47,159 nt of DNA from Ignavibacteriota bacterium. Lineage in GTDB: Bacteria > Bacteroidota > Ignavibacteria > Kapaibacteriales > UBA2268. Every line of letters begins with the position of its first letter. Position 1 is the first letter of the stretch. The stretch is from positions 1 through 47,159 of the forward strand of contig JAGXGG010000032.1 in NCBI GenBank assembly GCA_024636855.1, read 5' to 3'. Below the pieces are notes generated by a model. The model made no database searches, had not been told where the DNA came from, and saw only the letters and a program-made list of their open reading frames with translations. Shown one piece after another: positions 1 through 47,159 of the stretch. The position numbers were made by a program, and so were the translations under genes.

Positions 1-1
1 A

Positions 2-3000
2 GCTAGATTCTCTTTGATATTAATCTTCGATGCTTCTGGTTCTATGGATGCTAATATAAGTAATGAATCTTCAAATCCTCCTTCTAGACATACTGTCATT
101 AAGAAAGTGGCAAAACAGTTTATAGATCAGTTACCCGAGGGGCAATTTGAATGTGCTATTGGAGTTTTCTCTAAAGAATTTGATTATAATCAACTACAGC
201 GGTTTACCACTGATAAGGACTCATTAAAACAAGCTACAGATTATAGACTAATAAATGGAACAAATTATAATGCAGGGTTTTTAGGGTATAATGAGAATAA
301 TGAAGGAGGTGCCTTCGGATTAGTTAAAGATGCTCAGTATAAACCTGTTATTGTGTTTATGACGGACGGTTATCATCAAGAGAATATCAAACATGGACCT
401 ATAGAAGAAGGAATAATTATAGCGAAAGCAATTGCTACTAATACAACAATTTATTCACTTGCAATTGGCCCAACTGCCCCTGATCCTGATGATTCTTCTT
501 TAGACCCATTATCGAAAAAGAAATTAAAAAATATATCGAATTCCACTGGTGGTGATTACTACGAGAACTTGTTAAATGAACAACAAGTATCTGATATATA
601 TTCTAGTATTTTACAATCAGCTCAAGGGTTTGGGACTCCTGCTCCTTGCTATATAGATTTTGAATCTGACTGTAATGATGGTGAGATAGAACTTACTTAC
701 TCCGGATTTAGTCCGGCAGTTTCTGATACTCTAGCTTATACGATTGCTGATAATCTAAAGCCAAATCTAAATATTACACAAAGAAGCTTCCTAGAGATTA
801 ATCAAGCTTTAAATATAGCTAAAGAATTTGATGTTACATTAAAGGCTGAGAAAAATAAACTGACAATAACTGGATTCAATGCAACACCTGCAAATATATT
901 CACTGTTACGAATTGGGGTGGCTCGGCACCTCCGTTTACTTTGAATAAAGATGAATCAAGAGTTATCAAAGTTTCAATAAAACCTGAGAATAGAGAATTC
1001 TATGGCGGTATTATCAACTTTGAGGGTACTGGTTGTTCAGGTTTGACGATGACTCCAAGAGCAGGGTTCATATTTGCAGAGGATATTATTTTTGCAAATG
1101 TCAACCAAGGCGATCAAGAACAAATGACTTTTACTAAAAAGTTTTGTAACCTAACAGATGAAACTCTAGATGTAAGTAATATATTAGTTTCAGGTGGGGC
1201 TAACCAAACTGATTTCGGTATAACAAGTCAATCTAAGACTCTGTCTCCAGGTGAATGTATAGACATTGAAGCTACCTTTAGACCTACTGACCAAGGTGAT
1301 AGAGAAGCTCTTTATACTGTGAAAACTAACAAAGGCGATTTCGAAGCAAAGCTACAAGGTGGCGGAGCTGGTAAACCTCAAATAGCTGCAACCGCTGCTA
1401 CATTTGCTGATGTAAATTGTGTTAATCCAAAATCTACAATAACTGTAGAAGTAAGAAACGATGGTCCTGTTGAATTGAATATTACTAATATAGCTCTTCA
1501 AGATGGAACAAATTTCACATATAATACTGGACCTACAACACTTAAAGTACCTGCTAACAGTACTAATAATGTAGATGTTACTGTAGATTTTACTCCACAA
1601 GCAAACGGGGTTCAAACTACTAATCTAATATTTACTAATGACTCAGATAATAGTCCATATAGTGTGAAACTAGAAGGTGAAATGTTAGCTGTAAACTATA
1701 ATGTATCTGAGCCGAACCATAACTTTGGTGAGATATGTGGTAATCTTGGTAATCCAGCAACTAAAACTGTCACTTTGAGTAATGTAAGTTCTTTCGGATA
1801 TAATGTAACCTCTTCTTCTAGTTTACCCGAGTTTAAGACAGATTTAGTTAGTTACGATCTAACTTCAGGTACTGCTGTTGTCACTATTAGTTTCGAATCA
1901 GGAGTAAATAATACATATAACGGTGTTATTACTTTCACTAGTGAGTGCGGTAATGTAGTTAAAAAAATTAATGTAACTGGTTCTATTAACTCACCAGAAG
2001 TTCAGTCACAAGCTGTTTCTATAGCTGCTGTTATTGGTACCGGTGAAATGAGAACAGTCGATATTACTAATCCCAATACAGCTCCTTATGATGTTGTAGA
2101 TGCTTATGTTGGTGATGCTTCTAAAAACCCAATTCCAGAATTTAATGTTAGTGCTACTAGCTTTACAGTACCGGGTAGTGGTACTTATCAATTAGATGTT
2201 ACTTATACTCCAAATGCTGGTGATCCTGTTGATAAATCTGGTATTCTATATATAGTTGTTAATCAACCTTGTACTGTTACATTAGATAATATAACAGTAG
2301 AAGGTACACCAACTTTATCGATTGCTAATCTATCGATAGCTGATGATAACAAAGACTATATAGGAAAGATTACTACAATTCCTGTTACATTAAACGGTCA
2401 AAGTGGATTCCTCTCTTCTGGGACAAGTTCAGTAGAATTTACAGTTCAATTTGATGACGCTTTACTAAGTCCAATAAACGGTACACCTGTAGGAACGAAT
2501 CAAGTTTCTCATAAATTCAACTTAAATTCTCCATTTACAGGAACTCAAATTTATAATATGCAATTCAAAGTGTTGAATGGTTTACCGACCACATCTACTC
2601 CGCTTAGTTTTAAGAAAGCTGATGCATTAAATAGTGGTGGTACTCAATCTGCTGGATTAAATACGAGCGATGGTAAATTTGATTTGATATTGGTAAATGG
2701 TGAAGCCACTACAGAGCCACTGTCAGCTTCTCCGGGTGAGAATTTCACATTACCTATTTATATTCTTGATAAGAATGACAATCTTGATGAATTGTTACAC
2801 AAAGATTTGAAGATAGTAGTTCAGTATAATTATACAGTAATGCAGCCAACTGACAGACCTCATACTATAATATCTGAAGATATTGCAGAGTTTGATATAA
2901 CAAGTGAAATTAAATTTACTCAAACACCTAAAGTTAATCAGACCCAAGCACAGTTTGCTTTTGCTAATATACCTATGATTGCAAAATTAGGTAATAAGCA

Positions 3001-3397
3001 AGTTACTGATATTGCAATTAAATCAGTAGATGTATTATCTGGAGGTGTAGCAGATTTTGTACTTGATACTGCTGAGTTTACATTAACTGGTGTATGTGAA
3101 GAAGGTGGACATTTAAGATTATTTAGTCTATCAGAAATAGAGCCCTCAATAAAATTAATCCAAAACCCAATTGTTTCTAATACTAGTATCGAATTATCTA
3201 CTGTAGAGAAAGGTATGCATACTGTAAATGTATTTGATATGATTGGAAATAAAATTAATCTAGATACTAGAAATATATCGTCAGAAGGAAGTTATACTAT
3301 ACCATTTGGAATAGAGACTTTGAATACTGGCTATTACTTAATCTATTTTGAAACTCCTACTCAAGAGTTTTTCAAGAAAATAGCAATTATAAAATAG
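2..3397 (+). CDS. VWA and choice-of-anchor repeat surface protein with T9SS C-terminal sorting domain (5' partial)
   Basis: The reading frame is open to the left edge of the window, so the true start lies upstream. The visible part begins inside a von Willebrand factor A domain (about the first 200 residues) with an intact DASGS MIDAS motif. It continues through several Ig-like choice-of-anchor D/ASPM-SPD-2-type repeats (about residues 250-780, recurrent GxVxxxNxG and GGxxxDF patterns) and further beta-rich segments. It ends in a roughly 80-residue type A T9SS sorting domain of the pattern xxNPxxxxxxIEL...GxYxIxF...KKIAIIK. The protein is probably exported by the type IX system and anchored or released at the cell surface; adhesion or metal-dependent ligand binding is a family-level guess. 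A terminator follows the stop. It resembles the 1643-residue protein at 36462-41393 in overall plan. Confidence 0.85.
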   Translation, partial: ARFSLILIFDASGSMDANISNESSNPPSRHTVIKKVAKQFIDQLPEGQFECAIGVFSKEFDYNQLQRFTTDKDSLKQATDYRLINGTNYNAGFLGYNENNEGGAFGLVKDAQYKPVIVFMTDGYHQENIKHGPIEEGIIIAKAIATNTTIYSLAIGPTAPDPDDSSLDPLSKKKLKNISNSTGGDYYENLLNEQQVSDIYSSILQSAQGFGTPAPCYIDFESDCNDGEIELTYSGFSPAVSDTLAYTIADNLKPNLNITQRSFLEINQALNIAKEFDVTLKAEKNKLTITGFNATPANIFTVTNWGGSAPPFTLNKDESRVIKVSIKPENREFYGGIINFEGTGCSGLTMTPRAGFIFAEDIIFANVNQGDQEQMTFTKKFCNLTDETLDVSNILVSGGANQTDFGITSQSKTLSPGECIDIEATFRPTDQGDREALYTVKTNKGDFEAKLQGGGAGKPQIAATAATFADVNCVNPKSTITVEVRNDGPVELNITNIALQDGTNFTYNTGPTTLKVPANSTNNVDVTVDFTPQANGVQTTNLIFTNDSDNSPYSVKLEGEMLAVNYNVSEPNHNFGEICGNLGNPATKTVTLSNVSSFGYNVTSSSSLPEFKTDLVSYDLTSGTAVVTISFESGVNNTYNGVITFTSECGNVVKKINVTGSINSPEVQSQAVSIAAVIGTGEMRTVDITNPNTAPYDVVDAYVGDASKNPIPEFNVSATSFTVPGSGTYQLDVTYTPNAGDPVDKSGILYIVVNQPCTVTLDNITVEGTPTLSIANLSIADDNKDYIGKITTIPVTLNGQSGFLSSGTSSVEFTVQFDDALLSPINGTPVGTNQVSHKFNLNSPFTGTQIYNMQFKVLNGLPTTSTPLSFKKADALNSGGTQSAGLNTSDGKFDLILVNGEATTEPLSASPGENFTLPIYILDKNDNLDELLHKDLKIVVQYNYTVMQPTDRPHTIISEDIAEFDITSEIKFTQTPKVNQTQAQFAFANIPMIAKLGNKQVTDIAIKSVDVLSGGVADFVLDTAEFTLTGVCEEGGHLRLFSLSEIEPSIKLIQNPIVSNTSIELSTVEKGMHTVNVFDMIGNKINLDTRNISSEGSYTIPFGIETLNTGYYLIYFETPTQEFFKKIAIIK

Positions 3398-3417
3398 TTC
3401 TATTCGAAAAAAGTTAT

Positions 3418-3456
3418 AAACCCCTTTTCCAATTCATAGGATAAGGGGTTTTTTAT
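3418..3456 (+). terminator. Rho-independent terminator after the surface-protein gene
   Basis: Perfect 9-bp stem AAACCCCTT / AAGGGGTTT around a 16-nt loop, followed by a T-rich tract. It begins 21 bases past the stop at 3397 and ends before parA starts at 3516. Confidence 0.85.
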
Positions 3457-3515
3457 TTTTAATTTCTAAAGTTTTAAACAGCAAAAAATAAATCTTAAAT
3501 TGATTGAATAATTAG

Positions 3516-4286
3516 ATGAACAATAGAATAATTTCAGTTGCTAATCAGAAAGGCGGAGTAGGAAAGACTACTTCAGCAGTTAACATAGCTGCTTCACTAG
3601 CTGCATTAGAGAAGAAAGTATTGCTTTTGGACTTAGATCCTCAAGCCAACGCAACAGCGGGTTTAGGTATAGATTCTAAAAGTCAAGAAGTCTCTAGCTA
3701 TGATGTACTCGTAAACGAAGATACGATGGATGAAGCGACAGTTGATACTGACTTAGAGTTCCTAAAATTAATTCCTTCGCATATTGATCTAGTTGGTGCG
3801 GAAATAGAAATGATTTCTCGTAAGAATAGAGAGCTTCAATTAAAGAATAAATTTGATGCACTAGAAAAAAAATACGACTACATAATAATAGATTGCCCAC
3901 CTTCTCTGGGGTTACTTACTTTGAATGCACTAACGGCTTCAGATAGTGTACTAATTCCAGTTCAATGCGAGTACTATGCGTTAGAAGGATTGGGACAGTT
4001 ACTGAACACAATAAGTATAGTACGTAAACATCTAAACGATGATTTAGAAATCGAGGGTGTTTTATTAACAATGTATGATAGCAGATTAAACCTATCGAAT
4101 GAAGTAGTGGAAGAAGTTAAAAAACACTTTACTGATAAAGTATTTAAAACTATCATAAGTCGAAATGTAAGATTATCCGAATCGCCAAGCCACGGCAAAC
4201 CGGTTATCCTATATGATGCAGTTTCAAAAGGTTCACAAAACTATTTATCATTGGCAAAAGAAATAATTAAAAACTCGAAAAAATAA
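3516..4286 (+). CDS. parA: ParA/Soj-family chromosome-partitioning ATPase
   Basis: 256 residues, the normal ParA/Soj length. The deviant Walker A motif KGGVGKTT lies at residues 12-19, with the signature Lys12 that reaches across the ParA dimer. [10 protein letters not shown] motif follows at about residue 40 and the Walker B region [12 protein letters not shown] at about residue 125. ParA dimerises on ATP binding, binds DNA non-specifically and moves ParB-parS complexes. The gene starts 119 bases after the upstream stop and parB begins 4 bases after its own stop, so the two form an operon. No short-ParA plasmid features or N-terminal HTH are present, consistent with a chromosomal system. Confidence 0.95.
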
Positions 4287-4290
4287 AAAA

Positions 4291-5178
4291 ATGGTTAAAA
4301 AGAAAGGATTGGGTAGAGGACTTAGTGCCTTGATTCCAGATATACAAAGAGATGAAGATAGCGAAGTAGAATCCTCAAAAAATGCAGGTTCTAGTTCTAG
4401 TATTCCTATTAAAAAAATTAGAATCAATCCTTGGCAACCTCGTAAGGAATTTGATCAAACCGCCTTGGAAGAGTTAGCTGAATCTATAAAAACTCACGGT
4501 CTTATCCAACCGATTTCAGTTAGACGTGTAGATGAACACTTTGAGCTTATCTCAGGTGAACGTCGCTTCAGAGCATCTAAGCTAATCGGCTTAAAGGAAA
4601 TACCTGCTTATATAAAAGAGAATGTTGATGATGAGCAAATGCTACAGTTTGCAATTATTGAAAATTTGCAAAGAGAAGACCTTAATCCCATTGAAATTGC
4701 AATTAGTTACAAGCGATTAATTGATGAATTCAAACTTACACAAGAAGAAGTAGCTAAGCAAGTAGGGAAGAATAGAAGTACTGTTACCAATAATTTAAGA
4801 TTATTGAACCTTCCTGATGTAGTGCAAAAAAGTCTGTCTCAAAATGAAATTTCTGGAGGTCACGCCAGAACATTATTAGGGTTAAGTGATATCCCTAGTA
4901 TTATAAAAGCTTGGAAACATATAATTGAAAATGAACTTTCAGTCCGTGAAACTGAGAATTATGTTAAGAATTTTGGTAAGTTGACAAGAAAAGATGATAA
5001 AGAAAAAGAAGAATTATCACAAGAATTGAAAGCAATAATTGAAGATACTGAAGATAATCTTAGAAATAAATTTGGTACTGATGTACGTATCAAGTTCAAA
5101 AAAAATGAGAAAGGTTCAATAGTAATAAACTATTATTCCAAAAAAGACTTGAACAGAATATTAGAGCTATTAGATTGA
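4291..5178 (+). CDS. parB: ParB/Spo0J-family partition protein (CTPase, parS binding)
   Basis: 295 residues. The N-terminal motif KKKGLGRGLSALIP is typical of chromosomal ParB and contacts ParA. The ParB/sulfiredoxin-like nucleotide-binding domain (about residues 40-130) carries the GERRFRAS CTP-binding box and the IIENLQREDLNPIE segment. A central helix-turn-helix (about residues 150-175, LTQEEVAKQVGKNRSTV) would recognise parS. The C-terminal part is the short dimerisation domain. The gene follows parA by 4 bp and its stop codon overlaps the TTG start of the next gene, so three genes appear translationally linked. I saw no obvious parS palindrome nearby. Confidence 0.95.
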   Translation: MVKKKGLGRGLSALIPDIQRDEDSEVESSKNAGSSSSIPIKKIRINPWQPRKEFDQTALEELAESIKTHGLIQPISVRRVDEHFELISGERRFRASKLIGLKEIPAYIKENVDDEQMLQFAIIENLQREDLNPIEIAISYKRLIDEFKLTQEEVAKQVGKNRSTVTNNLRLLNLPDVVQKSLSQNEISGGHARTLLGLSDIPSIIKAWKHIIENELSVRETENYVKNFGKLTRKDDKEKEELSQELKAIIEDTEDNLRNKFGTDVRIKFKKNEKGSIVINYYSKKDLNRILELLD

Positions 5179-5588
5179 GTTTAGAGTTTACTGCAAATAG
5201 AAGAGTTATATACGCAGATACTGATAAAATGGGTGTTGTATACAATGGTAATTACTTATCATATTTTGAGATAGGTAGAAATGAGTTGATGCGTCATTTA
5301 GGTTTAGCATATACGGAAGTTGAGAAAAGTGGTCTAATATTACCTGTAATAGATGCCTATGTAAAGTATATAAAGCCTGCTTACTATGACGACGTTTTAG
5401 TAATAAAAGCGCAACTTAATGAAACTTTATCTGCTAAAATTCAGTTTATATATACTATTAGTTGCAATAATGTATTAATTGCAGAAGGTTATACTAATCA
5501 TGTCTTTGCAAATGCAGAAACAATGAAACCAGTTAGACCGCCAAAAATGTATGTAGAACTATTACAAAAACACTTAGGTAATCTATAA
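5175..5588 (+). CDS. YbgC/4-hydroxybenzoyl-CoA-type acyl-CoA thioesterase
   Basis: 137 residues, hotdog fold. The catalytic signature YADTDKMGVVYNGNYLSYFE (residues 14-33) matches the YbgC/4HBT family, where the first Asp of the DTD(K)MG motif acts in thioester hydrolysis. The start is a TTG at 5175 that overlaps the TGA stop of parB; no ATG precedes the conserved motif. In other bacteria YbgC-type enzymes hydrolyse acyl-CoA or acyl-ACP and are linked to the cell envelope. Substrate here is unknown. Coupling to parAB is probably only genomic convenience. Confidence 0.85.
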   Translation: MSLEFTANRRVIYADTDKMGVVYNGNYLSYFEIGRNELMRHLGLAYTEVEKSGLILPVIDAYVKYIKPAYYDDVLVIKAQLNETLSAKIQFIYTISCNNVLIAEGYTNHVFANAETMKPVRPPKMYVELLQKHLGNL

Positions 5589-5629
5589 ATATCTTTACTT
5601 TTTTTACTGAAGAAAAAGGCAAATAATAA

Positions 5630-6565
5630 ATGAAAAAGACAATATTAGTATTATTGATATTAGCTGTTACTAATACGTTCGCAGACGATACACCTTACAA
5701 CTTTATTAGATTTAACTCAACTGCTAGAGCAGCAGCACTCGGCAACGCAGTTGTATCTATTGAAGATGATGCTTCACTAATATTTTTCAATCCCGCACTA
5801 TTACAATCAGCTAATGAAAAAACGCTATCTACTACGTTTTCCAAACACGTTTTAGATATTAACTCAGGCAATATAGTTTATAAGATTAACCAATTCGATT
5901 TAGATGGTGCTTCTCTAGCAGCACAAATAAATTTTAATAGCTATGGTGCGCTCAATTATTTAGATGATGAAGGAAAGCTATATGGTAATGGTTTCTCTGG
6001 ATCTGATTTATCTTTTGGGGTAACTTACTCTAATGAACTAGATTCCAATTGGTACTACGGAGTAACAGGTAAATTTATATATCTTACTCTTGAATCACAA
6101 AGTTCTTCTGCATTTGCAGTAGATGCAGGTATGTTTTACAAAGTTAATGATAGAACCAATATAGGTTTATCATTACTTCATTTAGGTACTGAAATGAGTT
6201 CTCTGAATGGTCAAGCTGCTACTTTACCAGTCGATGCAAGGATTGGTGTAAACCATAGATTAAAAGGCCTACCTTTACTTATCAACTTTTCATTTCATCA
6301 TTTGGCAGATGAAGTTGATGGATTCTTTGACAGATTCCAAAATTTTGCAATTGGTGGTGAACTTTACTTAAGTAAAGTTATAAATCTAAGAGCAGGTTAT
6401 GATAACCAAATAAGAAACTATGCTTCTGCAGATGAGAACAAAGGACTTTCTGGGTTAAGTGGTGGTATTGGTATTAAATTCGAAGATGTAGATTTTGACT
6501 ATGGTTATGCTGAATATGGTGCTTCTATCGGTTTACATAGATTCAGTTTAGCTCTTGAGCTTTAA
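5630..6565 (+). CDS. porQ: Type IX secretion system protein PorQ
   Basis: 311 residues with a Sec signal peptide (about residues 1-18). Recognisable PorQ features are the N-terminal YNFIRF...ARAAALGNAVVSI segment, the SLIFFNPALLQ motif, FNSYGALNYLDDEGK, and a beta-barrel-like remainder ending in an aromatic-rich strand (LHRFSLALEL). PorQ is an outer-membrane barrel of the PorV/FadL-like group. It belongs to the attachment side of the type IX system that finishes export of CTD-bearing proteins, six of which are encoded in this window. The start is supported by the signal peptide. The 3' end overlaps the convergent lipoprotein gene by 4 bp. Confidence 0.85.
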   Translation: MKKTILVLLILAVTNTFADDTPYNFIRFNSTARAAALGNAVVSIEDDASLIFFNPALLQSANEKTLSTTFSKHVLDINSGNIVYKINQFDLDGASLAAQINFNSYGALNYLDDEGKLYGNGFSGSDLSFGVTYSNELDSNWYYGVTGKFIYLTLESQSSSAFAVDAGMFYKVNDRTNIGLSLLHLGTEMSSLNGQAATLPVDARIGVNHRLKGLPLLINFSFHHLADEVDGFFDRFQNFAIGGELYLSKVINLRAGYDNQIRNYASADENKGLSGLSGGIGIKFEDVDFDYGYAEYGASIGLHRFSLALEL

Positions 6566-6900
6566 TCTTCTTTACTTTTCAATCTTCTTAATCGCTCTTT
6601 CTGTATGGCGACTCTGTTTTTCATTTGATTTATATCAATATGTAAATCAATGCTTTCTACTGAATCTGCTGTTATCAATTCAAGTTCCCAATTTAAAATC
6701 TTATTCTCATTTCTAAGAATTATTTTATTCAGATGAGAGATTGAAAACTCTATCTTTTCACGAAGAATTTCACTTGTATCTTCTTTCAGACTATCATTAA
6801 TGTGATTGTTTAAAATTTCAATTGTTTCTATACTCTCCTGTTGTTGGTAGCTACAAGAATTAGTACTAATAAGTATTAAAATCATCCACAACATTTTCAA
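6562..6900 (-). CDS. Small predicted lipoprotein of unknown function
   Basis: 112 residues. A hydrophobic signal sequence is followed by a lipobox-like STNSC, giving a predicted lipidated Cys at residue 16. The mature part is highly charged and helical (EKIEFSISHLNKIILRNENK, then RVAIQKERLRRLKSKED), suggesting a short coiled coil. I do not recognise a family. It is convergent with porQ, with a 4-bp overlap of stop codons, and divergent from the outer-membrane barrel gene that starts at 6965. Confidence 0.65.
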   Translation of the reverse strand: MKMLWMILILISTNSCSYQQQESIETIEILNNHINDSLKEDTSEILREKIEFSISHLNKIILRNENKILNWELELITADSVESIDLHIDINQMKNRVAIQKERLRRLKSKED

Positions 6901-6964
6901 TTTGTCTTTCTATCTACTTATATTGTAAAAAATATTATCTTTCAAATATAAGGAGTTTTTAGTT

Positions 6965-7426
6965 ATGAAGAAGTTATTAATTGCTTTATTAATTGTTTTA
7001 GGTGTTGTTGTAATAACAACTAATTCCAAAGCAGGAACTCGATTAGGCGGTGGTTTATACTTTGGTAGTCAATTTAATGATATAGGGATAGAAGCTCGAG
7101 GATTATTTGATTTAGATGATAGTTTTAGGATTCAGCCAGATTTAAAGTTCTATTTAGCTAGTGCAAATGTTTCATTTTACACGTTAAATACAAATATTGA
7201 CTATTTTTTCCATAAAAAAGATAATATGGCTGTTTATGCTTTAGCTGGGTTAAATTTTGGATTTTACAAAGGTGCTGGCATTACTTCTGGATCCGGACTA
7301 GGTATTAATATGGGGGTTGGTGCTGATTTTAATATGGGGAGCTGGCTTTTAGCTCCTGAATTTAAGTTAATCCTTGGAACATATAATGGAATTGTTTTAG
7401 GTGCTTCAGCTACTTTTCCTCTCTAA
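6965..7426 (+). CDS. Small outer-membrane beta-barrel-like protein
   Basis: 153 residues with a signal peptide (about residues 1-24, cleavage near SKAG). The rest alternates polar and hydrophobic residues with Gly-rich turns and ends in a terminal strand (LGASATFPL), typical of small eight-stranded porin-family proteins. An AAGGAG-like Shine-Dalgarno sits just upstream of the ATG. Function is unknown. A bidirectional terminator separates it from the convergent DUF1501 gene. Confidence 0.7.
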   Translation: MKKLLIALLIVLGVVVITTNSKAGTRLGGGLYFGSQFNDIGIEARGLFDLDDSFRIQPDLKFYLASANVSFYTLNTNIDYFFHKKDNMAVYALAGLNFGFYKGAGITSGSGLGINMGVGADFNMGSWLLAPEFKLILGTYNGIVLGASATFPL

Positions 7427-7459
7427 TCAATATTATTGATTAAGCTTGTAAAAAATTAA

Positions 7460-7488
7460 AAATCCCGCCTTTTTGAGCGGGATTTTTT
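7460..7488. terminator. Bidirectional terminator between convergent genes
   Basis: Perfect 9-bp stem AAATCCCGC / GCGGGATTT with an 8-nt loop and a seven-T run on the right. The left flank is A-rich, so it can end transcription from both the barrel gene (stop 7426) and the minus-strand DUF1501 gene (stop 7492). Confidence 0.85.
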
Positions 7489-7491
7489 TGT

Positions 7492-9069
7492 CTATTTTAC
7501 TATTTTAACTGGTCTAACTATTTGTTTGTTTCCAGTTTGGACTCTTATGTGGTAGTTTCCACTATTTAGTCCGCTAGTTTCAAAGCTCAATTCTTTACTA
7601 GAACTAATAGTCTGTCCCTCAAATATTTTTTTAACTTCTTGACCTCTATTATTATAGATAGAGATGAATGTCATACCAGCTTCAGCTTTGAATGTCAAAT
7701 TGCCACTACCATTCATAGGATTAGGGAATACATTAAAATCTTTGGCACTGTAATCATTTTCTACACTTGAAATACCTTTTTTGATAATATTCAAATGCTG
7801 ATGTTTACCAAGCATAATATTTTCTAAATCTGCATCTTCTACTTCAAACCAATCTTTCAACAATGAATAATAAACTGATCTAAAATCAAACTGCATTGGT
7901 AGATTATCTTGTACTGTAACACTAGATGGTATTATTGGATTATCTCCTTGTACCCCTGGGATAACTTGGGAACCAAATACAAATAAAGGAGCGGCAGACC
8001 CGTGGTCAGTACCATTACTAGCGTTTGATAATATACGTCTTCCAAATTCTGAGAATGTCATACCAACAACATTATCTTCCATATTTTGAAGTTTCATCTC
8101 ATCTTGGAAAGCCGTAACAGATTCGGAAACCATTTTTAGAAGTTCATAGTGACTTCCTTCTACATCTCCTTCTTGTTGAACTTGATTAGCATGAGTATCA
8201 AAACCTCCTAAGCTATGTACGAAGATTCTAGTTTTACTACCACCTGCTATTAGTTTTGCTGTAACTTGAAGTTGACCTATTAATCTATTATTATTTCCTG
8301 CTTTATCCCATTTGTCAGACATTAGTTTATCACCTTTTTCAAAAGTACTTTCTAATGTATCTCCATAAAGCTGTGTTTGATTTATAATTTGTCTGATATA
8401 CTCTATCTCATTACCGGCAGGTGTATTAGGTGCTGTATCTATACCACCAGAATTAATATTATAAATATCAATTTTACCTTCATTATTTGGAGTTATTGCC
8501 ATCCCCATTCCTAAAGTCGGTCCTTGGCAAGTAGGGGAGACATAAGGGCCATAAGTTATAGATAGTGGATCCAAATTATTTGGATTAGGATAATTTGTAG
8601 GATAATTAGGATGTTTAGTATAAAGTTCTCTTCCTAACCAGCCAGATGAAACTACTTTATTCGAATCTGATGCAGATGTCCAGATATCAGTACTTCTAAA
8701 ATGTGAAAAATTTGGTTGAGGGTAACCTACTGATTGGAGTACATGTAATTTACCATCATCATATAATTCTTTTAATCCAGAGAGTGCAGGGTTTAGACCT
8801 ACATCGTCACGAAGCTTTAGCACCAAATTTTCTGGTACTAATACGTTTTCCCTTGCTTTAAATAGATTGCCATATTGGTCAATAGGAATAACAGTATTAA
8901 GTCCGTCATTTCCACCATTCAGAAATATTAGGATTAACTTTCTATCTTCAGCCTTTGCTAACTCTGCGAATTGGTTGAATATCGGTGCTCCTTTTGCTAA
9001 TTGCATTCCACCCAACATAACTGCTGAAGTAGTAAGGCCAGTCGTTCGTATAAAATCTCTTCTTTTCAT
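7492..9069 (-). CDS. DUF1501 family protein with Tat-like signal and T9SS sorting domain
   Basis: 525 residues. The N-terminus KRRDFIRTTGLTTSAVMLGG is a twin-arginine-type signal. The DUF1501 core shows LIFLNGGNDGLNTVIP near residue 47 and MTFSEFGRRI...DHGSAAPLFVFG further on, the sulfatase/alkaline-phosphatase-like fold features of this family. The last 80 residues are a T9SS type A sorting domain (VFPNPMNGSGNLTF ... SGLNSGNYHIRV ... VKIVK). DUF1501 and DUF1800 proteins are a conserved pair whose biochemical role is not established. It starts 11 bp after the DUF1800 stop behind an AAGGAG ribosome-binding site, so the two are co-transcribed. Confidence 0.9.
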   Translation of the reverse strand: MKRRDFIRTTGLTTSAVMLGGMQLAKGAPIFNQFAELAKAEDRKLILIFLNGGNDGLNTVIPIDQYGNLFKARENVLVPENLVLKLRDDVGLNPALSGLKELYDDGKLHVLQSVGYPQPNFSHFRSTDIWTSASDSNKVVSSGWLGRELYTKHPNYPTNYPNPNNLDPLSITYGPYVSPTCQGPTLGMGMAITPNNEGKIDIYNINSGGIDTAPNTPAGNEIEYIRQIINQTQLYGDTLESTFEKGDKLMSDKWDKAGNNNRLIGQLQVTAKLIAGGSKTRIFVHSLGGFDTHANQVQQEGDVEGSHYELLKMVSESVTAFQDEMKLQNMEDNVVGMTFSEFGRRILSNASNGTDHGSAAPLFVFGSQVIPGVQGDNPIIPSSVTVQDNLPMQFDFRSVYYSLLKDWFEVEDADLENIMLGKHQHLNIIKKGISSVENDYSAKDFNVFPNPMNGSGNLTFKAEAGMTFISIYNNRGQEVKKIFEGQTISSSKELSFETSGLNSGNYHIRVQTGNKQIVRPVKIVK

Positions 9070-9080
9070 TTTAATTCTCC

Positions 9081-10736
9081 TTATACTAAGTGGTATTCAG
9101 CAATATTCATACAAGCTCTAATAAACGTTCTTAATAGAGTGTTAACTATATTTGTATTTTCTTCATTGTTTGGGTCTAATTCATAAGCTGCCCATACTGC
9201 AGCCCAATGATAATCTTCATAACCTTCTGGTATTAAGTTCAGTCTCAAATATTCTAGTTGTTTTTTTGTCAAATCAACAGGCAATAGAAACTCTGCAAAT
9301 TCTTTGATTAAAGTAGGAGCATCTTGTGGGTTTGAAGTTTGTTTAGCCAATTCAAAAGCATCAAAACTAATCGAGAACCCTCTTCCTTTTATAACCTGTG
9401 CATCAGCTACATAATCTGCTAAACCAGCTCTATAAGGTGCTGAAACACTCGTAACCCAGAATCTATGATAACCTGGTGCTTGATACATTGCTGGCCAACC
9501 GGAAACACTAGGTGGCTCACCTAATATCATTTCTTGAATTGCCACATAGTTAAATCCTAAATTAAGCCAAGCAGGATATTGTTCATTATAATTTCTTGGG
9601 AATTTCATCTCTAGATTTCTATATATAGAAACCACATAATCTAAAGGACTTTTGATGACACACCCAATATTCCAATTGTCATAGAAATGTGCGGAACTAA
9701 AAAGTGCTTTTAAAACTGGCTTAACTTCATAATTATTAGATCTTAATAAATCAGCCATAGGCTTTATTACATTATTCTCAGTTTGCTCATCTATTTCATA
9801 ATAGACAAACCAACGATAAATTTTTCTACATAAAAATAGTGCAGTTGCTTCTTGGTCCAATATCATCGATATTAGCTCTTTGTACTCTTCAGCTTCTTTG
9901 TTCTTTATAACTTTATTTCCAAAGGCTGTTGAGAATTGTTTGTTAGTTTTATCATGAAGCTGACTAAAATACTTAGATTCGGTAGAATCTCTCAAAGCCC
10001 TCCAACCCGTTAGTACCTTAGCTGCTGCTACCACATCGTCTTCAGTATAGTTTGTGTAATTACCTGGACCTATCTGAGGACCTTTTCCGACTGTGAACAA
10101 TTCCATGATTTCTCTTGCGAAATTTTCATTTGGTCTTCCAACAACATTCTCATTTCCATTTAGATAACGTAACATAGCCGCATTAATAGTCATTTTTTCT
10201 GTAAGTGTACGGAAGTTACCTAATGAATTCTCTCTAAGAGTCTTGTAATAGTCAAAGGTGTAATTCTCGTCTCTAACAGTAAACATTTGCGTAACGAAGT
10301 GATTATGCCAGAATAGAGTCATTTTTTCACCAACATTATTACCGGCTCCAACAATATTCCCAAACCACCTTGATACTAAACTTTCTATTCTAGGATTAAA
10401 AGTATTTGGTCCAGATGGAAGTCCAACCCATGTTTCACCTATTTTTGCATATGGGTCATTTTTATCTCTATAGTTAAGAGGTAACTCCAGAGGGTCATCG
10501 AACTGGAGTATCTTATCAACGGCATTATCCAGTGTTAATTTAGAAAATTCTGTAACATCTTTAAACCTTGGGCCAAAAGTAGCTCTTTTTAATAGGTGAG
10601 CTGCTGTCTTCTTATCCCAATTACCACTATATTTCTCTAATCCAGCTTCTATTAGAACCCCATTAGTTCTCCTAGGTATAGTTCCTTCTGGTGGGTTATA
10701 TTCTTTAGAAGTAAAGTCTAGTAAAGTATTTTCCAT
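9081..10736 (-). CDS. DUF1800 family protein
   Basis: 551 residues. Family motifs are present in order: HLLKRATFGPR near residue 47, MTLFWHNHFVTQM, the highly conserved ENFAREIMELFTVG, DDVVAAAKVLTGWRA, and the C-terminal SGWPAMYQAPGYHRFW. No obvious N-terminal signal peptide can be seen from the annotated ATG. DUF1800 is predicted to be helical and is nearly always next to DUF1501, as here. The gene is upstream of DUF1501 on the minus strand and forms a two-gene operon with it. Confidence 0.9.
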   Translation of the reverse strand: MENTLLDFTSKEYNPPEGTIPRRTNGVLIEAGLEKYSGNWDKKTAAHLLKRATFGPRFKDVTEFSKLTLDNAVDKILQFDDPLELPLNYRDKNDPYAKIGETWVGLPSGPNTFNPRIESLVSRWFGNIVGAGNNVGEKMTLFWHNHFVTQMFTVRDENYTFDYYKTLRENSLGNFRTLTEKMTINAAMLRYLNGNENVVGRPNENFAREIMELFTVGKGPQIGPGNYTNYTEDDVVAAAKVLTGWRALRDSTESKYFSQLHDKTNKQFSTAFGNKVIKNKEAEEYKELISMILDQEATALFLCRKIYRWFVYYEIDEQTENNVIKPMADLLRSNNYEVKPVLKALFSSAHFYDNWNIGCVIKSPLDYVVSIYRNLEMKFPRNYNEQYPAWLNLGFNYVAIQEMILGEPPSVSGWPAMYQAPGYHRFWVTSVSAPYRAGLADYVADAQVIKGRGFSISFDAFELAKQTSNPQDAPTLIKEFAEFLLPVDLTKKQLEYLRLNLIPEGYEDYHWAAVWAAYELDPNNEENTNIVNTLLRTFIRACMNIAEYHLV

Positions 10737-10787
10737 AATTAAACCAAATTGTTTCTAGTAATAAAATAATAACACATTAAATAAAAA

Positions 10788-10823
10788 AAGGTTTAACAAA
10801 ATATGAAAATTTTATTAAACCTT
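10788..10823 (-). terminator. Terminator downstream of the ABC-F gene
   Basis: Stem AAGGTTTAA / TTAAACCTT (9 bp, perfect) with an 18-nt loop. On the minus strand it is followed by a T-rich run, 27 bp past the ABC-F stop at 10850. Confidence 0.75.
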
Positions 10824-10849
10824 GTTACTATTTTAGCTTAGTGTGATAT

Positions 10850-12478
10850 TTATTCTTCTACTGGAGCTTCATAAATCTCTTTACGTCTTTCCTTTATATC
10901 TGAATCCTTAACGTATTCATCATAAGTACACATCTTATCAATATGACCATATGGGCCAATCTCAACTATTCTATTAGCTGTTGATTCCATAAGTTGATGA
11001 TCATGAGAAGAAAATAGTAATACTTGGTCGTATTTTTCTAAACCATCGTTTAGAGCAGAAATAGATTCCAAATCTAAGTGGTTAGTAGGTTCATCCGCAA
11101 CTAATACGTTTGCACTTTCCATCATCATTTTAGAAAGCATACATCTTACTTTTTCACCACCTGATAATACATTAACTGGTTTCAATGCATCTTCACCAGA
11201 AAAGAGCATTCTACCTAAGAATCCTCTAATATATGTCTCATCACTATCTTTAGAGTATTGTCTCAACCAATCTGTAATTGGTAAATAGGAATTAAAGAAC
11301 TCTGAATTTTCTTTTGGGAAGTAACTAGACTTGATAGTTTGACCCCATTCTAATGTACCAGTATCAGGTTCCATTTCTCCCATAATTATATCAAAGAAAA
11401 CAGTCTTAGCAACATCATTTTTACCCACAAAAGCAATCTTATCTTTTGGATTTACTTGCATACTAAAGTCTTTGAATATCACTTCGCCATCTATCGATTT
11501 AGATAAATTTTCAATATTTAATACTATATTCCCAACTTCTCTATCAGATTTGAATTCTATATAAGGAAATCTTCTAGATGTATGTGGGATATTTTCGACT
11601 GTTAATTTATCAATCATTTTTTTACGAGCAGTTGCTTGCTTAGCTTTAGAAGCGTTAGCACTAAATCTAGTAATAAAGTCTTTCAATTCTTTTATTTTAT
11701 CTTCGGCTTTCTTGTTCGAATCTTTTGTTTGTTTTAGTGATAATTGTGAAGCTCTAAGCCAAAATTCATAATTACCAGGGAACATATTTATTTGACCGTA
11801 ATCAATGTCTGTTATATGAGTACAGACAGTATTCAGAAAGTGTCTATCGTGAGATACAACAAGTACAGTATTATTGAAATTGATAAGAAATTCTTCTAAC
11901 CAGTTCTTAGAGTTTATATCCAAGTTGTTAGTAGGCTCATCTAATAATAGAATATCAGGATTTCCAAAAAGAGCTTGTGCTAATAGGACTTTAATTTTTT
12001 CACCAGCTTCCAGATCTTTCATTAATGAATTATGTAGATCCTCAGACACACCAAGTCCTGAAAGAAGCATTCCTGCCTCAGCTTCAGCTTCATAACCATT
12101 CATATCAGCAAAGTCAGCTTCAACTTCACCCATTTTCATCCCTTCTTCTTCCGTAAATTCAGTTTTTGCATAGAGCTCATCTCTTAACTTCATTAATTTA
12201 TAAAGTTCCTTGTGACCCATGATAACTGTGTCTACTACTTTCTCATTATCAAATTTGAATTGATCTTGCTCTAAGACAGCCATTCTCAATTTAGAACCAA
12301 TCTGAACATCACCTTTTTGAGGTTCGATTTCACCTGAAAGTATCTTTAAAAAAGTCGACTTACCAGCACCATTAGCGCCAATAATACCATAACAATTCCC
12401 AGGTGTAAATTTTAAACTTACATCTTTGAACAAAGGCTTTTTACCAAAAGCTAAAGTTATATTATTTACCGTAATCAT
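10850..12478 (-). CDS. ybiT: YbiT-type ABC-F ATPase (ribosome-associated translation factor family)
   Basis: 542 residues with two nucleotide-binding domains and no membrane domain. NBD1 has Walker A GANGAGKS at 34-41 and LLLDEPTNNLD, but its signature is LEAGE (156-160) instead of LSGGE. The linker carries the FSANASKAKQATARKK segment seen in YbiT. NBD2 has a degenerate Walker A, GKNDVAKT at 352-359, with intact LSGGE (438-442) and ADEPTNHLD. The predicted head-to-tail sites are therefore one canonical (NBD1 Walker A with NBD2 LSGGE) and one degenerate. ABC-F proteins bind the ribosomal E site and modulate translation. The first 20 bases are the element's attachment site, so the coding sequence is intact but the present upstream DNA belongs to the element. 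Confidence 0.9.
   Translation of the reverse strand: MITVNNITLAFGKKPLFKDVSLKFTPGNCYGIIGANGAGKSTFLKILSGEIEPQKGDVQIGSKLRMAVLEQDQFKFDNEKVVDTVIMGHKELYKLMKLRDELYAKTEFTEEEGMKMGEVEADFADMNGYEAEAEAGMLLSGLGVSEDLHNSLMKDLEAGEKIKVLLAQALFGNPDILLLDEPTNNLDINSKNWLEEFLINFNNTVLVVSHDRHFLNTVCTHITDIDYGQINMFPGNYEFWLRASQLSLKQTKDSNKKAEDKIKELKDFITRFSANASKAKQATARKKMIDKLTVENIPHTSRRFPYIEFKSDREVGNIVLNIENLSKSIDGEVIFKDFSMQVNPKDKIAFVGKNDVAKTVFFDIIMGEMEPDTGTLEWGQTIKSSYFPKENSEFFNSYLPITDWLRQYSKDSDETYIRGFLGRMLFSGEDALKPVNVLSGGEKVRCMLSKMMMESANVLVADEPTNHLDLESISALNDGLEKYDQVLLFSSHDHQLMESTANRIVEIGPYGHIDKMCTYDEYVKDSDIKERRKEIYEAPVEE
12459..12478. repeat. attL: left copy of the 20-bp attachment-site repeat
   Basis: The 20-mer ATATTATTTACCGTAATCAT is identical to 34435-34454. 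On the minus strand it is the start codon and first codons of the ABC-F gene. Bases on both sides of the two copies differ, as expected at a site-specific recombination core. Confidence 0.85.
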
Positions 12479-12646
12479 TTATAATTCTCTTAATTCTTTT
12501 ATTATTATGTATTTATGAATATTTAGATTGGTTTTGAAAGACAGTATTTAGGACACTTTCTTTATTTTTACTAAAATTCTTACTCTATTATAAGTACAAA
12601 GTTAAGAAAATATTTTATGATTGCTCAATCTTTAGTTAAACGGATA

Positions 12647-13510
12647 CTATTTCTTATTTTTAATTCTATCTATTGATTTAGTTTTAGTATTTTCGATATG
12701 AATCATTTTTTCGACCTGTATAAGTTCATTCTTAAATAACGTATTATTTTCAATTTTCGTTAAGTAGTATGACAAAAATTCTTTAGCTTCCCTTGTATTT
12801 TCTAATATTTCAAGATTACTTTTAAACTGTGCTAATAAATGGATTAGAGTAATAACCTTATAAATCTTTTCAATAGGTACATCTTTATAAATTTTAGATT
12901 CAATATCTATATCTATAAAATGCAGAACAGTGTCTGAAACTCTGTGCTTCAACTCATAAATGTTATTTTCATATTCTTCATAAATGAATCTTACTATTTC
13001 AGGTTTTATCTCTAACTTCTTTGCAACATGATAAATCTTATCCCAAAAGAATTGAATGTATAAAACTTTAAAAAAATTTTCTTTTATAAGTTCAGAGACA
13101 TCTACTTTACTTATCTCTTCAGCATTATTCCTTATGTATTTTTGTGTATTATAAGTATCATATTTAAAGTCCGTGAATCTTTGTATATACTCATATAGTT
13201 CTTTTTCCATAGCAGAATTTAGTTTTCTATTTATGTCTTCAGCACCATACTCAATTAGAATATCTAATAAATTTTGATCTAAATATTCGTTACTTATTAC
13301 TCCCCTTTTCATAAAACCATCACCAGATAAAAGCCAATTGATATTATAACCAATCTTATAAAGGTTTTCAATAAATGTAAATGAGGGGACTTTCTTGTTA
13401 TTGATATACATATTTACCGAAGTCCTTGAAACCCCAGTCATTTTAGCGAATTCATCTTGACTTGAAAAGTCAGTTTCGTATATAATTTTAATTCGATCTG
13501 ATACATTCAT
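12647..13510 (-). CDS. XRE/Cro-CI-type helix-turn-helix regulator of the element
   Basis: 287 residues from the ATG at 13510; an in-frame ATG at 13564 would add 18 residues. I prefer 13510 because the HTH follows directly and GGAG lies 11 bases upstream. An N-terminal HTH (QDEFAKMTGVSRTSVNMYIN, followed by KKVPSFTFIENLYKIGYNINWLLSG) is typical of phage-type repressors. The remaining roughly 210 residues are Lys/Glu-rich, helical and not recognised; there is no LexA-like Ser/Lys protease motif. It is divergent from the excisionase-like gene over a 186-bp region with palindromes and probably represses that operon. Confidence 0.8.
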   Translation of the reverse strand: MNVSDRIKIIYETDFSSQDEFAKMTGVSRTSVNMYINNKKVPSFTFIENLYKIGYNINWLLSGDGFMKRGVISNEYLDQNLLDILIEYGAEDINRKLNSAMEKELYEYIQRFTDFKYDTYNTQKYIRNNAEEISKVDVSELIKENFFKVLYIQFFWDKIYHVAKKLEIKPEIVRFIYEEYENNIYELKHRVSDTVLHFIDIDIESKIYKDVPIEKIYKVITLIHLLAQFKSNLEILENTREAKEFLSYYLTKIENNTLFKNELIQVEKMIHIENTKTKSIDRIKNKK

Positions 13511-13606
13511 TACTTCTACTGCTCCTTTGTTACCTACAAAGCTACAAAACGTTTCATTTAACACCTAATTATTCATTTACCCATCTTATTTATTCCTAAT
13601 CTTAAA

Positions 13607-13638
13607 CAAAGTTTACACTTTGATTTGTTCGCAAACAA
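13607..13638. promoter_or_regulatory. Candidate operator pair between divergent regulators
   Basis: Two adjacent inverted repeats lie in the divergent intergenic region: CAAAGTttacACTTTG at 13607-13622 (perfect 6-bp arms) and TTGTTCGCAAACAA at 13625-13638 (one mismatched pair). This is a standard position for a repressor controlling both divergent promoters. The binding protein is inferred, not shown. Confidence 0.45.
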
Positions 13639-13696
13639 GAATTATATTATGTTTGTATTAACAATTACTCGTTTACAAATAAATATAGGTCTTCAA

Positions 13697-14053
13697 ATGG
13701 ACAATATAATTATAAAAAACCCTCAAGGCTCTGAATCAGTATTCATCCCAGATAGATCGGGATTTACTGAAGAGCTTACTGAGGAACTAACTAAAAAGAT
13801 TGTAAAAATTCTTATTGAAAAGCTTGGTTTGACGAAAGAGTCAGATTCAAAGGCAATTGAGAAAAAAGACATACACGATGGTTTAACGATTACTGAAACA
13901 TCTAAGTATTTAGGAGTTTCGAAAGTAACAGTTCATAGACTTATGAATGACGGAGAAATTACATACTTCAAAATTAGGAGACGAAGTTTTATAACTAAAA
14001 CTAGTATTAAAAAATATATTGAGAAAAACACATATACTCATAATGAGGGATAA
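13697..14053 (+). CDS. AlpA/excisionase-like helix-turn-helix protein
   Basis: 118 residues from the ATG at 13697, which has AGG 7 bases upstream; the frame is open further upstream but has no better start. The C-terminal half is a MerR/excisionase-type HTH (DGLTITETSKYLGVSKVTVH, then RLMNDGEITYFKIRRRSFITKTSIKKYI), the pattern of helix_turn_helix_17/excisionase domains. The N-terminal half is acidic/basic mixed and helical. Such proteins act as recombination directionality factors or activators of element genes. It heads the left operon and is divergent from the XRE regulator. Confidence 0.8.
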   Translation: MDNIIIKNPQGSESVFIPDRSGFTEELTEELTKKIVKILIEKLGLTKESDSKAIEKKDIHDGLTITETSKYLGVSKVTVHRLMNDGEITYFKIRRRSFITKTSIKKYIEKNTYTHNEG

Positions 14054-14054
14054 A

Positions 14055-14264
14055 ATGTATCTTCTAAAGAAAATAAATTTATTTTGTAATTCTGAAAATG
14101 AAGTTCAAAATAAGAAAAGTAACAGTAAAAAAATACTTAGAATGTCTAAGGAAATAAAAAAAGAGAGCGAATATAATTACGGTCTGCAAACTACAATTAT
14201 TATTCTAACTCTCTTTATTTTAATAATCCGGTTAGGTCTATTAATACTTGCAATATACGAATAA
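14055..14264 (+). CDS. Small single-span membrane protein of the element
   Basis: 69 residues from the ATG at 14055, preceded by GAGGGA; an in-frame ATG at 14043 is an alternative. The start codon overlaps the stop region of the HTH gene, suggesting translational coupling. The N-terminal half is basic (KKINLF, NKKSNSKKILRMSKEIKK), and the C-terminus is one transmembrane segment (TTIIILTLFILIIRLGLLIL). No family recognised. Confidence 0.5.
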   Translation: MYLLKKINLFCNSENEVQNKKSNSKKILRMSKEIKKESEYNYGLQTTIIILTLFILIIRLGLLILAIYE

Positions 14265-14288
14265 TAACGTAATAAAGCAAGTAAAAAA

Positions 14289-14310
14289 GACCTCCATATT
14301 TTAGGAGATC
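14289..14310 (+). promoter_or_regulatory. Stem-loop enclosing the ribosome-binding site of the 84-residue gene
   Basis: GACCTCC (14289-14295) can pair with GGAGATC (14304-14310), with one mismatch and an 8-nt loop. The right arm contains the AGGAG Shine-Dalgarno for the ATG at 14313, so the stem would block initiation. It is short, and function is inferred. Confidence 0.35.
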
Positions 14311-14312
14311 TA

Positions 14313-14567
14313 ATGGATAAAACCATAAATTCACCTCATGATTTTGTAAGGCAATCACATCTTACAAAACAACAATACCAAATAAATGGAAACGAGTTAA
14401 AGTTCCATCCATCTGGTCATTACAACGGCTCATTTGAGGCTGTTATAAACTTCTCGCCATCTGGTGCAATAGGTAATTATTTTGGTGCAAAGTATAGAAA
14501 CTTATTTGAAGCTATCGAAAGCATTGGAATAAATCCCAAATTTGTAAGGTGGGTCAATGACAAATGA
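14313..14567 (+). CDS. Hypothetical protein upstream of the primase-helicase
   Basis: 84 residues, ATG with a good AGGAG 5 bases upstream. The sequence has a compact Gly/aromatic pattern (FHPSGHYNGSFEAVINFSPS, then GAIGNYFGAKYRNLFEAIES) but no motif I can assign. The stop overlaps the start of the primase-helicase gene by 11 bp, so it is probably co-translated and may be a replication accessory factor. Confidence 0.65.
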   Translation: MDKTINSPHDFVRQSHLTKQQYQINGNELKFHPSGHYNGSFEAVINFSPSGAIGNYFGAKYRNLFEAIESIGINPKFVRWVNDK

Positions 14568-16614
14568 CACTCATAACTTAGTTAATAGCATTAATACTAT
14601 TTTATCAGAGCCTGAAACACCTGAAAACCTTTACACTAACAATTTTAATAATCCTTTTTGGGTACGAGGAGCAAAGCCAAACAATGAGGGTAAAAAAGTA
14701 AGATATTGCACTACAATTGAAAATCATAAGAATAAGGGATATGAAATATTTGAGATAAGTCCAGAACTCTTCAAAGAATATTATAACTTATCTAGTAAGA
14801 GTTTTGATTTTAAAAATTTAGAGCCGTACAAGGGCTCTATATTTTTTAGTAAGAATAAGTCGAATCTTAATCTTTTAATTGATAGAAGAAACCCAGTATA
14901 TAACAGGAACAACAAAGAATTTTATTTGTGTCCTGAGGGTAATACAGATGCTTTGGCTTTAGTTTCATTCGGATTCGATAAAGACTATGGAATATTAAAA
15001 AGGTTCAATCTTACGTCGTTACCGTCACTTCCTGAGAATGCAAAAACTGTATTATTCATTAGAGATAAGGAAGAGACTAAAGAACAACTAACAGATAGGA
15101 TATTAAGAAAATATACAGACTTGGAACTTTCGAAAGTAAAATTTTTAACTATCGGATCTGAATATTTTGGAAGTCAAGACATATCCGATTTTCTAGAAAA
15201 TTCTGTGATAGATACAAATGAAGAAATATTAAAAGTTATAATAAAGAACTCAAAAGAACTAGCCTTAAACAGACCAATTACATTAAATAATTTAGTTGAA
15301 GACTTAATTAATAAAACCAACTCCGATAAAAGAAAGTCTATAAAATCTAGTCTAGTTACTCTGATGTTAGAAGCTCTTTTTGAGTGGCGTAAAAATGAAA
15401 TTACTAACTTTACTGAAGTTCGATTAAATACAATCCTTTGGCTAACAATCGAATTTGATAGGAAAACCCATTGGAGCGATAAATTACCAATGGAATACTT
15501 GCAATTATCTGAAGAAATTGTAAACTCAATAGAGCTATTTATTTCGGAATCTTTAGAGCTTATATATAATAAAGCCGTAAATATTGAAAAGATAGTAAAC
15601 AAGTGTATAAATTCACTAAGTAAAAAGAGAATTTACAACCCTATCAAAGATTATTTCAATAGTCTTGAACCAATAGAACCGACAGACCTATACCACCCTG
15701 TAAAAGAGCTTTTTGCCTGTTTAACCTTGCACCCTGACTATAAAAAATATGAATTTGATATTATAGCTATTTTATCAACTTGGCTTGGTATGGCTGTAAA
15801 ATGTGTACTAGAAGAGTTTCCTAACGAATTAATGCCAATTCTGACAGGAGAACAAGGAGCAGGAAAAACCAAATTTATGAGGGCTTTAGTTCCTGAGGTT
15901 CTTAAAGACTATGTAAGCAATAGAATTGAAAGGTCTAAGGACGGCAATATTACAATGACTAGAAATTTATTAGTTATTGATGACGAATTAGACAACTTAA
16001 AACGTGCAAGTATTGAACAATTAAAAGATAGATTATCTTCAGTATATATGACTTTTAGACCTCCTTACGGAAAATACGACTTAACGGCAAAAAGAACAGC
16101 TTCATTAATTGGAGCTACAAATAATATTGATTTTCTTAGCGACCATACAGGGAATAGACGGTTCTTTCCAATTCCAGTAATCAAATGTGAAAATGAAATA
16201 CAACACTATAAAAATATGCAGAAGCTTATGAATTTTGATACTAATACTCTTTGGGCTTTAGGTTTATATCTTTATCAAAATCAAAAGAATCTCTTTATTA
16301 ATGAAGAACAGTTGAAACGAATCAATGAGATTAATTCAGATTTCTCAGTTATTGATGTTTATGAACAAGCAGTACTCCAATATTTAATTCCTCCAGAAAT
16401 GACAGATAAGTCAAATTCTAATTTTATGACTCCTAAAATGATACTCGAAAAGTTTATTGAAAAATCAAGCGTTTCAACTTTTTCTAATGATAGATATGGA
16501 TCTACTAATTTAGGAAAAGCACTAAATAAGTTAGGGTATGAACGAAAATCGAAAAGAGCAAATAAATCACATCCTGAGTATGGATATTATATTCTTTTTA
16601 AGGATAGTTTGTAG
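14557..16614 (+). CDS. TOPRIM-like / VirE-family primase-helicase (replication protein)
   Basis: 685 residues. The N-terminal third contains a TOPRIM-like stretch: CPEGNTDALAL with Glu127, then TVLFIRDKEE. The C-terminal half is a VirE (virulence-associated E) SF3-like ATPase with Walker A GEQGAGKT at 431-438, Walker B-type LLVIDDELDN, and the family motif GATNNIDFLSDHTGNRRFFP around 521-538. VirE/D5-like proteins unwind and prime DNA at origins of phages, plasmids and satellites. A classical zinc-binding primase domain is not seen. The iteron-rich region immediately downstream is a plausible origin. Confidence 0.8.
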   Translation: MTNDTHNLVNSINTILSEPETPENLYTNNFNNPFWVRGAKPNNEGKKVRYCTTIENHKNKGYEIFEISPELFKEYYNLSSKSFDFKNLEPYKGSIFFSKNKSNLNLLIDRRNPVYNRNNKEFYLCPEGNTDALALVSFGFDKDYGILKRFNLTSLPSLPENAKTVLFIRDKEETKEQLTDRILRKYTDLELSKVKFLTIGSEYFGSQDISDFLENSVIDTNEEILKVIIKNSKELALNRPITLNNLVEDLINKTNSDKRKSIKSSLVTLMLEALFEWRKNEITNFTEVRLNTILWLTIEFDRKTHWSDKLPMEYLQLSEEIVNSIELFISESLELIYNKAVNIEKIVNKCINSLSKKRIYNPIKDYFNSLEPIEPTDLYHPVKELFACLTLHPDYKKYEFDIIAILSTWLGMAVKCVLEEFPNELMPILTGEQGAGKTKFMRALVPEVLKDYVSNRIERSKDGNITMTRNLLVIDDELDNLKRASIEQLKDRLSSVYMTFRPPYGKYDLTAKRTASLIGATNNIDFLSDHTGNRRFFPIPVIKCENEIQHYKNMQKLMNFDTNTLWALGLYLYQNQKNLFINEEQLKRINEINSDFSVIDVYEQAVLQYLIPPEMTDKSNSNFMTPKMILEKFIEKSSVSTFSNDRYGSTNLGKALNKLGYERKSKRANKSHPEYGYYILFKDSL

Positions 16615-16876
16615 TAAGTGTAGTAACTAAAGAGTAACTAAAATTGATTTCAGTTACTACAATGGAAAACGATAACAGCAGTTAATTATAAGGTATTGTA
16701 GTAAGTGTAGAAACTAAATATTAAATAAAGTATATATAATATACAATTACGCTGTATAGAATGTTATATTAATTATATATAGAAAAGTTTTTACGCCTTT
16801 AGTTACTACATACTACGAACACCACTAACTTATATACACAACAAGCAAATACAACGTAGTAATTGCAGTAACTACA
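16609..16876. repeat. Long direct repeats and TGTAGTAACT decamers downstream of the replication gene
   Basis: A 23-bp direct repeat occurs at 16609-16631 and 16696-16718 with one mismatch (87-bp spacing). Its decamer TGTAGTAACT (16619-16628) has perfect inverted copies AGTTACTACA at 16652-16661 and 16801-16810. Near-matches lie at about 16857-16876 (GTAGTAATTGCAGTAACTAC). The first repeat overlaps the stop codon of the primase-helicase gene. Confidence 0.7.
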
Positions 16877-17153
16877 TTTTTATTCAGCTACTACATATTC
16901 TTTGATATTTATAGTTAATATGTCTTTAATCAGATCTTAAATAAAACCATGTAGATTATACAATAATAATTTATATTCCTAACACCCTTCAGATTCTCTC
17001 TCATCAGCAAATAAACTATAGTGGTTGTATTAGTATTGCTTGAAAATTCATGATTATAATGTAAAACAACATAAATTATAACGAGAAATAGATTATTATT
17101 ATCTAAAATATACTGTTACAAGGTACTTTGAAGTAAAACTACATATAAACTAT

Positions 17154-17175
17154 GACGAAAATGCATATTTTCGTC
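17154..17175. repeat. Perfect palindrome next to the iterons
   Basis: Arms GACGAAAAT and ATTTTCGTC are perfect reverse complements separated by GCAT. The palindrome directly abuts the iteron array. Confidence 0.75.
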
Positions 17176-17177
17176 GA

Positions 17178-17229
17178 AATTTGCACATTTTTGTACTGAA
17201 TTTGCACATTTTTGTACTCATTTTGTACT
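17178..17229. repeat. Iteron-like tandem repeats, 21-bp period
   Basis: AATTTGCACATTTTTGTACT occurs exactly at 17178-17197 and 17199-17218. A partial third copy, ATTTTGTACT, ends at 17229. A 21-bp period places the copies on the same helical face, as in iterons bound by replication initiators. Confidence 0.75.
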
Positions 17230-17527
17230 GATGCTATACTAATTACTACTAAAATCTTACTTTTCACTTCTAAAATCACTCTATTTGATGTTAAAATAAC
17301 ACTTTTTACTATTAGATTATTTGAAATCACTAATAATCAATAACTATATTAACAGAATCAATACTTACAGAGCTATTTTACAATAAAATTAAACTTTAAA
17401 AGGTTTTTTTGATTCTATCGGGTAAAAATCACTAAAATTTTCAAAATATATTGCCTTTCCTAAAGTTCTACTTCAGAACTTACAAAATAAAAATATTATG
17501 TTGCTTTTTAAAAATAATGGTCAATTC

Positions 17528-17649
17528 GTAAACGATACGTTTACAGTTAGAAATATAAATATAGTAAGTTGAACTTAACCGAATGCAAAATTTGATTGAA
17601 CTATAAGTTCAGTGAGAGAACTTTTTTTGAAGTTACGGGCTGACCGTAA
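17528..17649. promoter_or_regulatory. Cluster of four perfect short palindromes
   Basis: GTAAACGataCGTTTAC at 17528-17544, TAAGTTgAACTTA at 17565-17577, TGAACTataAGTTCA at 17597-17611 and TTACGGgctgaCCGTAA at 17633-17649. The cluster lies 150-270 bp upstream of the gene at 17798, in AT-rich non-coding DNA. They could be operators or part of the origin. Confidence 0.5.
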
Positions 17650-17797
17650 GATATTCTCAAATTATTTTCTTAATTTTAACAAGCTAGATTAATATTTGTT
17701 CATTTGTGAGACGTTTATCGAGTTAATGTGTCTCTAAAAAAATGACAACTTACGAAACAGAAAAAATAATTATTAAATTTAAAGAGGGGATACTCAA

Positions 17798-19114
17798 ATG
17801 AAAAACATAATATTAACAATTCTAGGAATGATTGTGCTCATTCCACAAATATCTTTCGCAGAACAAGAAATAGTATGGGAGTTAGAAGGTGTTGGGCTTG
17901 GTGTGGGGGATATAATATTATCAAACACCCAAGACTTATTTTACTATCCTAATTATAATGATGATTATAGTAGTATTCAAATAAGAAGTATAATTGATGG
18001 GAGATTAATTGATTCTATTGTTCTTGATGATTTTAAAAAGAGAACTATTGATAAAATATCAATAACAGATGATGACAAATTTTTGGCTATATCGGGGGAT
18101 TTCCCGCAAATCATAATATGGGATTTGATAAATAAACAAATTTATAAAAAATTCACAAAAGTAATATTTGAAGGGGATTCTGCTCACTTTTGGAAATCAG
18201 CTTCAATTTCACCAGATGGTACTAAACTAACAGCAATTGCAGTAAAGGAATTTTCTTCAATAGTTACCGAGTTAGTAGTGTTTGATATTGAAACAGAAGA
18301 AGTAATTATTTCAGAGAACAGAAATAATATGGATAAAATAAATGGAGTCTATTATGGTCCCATTTGGGTGTCAACAGAGTTTTCGCCAAACGGTGAATAT
18401 TTAGTAACAGAACTAAGTGTTAATTGGGATCATCAAAGTGGACAAGTTGTATTGGATTCGGTATATATATATAATAATAATTTCACTATAGTTGGGAACT
18501 TACAAAATCAATTTCAAAAAAACGACTTATCTTTTAGTGATTCTGAAAATATGTTATCGTCCAAACATGGCAACAAGTTGATAATTTATAATTTAGATAC
18601 ACGAGAAACACAAGATATATTTCTGGAAAGAAGCCCTTATTCTGTTTTATTTTCAAGAGTGAATTCCTCTGAAATATTATTAAGCTTAGGTACAAGAGCA
18701 TATACATATAATATCAAAAATAAAGTTGAGGAATATAATTATGAAAACAATATATATGCTAGTGTGATACTGAACGATAATTCAAAAGTTATTGGCCATG
18801 GTGTGAATGGACTATTATGTTTAAATACTTTTTGGAATCTAACATCAGTAGATAATTCATCGAGTAAAACTACTTTCTATCCTAATCCAGTTAACAATCT
18901 TTTAAGAATTAATCTCGATATCACAATGGGAGCCGAGTTTGAGTATGACTTATTTGATATTAATTCTAATAAGCTAGAAACTAAGAATTTAAATTTTTTA
19001 AAAACTGGAATTAATTATATAAATATTGATTTTAGTTTATTTCCTCCTCAAACTTATTTTCTAAAAATTTATAATTCTAATGAATCTCATAACTTCAAAA
19101 TTATTAAGGAGTAA
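17798..19114 (+). CDS. T9SS-exported beta-propeller-like protein carried by the element
   Basis: 438 residues with a Sec signal peptide (about 1-21, cleavage after FAEQ-like sequence). The middle has WD40/quinoprotein-like repeats: DDDKFLAISGDFPQIIIWDL, SISPDGTKLTAIAVKE and STEFSPNGEYLVTELS. The last 80 residues are a T9SS type A sorting domain (TTFYPNPVNNLLRINLDI ... INYINIDFS ... YFLKIYN ... FKIIKE). AGAGGGG precedes the ATG. It is followed after 5 bp by the 1364-residue gene, so the pair forms an operon. Function is unknown; the propeller suggests a protein- or ligand-binding surface role. Confidence 0.8.
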   Translation: MKNIILTILGMIVLIPQISFAEQEIVWELEGVGLGVGDIILSNTQDLFYYPNYNDDYSSIQIRSIIDGRLIDSIVLDDFKKRTIDKISITDDDKFLAISGDFPQIIIWDLINKQIYKKFTKVIFEGDSAHFWKSASISPDGTKLTAIAVKEFSSIVTELVVFDIETEEVIISENRNNMDKINGVYYGPIWVSTEFSPNGEYLVTELSVNWDHQSGQVVLDSVYIYNNNFTIVGNLQNQFQKNDLSFSDSENMLSSKHGNKLIIYNLDTRETQDIFLERSPYSVLFSRVNSSEILLSLGTRAYTYNIKNKVEEYNYENNIYASVILNDNSKVIGHGVNGLLCLNTFWNLTSVDNSSSKTTFYPNPVNNLLRINLDITMGAEFEYDLFDINSNKLETKNLNFLKTGINYINIDFSLFPPQTYFLKIYNSNESHNFKIIKE

Positions 19115-19119
19115 TCATT

Positions 19120-22100
19120 ATGAAAAAGCTAATATTTTTATTACTTCTTATAATATCAAATTTTTCAATTAATTCACAAACTTATGAAGCGAAACCCTTT
19201 AACTTTACTTGGACTGCTGATTCTGTACCAAAACCTCTTGTATTAGATTCTTTTAACGTAAATAGTTTTTTACTGGGTTTTCAGTGGTCAGGTACTCCAC
19301 GTATGAATCAGGCACTTAGACACAATGCGAATGCAGGAGGTAGGTTCCAATATGACCCCAATACATTTGATGGAGCTAATCTTATTCATATCTTTGCTCA
19401 ACCATCAATAGATGCACATAACAGTAGTGGTGTTAATTATGCAAATGCACACTTTATACAATACGAGCCAACATTATACACTACTGACTATACACAATTT
19501 AAAACTCGATTTAATGACTCCACAAATTCAATATTTGGTTTCAGCAATATACATGGAACTGTATTGTCAGCTAATCAATTTGCTGATACAAATTATAATC
19601 GACTAATACTTTATAAAGATAGTCTAGCTAATTATCCAGTTGACTCAATTGTATTGAACGGTTTAAACCCAAATGATAAATTTGAGACTTATATAGGATC
19701 TGGTCAGCACAGTGGATATACTGGCGAAAAATGGAATCTATCTATTAATCTTCGTAGATTACGCCCACATATTAATCAAAATTTCAGTCCAACTGATACT
19801 GTTCTTGTCATTCGTTTACCTTATGTAGCTAAGGATACTTTTGGAATTGTCAGAAATAAATATATAAACTTTGATAAAGTACCTAAATCAAACATTCCAT
19901 CTGATACAGTCAGTTTAAATTATTACCAGTATCGTGGTTATGCATTGAATACTAAAACTAATCTAACCCAACAAAATAAATTAGTTATTACCAAAGCAAT
20001 GCTTGATTCAAACAGAGCTGCACCTGATATAACAATATCCGCACATTTTTCTCTTTTTCAAGATTCTTTATCATTACTACCAAGTTTACAAAAATTTTAT
20101 AACCCTCGTTTTCATCCTGGTTTTGGAGATACTGCACATGCTTTACTTGAATTTGAACAAATTCAAACTATAGATATAGAAGTCAAGTATTACGGTAATT
20201 GCGATATAGCAATAGATTGGCTACGAATTGAGACAGACAAAGCCCAAGATATGCTTCGAGGTAAATACGATAATAATGGTACGTCAGGGGCAAAATATAT
20301 CATAGAGTCTTTCATAGACACTATACCAAAAATAAAACACAATGGAAAACAGCAATATAAAATACATAGGTTTTATGCCCAAGATAGTGAAAAGAGTAAT
20401 CCCGTATTTTGGGGTCAACTTAGATATTATAATCTAGTTACTAATGGATTAGCTATGACAAGGGATAACCCATTTTTACCAGACCAGTACAGTTATTATA
20501 CAAAATCATTAAATAGATATTTGGGATTAAAGCTTTCTGAAAATGAACATGATTTGCCTAATCCAGCAATAAGAGCAACTTTTGATTCACTGGGACAATA
20601 TCCAGATGCACCTTGGAAACATTTTGGTTTTAAGTACGGATTTAGGGGCTATCAAACTGGCGACACTTTAACATCTGGTTATGAAACATTTATAGATAAT
20701 TGGTCTCTTGATCGTGACCCACTCATATTTAATAATATGAAGAATTATAATGATTCACTTTATGGCGAGCATGCGTGGCATTCAACTTCAACTCAAATGA
20801 TGTATGGACGTTATGTAAGTGGAATATTCTACAATAAGGACAATTATAAATTTTTATATACTGGCAATCCATGGTATATGAATTTATTTGTTGGTACTAA
20901 TGTAAGTAAAGATACTATATTAACACCAGGCATTGTACCAAATCCTCAAAATTATGTTGTTCGACCTCAGTATTTGAAACCAAAAACTGGAGAAGAAATC
21001 AGATTACTAATGAATACAAATATAATAAGGGGAGCAAAAGGAATATTATATGATAGAGAAGAGAATACAAGAATAAACCCAACAATATTTTTGGGAGTTG
21101 GAAATGGTTTAATTGATGTTGATTTTGATATTGATAATCTTGATTCATTTGCAGAAAATGATACAATCGGTGGTGATTTCCCGAATGGGATAGCAGATGT
21201 ATATGACTATTCGACTTATTTGAATAAGGACACTTTATCAAGATATAACAAGATTGCCCCAAATAGGGTCTATGTAGGTGTCAAATCAGTAAGAACAGAA
21301 ATAAAAAGAGTGAATGATTGGGTACGTCTTAATGATATTGAGTTAATGGATTTGCGTTTACAGGCAGCTTATACTAAGGAATTTAGAATCTATGAAAACT
21401 GGAATCCTTATAAATTTAGTCGCTGGAACAGTTCTCCTCTTCGACAGCTAGTAAATCTTGAAGGGATTCGTACAAGAAAGTTATTTGAACCTAAGCATAC
21501 AATGATTCATAATACAAACCCTGATTATGAATTTATAGATTCTTCTTTCTTTGATATTACACTACTTCAACATAAAAATAATACTGACACAGATATTCTA
21601 AAAAATAAAAATTCAGTATATCTGGGAGTAATTAATAGAAGAACCGACCCTTTAATCTTCAGAGATTCTTTAGGCTCTAGTTCAACGGATTCATTACGTG
21701 AATTAATGTTCTTTACTGCCGCAGAATTCGATGATAAAGTTAGAAACGGCGGTACTGATTTATGGGGAATTAATCAAGATAGTACATGGTGGCAAAACCA
21801 ATGGTGGAAGCGTTTAGGAGCAAGGGAGATTAAAATACCATTGAATATTGAACCATATGGAAACGGTACTTATATATTAGCTCAGGAAATTGGAATTGAC
21901 AGTTTAGATTCACTTGGATGGAGATATGATGAAAAATATTACCACCGAGTGGATACTACCTTGACTTATAAAGATAGTATTATGACAAAATTATTACCTG
22001 GACAAGGCAAAATAATAAAACTTGAATTCGTTCCATATTTCTTTAATGACCCCACAAAAGACTCTGATACTACGAATGATCATTGCTATTTTTGTGATAT

Positions 22101-23214
22101 ATACAATGATTTTGATGCTTTTGAATTTGTGGTTGTCGAAACCCCAACAGAAGAAGGTTGTTGTTATATTGTTAAATTTAATTACAAAGGTGACTGTACA
22201 TTCGAAGATATTCCATTTAGGTTAATATTTGAGGGGGAAAGTGGTAATGCTTTTATAAGTAATGACCTTATGAGCCCTTTAATAGACTCTTTAGATCCAA
22301 ATATCAAATATAAAGATGTTTTGCTAGATTTAGATAGTGCACAAGGAGAAATAGAGATTGGTACTTTTTGTGTCTTTGAAAGTTCCAATAAATATAAAAT
22401 TTCATTATTAGCTGGCAAGGATAAAGATGATAAATTCATTGGCTGTGATAGAGAGATGCAGTTTGAAGTAAAGTGTGACAGTACCAATACTCCTCCAAAA
22501 GATTGTTGTGAAGGATTAGCTGTGAGTGATTCTATGTATAGCACTGGTACTTCACCTCTTGACCCGACTTTGGGTTCGTTTTGTACACTATATAATATAA
22601 GTACAGGATTCGATTCAGATTGTATATTTGGCGTTACAATAGAAGGTGGTGGAGTTCAACGTCCTCTCATTCCATTGGGGCTTACTCCTTTAGATTTTAC
22701 AGTAGGTTCTGGTTATGAATTTGAAGTTTGCGTTGATATGGCACAATGTGGATCTGCAAGTGAGCAAGCACAGACAATAAAAATGGTAAAAATGCAGTTC
22801 TTGGGTAAGAATGGTACTATAATATGTGAGATTGAAGTACCTATACTTATTCCATGTACTTATTTGGGACTAAGTGATTTTGATATAGACTTTACAAGTC
22901 CTTATATCCCAAAATCGTCAAAAGAAAAACCAGAATCAAAAACTTACGAATCTGATTCATTTAAGGTGACTGTATGGCCGAATCCTACATCAGGTGAGCT
23001 AAACGTTGAGATAGACTCTAAAGTGGATACAGAGGTTGATATTAACTTTATAAGCAACATTGGTGCTAGTATATCCAATGAAAACGGTGTTACTATCAAC
23101 AAAGGGGTAAATGAAAAGACATATAATCTTAAAAATTACTCTTCTGGTGTGTACTACTTACAAATCAATGGTAAAGATGGTAATATTGTATTACCAATTA
23201 TGTTGAATAAGTAA
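19120..23214 (+). CDS. Large T9SS-exported surface protein carried by the element
   Basis: 1364 residues, with a signal peptide at about 1-19 and a T9SS type A sorting domain at the end (VTVWPNPTSGELNVEI ... YSSGVYYLQINGKDGNIVLP). The long central part is rich in Asn, Asp, Tyr and Trp and looks beta-stranded, but I recognise no enzymatic motif. Around residues 1010-1200 is a Cys-rich stretch with paired cysteines (EEGCCYIVKFNYKGDC, PKDCCEGLAV), possibly disulfide-bonded Ig-like modules. It starts with AAGGAG 8 bp before the ATG and 5 bp after its neighbour, and ends at a terminator. A surface adhesin or structural role is only an inference. Confidence 0.75.
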   Translation: MKKLIFLLLLIISNFSINSQTYEAKPFNFTWTADSVPKPLVLDSFNVNSFLLGFQWSGTPRMNQALRHNANAGGRFQYDPNTFDGANLIHIFAQPSIDAHNSSGVNYANAHFIQYEPTLYTTDYTQFKTRFNDSTNSIFGFSNIHGTVLSANQFADTNYNRLILYKDSLANYPVDSIVLNGLNPNDKFETYIGSGQHSGYTGEKWNLSINLRRLRPHINQNFSPTDTVLVIRLPYVAKDTFGIVRNKYINFDKVPKSNIPSDTVSLNYYQYRGYALNTKTNLTQQNKLVITKAMLDSNRAAPDITISAHFSLFQDSLSLLPSLQKFYNPRFHPGFGDTAHALLEFEQIQTIDIEVKYYGNCDIAIDWLRIETDKAQDMLRGKYDNNGTSGAKYIIESFIDTIPKIKHNGKQQYKIHRFYAQDSEKSNPVFWGQLRYYNLVTNGLAMTRDNPFLPDQYSYYTKSLNRYLGLKLSENEHDLPNPAIRATFDSLGQYPDAPWKHFGFKYGFRGYQTGDTLTSGYETFIDNWSLDRDPLIFNNMKNYNDSLYGEHAWHSTSTQMMYGRYVSGIFYNKDNYKFLYTGNPWYMNLFVGTNVSKDTILTPGIVPNPQNYVVRPQYLKPKTGEEIRLLMNTNIIRGAKGILYDREENTRINPTIFLGVGNGLIDVDFDIDNLDSFAENDTIGGDFPNGIADVYDYSTYLNKDTLSRYNKIAPNRVYVGVKSVRTEIKRVNDWVRLNDIELMDLRLQAAYTKEFRIYENWNPYKFSRWNSSPLRQLVNLEGIRTRKLFEPKHTMIHNTNPDYEFIDSSFFDITLLQHKNNTDTDILKNKNSVYLGVINRRTDPLIFRDSLGSSSTDSLRELMFFTAAEFDDKVRNGGTDLWGINQDSTWWQNQWWKRLGAREIKIPLNIEPYGNGTYILAQEIGIDSLDSLGWRYDEKYYHRVDTTLTYKDSIMTKLLPGQGKIIKLEFVPYFFNDPTKDSDTTNDHCYFCDIYNDFDAFEFVVVETPTEEGCCYIVKFNYKGDCTFEDIPFRLIFEGESGNAFISNDLMSPLIDSLDPNIKYKDVLLDLDSAQGEIEIGTFCVFESSNKYKISLLAGKDKDDKFIGCDREMQFEVKCDSTNTPPKDCCEGLAVSDSMYSTGTSPLDPTLGSFCTLYNISTGFDSDCIFGVTIEGGGVQRPLIPLGLTPLDFTVGSGYEFEVCVDMAQCGSASEQAQTIKMVKMQFLGKNGTIICEIEVPILIPCTYLGLSDFDIDFTSPYIPKSSKEKPESKTYESDSFKVTVWPNPTSGELNVEIDSKVDTEVDINFISNIGASISNENGVTINKGVNEKTYNLKNYSSGVYYLQINGKDGNIVLPIMLNK

Positions 23215-23236
23215 GGTATTGATAAAATAAGATCCC

Positions 23237-23276
23237 AAACCGTAGCTACACTTTATAAGTTAGTTGCGGTTTTTTT
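23237..23276 (+). terminator. Terminator after the T9SS cargo operon
   Basis: AAACCGTAGCTA (23237-23248) pairs with TAGTTGCGGTTT (23261-23272) with two non-Watson-Crick positions and a 12-nt loop, followed by T residues to 23276. It separates the surface-protein operon from hsdM. Confidence 0.75.
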
Positions 23277-23306
23277 ACAAATTCACAGTTAATAACTATA
23301 TCTACA

Positions 23307-23336
23307 AGTTTCCTTATATTAGTGCAACAGGAAACT
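23307..23336. promoter_or_regulatory. Inverted repeat just upstream of hsdM
   Basis: AGTTTCCT (23307-23314) and AGGAAACT (23329-23336) are perfect 8-bp arms with a 14-nt spacer, ending 19 bp before the hsdM ATG, which lacks a clear Shine-Dalgarno. It could be an operator or a leader hairpin controlling the restriction operon. Confidence 0.45.
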
Positions 23337-23355
23337 AATAAAACGAAATAAGTAT

Positions 23356-24927
23356 ATGTCTGAAGATCAAAAAAAACAACTACAACAACAACTCTGGAAT
23401 ATAGCTAACACACTTAGAGGGAAAATGGATGCGGACGAGTTCCGTGATTATATCCTTGGCTTTGTGTTCTATAAGTACTTGTCTGAAAAGATGAATATCT
23501 ATGCCAATAACATTCTAAAATCTGATGGAATACAATTCAATGACATCAAAGAAGATAGTGTTAAAGGTAAGGAGTACATAGAAGCGATAAGAGAAGAGTC
23601 AGTCGAGACTTTGGGTTACTTCCTAAAACCTTCGGAACTGTTCAGCCAAGTGGCTAAAAGGGGTAACAGCGATGTCAAAGGAATTTCAAACTTCATACTC
23701 GAAGATTTACAAAAGATTCTGACTAATATCCAACTCAGCACAATGGGAACGGAAAGCGAAGAGGATTTTGATAATCTATTTGAAGATATGGATTTGAACT
23801 CTACCAAGTTAGGGAAAACTCCTGAAGCTAGAAATGGGATTATTTCTAAAGTGCTATCTCACTTAGACAAAATTGACTTTGAATTAGAAAATACTGAGAT
23901 TGATGTATTAGGCGATGCTTATGAATATTTGATTGGTCAGTTTGCAAGTGGTGCTGGTAAAAAAGCAGGTGAATTTTATACACCTCAAGAAGTCAGTAAA
24001 GTACTGGCTAAGTTAGTTACGATAGGAAAAACCAAACTAAAATCAGTATATGATCCAACTTGCGGTTCGGGTTCGCTACTGTTACGAGTAGCCAAAGAGG
24101 TGGAAAGCGTTACAAACTTCTACGGTCAAGAATTAAACAGAACGACTTATAACTTGGCTCGTATGAATATGATTCTGCATGATGTTCATTACCGTCAATT
24201 CGATATAAAACAAGAAGACACATTAGAACACCCTCAGCATTTGGAAGAAAGGTTTGAAGCTATTGTTGCAAATCCTCCTTTCTCGGCTCAATGGTCTGCT
24301 AATCCACTTTTCACAAGTGATGATAGATTCAGTCAATATGGGAAGTTAGCACCCAAATCTAAAGCAGATTTTGCATTCGTACAGCATATGATATACCAGT
24401 TAGCTGAAAACGGTACAATGGCGTTAGTACTACCTCACGGAGCGTTGTTCAGAGGTGGAGCGGAACAACATATACGTAAGTATCTAATTGAAGATAAAAA
24501 CTACTTAGATGCTGTTATTGGCTTACCTGCTAATCTGTTTTTTGGTACTTCTATTCCTACAAGTATTCTTGTATTTAAGAAATGTAGAGAAAACCCTGAC
24601 AATATACTATTTATAGATAGTAGTGAACATTTCGAAAAAGTAAAAACACAGAATACACTACTACCAGAACATATTGATAAGATAATAGATACTTACAGAG
24701 ACAGAAAAGAGATTGATAAGTACAGCTATTTAGCACCACTTTCTGAGATACACGAAAATGATTACAATCTAAATATTCCAAGATATGTAGATACATTCGA
24801 AGAGGAAGAACCAGTTGATATTGCTCTAGTATCTATAGAATTAAAAAAATTAGAAACCAGTATGAAGGGAACGGACAAAGAATTGATTGCACTTTGCAAA
24901 GAACTAAATATTGACACCCCTTTTTAA
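23356..24927 (+). CDS. hsdM: Type I restriction-modification methyltransferase subunit HsdM (type IC-like)
   Basis: 523 residues, the length of EcoR124-type HsdM. The N-terminal HsdM helical domain reads QLWNIANTLRGKMDADEFRD, then YILGFVFYKYLSEKM. The N6-adenine methyltransferase fold follows with SAM motif I DPTCGSGSLLL (233-243) and catalytic motif IV NPPF (306-309). Two HsdM subunits and one HsdS form the modification enzyme that methylates adenine in each half of the target. The segments GEFYTPQEVS, YNLARMNMILHDV and LAPKSKADFAFV are shared with the type IC group. It is the first gene of a tight operon, 2 bp before hsdS. Confidence 0.95.
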   Translation: MSEDQKKQLQQQLWNIANTLRGKMDADEFRDYILGFVFYKYLSEKMNIYANNILKSDGIQFNDIKEDSVKGKEYIEAIREESVETLGYFLKPSELFSQVAKRGNSDVKGISNFILEDLQKILTNIQLSTMGTESEEDFDNLFEDMDLNSTKLGKTPEARNGIISKVLSHLDKIDFELENTEIDVLGDAYEYLIGQFASGAGKKAGEFYTPQEVSKVLAKLVTIGKTKLKSVYDPTCGSGSLLLRVAKEVESVTNFYGQELNRTTYNLARMNMILHDVHYRQFDIKQEDTLEHPQHLEERFEAIVANPPFSAQWSANPLFTSDDRFSQYGKLAPKSKADFAFVQHMIYQLAENGTMALVLPHGALFRGGAEQHIRKYLIEDKNYLDAVIGLPANLFFGTSIPTSILVFKKCRENPDNILFIDSSEHFEKVKTQNTLLPEHIDKIIDTYRDRKEIDKYSYLAPLSEIHENDYNLNIPRYVDTFEEEEPVDIALVSIELKKLETSMKGTDKELIALCKELNIDTPF

Positions 24928-24929
24928 TT

Positions 24930-26147
24930 ATGGAAAAGCAACAAAATAAAAAGCCATTGGTTCGCTTTCCAAAGTTTAAAGATGATTGGGAATATAAGAG
25001 ATTTGAAGATTTTTTAATTTATACACCAAGACCTAAAGAAAAACCAAAAAGTAATTATCTTTCGATTGGACTGAGAAGTCATTTTAAAGGGACTTTTCAG
25101 AAACCTGATACTGACCCAAATAAAAATGCAATGGATACACTATATGAAATTAAAGAAAATGATTTTTTAGTAAATATAACTTTCGCTTGGGAAGGTGCAT
25201 TAGCAATTGTTCCAAAGGCAGATGATGGCGGTTTCGTCTCTCATAGATTCCCTACATATACTTTTGAAAATGAAGTTGATAATATGTTTTTCAAATATCA
25301 TTTTTTTAAAGAAAAAAGTAAACATCAATTAGGTGTTGTTTCTCCAGGTGGTGCTGGTAGAAATAGAGTTATGAATAAAACTGATTTTGTTAAATTAAAG
25401 CTCCCTTTCCCAACTTTACCCGAACAACAAAAGATTGCACATTTTTTTACTACGTTAGATAAAAAGATAGACCAGCTACAAGAAAAGAAAAACGCTTTAG
25501 AAAAGTACAAGAAAGGGATGATGCAGAAATTATTTTCAAAGGAGCTGAGGTTTAAGGATGATAATGGGAAAGATTATCCTGATTGGGAAGTGAAGAGGTT
25601 GGGGGAGGTTTCTGCTAATATTATGTATGGTATGAATGCATCTGCAACTACTTTTGACGGCAAAAATAAATATTTGAGGATTACAGATATTGATGAGAAT
25701 ACAAGAACTTACATTCCCAACCCAATCACATCTCCACAAGGTCTAATTGAAGATAAGTATAAATTATCTGAAGGCGACATTGTATTTACAAGGACAGGTG
25801 CTAGTGTAGGAAAAAGCTATTTGTACGATAAGAAAGAGGGTGATTTATTCTTTGCGGGATTTCTAATTCGATTTGCAATTAAAAAAGGAAATCCAAATTT
25901 TATGTATTATCAAACTTTAACTGAAAAATATAACAAATGGGTAATTACAATGTCAATGCGTTCTGGACAACCAGGATTGAATGCAAATGAATATAAAGAG
26001 TTTGAAATAGTATTCCCATCAATTCAAGAACAAAACAAAATAGCCAACTTCTTATCAAAAATAGAAAATAAAATAAGTGCTGTAAACGAACAGATAGAAC
26101 AGACCAAAACCTATAAAAAGGGCTTACTACAAAAAATGTTTGTATAA
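24930..26147 (+). CDS. hsdS: Type I specificity subunit HsdS with two target recognition domains
   Basis: 405 residues, full length. TRD1 occupies about residues 15-165, followed by the central conserved coiled-coil LPEQQKIAHFFTTLDKKIDQ with KYKKGMMQKLF (about 165-205). TRD2 starts at WEVKRLGEVSANIMYGMN (about 215-355), and the C-terminal conserved repeat is IQEQNKIANFLSKIENKI with TYKKGLLQKMF. The two conserved spacers set the gap between the two half-sites. No duplicated or inverted hsdS copy or extra recombinase sits beside it, so phase-variable TRD shuffling is not evident here. The recognition sequence cannot be read from the protein by eye. Confidence 0.95.
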   Translation: MEKQQNKKPLVRFPKFKDDWEYKRFEDFLIYTPRPKEKPKSNYLSIGLRSHFKGTFQKPDTDPNKNAMDTLYEIKENDFLVNITFAWEGALAIVPKADDGGFVSHRFPTYTFENEVDNMFFKYHFFKEKSKHQLGVVSPGGAGRNRVMNKTDFVKLKLPFPTLPEQQKIAHFFTTLDKKIDQLQEKKNALEKYKKGMMQKLFSKELRFKDDNGKDYPDWEVKRLGEVSANIMYGMNASATTFDGKNKYLRITDIDENTRTYIPNPITSPQGLIEDKYKLSEGDIVFTRTGASVGKSYLYDKKEGDLFFAGFLIRFAIKKGNPNFMYYQTLTEKYNKWVITMSMRSGQPGLNANEYKEFEIVFPSIQEQNKIANFLSKIENKISAVNEQIEQTKTYKKGLLQKMFV

Positions 26148-26153
26148 AAGATT

Positions 26154-29009
26154 ATGACTACACAACCAGAACAAGTATTAGAAAATCAATTAGTTGCACA
26201 GCTCCAAGAGTTGCAATATGAAAAAGTATTGATCAAAGATGAAACTGCCTTAGTAACCAACTTAAAAAAGCAATTAGAAAAGCATAATAATATAGTCTTC
26301 ACTGATAAAGAGTTTGAACGAGTACTTAATATATTGAGTAAGGGTTCTGTATTCGAAAAAGCTAAGACACTAAGAGAAAAGCAACATATAGAACGAGACA
26401 ATGGCGACAACCTATATTTCGAGTTTTTCAATACTGAGCATTGGTGTCAGAATCAGTTTCAGGTGACTCACCAAGTAACTATGGAAGGAACATATAAGAA
26501 TCGCTATGATGTTACTTTGCTTATCAATGGTCTGCCTTTAGTTCAAATAGAGCTAAAGCGTAGAGGTCTGGAAATGAAAGAAGCCTTCAACCAATTAAAT
26601 AGGTATCAAAGACATTCATTTGGTTCTAATTCGGCTCTATTTCAATACGTACAAATATTCATCATCAGCAATGGCGTTAATACTAAGTATTATGCTAATA
26701 ACAGACATCAATCATTCAAACAAACATTCTTTTGGACTGACAAAAATAATAAACGTCTGACTAATATACTAAATGGTTTCACGAGCGACTTTTTAGAACC
26801 CTGTCATATATCAAAGATGATAAGTAAATACATAGTTCTTAATGAGACTCATAAAATATTGATGGTTCTAAGACCTTATCAATACTATGCTGTAGAAGCC
26901 CTTGTAAATCAAGTTGAAAATTCTAATGATAATGCTTATATATGGCACACAACTGGCTCAGGTAAGACCCTAACTTCATTCAAAGCAAGTCAGATAATAA
27001 TGAATATGCCACAAGTGAAAAAAGTGGTATTCGTAGTAGATAGAAAAGATTTGGATTATCAGACTACTAAAGAATTTAATAGTTTTAGCAAAGGCAGTAT
27101 AGACGGAACTGACAATACTAAAGCACTGGTAAACCAATTCACAGACGATACTAAGCTGATAGTTACTACTATACAAAAGCTCAATACAGCTATTAGCAAA
27201 GCCAAGTACTTATCTAAAATGGAAAAGCTACAAGAAGAGCGAGTAGTATTCATTTTCGATGAGTGCCACCGTTCCCAATTCGGAGATACACACAACAGAA
27301 TAAAAGCATTTTTCCATAATAACCAGATGTTCGGCTTTACTGGAACACCTATTTTCAAAGACAACGCAGTTAAAAATGAATTAGGAAAGCGAACAACAAA
27401 AGAATTATTTGGCGAATGTCTCCATAAATACGTTATCACAGACGCTATAAAAGATGAAAACGTACTCAAATTCTCAGTAGAATATGTAGGTAAATACAAG
27501 CGAAAAGAATCTGCTACCGAAATTGATATAGAAGTAGAAGACATAGACACCAAAGAGTTAATGGATAGTGAAGTTCGGTTAGAAAAGATAACCGATTATA
27601 TAATAGCTAATCATGGTAGAAAGACTCACGGAAAAGAGTTTACAGGTATGTTCGCTGTTAGTGGTATTCAAAACTTGATAAAATATTACGATCTATTTAA
27701 ACGGAAAAAGGAAGAAGGTAAGCACAGCTTAAAGATTGCAACAATATTTAGTTATGTAGCCAATGAAGAAGATGCTGATGCCAATGGTTTTATTCCAGAA
27801 GAATTGTCAGTAGTAGGAGAGCCAAAAGTACTATACGGAATGCACGAACATTCCAGAGATAAATTAGACGAATATATTGCTGATTATAACTCTATGTTCG
27901 GCACAAAATTCTCCACCAAGGACAGTCAATCATTTTACAACTATTACAATGATGTTTCTAAGAAAGTAAAAGAACGCAAGATTGATATTCTATTAGTAGT
28001 TAATATGTTCCTAACTGGATTTGACAGCCCTACACTTAGCACTTTGTATGTAGATAAGAATCTTAAATATCATGGTCTAATACAAGCGTATTCGAGAACC
28101 AACAGAATAATAAATGATCAAAAATCACAAGGGAATATTGTAGTATTCAGAAACCTGAAAAAGGCAACAGATGAAGCTATAACACTCTTTAGCAACAAAG
28201 AAGCTATAGATGTAATCATTATGGAACCCTATGAAGATTATGTCAATAAATTCAATGAAGCATTTATTGGGTTACTCTCAATAACACCAACAGTTAACAG
28301 CGTAAACAATCTAATCTCAGAAGCTGACGAACTTGAGTTTATAAAAGCATTCCGTGATCTAATGCGAATCAGAAACATACTAAATTCATTCTCAGATTTC
28401 GAATGGGAAGATTTGGCTATGAATGAACAGCAATTCGAAGACTACAAAAGTAAGTACCTCGATTTGTGGCAGAAAGTAAAAAATGATAACCAAAAAGAAA
28501 AAGTATCAATATTAGAAGATGTAGATTTTGAATTAGAATTAATACTAAGAGACGAAATCAATGTAAACTACATAATTAAGCTATTGATGGCTTTAAAATC
28601 TGAATCTCAGAATGAAGTTACTAAAACAGAACAAGAGATTACAAACCTACTAAATACAGAAATTAACCTTAGAAGTAAGCGTGAATTGATACAGCAATTC
28701 ATAGATGAGAATCTACCCACAATAGAGGACTCTGACGACATTCCAGAAGCATTTGAGGTATATTGGAATGAAGAACAGCAAAAAGCCTTTAAGAAGCTAA
28801 TAACAGAAGAAAATCTATCAGAAGAAAGAACCCTAAAGCTAATAGAAAACTATCTATATGCAGAAAGAGAACCACTAATAGATGAAGCAGTAGAATTAAT
28901 AGATGGTGAACAGCCATCAGTTCTAATCCGTAGAAAAGTAGGAACTAAAATACTCAAACAGATCGTTGATTTCGTAGATACGTTTATTAATGGGATTACG
29001 GGGAATTAG
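26154..29009 (+). CDS. hsdR: Type I restriction endonuclease subunit HsdR
   Basis: 951 residues. The N-terminal PD-(D/E)xK nuclease shows Asp119 (YDVTLLINGLP) and Glu133-Leu-Lys135 (VQIELKRRG). The SF2 translocase has Walker A WHTTGSGKT (about 263-271), DEAD-box variant DECH (about 373), FGFTGTPIF, and C-terminal helicase motifs NMFLTGFDSPTLSTLY and QAYSRTNRI. The C-terminal helical region mediates HsdM/HsdS contact. HsdR translocates DNA with ATP and cleaves unmethylated DNA at a distance. All catalytic motifs are intact, so the system should be active. It starts 6 bp after hsdS. Confidence 0.95.
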   Translation: MTTQPEQVLENQLVAQLQELQYEKVLIKDETALVTNLKKQLEKHNNIVFTDKEFERVLNILSKGSVFEKAKTLREKQHIERDNGDNLYFEFFNTEHWCQNQFQVTHQVTMEGTYKNRYDVTLLINGLPLVQIELKRRGLEMKEAFNQLNRYQRHSFGSNSALFQYVQIFIISNGVNTKYYANNRHQSFKQTFFWTDKNNKRLTNILNGFTSDFLEPCHISKMISKYIVLNETHKILMVLRPYQYYAVEALVNQVENSNDNAYIWHTTGSGKTLTSFKASQIIMNMPQVKKVVFVVDRKDLDYQTTKEFNSFSKGSIDGTDNTKALVNQFTDDTKLIVTTIQKLNTAISKAKYLSKMEKLQEERVVFIFDECHRSQFGDTHNRIKAFFHNNQMFGFTGTPIFKDNAVKNELGKRTTKELFGECLHKYVITDAIKDENVLKFSVEYVGKYKRKESATEIDIEVEDIDTKELMDSEVRLEKITDYIIANHGRKTHGKEFTGMFAVSGIQNLIKYYDLFKRKKEEGKHSLKIATIFSYVANEEDADANGFIPEELSVVGEPKVLYGMHEHSRDKLDEYIADYNSMFGTKFSTKDSQSFYNYYNDVSKKVKERKIDILLVVNMFLTGFDSPTLSTLYVDKNLKYHGLIQAYSRTNRIINDQKSQGNIVVFRNLKKATDEAITLFSNKEAIDVIIMEPYEDYVNKFNEAFIGLLSITPTVNSVNNLISEADELEFIKAFRDLMRIRNILNSFSDFEWEDLAMNEQQFEDYKSKYLDLWQKVKNDNQKEKVSILEDVDFELELILRDEINVNYIIKLLMALKSESQNEVTKTEQEITNLLNTEINLRSKRELIQQFIDENLPTIEDSDDIPEAFEVYWNEEQQKAFKKLITEENLSEERTLKLIENYLYAEREPLIDEAVELIDGEQPSVLIRRKVGTKILKQIVDFVDTFINGITGN

Positions 29010-29012
29010 GGT

Positions 29013-30374
29013 ATGAATCTGATTGAAGAAATGAAACAATTAATAAAAAAATGGATTTTAAAAAGTCACAGTAATCATTTCAAATTTGTAACCGATTACG
29101 AAGAAAGTGCAAATATTAGAAGAGATTTACTTAATAATATTGAATTAGAAGAAAATTTGAAATTACATGAGATAATTATAAATAAATTAATACCAATTTA
29201 TCAATTTGAAAATTTTAAACAACAAGTTATAAAGAAAAATAATGAAACAGTTGATTATTTTAAAGACAGTAAAAATGCTCAAGATAGTTATAACAAACTG
29301 TCATTTGGTAACTTAATTGATATTCCGATAGATATTGATAAATATGATATGATAGACCAACTATCAGTTTCATTTTTTAAGGGTGTAAATTCTTTTGTAA
29401 ATTTAGAGTTTATAATTATACCTTCAAAAAATTTTCAAAATAAATATATAGAATCTTTCAAGCAACCATTAAAAGTAAAATATAAATTAATGCTATTTAA
29501 TGATATAAGACTTATTTTTAAAGAAAAATCGCTTTTAAGACAAGTCGTAATTGAAAAACCATCATATACTTCAAACTCTTCTACTTTAATAATTGCATTA
29601 AAAAAGCAATTAGACAAATACCTTAATTCAATAATTAAGAACAATTATTTTCTATCTGTGAATAGTTATACAAACCTCTGTTTTGATTATGAAAATAGTT
29701 TTTATAAAAAACATGTTAGTTTGATTGAAGATTACTTTGAAATAAAGCCTAATCATTCATTTAGAACCACTAACAATAATTTTTCTTTTATTATTGGAAA
29801 TGATAGCTTTTCTATGATTAATTTTAGAGAAAGGGGTATCTTTTATGATAATCAATTTACATTTGAAAAAATTTCTATTCTATGTTTTCAATTGAATACT
29901 TTAATATCTGAAAGACCAAAGTTAAATGATTTAAAAAATAATCTTTATAATTACTCTGATCAACAAAAGAAAAATAATTATCAAGATTTATTGGTTTTAC
30001 AAACGGAAATAAATCGACTAAAAGATTTAATTGAAAGAATATATTTAGATACAAATTCAAATTATTTCAGAAGACAAATAATATCAACTTTGGAAAAATA
30101 CAAGAATAAAAAGACCCAATCATTAAGTTATTTTCTTTTAAGTGCTGTGGACTCATCATTTGAGACATTTAATATGAACATCAATAACATGGGACTAAAA
30201 ATTAAAAATTTAAGCGAACAAGAAAAATTGAAAATTGAACATAAAAAAAATCAATATTTATTATTAATAGCTTTTTTAGGTCTTTTCATATCTCTGGTTC
30301 AATTATATGGTTTTGTTGGAAAAACATCATTATTAAAAGAAATATGTATATATCTTTACTGCTTGTTTTCATAA
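29013..30374 (+). CDS. Unrecognised protein with C-terminal membrane anchor, attached to the hsd operon
   Basis: 453 residues, starting 3 bp after the hsdR stop, so it is almost certainly in the hsdMSR transcript. No known domain is recognised. The first 300 residues are Lys/Asn/Phe-rich with mixed helices and strands. Residues about 320-420 look coiled-coil (QDLLVLQTEINRLKDLIERI; LSEQEKLKIEHKKNQ), and one hydrophobic segment follows near the end (YLLLIAFLGLFISLVQLYGF). There is no signal peptide, so the bulk is probably cytosolic, with the C-terminus in the inner membrane. Its base composition seems even more AT-rich than hsdMSR, suggesting separate acquisition. A defence accessory role is a hypothesis. 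Confidence 0.75.
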   Translation: MNLIEEMKQLIKKWILKSHSNHFKFVTDYEESANIRRDLLNNIELEENLKLHEIIINKLIPIYQFENFKQQVIKKNNETVDYFKDSKNAQDSYNKLSFGNLIDIPIDIDKYDMIDQLSVSFFKGVNSFVNLEFIIIPSKNFQNKYIESFKQPLKVKYKLMLFNDIRLIFKEKSLLRQVVIEKPSYTSNSSTLIIALKKQLDKYLNSIIKNNYFLSVNSYTNLCFDYENSFYKKHVSLIEDYFEIKPNHSFRTTNNNFSFIIGNDSFSMINFRERGIFYDNQFTFEKISILCFQLNTLISERPKLNDLKNNLYNYSDQQKKNNYQDLLVLQTEINRLKDLIERIYLDTNSNYFRRQIISTLEKYKNKKTQSLSYFLLSAVDSSFETFNMNINNMGLKIKNLSEQEKLKIEHKKNQYLLLIAFLGLFISLVQLYGFVGKTSLLKEICIYLYCLFS

Positions 30375-30429
30375 TTATTTGTATGAAAATGAAAAAACAG
30401 TATTTACTTTCTTTATTTGAAAGATCGGA

Positions 30430-31269
30430 TTAATATTTAATCAATTTTTTTATTTCTATTTCAAATGGATTTTTAAATGAGTATGAAATATGAAAATCCT
30501 CAAACTCAATTTCAAATTCATCTTTATATAGAGTAATCCCCCTCAATGTATTGATATAACGTTTAAAAGATTTATCAGGATTTAATTCATAATCAGTAAC
30601 TCCAAAAACTTTAAAATTCTTCTGAACAAATTCTCCATATTGCAATCCTCCTCCGACAGTTTCTATCTTTTTCCCTCTAATTACTTCTCTTATAATTTGC
30701 AAAGAATTTAGCTTGTTATTATTTGAATAAATCTTTTGAGCTTCTTTTTTGCCTGAACCAAAAAATTCTATACCATCTTGTAATAGAATTTCATCATAGA
30801 TTGGTTCAATTGATTTATGTTTGTGTGGTTCTACATAAAAACTGAATATCCTTAATTTATTTTGAAGAGGACAATGCCCACAAAGTATTATCTGACATAG
30901 ACTTTTATCCATTACGATAGGAGCTAATTCCAAAGAATTTTTTTTATAGACTTTAAACACTAATTTTGAAATATTATCCATTGAGATGTTTGTTCTACCT
31001 GGAATGTATTGTAAATGTTGCAGTATTTCTAGAATTGAATCTTTTATTGAATAAGCATTTACTGCATTTCCAACAACAGCCATTCCATATTTATAATTAT
31101 AATCTAGGTTTGTTACTTCCGTTTCTGAAAGGGTAGGAGAATAAATATGTACAGGAATAGAAAAAATCTTTATACCAAAATCTACACTTCCACTCGTACC
31201 AAATGAGAGTCTCGAATCTGAGGCTAAGGAAAGTTTATTTCCAAATTTTTTTGCAATTACTAAAGTCAT
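30430..31269 (-). CDS. Predicted Ntn hydrolase of the proteasome-beta/HslV/Anbu type
   Basis: 279 residues starting Met-Thr. After Met removal, Thr1, Asp17 (LASDSR) and Lys33 (GIKIF) fall exactly at the catalytic positions of proteasome beta subunits and HslV. The SDSR context is like Anbu. Further fold-like marks are YGMAVVGNAVNAY (equivalent of the GFAG/AG segment), FFGSGKKEAQ at about 168-177 and VGGGLQYGEF at about 204-213. It is longer than HslV or Anbu because of insertions. The ATG has AGGG upstream and no other nearby start. No ATPase partner (HslU/Mpa) lies next to it. It lies convergent to the hsd operon. Substrate and role are unknown; a self-assembling peptidase or amidase linked to defence is a hypothesis. 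Confidence 0.7.
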   Translation of the reverse strand: MTLVIAKKFGNKLSLASDSRLSFGTSGSVDFGIKIFSIPVHIYSPTLSETEVTNLDYNYKYGMAVVGNAVNAYSIKDSILEILQHLQYIPGRTNISMDNISKLVFKVYKKNSLELAPIVMDKSLCQIILCGHCPLQNKLRIFSFYVEPHKHKSIEPIYDEILLQDGIEFFGSGKKEAQKIYSNNNKLNSLQIIREVIRGKKIETVGGGLQYGEFVQKNFKVFGVTDYELNPDKSFKRYINTLRGITLYKDEFEIEFEDFHISYSFKNPFEIEIKKLIKY

Positions 31270-32121
31270 ATTATCCCTTTTATTTATTGATTAATACTTA
31301 ATTGCACCAAAATACATAAATAAAAATTTTAATTCAAATCCCTACCAAGTACCACACCTGATTATATAAATTAGGACGGTGCTAATAAGATTTTTAAAAG
31401 AAATAAAGAAAAACTTCCATGAAACTTATAAACATAAACGAACAACAAAGTAATATTGTAGAATTGATTACATAATTGACTTTAAAACAACGCTTTTTCA
31501 CTCTAAAACTACACTTTTATACTTTATATCTTATTAATTTAACTATGAATTGACTACGAAACAATAACATATCTATTGATTTATAAGGAGTTATACGATT
31601 TTATAGCCCCTAATAGATGTTATTTCCATATTTATCCGATTTCTTTAGAAAATACAGACCGTCATAAAGCCCTCATAATCAATTTTTATTTGGTAAAGCA
31701 TATATGACTATGCCTTATTAATCGGACAAGTGGGTCATAATTAATAATTGGGTGTTTTTTGGGGGTAGTGAGTTCCATTTCATTAACAGCAGACTGGGTT
31801 TTTCATTCTTCGAACAACATTATTATTCATAAACATAACAGCAACGTAACGATTTCGAACATTTTCAAACTATTCGGACAGTATTCGGTTTGTTTGGTAA
31901 ATGATTTCGAATTTATAATGTAATTTTATTGACTATGAATAAAGAGAAATAACGATCTGTGATATAGTATAATTATGAGAATAGAATGGATAACTTATAT
32001 TTGAGTTTCCCCCAAAAAAAAGATTATAAGAGTTGTAACCGCTTCATTATTAGTATTGTCTGAATTGTATTTGTTTGAGGTTGAGAAGAAACCAAGTCTA
32101 TTAGGTTAGTTAGGGTTTTTA
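31270..32121. other. 850-bp non-coding gap inside the element
   Basis: No gene is supported on either strand. Visible structure is an imperfect hairpin at 31563-31624 (13 paired bases with a 2-nt bulge), a G-rich stretch near 31750-31766, a copy of the motif AAATTAGGACGGT (31368-31380) that recurs near the integrase, and repeated GATTTCGAA words near 31842 and 31907. The promoter of the Ntn hydrolase gene should lie near 31280-31330. Confidence 0.5.
31563..31624. repeat. Imperfect inverted repeat / hairpin
   Basis: AATAACAT plus CTATT (split by a 2-nt AT bulge) at 31563-31577 is the reverse complement of AATAGATGTTATT at 31612-31624, with a 34-nt loop. No T-tract follows, so it is not an obvious terminator. 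Confidence 0.5.
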
Positions 32122-32664
32122 CTATTTACTATTTCCCTCTGATTCCTTATTATCAGAAATATTTTTATCTTTTAAACTCTTATTGTTCTTAAAGACACCA
32201 TAGAAATAACTACCAGTTAAAGAAATCAATGTAGTAGCAAGCATTCCTGCTATAGTTCTTTCTCCAATTACTGCTAAATAAACAGAACCAAATAAGGCAA
32301 ATAGCCCTAATATGAAAGCCATTATTTGCCCAATTGAACTTTGCTTTTCCCTCGATTGTATTACAATCGCTTCAATATTTCTTCTATGTTTGGATTGTTC
32401 TTTAAATTCGTCAAGAATATCTTTGGCAGAACCTGGTAAAATTTTCTCATAAAGTCCAAATGTAATTGGATCAGGAATTGGCCCGCTAATCGTTGTAGTT
32501 GTCGTTTGTTGTGAAATCTTTACTGCAATTTTTTTTAAATCATCATTAGTAAAATCATCTTTGTCAAGTAAGTTTAATATATCTTCTTGCGAGTTTACTG
32601 TTTGATTACTTTTATTGCTTTGAAGACCTCTATTTTGATGAGGTTGTTTCTTTTTCGGATTCAT
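32122..32664 (-). CDS. DUF2335 predicted membrane protein
   Basis: 180 residues. The central block GPIPDPITFGLYEKILPGSA, continuing KDILDEFKEQSKHRR (about 60-94), is the DUF2335 signature. Two predicted transmembrane segments follow (IGQIMAFILGLFALFGSVYLAVI and IAGMLATTLISLTGSYFYGVF), with a charged tail. The N-terminal 55 residues are Gln/Asn/Lys-rich and probably disordered. DUF2335 proteins are small two-span membrane proteins frequent on phages and islands; function is not established. Its start overlaps the end of the 89-residue gene by 35 bp, so both are co-translated. Confidence 0.85.
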   Translation of the reverse strand: MNPKKKQPHQNRGLQSNKSNQTVNSQEDILNLLDKDDFTNDDLKKIAVKISQQTTTTTISGPIPDPITFGLYEKILPGSAKDILDEFKEQSKHRRNIEAIVIQSREKQSSIGQIMAFILGLFALFGSVYLAVIGERTIAGMLATTLISLTGSYFYGVFKNNKSLKDKNISDNKESEGNSK

Positions 32665-32899
32665 TTTCTGTTGCAGTTAATCTTATTTTATTTAATACTT
32701 GCTCTAAAAAAGCAATCTTTAAATCCTCACCAATCATATTCCAATCATTTTGAATAGCCTTAACATCAGCTTTTTCAGGAGTTTCAGAGACGTTATAATC
32801 ATAATAATTACCTGCTAAATTGAAAGCACTCCCTGCACCAACAACAAATGAAGAATCTGAAAATAAGAAATCAGTTCTATATTTTTTTCTTTCTTCCAT
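32630..32899 (-). CDS. Small acidic protein coupled to the DUF2335 gene
   Basis: 89 residues, no transmembrane segment. The N-terminal part is MEERKKYRTDFLFSDSSFVV followed by GAGSAFNLAGNYYDYN; the C-terminus is Glu/Ser/Thr-rich. It is not recognised. It overlaps the DUF2335 gene by 35 bp, the type of overlap seen in paired components. The 115-bp gap to the integrase stop (33015) can hold its promoter. Confidence 0.7.
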   Translation of the reverse strand: MEERKKYRTDFLFSDSSFVVGAGSAFNLAGNYYDYNVSETPEKADVKAIQNDWNMIGEDLKIAFLEQVLNKIRLTATENESEKETTSSK

Positions 32900-33014
32900 T
32901 TTAACTTTATTCCATTTAGTTATTTAAATGTTTACTAATTTAATAAAAATAAATTAAACACTTACCTTAGAGACGTATATATTCATTTTCTGTTACATTA
33001 AGTTACCCAAAACC

Positions 33015-34232
33015 TTACATTTCATTTAGTTTATCTTTTACATTACTTACAGCTTCAGTATTTGCAATCCTTATATATTTATCAAACGAAGCTCTTGAAG
33101 TATGCCCTGTTATTTGCATTATTTCACTAGGGGAGACCCCTTTTTGTATTAATCTAGTTATAAATGTTCTTCGAGCAGTATGTGAGGAAACCAGCTCGTA
33201 TTTCGGCTTGTTTTCTTCTATTTGTCTATTGTTCTTATGTGAAGTAACTGAAACTATATCATTTATCCCAGCTTCTTTACAAAGTGTTTTTAACGCAACA
33301 GAATAAGAACTTAACCTGCCTTTAGTAAATTTAGTTACATCAAATACATTTAGAACCTCTTTTAGTTGCTTACTAATAGGGATCGTAATAATTTTATTAG
33401 TTTTTTCAGTAACGATTTTAATCGTTTCATTTTCTAAATCTATCTTTTCTTTAGTCAGTTTAACAATATCTGAAACCCTTAAACCTGAATATAATTGAAA
33501 TAGAAAATAATGCTTAGTATTGTAAAGTTGCTTATTGTTAGGTTTATAATTCAACAGTTTTTCAATATCGTTATCACTTAATGCAACTGATTCAGTTTGA
33601 TATTTTTTATTGGTAATTTCTTTATAATCTTGATTATCTATATACCTTTTCTTGAAAGCATAGTTTAAAATAACATTTTTCAAAGTTAGTTTGTAACTAA
33701 TAGAATTATCTTTATAACCACATTCTTTAGTGAGAAAACCCTTAAAATTTATAAGTAAGTCTTGATTTATATCTTCTAAATCAATAATTTTATTTGTGTG
33801 CTCTTGAAAATCAATAATGTTTTTCTTGAAACCTAGATAACCTCTGATAGTTCTATCTTTAATTGCTAAAGACTTTTTCTTATACTCTATGAACTCATCT
33901 ATTAAACTAGTAAAAGTAAGTTTTTCTTTTTTACCTAACTCTTGATAGCTCTTAAAAGAGCTTTTCAGCTCGTCAAATTTGATAGTATTATATTTGTCAT
34001 AATGTTGAACGCATTCTCTTTCTATAAATTGTTGTAATTGATCTAATGTCTTATTAGCATGTACTGTATATGTATATGAGGATTTTATTCGTTGTTTATT
34101 ACTATCCCAATACTTTGTTTCTATCGACAATTTAGATGTCAATCTTAATCTTTTACCTTTAGACCAAATATTAAAAAAAATATTTGTTTTGCTTTTATTA
34201 GGGTGAGCTAGATAACGGTTAATTTCAACCAT
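33015..34232 (-). CDS. int: Tyrosine recombinase/integrase of the element
   Basis: 405 residues, typical of Bacteroidota element integrases. The N-terminal arm-binding and SAM-like core-binding regions (about 1-200) are followed by the catalytic domain. The first Arg lies in LYSGLRVSDIVKL, a candidate beta-strand Lys in TEKTNKIITIPIS, then His351-x-x-Arg354 (HTARR), His377 (GH) and nucleophile Tyr386 (SFDKYIR). All catalytic residues are present. The start codon lies 202 bp from the right attachment repeat, the standard arrangement. It should catalyse integration into and excision from the 5' end of the ABC-F gene. Confidence 0.93.
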   Translation of the reverse strand: MVEINRYLAHPNKSKTNIFFNIWSKGKRLRLTSKLSIETKYWDSNKQRIKSSYTYTVHANKTLDQLQQFIERECVQHYDKYNTIKFDELKSSFKSYQELGKKEKLTFTSLIDEFIEYKKKSLAIKDRTIRGYLGFKKNIIDFQEHTNKIIDLEDINQDLLINFKGFLTKECGYKDNSISYKLTLKNVILNYAFKKRYIDNQDYKEITNKKYQTESVALSDNDIEKLLNYKPNNKQLYNTKHYFLFQLYSGLRVSDIVKLTKEKIDLENETIKIVTEKTNKIITIPISKQLKEVLNVFDVTKFTKGRLSSYSVALKTLCKEAGINDIVSVTSHKNNRQIEENKPKYELVSSHTARRTFITRLIQKGVSPSEIMQITGHTSRASFDKYIRIANTEAVSNVKDKLNEM

Positions 34233-34394
34233 AGAAAGTCCTAAGTTATAATTGTAATGCAGTCAGAGTACAATATAATTATATATTAGATTAAGACAAA
34301 ATTTAGGACGGTTTTTCTTGATTATTAGACTATTACTTGAATTTGTTGATATATCGACACAGATATAATGAGTGCTGTAAGCGTTGATTAAGAG

Positions 34395-34427
34395 GTCTTG
34401 AAGTTAAAAGGAGTGTCTTGAGATTAA
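34395..34427. repeat. Candidate integrase-binding direct repeats near attR
   Basis: GTCTTGAAGTTAA (34395-34407) and GTCTTGAGATTAA (34415-34427) match at 11 of 13 positions with a 20-bp period, ending 7 bp before the attachment core. They could be integrase or excisionase sites. Confidence 0.45.
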
Positions 34428-34434
34428 CGATATA

Positions 34435-34454
34435 ATATTATTTACCGTAATCAT
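34435..34454. repeat. attR: right copy of the 20-bp attachment-site repeat
   Basis: Exact copy of 12459-12478. Read on the minus strand it begins with ATG and the same first six codons as the ABC-F gene, but the frame then runs into element DNA and stops after 16 codons. It therefore marks where the original gene start was split from its upstream DNA. Confidence 0.85.
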
Positions 34455-34550
34455 CTTATTTTATTCTTATTTAGTTTTTTGAATAGTTACAAACTTAATA
34501 CTTTTAAATACCATAATGAAGTAAAAAAATATAAATTTAATAATTAAAAA

Positions 34551-34578
34551 AAAAGGTTGCTTAAAAAAGCAACCTTTT
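34551..34578 (-). terminator. Terminator of the M2-peptidase gene
   Basis: Perfect 12-bp stem AAAAGGTTGCTT / AAGCAACCTTTT with a 4-nt loop. On the minus strand the stem is followed by a run of T residues. It lies 27 bp beyond the peptidase stop at 34605. Confidence 0.9.
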
Positions 34579-34604
34579 AGTTTCAAATAGAACTATAATA
34601 AATA

Positions 34605-36434
34605 TTATTTTGAGACCTTCTCAGGCAAAGTATAACTTCTACCTTTGTTCTGCTCTTTCAACCAAGTGTATAATGGATTGAAATATTCTAACATAGCTTT
34701 TGCACTTATTTCTTCACCTAGTTCATCTTTCATTAGCTTTCTCCAATCTACTGTTGCACCTGGAGTTAGTATTTTAGAAAGGAATTTACCTGTCTCTTTG
34801 CTACCCCAATAGTTAGTATTATGAGGATCTTGTTTCAATATTTTCTTTGCAATATGATCATGCAATTGGAATAATGTAACAATTGAAAGTGCATAGTCAT
34901 AATATTGAGCAGGATCATTATTAATATGTGTTTTAGTACATGCATCACAATATTCTTCACCTCTTTCATTTGGAGGAACTATACCTTGGTATTTCTTTTT
35001 GATTTCCCACCATTTACTATTGAATTGGTCAACAGGTAAATTCTGAGCATAAAGAGAATATTCAAATTCTGTCATTACACCAGCACCCCAAGGGATGAGT
35101 ACTACTTGCTCCAGAGCTTCTTTGAGTAATAATTTTATTTCATCTAGTTCTACATCTTTTGCTAATAAACCTCTTTCTTGTAAGAATGGTTTTTGCATAG
35201 CCGCTAAACCAAGCATAGATCCAACACCTTCGTGAAATGCTCTATTAGCACCACCACGTAATATGTATGGTACATCTGGATTAGAATATAGCATATAATA
35301 GTAGATATGCCCTAACTCATGTAAAGTAGTTCCCCACCATTTCGTATTAGCTTCTACACTCATCAAAGAACGAACATCATCATCTAAGTTCATGTGCCAA
35401 GCTGATGCATGATTGTTTTTCATGTATCCAGCATCTGGTGATACAGGGTATAAGCTAGATTTTTCATAAAATGATTTAGGTAAAGCGGGAAGACCTATAC
35501 TTTTATAAAATTCTTCACCAGTTTCTACAATCCACTCAGGTGATTTTTGACCTAGTATTCCATCCAAATCAAAACCTTCAACTTCTACTATAGAATTCCA
35601 TTCTTGTCCCCATCTATTTGGTAACCAATGAGCGGGTAAGTACTCAGGTACTTTTTCACCATACTTTTTAGCTAACTCATATCTAGTCCAAGTGTGTAAT
35701 TCTCTATAAAGAGGCCAGATATCATTTATCACTTTATGTAATAAATCTCTCATTTCTTCTACTTCCATCCCATAGTCAGAGATTTGGTAGTCTATATAAT
35801 TATCATAACCTAATGGCATTACCGATTTATTTCTCAGGTCTCGGAGAGTATCAATACCACCCTTTAGTGTCTTTCCTATGTCTTTACTTGCATTCCATGC
35901 AGCTAATTTCTGTGCAGGCTTTTTATCACTGGCAAGAATTTTATCTATATCGTTTGTAGATATTTCCTTTCCATTGAGCATGTATTTATATCCGTACAGC
36001 TTTTTTGTTTGGCCTGCTTCGGCTGCTATTTTGTCATCTATTAAAGAACCAAGAGTAGCAGGGTTTCCAGCCGCCGCATACTTAATAGCGTTAAGCTGCT
36101 TTACTTGAAGAGGAGTTAATTTATCTTTAACTTCTAGAAATCCATCCGCAGTGTTGATGTTTTCTTCACTACCTGTATAATCAGCCATTGCTTTAGATGC
36201 TATTTTTACTTCATGCTCTGCTAGAGTGTCACCCTCTACTATATGTGTATTGAGCACCCATTCTGCTTCCGAAGCAGCATAGTATAAGTCTTTGTATTTG
36301 TTATTATAATCATCCAGATATTTCTGAACTGAATCTTGTAAAACTTTGTTGGCGTCAGATTCCATATCTTTAGAATCTGTACATGCTACTAATAATAGCA
36401 TAGAAACGAATATTAGGGAAGAAATTATCTTCAT
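34605..36434 (-). CDS. M2-family (ACE-like) zinc peptidyl-dipeptidase, lipoprotein
   Basis: 609 residues. A lipoprotein signal (ISSLIFVSMLLLVACTDS, lipidated Cys about residue 18) anchors it to a membrane. The zinc site is H372-E373-L-G-H376 with the third ligand Glu402 in ANRAFHEGVGS, matching HEMGH...FHEAIG of angiotensin-converting enzyme. Other ACE-like stretches are WHMN near 345 and VLIPWG near 445. The family removes C-terminal dipeptides from oligopeptides. All metal ligands are present. It is the nearest chromosomal gene to the right of the element and shares orientation with the ABC-F gene. Confidence 0.88.
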   Translation of the reverse strand: MKIISSLIFVSMLLLVACTDSKDMESDANKVLQDSVQKYLDDYNNKYKDLYYAASEAEWVLNTHIVEGDTLAEHEVKIASKAMADYTGSEENINTADGFLEVKDKLTPLQVKQLNAIKYAAAGNPATLGSLIDDKIAAEAGQTKKLYGYKYMLNGKEISTNDIDKILASDKKPAQKLAAWNASKDIGKTLKGGIDTLRDLRNKSVMPLGYDNYIDYQISDYGMEVEEMRDLLHKVINDIWPLYRELHTWTRYELAKKYGEKVPEYLPAHWLPNRWGQEWNSIVEVEGFDLDGILGQKSPEWIVETGEEFYKSIGLPALPKSFYEKSSLYPVSPDAGYMKNNHASAWHMNLDDDVRSLMSVEANTKWWGTTLHELGHIYYYMLYSNPDVPYILRGGANRAFHEGVGSMLGLAAMQKPFLQERGLLAKDVELDEIKLLLKEALEQVVLIPWGAGVMTEFEYSLYAQNLPVDQFNSKWWEIKKKYQGIVPPNERGEEYCDACTKTHINNDPAQYYDYALSIVTLFQLHDHIAKKILKQDPHNTNYWGSKETGKFLSKILTPGATVDWRKLMKDELGEEISAKAMLEYFNPLYTWLKEQNKGRSYTLPEKVSK

Positions 36435-36461
36435 TTTATATTACCTCTATTGTTTGTTAAT

Positions 36462-39400
36462 TTATCGAATGATTGTCATTTTCTTTATTATCTCCATCGA
36501 AGGAGTCTCTAACTTATACAAATAATTACCAGCTGATAAGTTTTGTGGATTTATTTCAACTGTGTATTCACCAGGTTCGTGATATTTGTTAACTAATTCT
36601 TCTATTTTATTACCTAGTATATCATATATGGATATACTAACATTTGTAAATTCTATAACTCTATACTCTATTTTAGCAAACCCAATAACTGGACTAGGTA
36701 TAGTTTCTGACATATAAGCACGACCATTATCTTGTATATATCTATCTGTAGGTATGCTATCTATATTTGTTACGTTGATAGTACCTTTTTCTATATCTTC
36801 TATGTAAAACCCATTATCCAGATGAGTAGATTCTTCTAATCTAATTTCAGAAAAAGAAGTGTCACCAAGGGTCACAACCATTGGGATTTTATATAAAGTT
36901 GATTCTCCACTAAGTGGAATTTGAAGACTAATGATTCTTTCACCATTGAGAATAGTACCATAATATTTTTCATCAATTGGAGCTATTATACTAGAGTTCA
37001 GAATTAACTTAGTACTAATTGTATCATTTAGGGGTATCTCAATTCCGGATGTATTGACAAAAGAAATTGTTAAATCAACATTTGAACCTGTTGTAGCAGA
37101 TATAGATTCTGGTCGAATTGATATATAGTCGCTTCCTCCAATATCAGCAACTAGACTAATTGGGTACTCTCTATCACAATCATCAGAGATTATAATTACT
37201 CCATTATACTGCGAGTTTATGTCTCCTCCAATGAAACTAAGATAAACAATAGCTTCTTCTTCTGGTGAAATTATTTCTGGTCTTATAGAATCAACTTCAA
37301 ATAATAGATCATTTATAAAATTTGTAATAACTGTAGTGTTACCAGTATTTTTTAATGTTAAAGTTTGTGAATAACTTTTATTACTTCTTAATCCTTCAAA
37401 TTCTATGTTGTTTTTTGAGAGTAACAACATAGTTTTATTTTGAAAAACATTTATTCTAATTGAGTTAAGACTTGCAATACTATTACTTGCATTTGACCTT
37501 ATTACTAAGTCGGAACTTATATTTCCCAAGTCATTTGGAGTATAAATCAGTTCAATAGTTATACTATCATTTGGAAGAATTATATAATCATCCTTTAAAT
37601 CTTTTACAGTAAATTCTTTACTATCAACGCCATCAAAGTATAGACTATCAATAATTAGATTATTAGACCCCACATTATACAATGTCACATCAAATAAGTA
37701 ATCTGTTGAACAATTGATTATACCAAGATCTTTCAAATTGTTTAAAGCAATTATTGGTACACCATCAGAAACTATAACTGTCATAGGTAATTGTAATTCA
37801 GAATTACATCCACTTCCAAAACTAAAATTATGATCAATAACAGTATCTCTCGTATTACCTACGAATTTGAAAGTTACTTCTGCAGTATCACCAAAACTAA
37901 TAGATTTCGGTACAGCATTAGTTAATTCAAATTTATCTTTGATGATTGGGAAATCGAAAGTGAAATTAATATTTGATTTGTTTACTATTTTGATTGATTC
38001 CGTCCCACTTGCATTAGTAGCAATAGTTCCAAAGTCTAATTTATCAGCTAGTAATTCTAATCTAACAGTATCTCTCAATCCGGCAATATCACCACTTATT
38101 TTATTATCTTCACCTGATAGATTTGTAATAAATTCTAAAGTAGATTGAAATGTACCAATACCAGAGTTTTCAAATTTTATATTAACTGCTATTGAGTCAT
38201 TAGTAGGGATTTCTTTTGGTAAATCAACATCAATCTGATAGCTATTTCCATTTATTAGATTACTTGAAATAATCTTAATAGTATCTTGGCTAAAGTTCTT
38301 TATATAGACAGTTGTGTCTAATTCTAAAGTACAATCAACTGTTCCAAAATCAATTCTATCTATTAGTTGAATATTTGATTTTACAGCATTCCCATTCAAA
38401 TCGATAAACATAGATGAGCATAAATCATTTGAAGATAACTTTATCAAACCACTAAAGAATCCAGGAGATTTAGGTTGAAAACTAATTTCTAAAAACAGAT
38501 TCTCTCCAATATTTACGCCACTTAAATTATCATTTGTAATTGAGAATACTTCTTCTCCCAAAATGAACTCAGCTTTATCGAACACAATTTTAGAGTTAGT
38601 ATTATTAATTAATATATCTTTTCTAATGGATTTATTTGAGTTAACTAATGAATTAACGAAATCAAAATTATCATCAATTATGGTTATGTTAATCTTAGTA
38701 ATATTACTATTTACTTCAATAGTATCAACTTTATTCCCATAATATATAAATAGTTTATTTCTTTGTATTCCTGAGATAATAGGGGAATAATTAAACTTAA
38801 GTACAATAGATTCAGTTATTTCTAATGAGAGTGGAAATGTATTTAAAATTGTAATTTCATTTGAATTTGAAATAATAGAATCAATAGTTAATATTGGGTT
38901 GTTTTGGTTAATAAAAACATTATCAAATTCGTAATAGTAGCTTTCATTTATACACAAATCACCCAAATCAATATCCTTAACATCAGTTATTTTCTTTTCA
39001 ATAGTCCAAATGTTATCTGATATATCAGAATCTAAAGTCCTATATAAGAACGGAAAATCATCTATATTCCAAACAAGAGCTATATTTGTATCTACTGAAG
39101 AGACTATCATTTTTCCATTTGCAAATGAAGTGTTTACTGTCTTTTTGTGGATATCAATATTCTTAATATTTGTGTTGTCTGTTTTCCAGTGTTCTAATAT
39201 ATTACTTGATTCTGATTGAAGTAGAACTGAATTATTGGATGTCCATTCTGCATTTTTCAGATTAGTTGATTGGTTTCGAACTATTCGTGGATCTGGATTT
39301 AGCTTGTAATTCCCATTTTGCCCAGAAATAGAGAATAATCTTAAATCTCTGAAAGTATATACTGTAAATATTTTAGTTCCGCTTCTATTCCATTTTAAAT

Positions 39401-41393
39401 CGAATATGCCATTAATTGGAATCGAATCTAATCTATTACCATCAATTCCAGTTAGATAGAACATATTACTTGTTGATAAACCTATAGCATCTTTTTCATT
39501 GTTTACAGATATAGATGAAATTGAATTCTGAAAATTTGCTAAGGTTGTTACACTATTATCGGCTACATCCCATTTAATTAAATTACCATTAGATAGACCA
39601 ACAAACAAAGTCGTTCCATCATTAGACCATTCTATATCATTAACTTTGCTAGTAAAAAATCTAGAGCTTGTATTAGAAGGATCATCAGCATCCCAGATTA
39701 CTATATTATATTCATTATCTTTCCCAAAAGCAGCGGCAATTAAATTAGTATTTACTCCGAACTCTATATCGGTTGTATTTATTCCGGGATTCTTATCCCT
39801 TAATTGTGTCTCAATTTTTCCTTTTTCTAAATTCCAAGTTAAGATACTACCATCATTAAATGAAACAGCTGCGTATTTATTATCAAAAGACAGAACTGAC
39901 TTTTTAATCTTAATCGAATTGTCTTTATCAGTAATATAGTTCACTTTGTCATATTTAACAGTACCACTGGGGATTCCTACTCTTAGTAACATCTCATCAG
40001 ACTCAATATCAGGTACTAGCCACTTTAGTTTTTTATTAGTACCTTCTTCAGTAATAGTATTCCAACTTGTTCCATTATTCGAACTATACTCTAATAATAC
40101 TTGCTGATTACTAGTTACACCATCCCATTGTAAGTCAATGAATTGACCGGGGAAGTATGTTTCGTTACCGTTTGGCGATATTACAATCAAATCAGTTTCT
40201 TGACTATCGCCTTCTTTTTTTCCATTGAAAATGTCAACAGTAGTTAGCGAACAAGCATTAGATACGAATTCTATTTTGGAGTAATTGTAATCTGTCGAAT
40301 TTGATTTAAGTTTTAAAGTAAATATATTAGGTGAACTATTTTGAAGTATTCTATTCTTATAATTGTTAGGAGTTATTTCATATATAGATTCATCAAAAAT
40401 AATATCTTCAAGCAGTATGTTTGCATTTCTAGCTATTAAAGTAAGAAATGTACTGTCTTCTTTTCCTGGATCTACGACACCGAAATTAATAAGATTGGGA
40501 AAAACCTCAATATATGGAAAACGATTCTTAGAATATTGAACTTTGTATTTATTTATGAATAATACATTGTATCTCAAAGTTAACGAGTTTATAATATCGC
40601 AATTAGTATAGTTATAATTTAATCTAAAAGGAATAACACCTGCTTCATTAAAAATAGCATAAATTAGTTGCGAATAGAACATTTCTTCATCATTTACTGA
40701 AAAGTATTTACCATTCGTTTTAGCTGAAATACTATTTAAATTTTTAGAAATATCAGAGTCAAATACATAATTATATATTGCAACACCGTACTGATTTGCT
40801 TTATTACTAATGCTATTACTATCACCTATTGACTTTCCATTAGTAAGATTTATTATAAGAGGCTTATTACTTCCTCTATTCGCTATTTCTAAGCTGCCAG
40901 TTGTTTTATTCAGAAAAGCTGTATTATAATTGCTTACGTTTCTAGTTGAAATGTTATTCAACGCTCCATCTAATTTTTCAGATTCCTTTGTATAGTCTTG
41001 TAATAAATAAGTAGAAGAATTATATGATTGAATAGCAATTTGAATATCATTAGTTAATATATTCTTTGATAATCTTTTTAATACCTTCTTTATTAAATCG
41101 ATATTCTTGTCGTTTTGTAAAGAATTATCTATGCTTATAACAACTGAAAGAGGTGTGAATGTAATTTCATTAGGTGTAATGAGGTTGAAATCATTTATTT
41201 TATTACCATCAACTTCAAACTCTAGAAGTGATTTATCAAGATTAAGAATTGGTTTATTCTCATCACTTAGAAAGTATATTTCAGTAGATCTCTCAGGATA
41301 TTCTTTAATAGTCGAATTTACAATCCTTACATCAGTTGAGTAAAGATTGAAAACCGAAAATATTAATATTATATATGTTATTGACAACTTCAT
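36462..41393 (-). CDS. Giant VWA-like / WD40 / choice-of-anchor surface protein with T9SS sorting domain
   Basis: 1643 residues with a signal peptide (about 1-19). Order of parts: a VWA-like domain (about 70-260) whose MIDAS motif is degenerate (DNSLQ instead of DxSxS); an Ig-like Kre9/KNH-type module (SPNGNETYFPGQFIDLQWDG, about 403-495); a WD40-like propeller (about 495-800, ending VWNIDD); a long run of choice-of-anchor D/ASPM-type repeats (about 820-1480); and a T9SS type A sorting domain at the end (SAGNYLYKLETPSMEIIKKM). Probably a surface-exposed binding or structural protein. It lies 27 bp upstream of the peptidase gene on the same strand and may be co-transcribed. Confidence 0.85.
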   Translation of the reverse strand: MKLSITYIILIFSVFNLYSTDVRIVNSTIKEYPERSTEIYFLSDENKPILNLDKSLLEFEVDGNKINDFNLITPNEITFTPLSVVISIDNSLQNDKNIDLIKKVLKRLSKNILTNDIQIAIQSYNSSTYLLQDYTKESEKLDGALNNISTRNVSNYNTAFLNKTTGSLEIANRGSNKPLIINLTNGKSIGDSNSISNKANQYGVAIYNYVFDSDISKNLNSISAKTNGKYFSVNDEEMFYSQLIYAIFNEAGVIPFRLNYNYTNCDIINSLTLRYNVLFINKYKVQYSKNRFPYIEVFPNLINFGVVDPGKEDSTFLTLIARNANILLEDIIFDESIYEITPNNYKNRILQNSSPNIFTLKLKSNSTDYNYSKIEFVSNACSLTTVDIFNGKKEGDSQETDLIVISPNGNETYFPGQFIDLQWDGVTSNQQVLLEYSSNNGTSWNTITEEGTNKKLKWLVPDIESDEMLLRVGIPSGTVKYDKVNYITDKDNSIKIKKSVLSFDNKYAAVSFNDGSILTWNLEKGKIETQLRDKNPGINTTDIEFGVNTNLIAAAFGKDNEYNIVIWDADDPSNTSSRFFTSKVNDIEWSNDGTTLFVGLSNGNLIKWDVADNSVTTLANFQNSISSISVNNEKDAIGLSTSNMFYLTGIDGNRLDSIPINGIFDLKWNRSGTKIFTVYTFRDLRLFSISGQNGNYKLNPDPRIVRNQSTNLKNAEWTSNNSVLLQSESSNILEHWKTDNTNIKNIDIHKKTVNTSFANGKMIVSSVDTNIALVWNIDDFPFLYRTLDSDISDNIWTIEKKITDVKDIDLGDLCINESYYYEFDNVFINQNNPILTIDSIISNSNEITILNTFPLSLEITESIVLKFNYSPIISGIQRNKLFIYYGNKVDTIEVNSNITKINITIIDDNFDFVNSLVNSNKSIRKDILINNTNSKIVFDKAEFILGEEVFSITNDNLSGVNIGENLFLEISFQPKSPGFFSGLIKLSSNDLCSSMFIDLNGNAVKSNIQLIDRIDFGTVDCTLELDTTVYIKNFSQDTIKIISSNLINGNSYQIDVDLPKEIPTNDSIAVNIKFENSGIGTFQSTLEFITNLSGEDNKISGDIAGLRDTVRLELLADKLDFGTIATNASGTESIKIVNKSNINFTFDFPIIKDKFELTNAVPKSISFGDTAEVTFKFVGNTRDTVIDHNFSFGSGCNSELQLPMTVIVSDGVPIIALNNLKDLGIINCSTDYLFDVTLYNVGSNNLIIDSLYFDGVDSKEFTVKDLKDDYIILPNDSITIELIYTPNDLGNISSDLVIRSNASNSIASLNSIRINVFQNKTMLLLSKNNIEFEGLRSNKSYSQTLTLKNTGNTTVITNFINDLLFEVDSIRPEIISPEEEAIVYLSFIGGDINSQYNGVIIISDDCDREYPISLVADIGGSDYISIRPESISATTGSNVDLTISFVNTSGIEIPLNDTISTKLILNSSIIAPIDEKYYGTILNGERIISLQIPLSGESTLYKIPMVVTLGDTSFSEIRLEESTHLDNGFYIEDIEKGTINVTNIDSIPTDRYIQDNGRAYMSETIPSPVIGFAKIEYRVIEFTNVSISIYDILGNKIEELVNKYHEPGEYTVEINPQNLSAGNYLYKLETPSMEIIKKMTIIR

Positions 41394-41432
41394 ATAAGTA
41401 ATAAAACTTCAAAGTCATATTTGTTACTTATT

Positions 41433-41714
41433 TTATTCAATTATTTCTACTCCTTTCCAAAATGCAACCATATTTTTAATATGTTTAGCTGCATCTTTTG
41501 GATCAGGATAATACCAAGCTGCATCCTTATTCACTTTTCCTTCTACCACAATGTCGAAATACGAGGCTTCTCCCTTCCAACTACAAGTTGTGTGAGTTTG
41601 ACTTTCACTGAAAAAATCTGATTTAATTGAATTTCGAGGGAAGTAATGATTACCTTCAACTAAATTCGTATTGTTAGATTCAGCAATTATATTCTCATTC
41701 CATTTAGCTCTCAT
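41433..41714 (-). CDS. DUF427 domain protein
   Basis: 93 residues. The family pattern is clear: AKWNENIIAES, VEGNHYFPRNSI, THTTCSWKGEASYFDI and AAWYYPDPKDAAKHIKNMVAFW. DUF427 is a small beta-rich domain found alone in many bacteria; the biochemical function is not established. The start overlaps the stop of the TauE/SafE gene by 4 bp (ATGA), so it is translationally coupled. Confidence 0.88.
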   Translation of the reverse strand: MRAKWNENIIAESNNTNLVEGNHYFPRNSIKSDFFSESQTHTTCSWKGEASYFDIVVEGKVNKDAAWYYPDPKDAAKHIKNMVAFWKGVEIIE

Positions 41715-42475
41715 AATATACCCATTTTACTTAATAATTTTATAGCCATTGCAGTTATTGCAATGAAAAGCATCAATCTAACAAATTTTTCATCCATTTT
41801 CAAAGATAGTTTTGCTGACCACCAAGCTCCAAGACTTGCACCAATCGAAAGTATTATTCCCGTTACCCAATCCACATTATCTGTTATTATAAAAATGATT
41901 AATGTTGGAATTGTATTTATAAAAACGATAAATACTTTGTGCATATTAACTCTCTTAATATTTAAGTTTAATACTGCATTCAATATAGCAATAATCAGAA
42001 ATCCAATACCAACTTGTATAAATCCAGCATAGAATCCTAAAAGCAACATTAAGGGATAAGCGATAATCGGTAGTTTTTTAATTGTGTCAACATATTCTTT
42101 TTTCTTCGATTTGGGAAAGAACAGACTAATTGCAACTCCTACCATTACAATTACTACAATTAGTTGAAATGACTCTTCTTCAATTTTAGTAGAGTAGAAA
42201 GCACCTAGAATAGCTCCGGGTACTGTTAGCATTGCTAATTTGAAACTTAGATTAGTATCTTTAAAATTTGATTTCCTAAATGACAAACTAGCTGCCATCG
42301 TTTGAGTAAGTATACCTATTCTATTTGTTCCATTAGCTACGGAGGTATCCATTCCCATCAAAATCAAAAAGGGGAGAGTTAATGTAGAACCTCCTCCAGC
42401 TACAACATTTATAAAGCCAGCAAAATTTCCAAATAGAAATAAAAGGAGATAATCTGTGAATTGATATTCGAACAA
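41711..42475 (-). CDS. TauE/SafE-family membrane permease (sulfite exporter-like)
   Basis: 254 residues with about eight hydrophobic segments. The duplicated family motif is visible as FAGFINVVAGGGSTLTLPFLI near the N-terminus and FYAGFIQVGIGFLII in the second half. TauE/SafE proteins move organosulfur compounds, sulfite or other small anions across the inner membrane; the substrate here is unknown. It is the first gene of a two-gene unit with DUF427. Confidence 0.88.
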   Translation of the reverse strand: MFEYQFTDYLLLFLFGNFAGFINVVAGGGSTLTLPFLILMGMDTSVANGTNRIGILTQTMAASLSFRKSNFKDTNLSFKLAMLTVPGAILGAFYSTKIEEESFQLIVVIVMVGVAISLFFPKSKKKEYVDTIKKLPIIAYPLMLLLGFYAGFIQVGIGFLIIAILNAVLNLNIKRVNMHKVFIVFINTIPTLIIFIITDNVDWVTGIILSIGASLGAWWSAKLSLKMDEKFVRLMLFIAITAMAIKLLSKMGIL

Positions 42476-42569
42476 TTGAGGTAAATTCTAATTATTTATA
42501 AAAAAAATACAACACTTTTATTCACAAGATAAAATAAATTGAACACTATTCTTTATATTTGTTTTATCT

Positions 42570-43361
42570 ATGGAACTTTTTAGAATAGGATTTTTAAGTG
42601 TTACACTAATAGACCTAGTTGATATAGCATTAGTTGCAGTTATCTTCTATTGGGTATATAAAGCTATGCGTGATACGATAGCTGTTCAGATATTATTTGG
42701 ATTAGTTGTTCTTATTGGCCTCCAATTTATAACAGAAGCTGTTAACTTGTCTTCTATCAATTGGATACTAGAGACAATACAAGATGTTTGGATACTTGCT
42801 TTTATTATTTTATTCCAACCTGAACTTAGGAAAATGCTCTTACTTCTAACTCGGACACCTTTTTTCATGTTCTTTTTAAAAACAAAAGTTTCTGAATCAT
42901 TTGATACTGTCTTCGAAGCAGTTTCTGAAATGTCTGACAAGCATATAGGTGCATTATTAGTTTTCCCACGCTCACAAAATGTTAAGATGACTATTGATAC
43001 CGGTATCCCACTTCAAGCTACTTTGAGTACGGAGCTATTACTTTCAATTTTCTCAACAAAATCACCGTTACATGATGGTGCTATTGTGATAGATGGTAAT
43101 ATAATAGCTGCTGCTAGATGTGTTCTACCTCTCTCTTCCGAAACAAAATATGACGGTAGGAATCTAGGTACTAGGCATAGAGCAGCACTTGGGCTAACTG
43201 AACAAATAGATGCAGTTGTACTAATAGTCTCAGAAGAAACTGGTTGGATATCCATCGCTGATAGTGGTGAATTGATGCTTAATGTACCAAAAGAAAAATT
43301 AATAAAAACTTTAAAGAATAAATTAGAAGATGAGCAGGAAAAAAATCCTTCCAAAAAATAG
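42570..43361 (+). CDS. cdaA: Diadenylate cyclase CdaA (c-di-AMP synthase)
   Basis: 263 residues. Three N-terminal transmembrane helices (about residues 5-80) are followed by the DAC domain. It has the two catalytic motifs His168-Asp169-Gly170-Ala171 (SPLHDGAIVIDG) and Gly-Thr-Arg202-His203-Arg204 (GTRHRAALGLTE). The enzyme condenses two ATP into c-di-AMP, a regulator of potassium, osmotic balance and cell-wall state. The short acidic/basic tail (EDEQEKNPSKK) overlaps the miaA start by 32 bp. Confidence 0.93.
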   Translation: MELFRIGFLSVTLIDLVDIALVAVIFYWVYKAMRDTIAVQILFGLVVLIGLQFITEAVNLSSINWILETIQDVWILAFIILFQPELRKMLLLLTRTPFFMFFLKTKVSESFDTVFEAVSEMSDKHIGALLVFPRSQNVKMTIDTGIPLQATLSTELLLSIFSTKSPLHDGAIVIDGNIIAAARCVLPLSSETKYDGRNLGTRHRAALGLTEQIDAVVLIVSEETGWISIADSGELMLNVPKEKLIKTLKNKLEDEQEKNPSKK

Positions 43362-44268
43362 TGTAATTGTAATAACAGGTCCAACAGCTTCTGGTAAAAC
43401 ATCTCTATCTATTGAATTAGCACAAACTTTGAAAAGTGAAATAATTTCTGCTGACTCTAGACAAGTATATATGCTGATGGACATCTGTACTGCCAAACCA
43501 AGTCAAAATGAATTGAATTTGGTTAAGCACCATCTAGTTGATTTTCTTAGTCCAAATCAGGAATTTAGTGCAGGTAAATTTGCAAGTGATGCTTCAAGTA
43601 TTATTAGAAAATTACAGAATTCAGATATTATCCCAATAGTTTGTGGTGGTTCGGCGTTTTATATAAAAGCATTATTTGAAGGTCTCTTTGAAGAGAAAAA
43701 TGAAATAATACCTGAGTTAAGAAATAAATTGAATAATGAAATTGAGAAATTCGGTATTGGTTATCTTCAAAAACAATTAAAAAAAGTAGATAACAAGACA
43801 TATTCGAAAATAGAATTGGATAATCCTCATAGAGTAATTAGAGCGTTAGAATATTATTACTCAACCGGTGAGCCTATAAGTGAAGCACATGAAAAAAGGA
43901 ATGTAAGTAATTCAGAATTCCAACCTATATATTTTGCAATAAATTATTCTCGTGATGTGCTTTATGATAGAATAAATCATCGTTGCGAACAAATGTGGAA
44001 TAATGGACTTGTGAATGAATACAAAAGTTTGATAAGTTTGGATTATGATAAAAATCTAAACTCATTAAATACTGTTGGATATAAAGAATCAAGAGATTAC
44101 TTAGATGGTATTTATAGTGAAGATGAAGCTTTAGAAGAGTTTAAAAAGAATACAAGAAGATTTGCAAAACGACAATTGACATGGTTCCGTAAAAATCAAG
44201 AAATCAATTGGTTAGAAGGTAAATCGAACAATAAATTAGAACAAATAAAAGATATTATACAAATATGA
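43330..44268 (+). CDS. miaA: tRNA dimethylallyltransferase MiaA
   Basis: 312 residues. The P-loop GPTASGKT lies at 17-24, followed by IISADSRQVYMLMDICTAKP (substrate- and tRNA-binding motif), the VCGGSAFYIKAL segment and the C-terminal KKNTRRFAKRQLTWFRK. It transfers the dimethylallyl group to N6 of A37 in tRNAs reading U-starting codons. The start overlaps cdaA by 32 bp, and the stop overlaps the dacB start by 4 bp (ATGA), so the genes form a tight operon. Confidence 0.95.
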   Translation: MSRKKILPKNSVIVITGPTASGKTSLSIELAQTLKSEIISADSRQVYMLMDICTAKPSQNELNLVKHHLVDFLSPNQEFSAGKFASDASSIIRKLQNSDIIPIVCGGSAFYIKALFEGLFEEKNEIIPELRNKLNNEIEKFGIGYLQKQLKKVDNKTYSKIELDNPHRVIRALEYYYSTGEPISEAHEKRNVSNSEFQPIYFAINYSRDVLYDRINHRCEQMWNNGLVNEYKSLISLDYDKNLNSLNTVGYKESRDYLDGIYSEDEALEEFKKNTRRFAKRQLTWFRKNQEINWLEGKSNNKLEQIKDIIQI

Positions 44269-45878
44269 ATTTAAGATTAGTATATATATTATTATTAATA
44301 GTAATAATGACGTCGAACCTTTTTTCTCAAAATAAAAACAGTAAAATAGAAAAGACTGTTGTTATTGAAGAAACATTCTTACCTCTAATAAGTAAGTCAG
44401 ACTCTGCTCATTCTATAAATGCTTTAACACGCGATATAGATAATATAATTCAAAGAAATGGATTAACCAATGCAGATTATAGTGTAGCAGTTTATTCACT
44501 AGACGAAGGTAAATTTCTATACAAGAAAAATGAGCAAAAATCTTTAACTCCAGCTTCTACAACTAAATTGATAACTTCATTTGTAGTTCTTAATTTGCTT
44601 AAAAATCAGCAGATACATACCCCAATTTATCATAATGGAAAGATAGAAAAGAATATCTTATACGGTGATTTGATTATTTATGGCAAAGGTGATCCTTTAT
44701 TAACTCAAAGGGACTTTGATTCAATAGCTGTAGTGATTAAAAATCGTGGAATAAAAACTGTAACAGGTAATATATATGTAGATGATTCATATTTTGATAA
44801 TATCACTAGCAGATTTAAATATTCAAGAGATGATGATGAGGTAGAGGCACTAGCTCCTATTACACCTCTTAGCATTGAAAGAAATAAAGCACTAGTAACT
44901 GTTCGTGGTGGTAGTTCTGGTTCATATTTAGATTGTGATATCTACCCAAACTCAGAATCTTTAAAATATCTTGTTTATGGCAAAACTACAGGATATCTAG
45001 AAGATAAAGAAAGTGGAATTAGAAATTATATGGAGCCATTAGTAACTCAACAATATGGAGATACTTATAATTTTAAAGACGCAGATAATGACGCATTTAG
45101 AGTGTCGATTAGTAGTAGTATGAACGATGAGAACGAACAGATATTTATTATTCGTGGGAACTTGCGTAAAGGAAGAAGTAGAGCTTACAGATACTATCTT
45201 AAAGATCCTATAATTGCTACAGCAGGTGTCCTAAAATCTAGTCTTTCTAAAGTTGGTGTAAAAGTACTTGGGGGATTGGAAAAATGCATAGAAAATCAAA
45301 AAAGTTTTGAGTCAAAGAATATTCTAGGAATAATAAAAAGAGACTTATTTGAAGTTCTAGATGTACTAAATAAAAATAGTGATAATTATATTGCTGAGAA
45401 TCTGTTTAAAATAATAGGTGCTCATAATCCATTATATGATGACAATTATTTTGGTGCTCAAGACTTAACGTATAAGGTCTTGAAAAATAACAAAATACCT
45501 CTAGCGGGTATATATATAAATGATGGTTCTGGATTATCTAGAAGAAACCTAGTAACTACCCAAGCAATGGTTAAAATAATTGAAAATATTAGCAAACAGA
45601 CATATGGAGAAAGATTCATACAATCCTTAGCTATTGCTGGTGAAGACGGTACTCTTAGGAAAAGAATGAAAAATACAGCTGCTGAAGATATACTTATAGG
45701 TAAAACTGGAACTTTAAGAAATGTGAGTGGACTTTCTGGTGTGACTACAACATTAGATGGTGAAAAATTAGCTTATGCATTTATATTCAATGGAAATTCT
45801 GTAGGTAAATACAAAACAGTTGAAAATGAATTAGGAGAATTAATTTCCCAATTCTTTTATTTTAATGAAGAGCATTAG
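44265..45878 (+). CDS. dacB: D-alanyl-D-alanine carboxypeptidase/endopeptidase (PBP4/DacB family)
   Basis: 537 residues. A signal peptide (about 1-21) is followed by the class C penicillin-binding fold. It has nucleophile Ser98-Thr-Thr-Lys101 (LTPASTTKL), the SDN motif (NSDNYIAENLFK) and K480-T-G (IGKTGTLRNVSG). The large insertion between SxxK and SDN is typical of PBP4. The protein trims or cleaves peptidoglycan peptide bridges in the periplasm. It overlaps miaA by 4 bp. Linkage of cdaA and dacB suits shared cell-wall control, though this is inferred. Confidence 0.93.
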   Translation: MNLRLVYILLLIVIMTSNLFSQNKNSKIEKTVVIEETFLPLISKSDSAHSINALTRDIDNIIQRNGLTNADYSVAVYSLDEGKFLYKKNEQKSLTPASTTKLITSFVVLNLLKNQQIHTPIYHNGKIEKNILYGDLIIYGKGDPLLTQRDFDSIAVVIKNRGIKTVTGNIYVDDSYFDNITSRFKYSRDDDEVEALAPITPLSIERNKALVTVRGGSSGSYLDCDIYPNSESLKYLVYGKTTGYLEDKESGIRNYMEPLVTQQYGDTYNFKDADNDAFRVSISSSMNDENEQIFIIRGNLRKGRSRAYRYYLKDPIIATAGVLKSSLSKVGVKVLGGLEKCIENQKSFESKNILGIIKRDLFEVLDVLNKNSDNYIAENLFKIIGAHNPLYDDNYFGAQDLTYKVLKNNKIPLAGIYINDGSGLSRRNLVTTQAMVKIIENISKQTYGERFIQSLAIAGEDGTLRKRMKNTAAEDILIGKTGTLRNVSGLSGVTTTLDGEKLAYAFIFNGNSVGKYKTVENELGELISQFFYFNEEH

Positions 45879-45880
45879 TA

Positions 45881-46693
45881 TTGATTAAAAAGTATCTAAT
45901 ATATTCCTTGCTCATTTTAGTCGCGGTAGGTATGGCATTCCCAATTTTATGGATGCTAATATTATCACTTAAAACAAACCCAGAAACCTTAGATAGCACT
46001 TCAAAATTACTTTTTTCTGATTATAATCTAAATAATTATACCGAGGCAATAACCTCTGATTCTTTTGATAAGTATTTATTCAACTCCTTATTTGTAGCAA
46101 TCATTGTTACATTTGGAAATATATTGTTTTGTACTCTAACTGGTTATGCTTTGGCTAGAAAAAAGTTTCGAGGTAATAAGTTAATTCTTGTTTCAATCAT
46201 TGGTGTAATGATGATTCCACCTCATGTAATTATGATTCCTTTATATAGAACTATGGTTAATTTTGATTGGATTAACTCATATCAGTCATTAATTATACCC
46301 TGGCTTATTACGCCATTTGGTGTGTTTCTAGTGAAACAGTATTTATCAAACATACCTGAAGCAATAGAACAAGCTGCTATAATGGATGGGGCAAGTCAAA
46401 CGCAAGTCTTATTCAAGATAATATTTCCATTAGCAAAGCCAATTATAATTGTTCTTGCTGTATATGTATTCTTGATGAACTGGAACTCTTTTTTATTTCC
46501 TTTCTTATTTACCAATAATTCAGATTATTGGACACTCCCTGTAGGACTTACATTCTACTTAGGTAAACAATCAATTGATTGGGGACATCTTATGTCTGGA
46601 GCTTCTATGTCTGCAATTCCAATAATTGTTCTATTTATGATATTTCAGAAACAAATAATAAAAGGATTAACGGCAGGTGCAATAAAAGAGTAG
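45881..46693 (+). CDS. ABC transporter permease, MalG/carbohydrate type
   Basis: 270 residues from a TTG at 45881, 2 bp after the dacB stop; the hydrophobic N-terminus begins right there and no better start is seen upstream. Six transmembrane segments and the EAA loop (EAIEQAAIMDGASQTQVLFK) define a binding-protein-dependent transport permease of the MalG/UgpE class (CUT1). The other permease, the binding protein and the ATPase are not in this window. The substrate, probably a sugar or glycerol phosphate, is not determined. Confidence 0.88.
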   Translation: MIKKYLIYSLLILVAVGMAFPILWMLILSLKTNPETLDSTSKLLFSDYNLNNYTEAITSDSFDKYLFNSLFVAIIVTFGNILFCTLTGYALARKKFRGNKLILVSIIGVMMIPPHVIMIPLYRTMVNFDWINSYQSLIIPWLITPFGVFLVKQYLSNIPEAIEQAAIMDGASQTQVLFKIIFPLAKPIIIVLAVYVFLMNWNSFLFPFLFTNNSDYWTLPVGLTFYLGKQSIDWGHLMSGASMSAIPIIVLFMIFQKQIIKGLTAGAIKE

Positions 46694-46775
46694 TTAATGC
46701 TTCAAAGATTTTTCTAGTAGTAAATAATTACTAAATTGAACTAATATAAATTGTTATAATAAAAAAGGTACTTGA

Positions 46776-47133
46776 ATGGGTTTAATAATATTCGGAATAA
46801 TAATACTTATTATAGGACTGACTTTACAAAAAGATGCTCTGCCCTTGGGTAAATTTAAGAGCTTAATTTCAACTATTGGTATTGTTGTAGTAGTATTAGG
46901 CCTTCTAACTACAACTATTAAAGTAGTAGATGCAGGTCATATCGGAGTCAAGAAATTATTTGGTAAAGTCCAAGGAGATGTACTAAATGAAGGTTTAAAT
47001 TTTGTAAATCCATTAATTGACGTAATTGTACTTTCAACTCAGACTCAAAACTATACTATGTCATCAACTTCAAGTGAAGGTGAGAAGGCGGGTGATGATG
47101 CTGTATCTGTTTTAAGTAAAGATGGTTTACAAG
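46776..47133 (+). CDS. SPFH/prohibitin-family protein (3' truncated at contig end)
   Basis: ATG at 46776 with AAAAAAGGT upstream; 119 genuine residues are visible. Two N-terminal hydrophobic segments (MGLIIFGIIILIIGLTL and LISTIGIVVVVLGLL) are followed by the SPFH start KVVDAGHIGVKKLFGKVQGD, continuing VLNEGLNFVNPL and SKDGLQ, as in bacterial prohibitin-like proteins that form membrane-associated rings. The frame continues to the window end only because of adapter sequence, which encodes the artefactual tail VSYTHLTL. Confidence 0.85.
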
Positions 47134-47159
47134 CTGTCTCTTATACACATCTGACGCTG
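47134..47159. other. Nextera (Tn5) sequencing adapter, not genomic
   Basis: The last 26 bases are the Tn5 mosaic-end reverse complement CTGTCTCTTATACACATCT followed by GACGCTG, the start of the Nextera read-through adapter. This is untrimmed library sequence at the contig end. Confidence 0.95.

Follow-up and report, generated by a model that had tools for sequence, protein, structure and literature searches.

A divergent proteasome-like hydrolase gene recurring on mobile elements and near bacterial defence genes

The window analyzed in this work, a stretch of 47,159 nucleotides from an Ignavibacteriota bacterium, contains an integrative element that carries the gene for a protein with the features of an N-terminal nucleophile (Ntn) hydrolase. 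We read this protein as a divergent, probably active proteasome-like threonine hydrolase that travels as mobile, probably anti-phage cargo, and we give this reading a probability of roughly 0.55, with the defence role drawn from the gene context. The fold and the active site are well supported by the predicted structure and by the sequence alignment, while the protein may be, as originally suggested, a new effector or regulatory protease.

Active site of the Ntn protein

The original prediction was that the protein, once its initiator Met is removed, carries Thr1, Asp17 and Lys33 at the spacing found in proteasome beta subunits and HslV. Alignment with HslV of E. coli K-12, which reads MT...GD18...K34, places Thr2, Asp18 and Lys34 of the window protein (Met numbering) at identical positions, an exact match. 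The gene reads along the minus strand (31269->30430), a strand that the original prediction left unstated. The SDSR, GSG and VGGG motifs that had been pointed out lie at residues 17-20, 171-173 and 205-208. From composition, the T2, D18 and K34 pattern would be expected in 3e-4 of ORFs, and in the fetched loci, with 636 ORFs, it is confined to the Ntn family and E. coli HslV. Removal of the initiator Met would expose the Thr as nucleophile and the Asp and Lys would complete the site, in which case no propeptide would be needed for Thr exposure; we infer both the Met removal and the threonine-nucleophile catalysis from the sequence.

Searches with Pfam, NCBIfam and PADLOC assigned no family to the protein, and its PHROG match is phrog_16034, a family of unknown function (E 3e-13). 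HslV shares the triad spacing and the core fold class, but the window protein is about 100 residues longer (279 aa versus about 175 aa), has no hslU gene adjoining and does not match the Pfam profile PF00227. The host genome encodes its own HslV elsewhere, distinct from the gene on the element, and a misannotated or degenerate HslV was ruled out, since a separate host HslV exists and the triad is intact. The Ntn gene has no AAA+ unfoldase gene next to it; its neighbors are hsdMSR, the gene of a 453-aa protein, a DUF2335 gene and the integrase gene.

The integrative element in the window

The features of the element are listed in Table 1. That the gene sits on a mobile element, as had been proposed, is borne out by the attL and attR repeats and by empty sites in congeners. 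The direct repeats flanking the element are perfect over 20 bp, with a chance expectation of 1e-4, and the joined flanks are uninterrupted in two genomes of the same genus (G002, 83%; G001, 81%). In a third congener, G003, the same att site is split by a sibling element, in which the identity to the window element is 56% for the integrase, 63% for the primase, 97% for hsdM and 40% for hsdS. Near its integrase the G003 element has different genes, one for an HNH protein similar to PDC-M68A and to nuclease effectors of CBASS and one for a protein with weak matches to LmuA and RT-associated models. The Ntn gene is absent from G003, whose element spans two contigs and has its middle part outside view. 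Since the sibling element has other defence-like genes near the integrase, the Ntn gene is replaceable accessory cargo located between the type I restriction-modification (R-M) operon and the integrase.

Table 1. Features of the integrative element and its cargo in the window
Feature	Position	Strand	Evidence or remark
Integrative element, about 22 kb, carrying the Ntn gene	12459..34454	.	att repeats; two congeners with an uninterrupted site, a third with a related element there
att repeat, left (ATATTATTTACCGTAATCAT), spanning nt 1-20 of an ABC-F gene	12459..12478	.	repeat and empty sites
Phage-type transcriptional regulator	12647..13564	-	phrog_8
Short excisionase-like protein, HTH-like stretch near the C-terminus	13625..14053	+	sequence, putative role; 56% homologue in the sibling element
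Phage-type primase/helicase	14557..16614	+	phrog_1313, E 6e-62
hsdM, type I R-M methyltransferase	23356..24927	+	
hsdS, specificity subunit	24930..26147	+	
hsdR, restriction subunit	26154..29009	+	
453-aa protein, no family, hydrophobic C-terminal segment, 4 bp after hsdR	29013..30374	+	convergent with the Ntn gene
Proteasome-like Ntn hydrolase (predicted), 279 aa	30430..31269	-	Thr2/Asp18/Lys34 (Met numbering), predicted fold, conservation
DUF2335 membrane protein, upstream of the Ntn gene, same strand	32122..32664	-	phrog_3996
Small protein overlapping the DUF2335 gene	32630..32899	-	phrog_23666
Tyrosine integrase of the element	33015..34232	-	PF00589, PF13102
att repeat, right, identical 20 bp, beyond the integrase	34435..34454	.	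repeat and empty sites

The DUF2335 gene and the small phage-type gene lie about 850 bp upstream of the Ntn gene. Membership of the window Ntn gene in the type I R-M operon was considered and rejected on account of its convergent orientation; such membership does hold at locus L008, described below. Two further observations concern the rest of the cargo. The near identity of hsdM next to a strongly diverged hsdS in the congeneric elements (window 23356-26147; L064 9038-11739) is suggestive of rapid specificity swapping. Positions 17798-23214 of the window encode two large secreted-looking proteins with C-terminal sorting-type ends, an unusual cargo to find adjacent to an R-M system.

Predicted structure and relatives of the fold

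The AlphaFold2 model of the window protein, built from an eight-row alignment, has a pLDDT of 77 and a pTM of 0.80. The original prediction called for the Ntn sandwich, and the predicted structure does contain the alpha-beta-beta-alpha sandwich of the proteasome fold, with its elements in the order of strands, two helices, strands, two helices and strands that is the arrangement of proteasome subunits. A Foldseek search of the PDB returned 525 chains at E<=0.001, and the best 50 matches are all proteasome subunits or Anbu. With VIA-align the model gives a Z of 17.9 to Anbu (5nyw_C, 204 residues, 16% identity) and a Z of 17.7 to the Mtb 20S beta subunit, which is effectively a tie, and in the superposition residue 2 of the model falls on residue 1 of the mature chain. 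Profile methods see much less of this relationship: PF00227 is touched weakly by 2 of the 17 homologues described below, both distant ones (best E 0.0044, below the cut-off), and the hhalign comparison with HslV is marginal (E 0.004, probability only 8.5%). Sequence-profile matches in the PDB, chiefly to designed helical proteins, were discarded as an artefact of long helices.

The best structural match, Anbu, has the same type of N-terminal nucleophile site, but the Ntn protein exceeds the solved Anbu chains by about 35-45 residues, its likeness to Anbu was not picked up by sequence and, unlike Anbu, its family is found on mobile elements close to defence genes. The 20S beta subunit has the fold and the catalytic triad in common with the Ntn protein, whereas the latter comes from one gene, with no alpha subunit, ATPase or propeptide, and is 14-16% identical.

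Two other activities of related folds were weighed against these comparisons. The Ntn clan includes many amidases, and the extra length and divergent C-terminus of the protein could suit an amidase or acylase that acts on small molecules, for example to modify a signal or an antibiotic; we consider this very unlikely, given that the matches listed for the structure comprise proteasome and Anbu chains and no acylases, that Asp17 and Lys33 make a site of the proteasome type and that the gene context is one of defence and not of metabolism. Connectase, a proteasome-like ligase (PMC8665760), belongs to the same fold class, and a short additional loop that links two strands of the model (residues 44-54) could recall it. 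The model is without the long helical insertion of connectase, and there is no evidence of a recognition peptide, so that a protein ligase or transpeptidase in place of a protease is scarcely to be expected.

Homologues and their conservation

The alignment of the family was grown stepwise from a few genome, plasmid and satellite hits to a final set of 17 sequences, which spans Bacteroidota and Chlorobi-type genomes, proteobacteria, plasmids, E. coli satellites and one phage-like contig. Single-sequence scans of genome contigs, viral contigs and phages found no homologues, and profiles together with PHROG were required; phrog_16034 is matched by 12 of the 17. At a median pairwise identity of 21%, only seven columns are invariant (T2, D18, K34, G171, G207, Q210 and G244), and Thr2, Asp18 and Lys34 are thus constant in all 17, as a conserved Ntn active site would lead one to expect. 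Position 172 of the GSG motif varies among Ser, Asp and Cys, and G67, the probable column of the oxyanion-hole Gly47, is Gly in 16/17 and Arg in the Runella homologue. We examined the reading of the protein as catalytically dead and found it unlikely, because the triad is conserved in 17/17 homologues.

The family is very patchy. It was found in 2/345 genomes of the phylum and in 3/349 of a second phylum sample, and no homologue was found in 99 close relatives; the sample of homologue loci is a small one of about 13 lineages. One match, in genome G216 (locus L004), is interrupted by stops and was excluded.

Gene annotation of several homologues deserves a comment. Neither ATG nor GTG nor TTG occurs at the conserved start of the Vibrio homologue (L038), where ATC would restore Met-Thr. 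AAAGGAG precedes this apparent ATC start of the V. nigripulchritudo gene (position 8001) by six bases. With the annotated GTG start the catalytic Thr would be lost, and from the sequence the ATC seems to be either a rare start codon or a decayed start. The sister plasmid L051 has a shorter annotated CDS and a homologue match split in two pieces, and the homologue on the Azoarcus plasmid pAZKH (L050 1502-2323) is without an annotated gene in the PLSDB table.

Genomic neighborhoods of the homologues

Most homologues are carried by mobile DNA or sit in a defence context; these settings include type I or type IIG R-M systems (three loci), CBASS with DRT (one), AbiEi and reverse transcriptase (RT) genes (one), helper-embedded PICI satellites of E. 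coli (four) and plasmids. The original description of a lone homologue in defence-type cargo with no ATPase neighbor is supported in the window, and a setting of defence genes or mobile DNA recurs elsewhere. At L008 and L046 a tight run consists of hsdM, a RhuM-like gene, hsdS, a CD-NTase gene, hsdR, a DUF45-like gene, the gene of a 335-aa membrane protein and the Ntn gene. The Vibrio conjugative plasmid (L038) carries PDC-M27ABC, the Ntn gene, a CBASS cyclase with a 2TM effector, SLATT and RT-UG17, and the Acinetobacter conjugative plasmids (L048 and L049) carry AbiEi, RT, integrase and zeta toxin genes. A recombinase and DUF3800 are near the homologue on a Ruegeria plasmid (L047), and an Enterobacter conjugative plasmid (L005) has an integrase and, on the opposite strand, a P-loop ATPase. 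The homologues at L043, L044 and L050 are at a contig edge or surrounded by ordinary genes, the latter in two or three cases (L044, L050 and perhaps L043). No neighbor gene common to all loci was found, and in the loci other than the satellites the only recurring ones, besides ordinary genes, were R-M, RT and integrase pairs.

As a control we used the density of N6_Mtase genes in 60 genomes related to the window host, 1.43 per Mb. N6_Mtase genes lie within 8-10 kb in 3 of 11-13 loci against 2.3-2.8% expected per locus (P = 0.002-0.005), a rough estimate: the control set was drawn from relatives of the window host and not of the host of every homologue, and the hsdM of L008 was counted although it is nearly 9 kb from the Ntn gene, in the same operon. 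The homologues show the recurrent defence-island neighborhood expected of an anti-phage defence system; co-location need not mean function, since islands often hold R-M systems, CBASS and integrases.

The same neighborhoods bear on whether the protein is a stand-alone quality-control or stress protease that hitch-hikes without a conflict role, as has been suggested for uncapped 20S-like particles. This would suit the lack of an unfoldase neighbor and the copies amid ordinary genes, but the very patchy distribution, the enrichment near defence genes and the HslV that the host already has make it a rather improbable account.

In the E. coli satellites the Ntn gene is the first gene past the integrase and AlpA. 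Helper-embedded PICIs are known (PMC10111431), and these satellites show that arrangement, being inserted in capsid or prohead-protease genes of lambda-like prophages; a search of that paper by term turned up no proteasome-like cargo. A protease of the element's life cycle, which would cleave a repressor or another regulator of its own element, of a helper or of a competitor phage and so control excision or replication and not immunity, would agree with this position next to the integrase, with the consistent presence of the gene on mobile elements and with the one copy found among structural-type genes of a phage-like contig. We consider it unlikely, as the types of element are very diverse (satellites, conjugative plasmids, an integrative element, R-M operons) and the sibling element at the same site in G003 keeps integrase and primase without the Ntn gene, which makes the gene dispensable.

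Some details of these loci are worth recording. The Ntn satellites of L013 (10110-22187) and L014 are inserted in the major capsid gene of lambda-like prophages, and that of L054 (5984-7757) in the ClpP-like prohead protease gene of such a prophage. The far ends of E. coli satellites (L006 9273-9854; L011 11483-12136) hold HEPN-type or abortive-infection genes (RiboL-PSP, Abi_C) and form a second cargo site. In L046 (2462-11659) the CBASS-type CD-NTase gene, the RhuM-like gene and the DUF45-like metallopeptidase gene are interspersed among hsdM, hsdS and hsdR. The homologue of L057 (1040-1840) shares its phage-like contig with genes for a helicase and a possible structural protein, and phages themselves may therefore be carriers of proteasome-like proteins.

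Neighbors with a HEPN-type motif

Adjacent genes with the HEPN-type motif RNxxxH recur in three lineages, at L007, at L009 and in the satellites L011, L012, L053 and L054. In Runella (L007) a 346-aa protein with RNKIGH is encoded upstream of the Ntn homologue, and at L009 a type IIG R-M system is followed by the gene of a 407-aa protein with RNLLAH and then by the Ntn gene. A gene for a protein of 179-180 aa with RNKxGH overlaps the Ntn stop codon in L011, L012 and L054, and a shorter form of it lies downstream of the Ntn gene in L053. The background frequency of RNxxxH is about 3% of the ORFs of 140-450 aa in all loci, the motif-bearing partners included. The 180-aa satellite partner has no Pfam or PDB profile match, and its model is all helical at low confidence (pLDDT 52.6); the HEPN identity of the partners, which is putative, is read from a short motif. 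Because adjacent partner genes repeatedly carry RNxxxH, some lineages may combine protease and putative RNase in a two-gene unit. The window copy has no adjoining RNxxxH gene, and the motif is absent from the sequence of the 453-aa neighbor.

Proposed role

On the reading as anti-phage cargo, the Ntn protease would act in conflict with phages or competing elements. It would probably be a homo-oligomer that is held inactive until infection and, once triggered, would cleave a host or phage protein or control a partner protein. In the version paired with a HEPN-type partner, infection would alter the state of the protease so that the RNase is activated or no longer restrained. The conflict role, the regulation by oligomer state or infection and the link to HEPN-type RNases are proposals. 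For the window copy, action as a single gene or with a host partner is as likely as a partner-based system, since there is no HEPN-motif neighbor and the 453-aa gene is convergent. We propose only tentatively, as a possibility that we would bet against, that the family is a new anti-phage class in which a proteasome-type threonine protease is the effector or switch, paired with HEPN proteins in several lineages and working as a single-gene effector elsewhere, as in the window.

Relation to known proteasome homologues

Fuchs, Alva and Lupas described in 2021 a set of 22 families of proteasome homologues (PPH, AAH, GPH, PMI-1 to 6, DAH and others), some of them phage-linked, and found no genomic context suggestive of function for them (PMC8665760). 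The view in the original prediction that families of this kind are normally housekeeping peptidases is too narrow, as phage-linked homologues such as PPH and AAH were already on record (PMC8665760). The 2021 families, too, consist of proteasome-like proteins of bacteria that have diverged, in part phage-linked, that lack a propeptide and for which no AAA+ partner was found (PMC8665760). The family described here differs from them in its recurring defence and mobile context, in a comparison of families by description only (PMC8665760), and it could coincide with one of those families, such as GPH or a PMI. Divergent proteasome-like families have been known since 2021, and the new part is the defence context; a search of open-licence papers gave no precedent for proteasome-like proteins in phage defence. 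The strictly kept active site, together with neighbors of the R-M, CBASS, RT and HEPN-motif types, gives a testable immunity role to part of the 2021 list. If this role is true, the proteasome fold would join the parts used by bacteria against phages.
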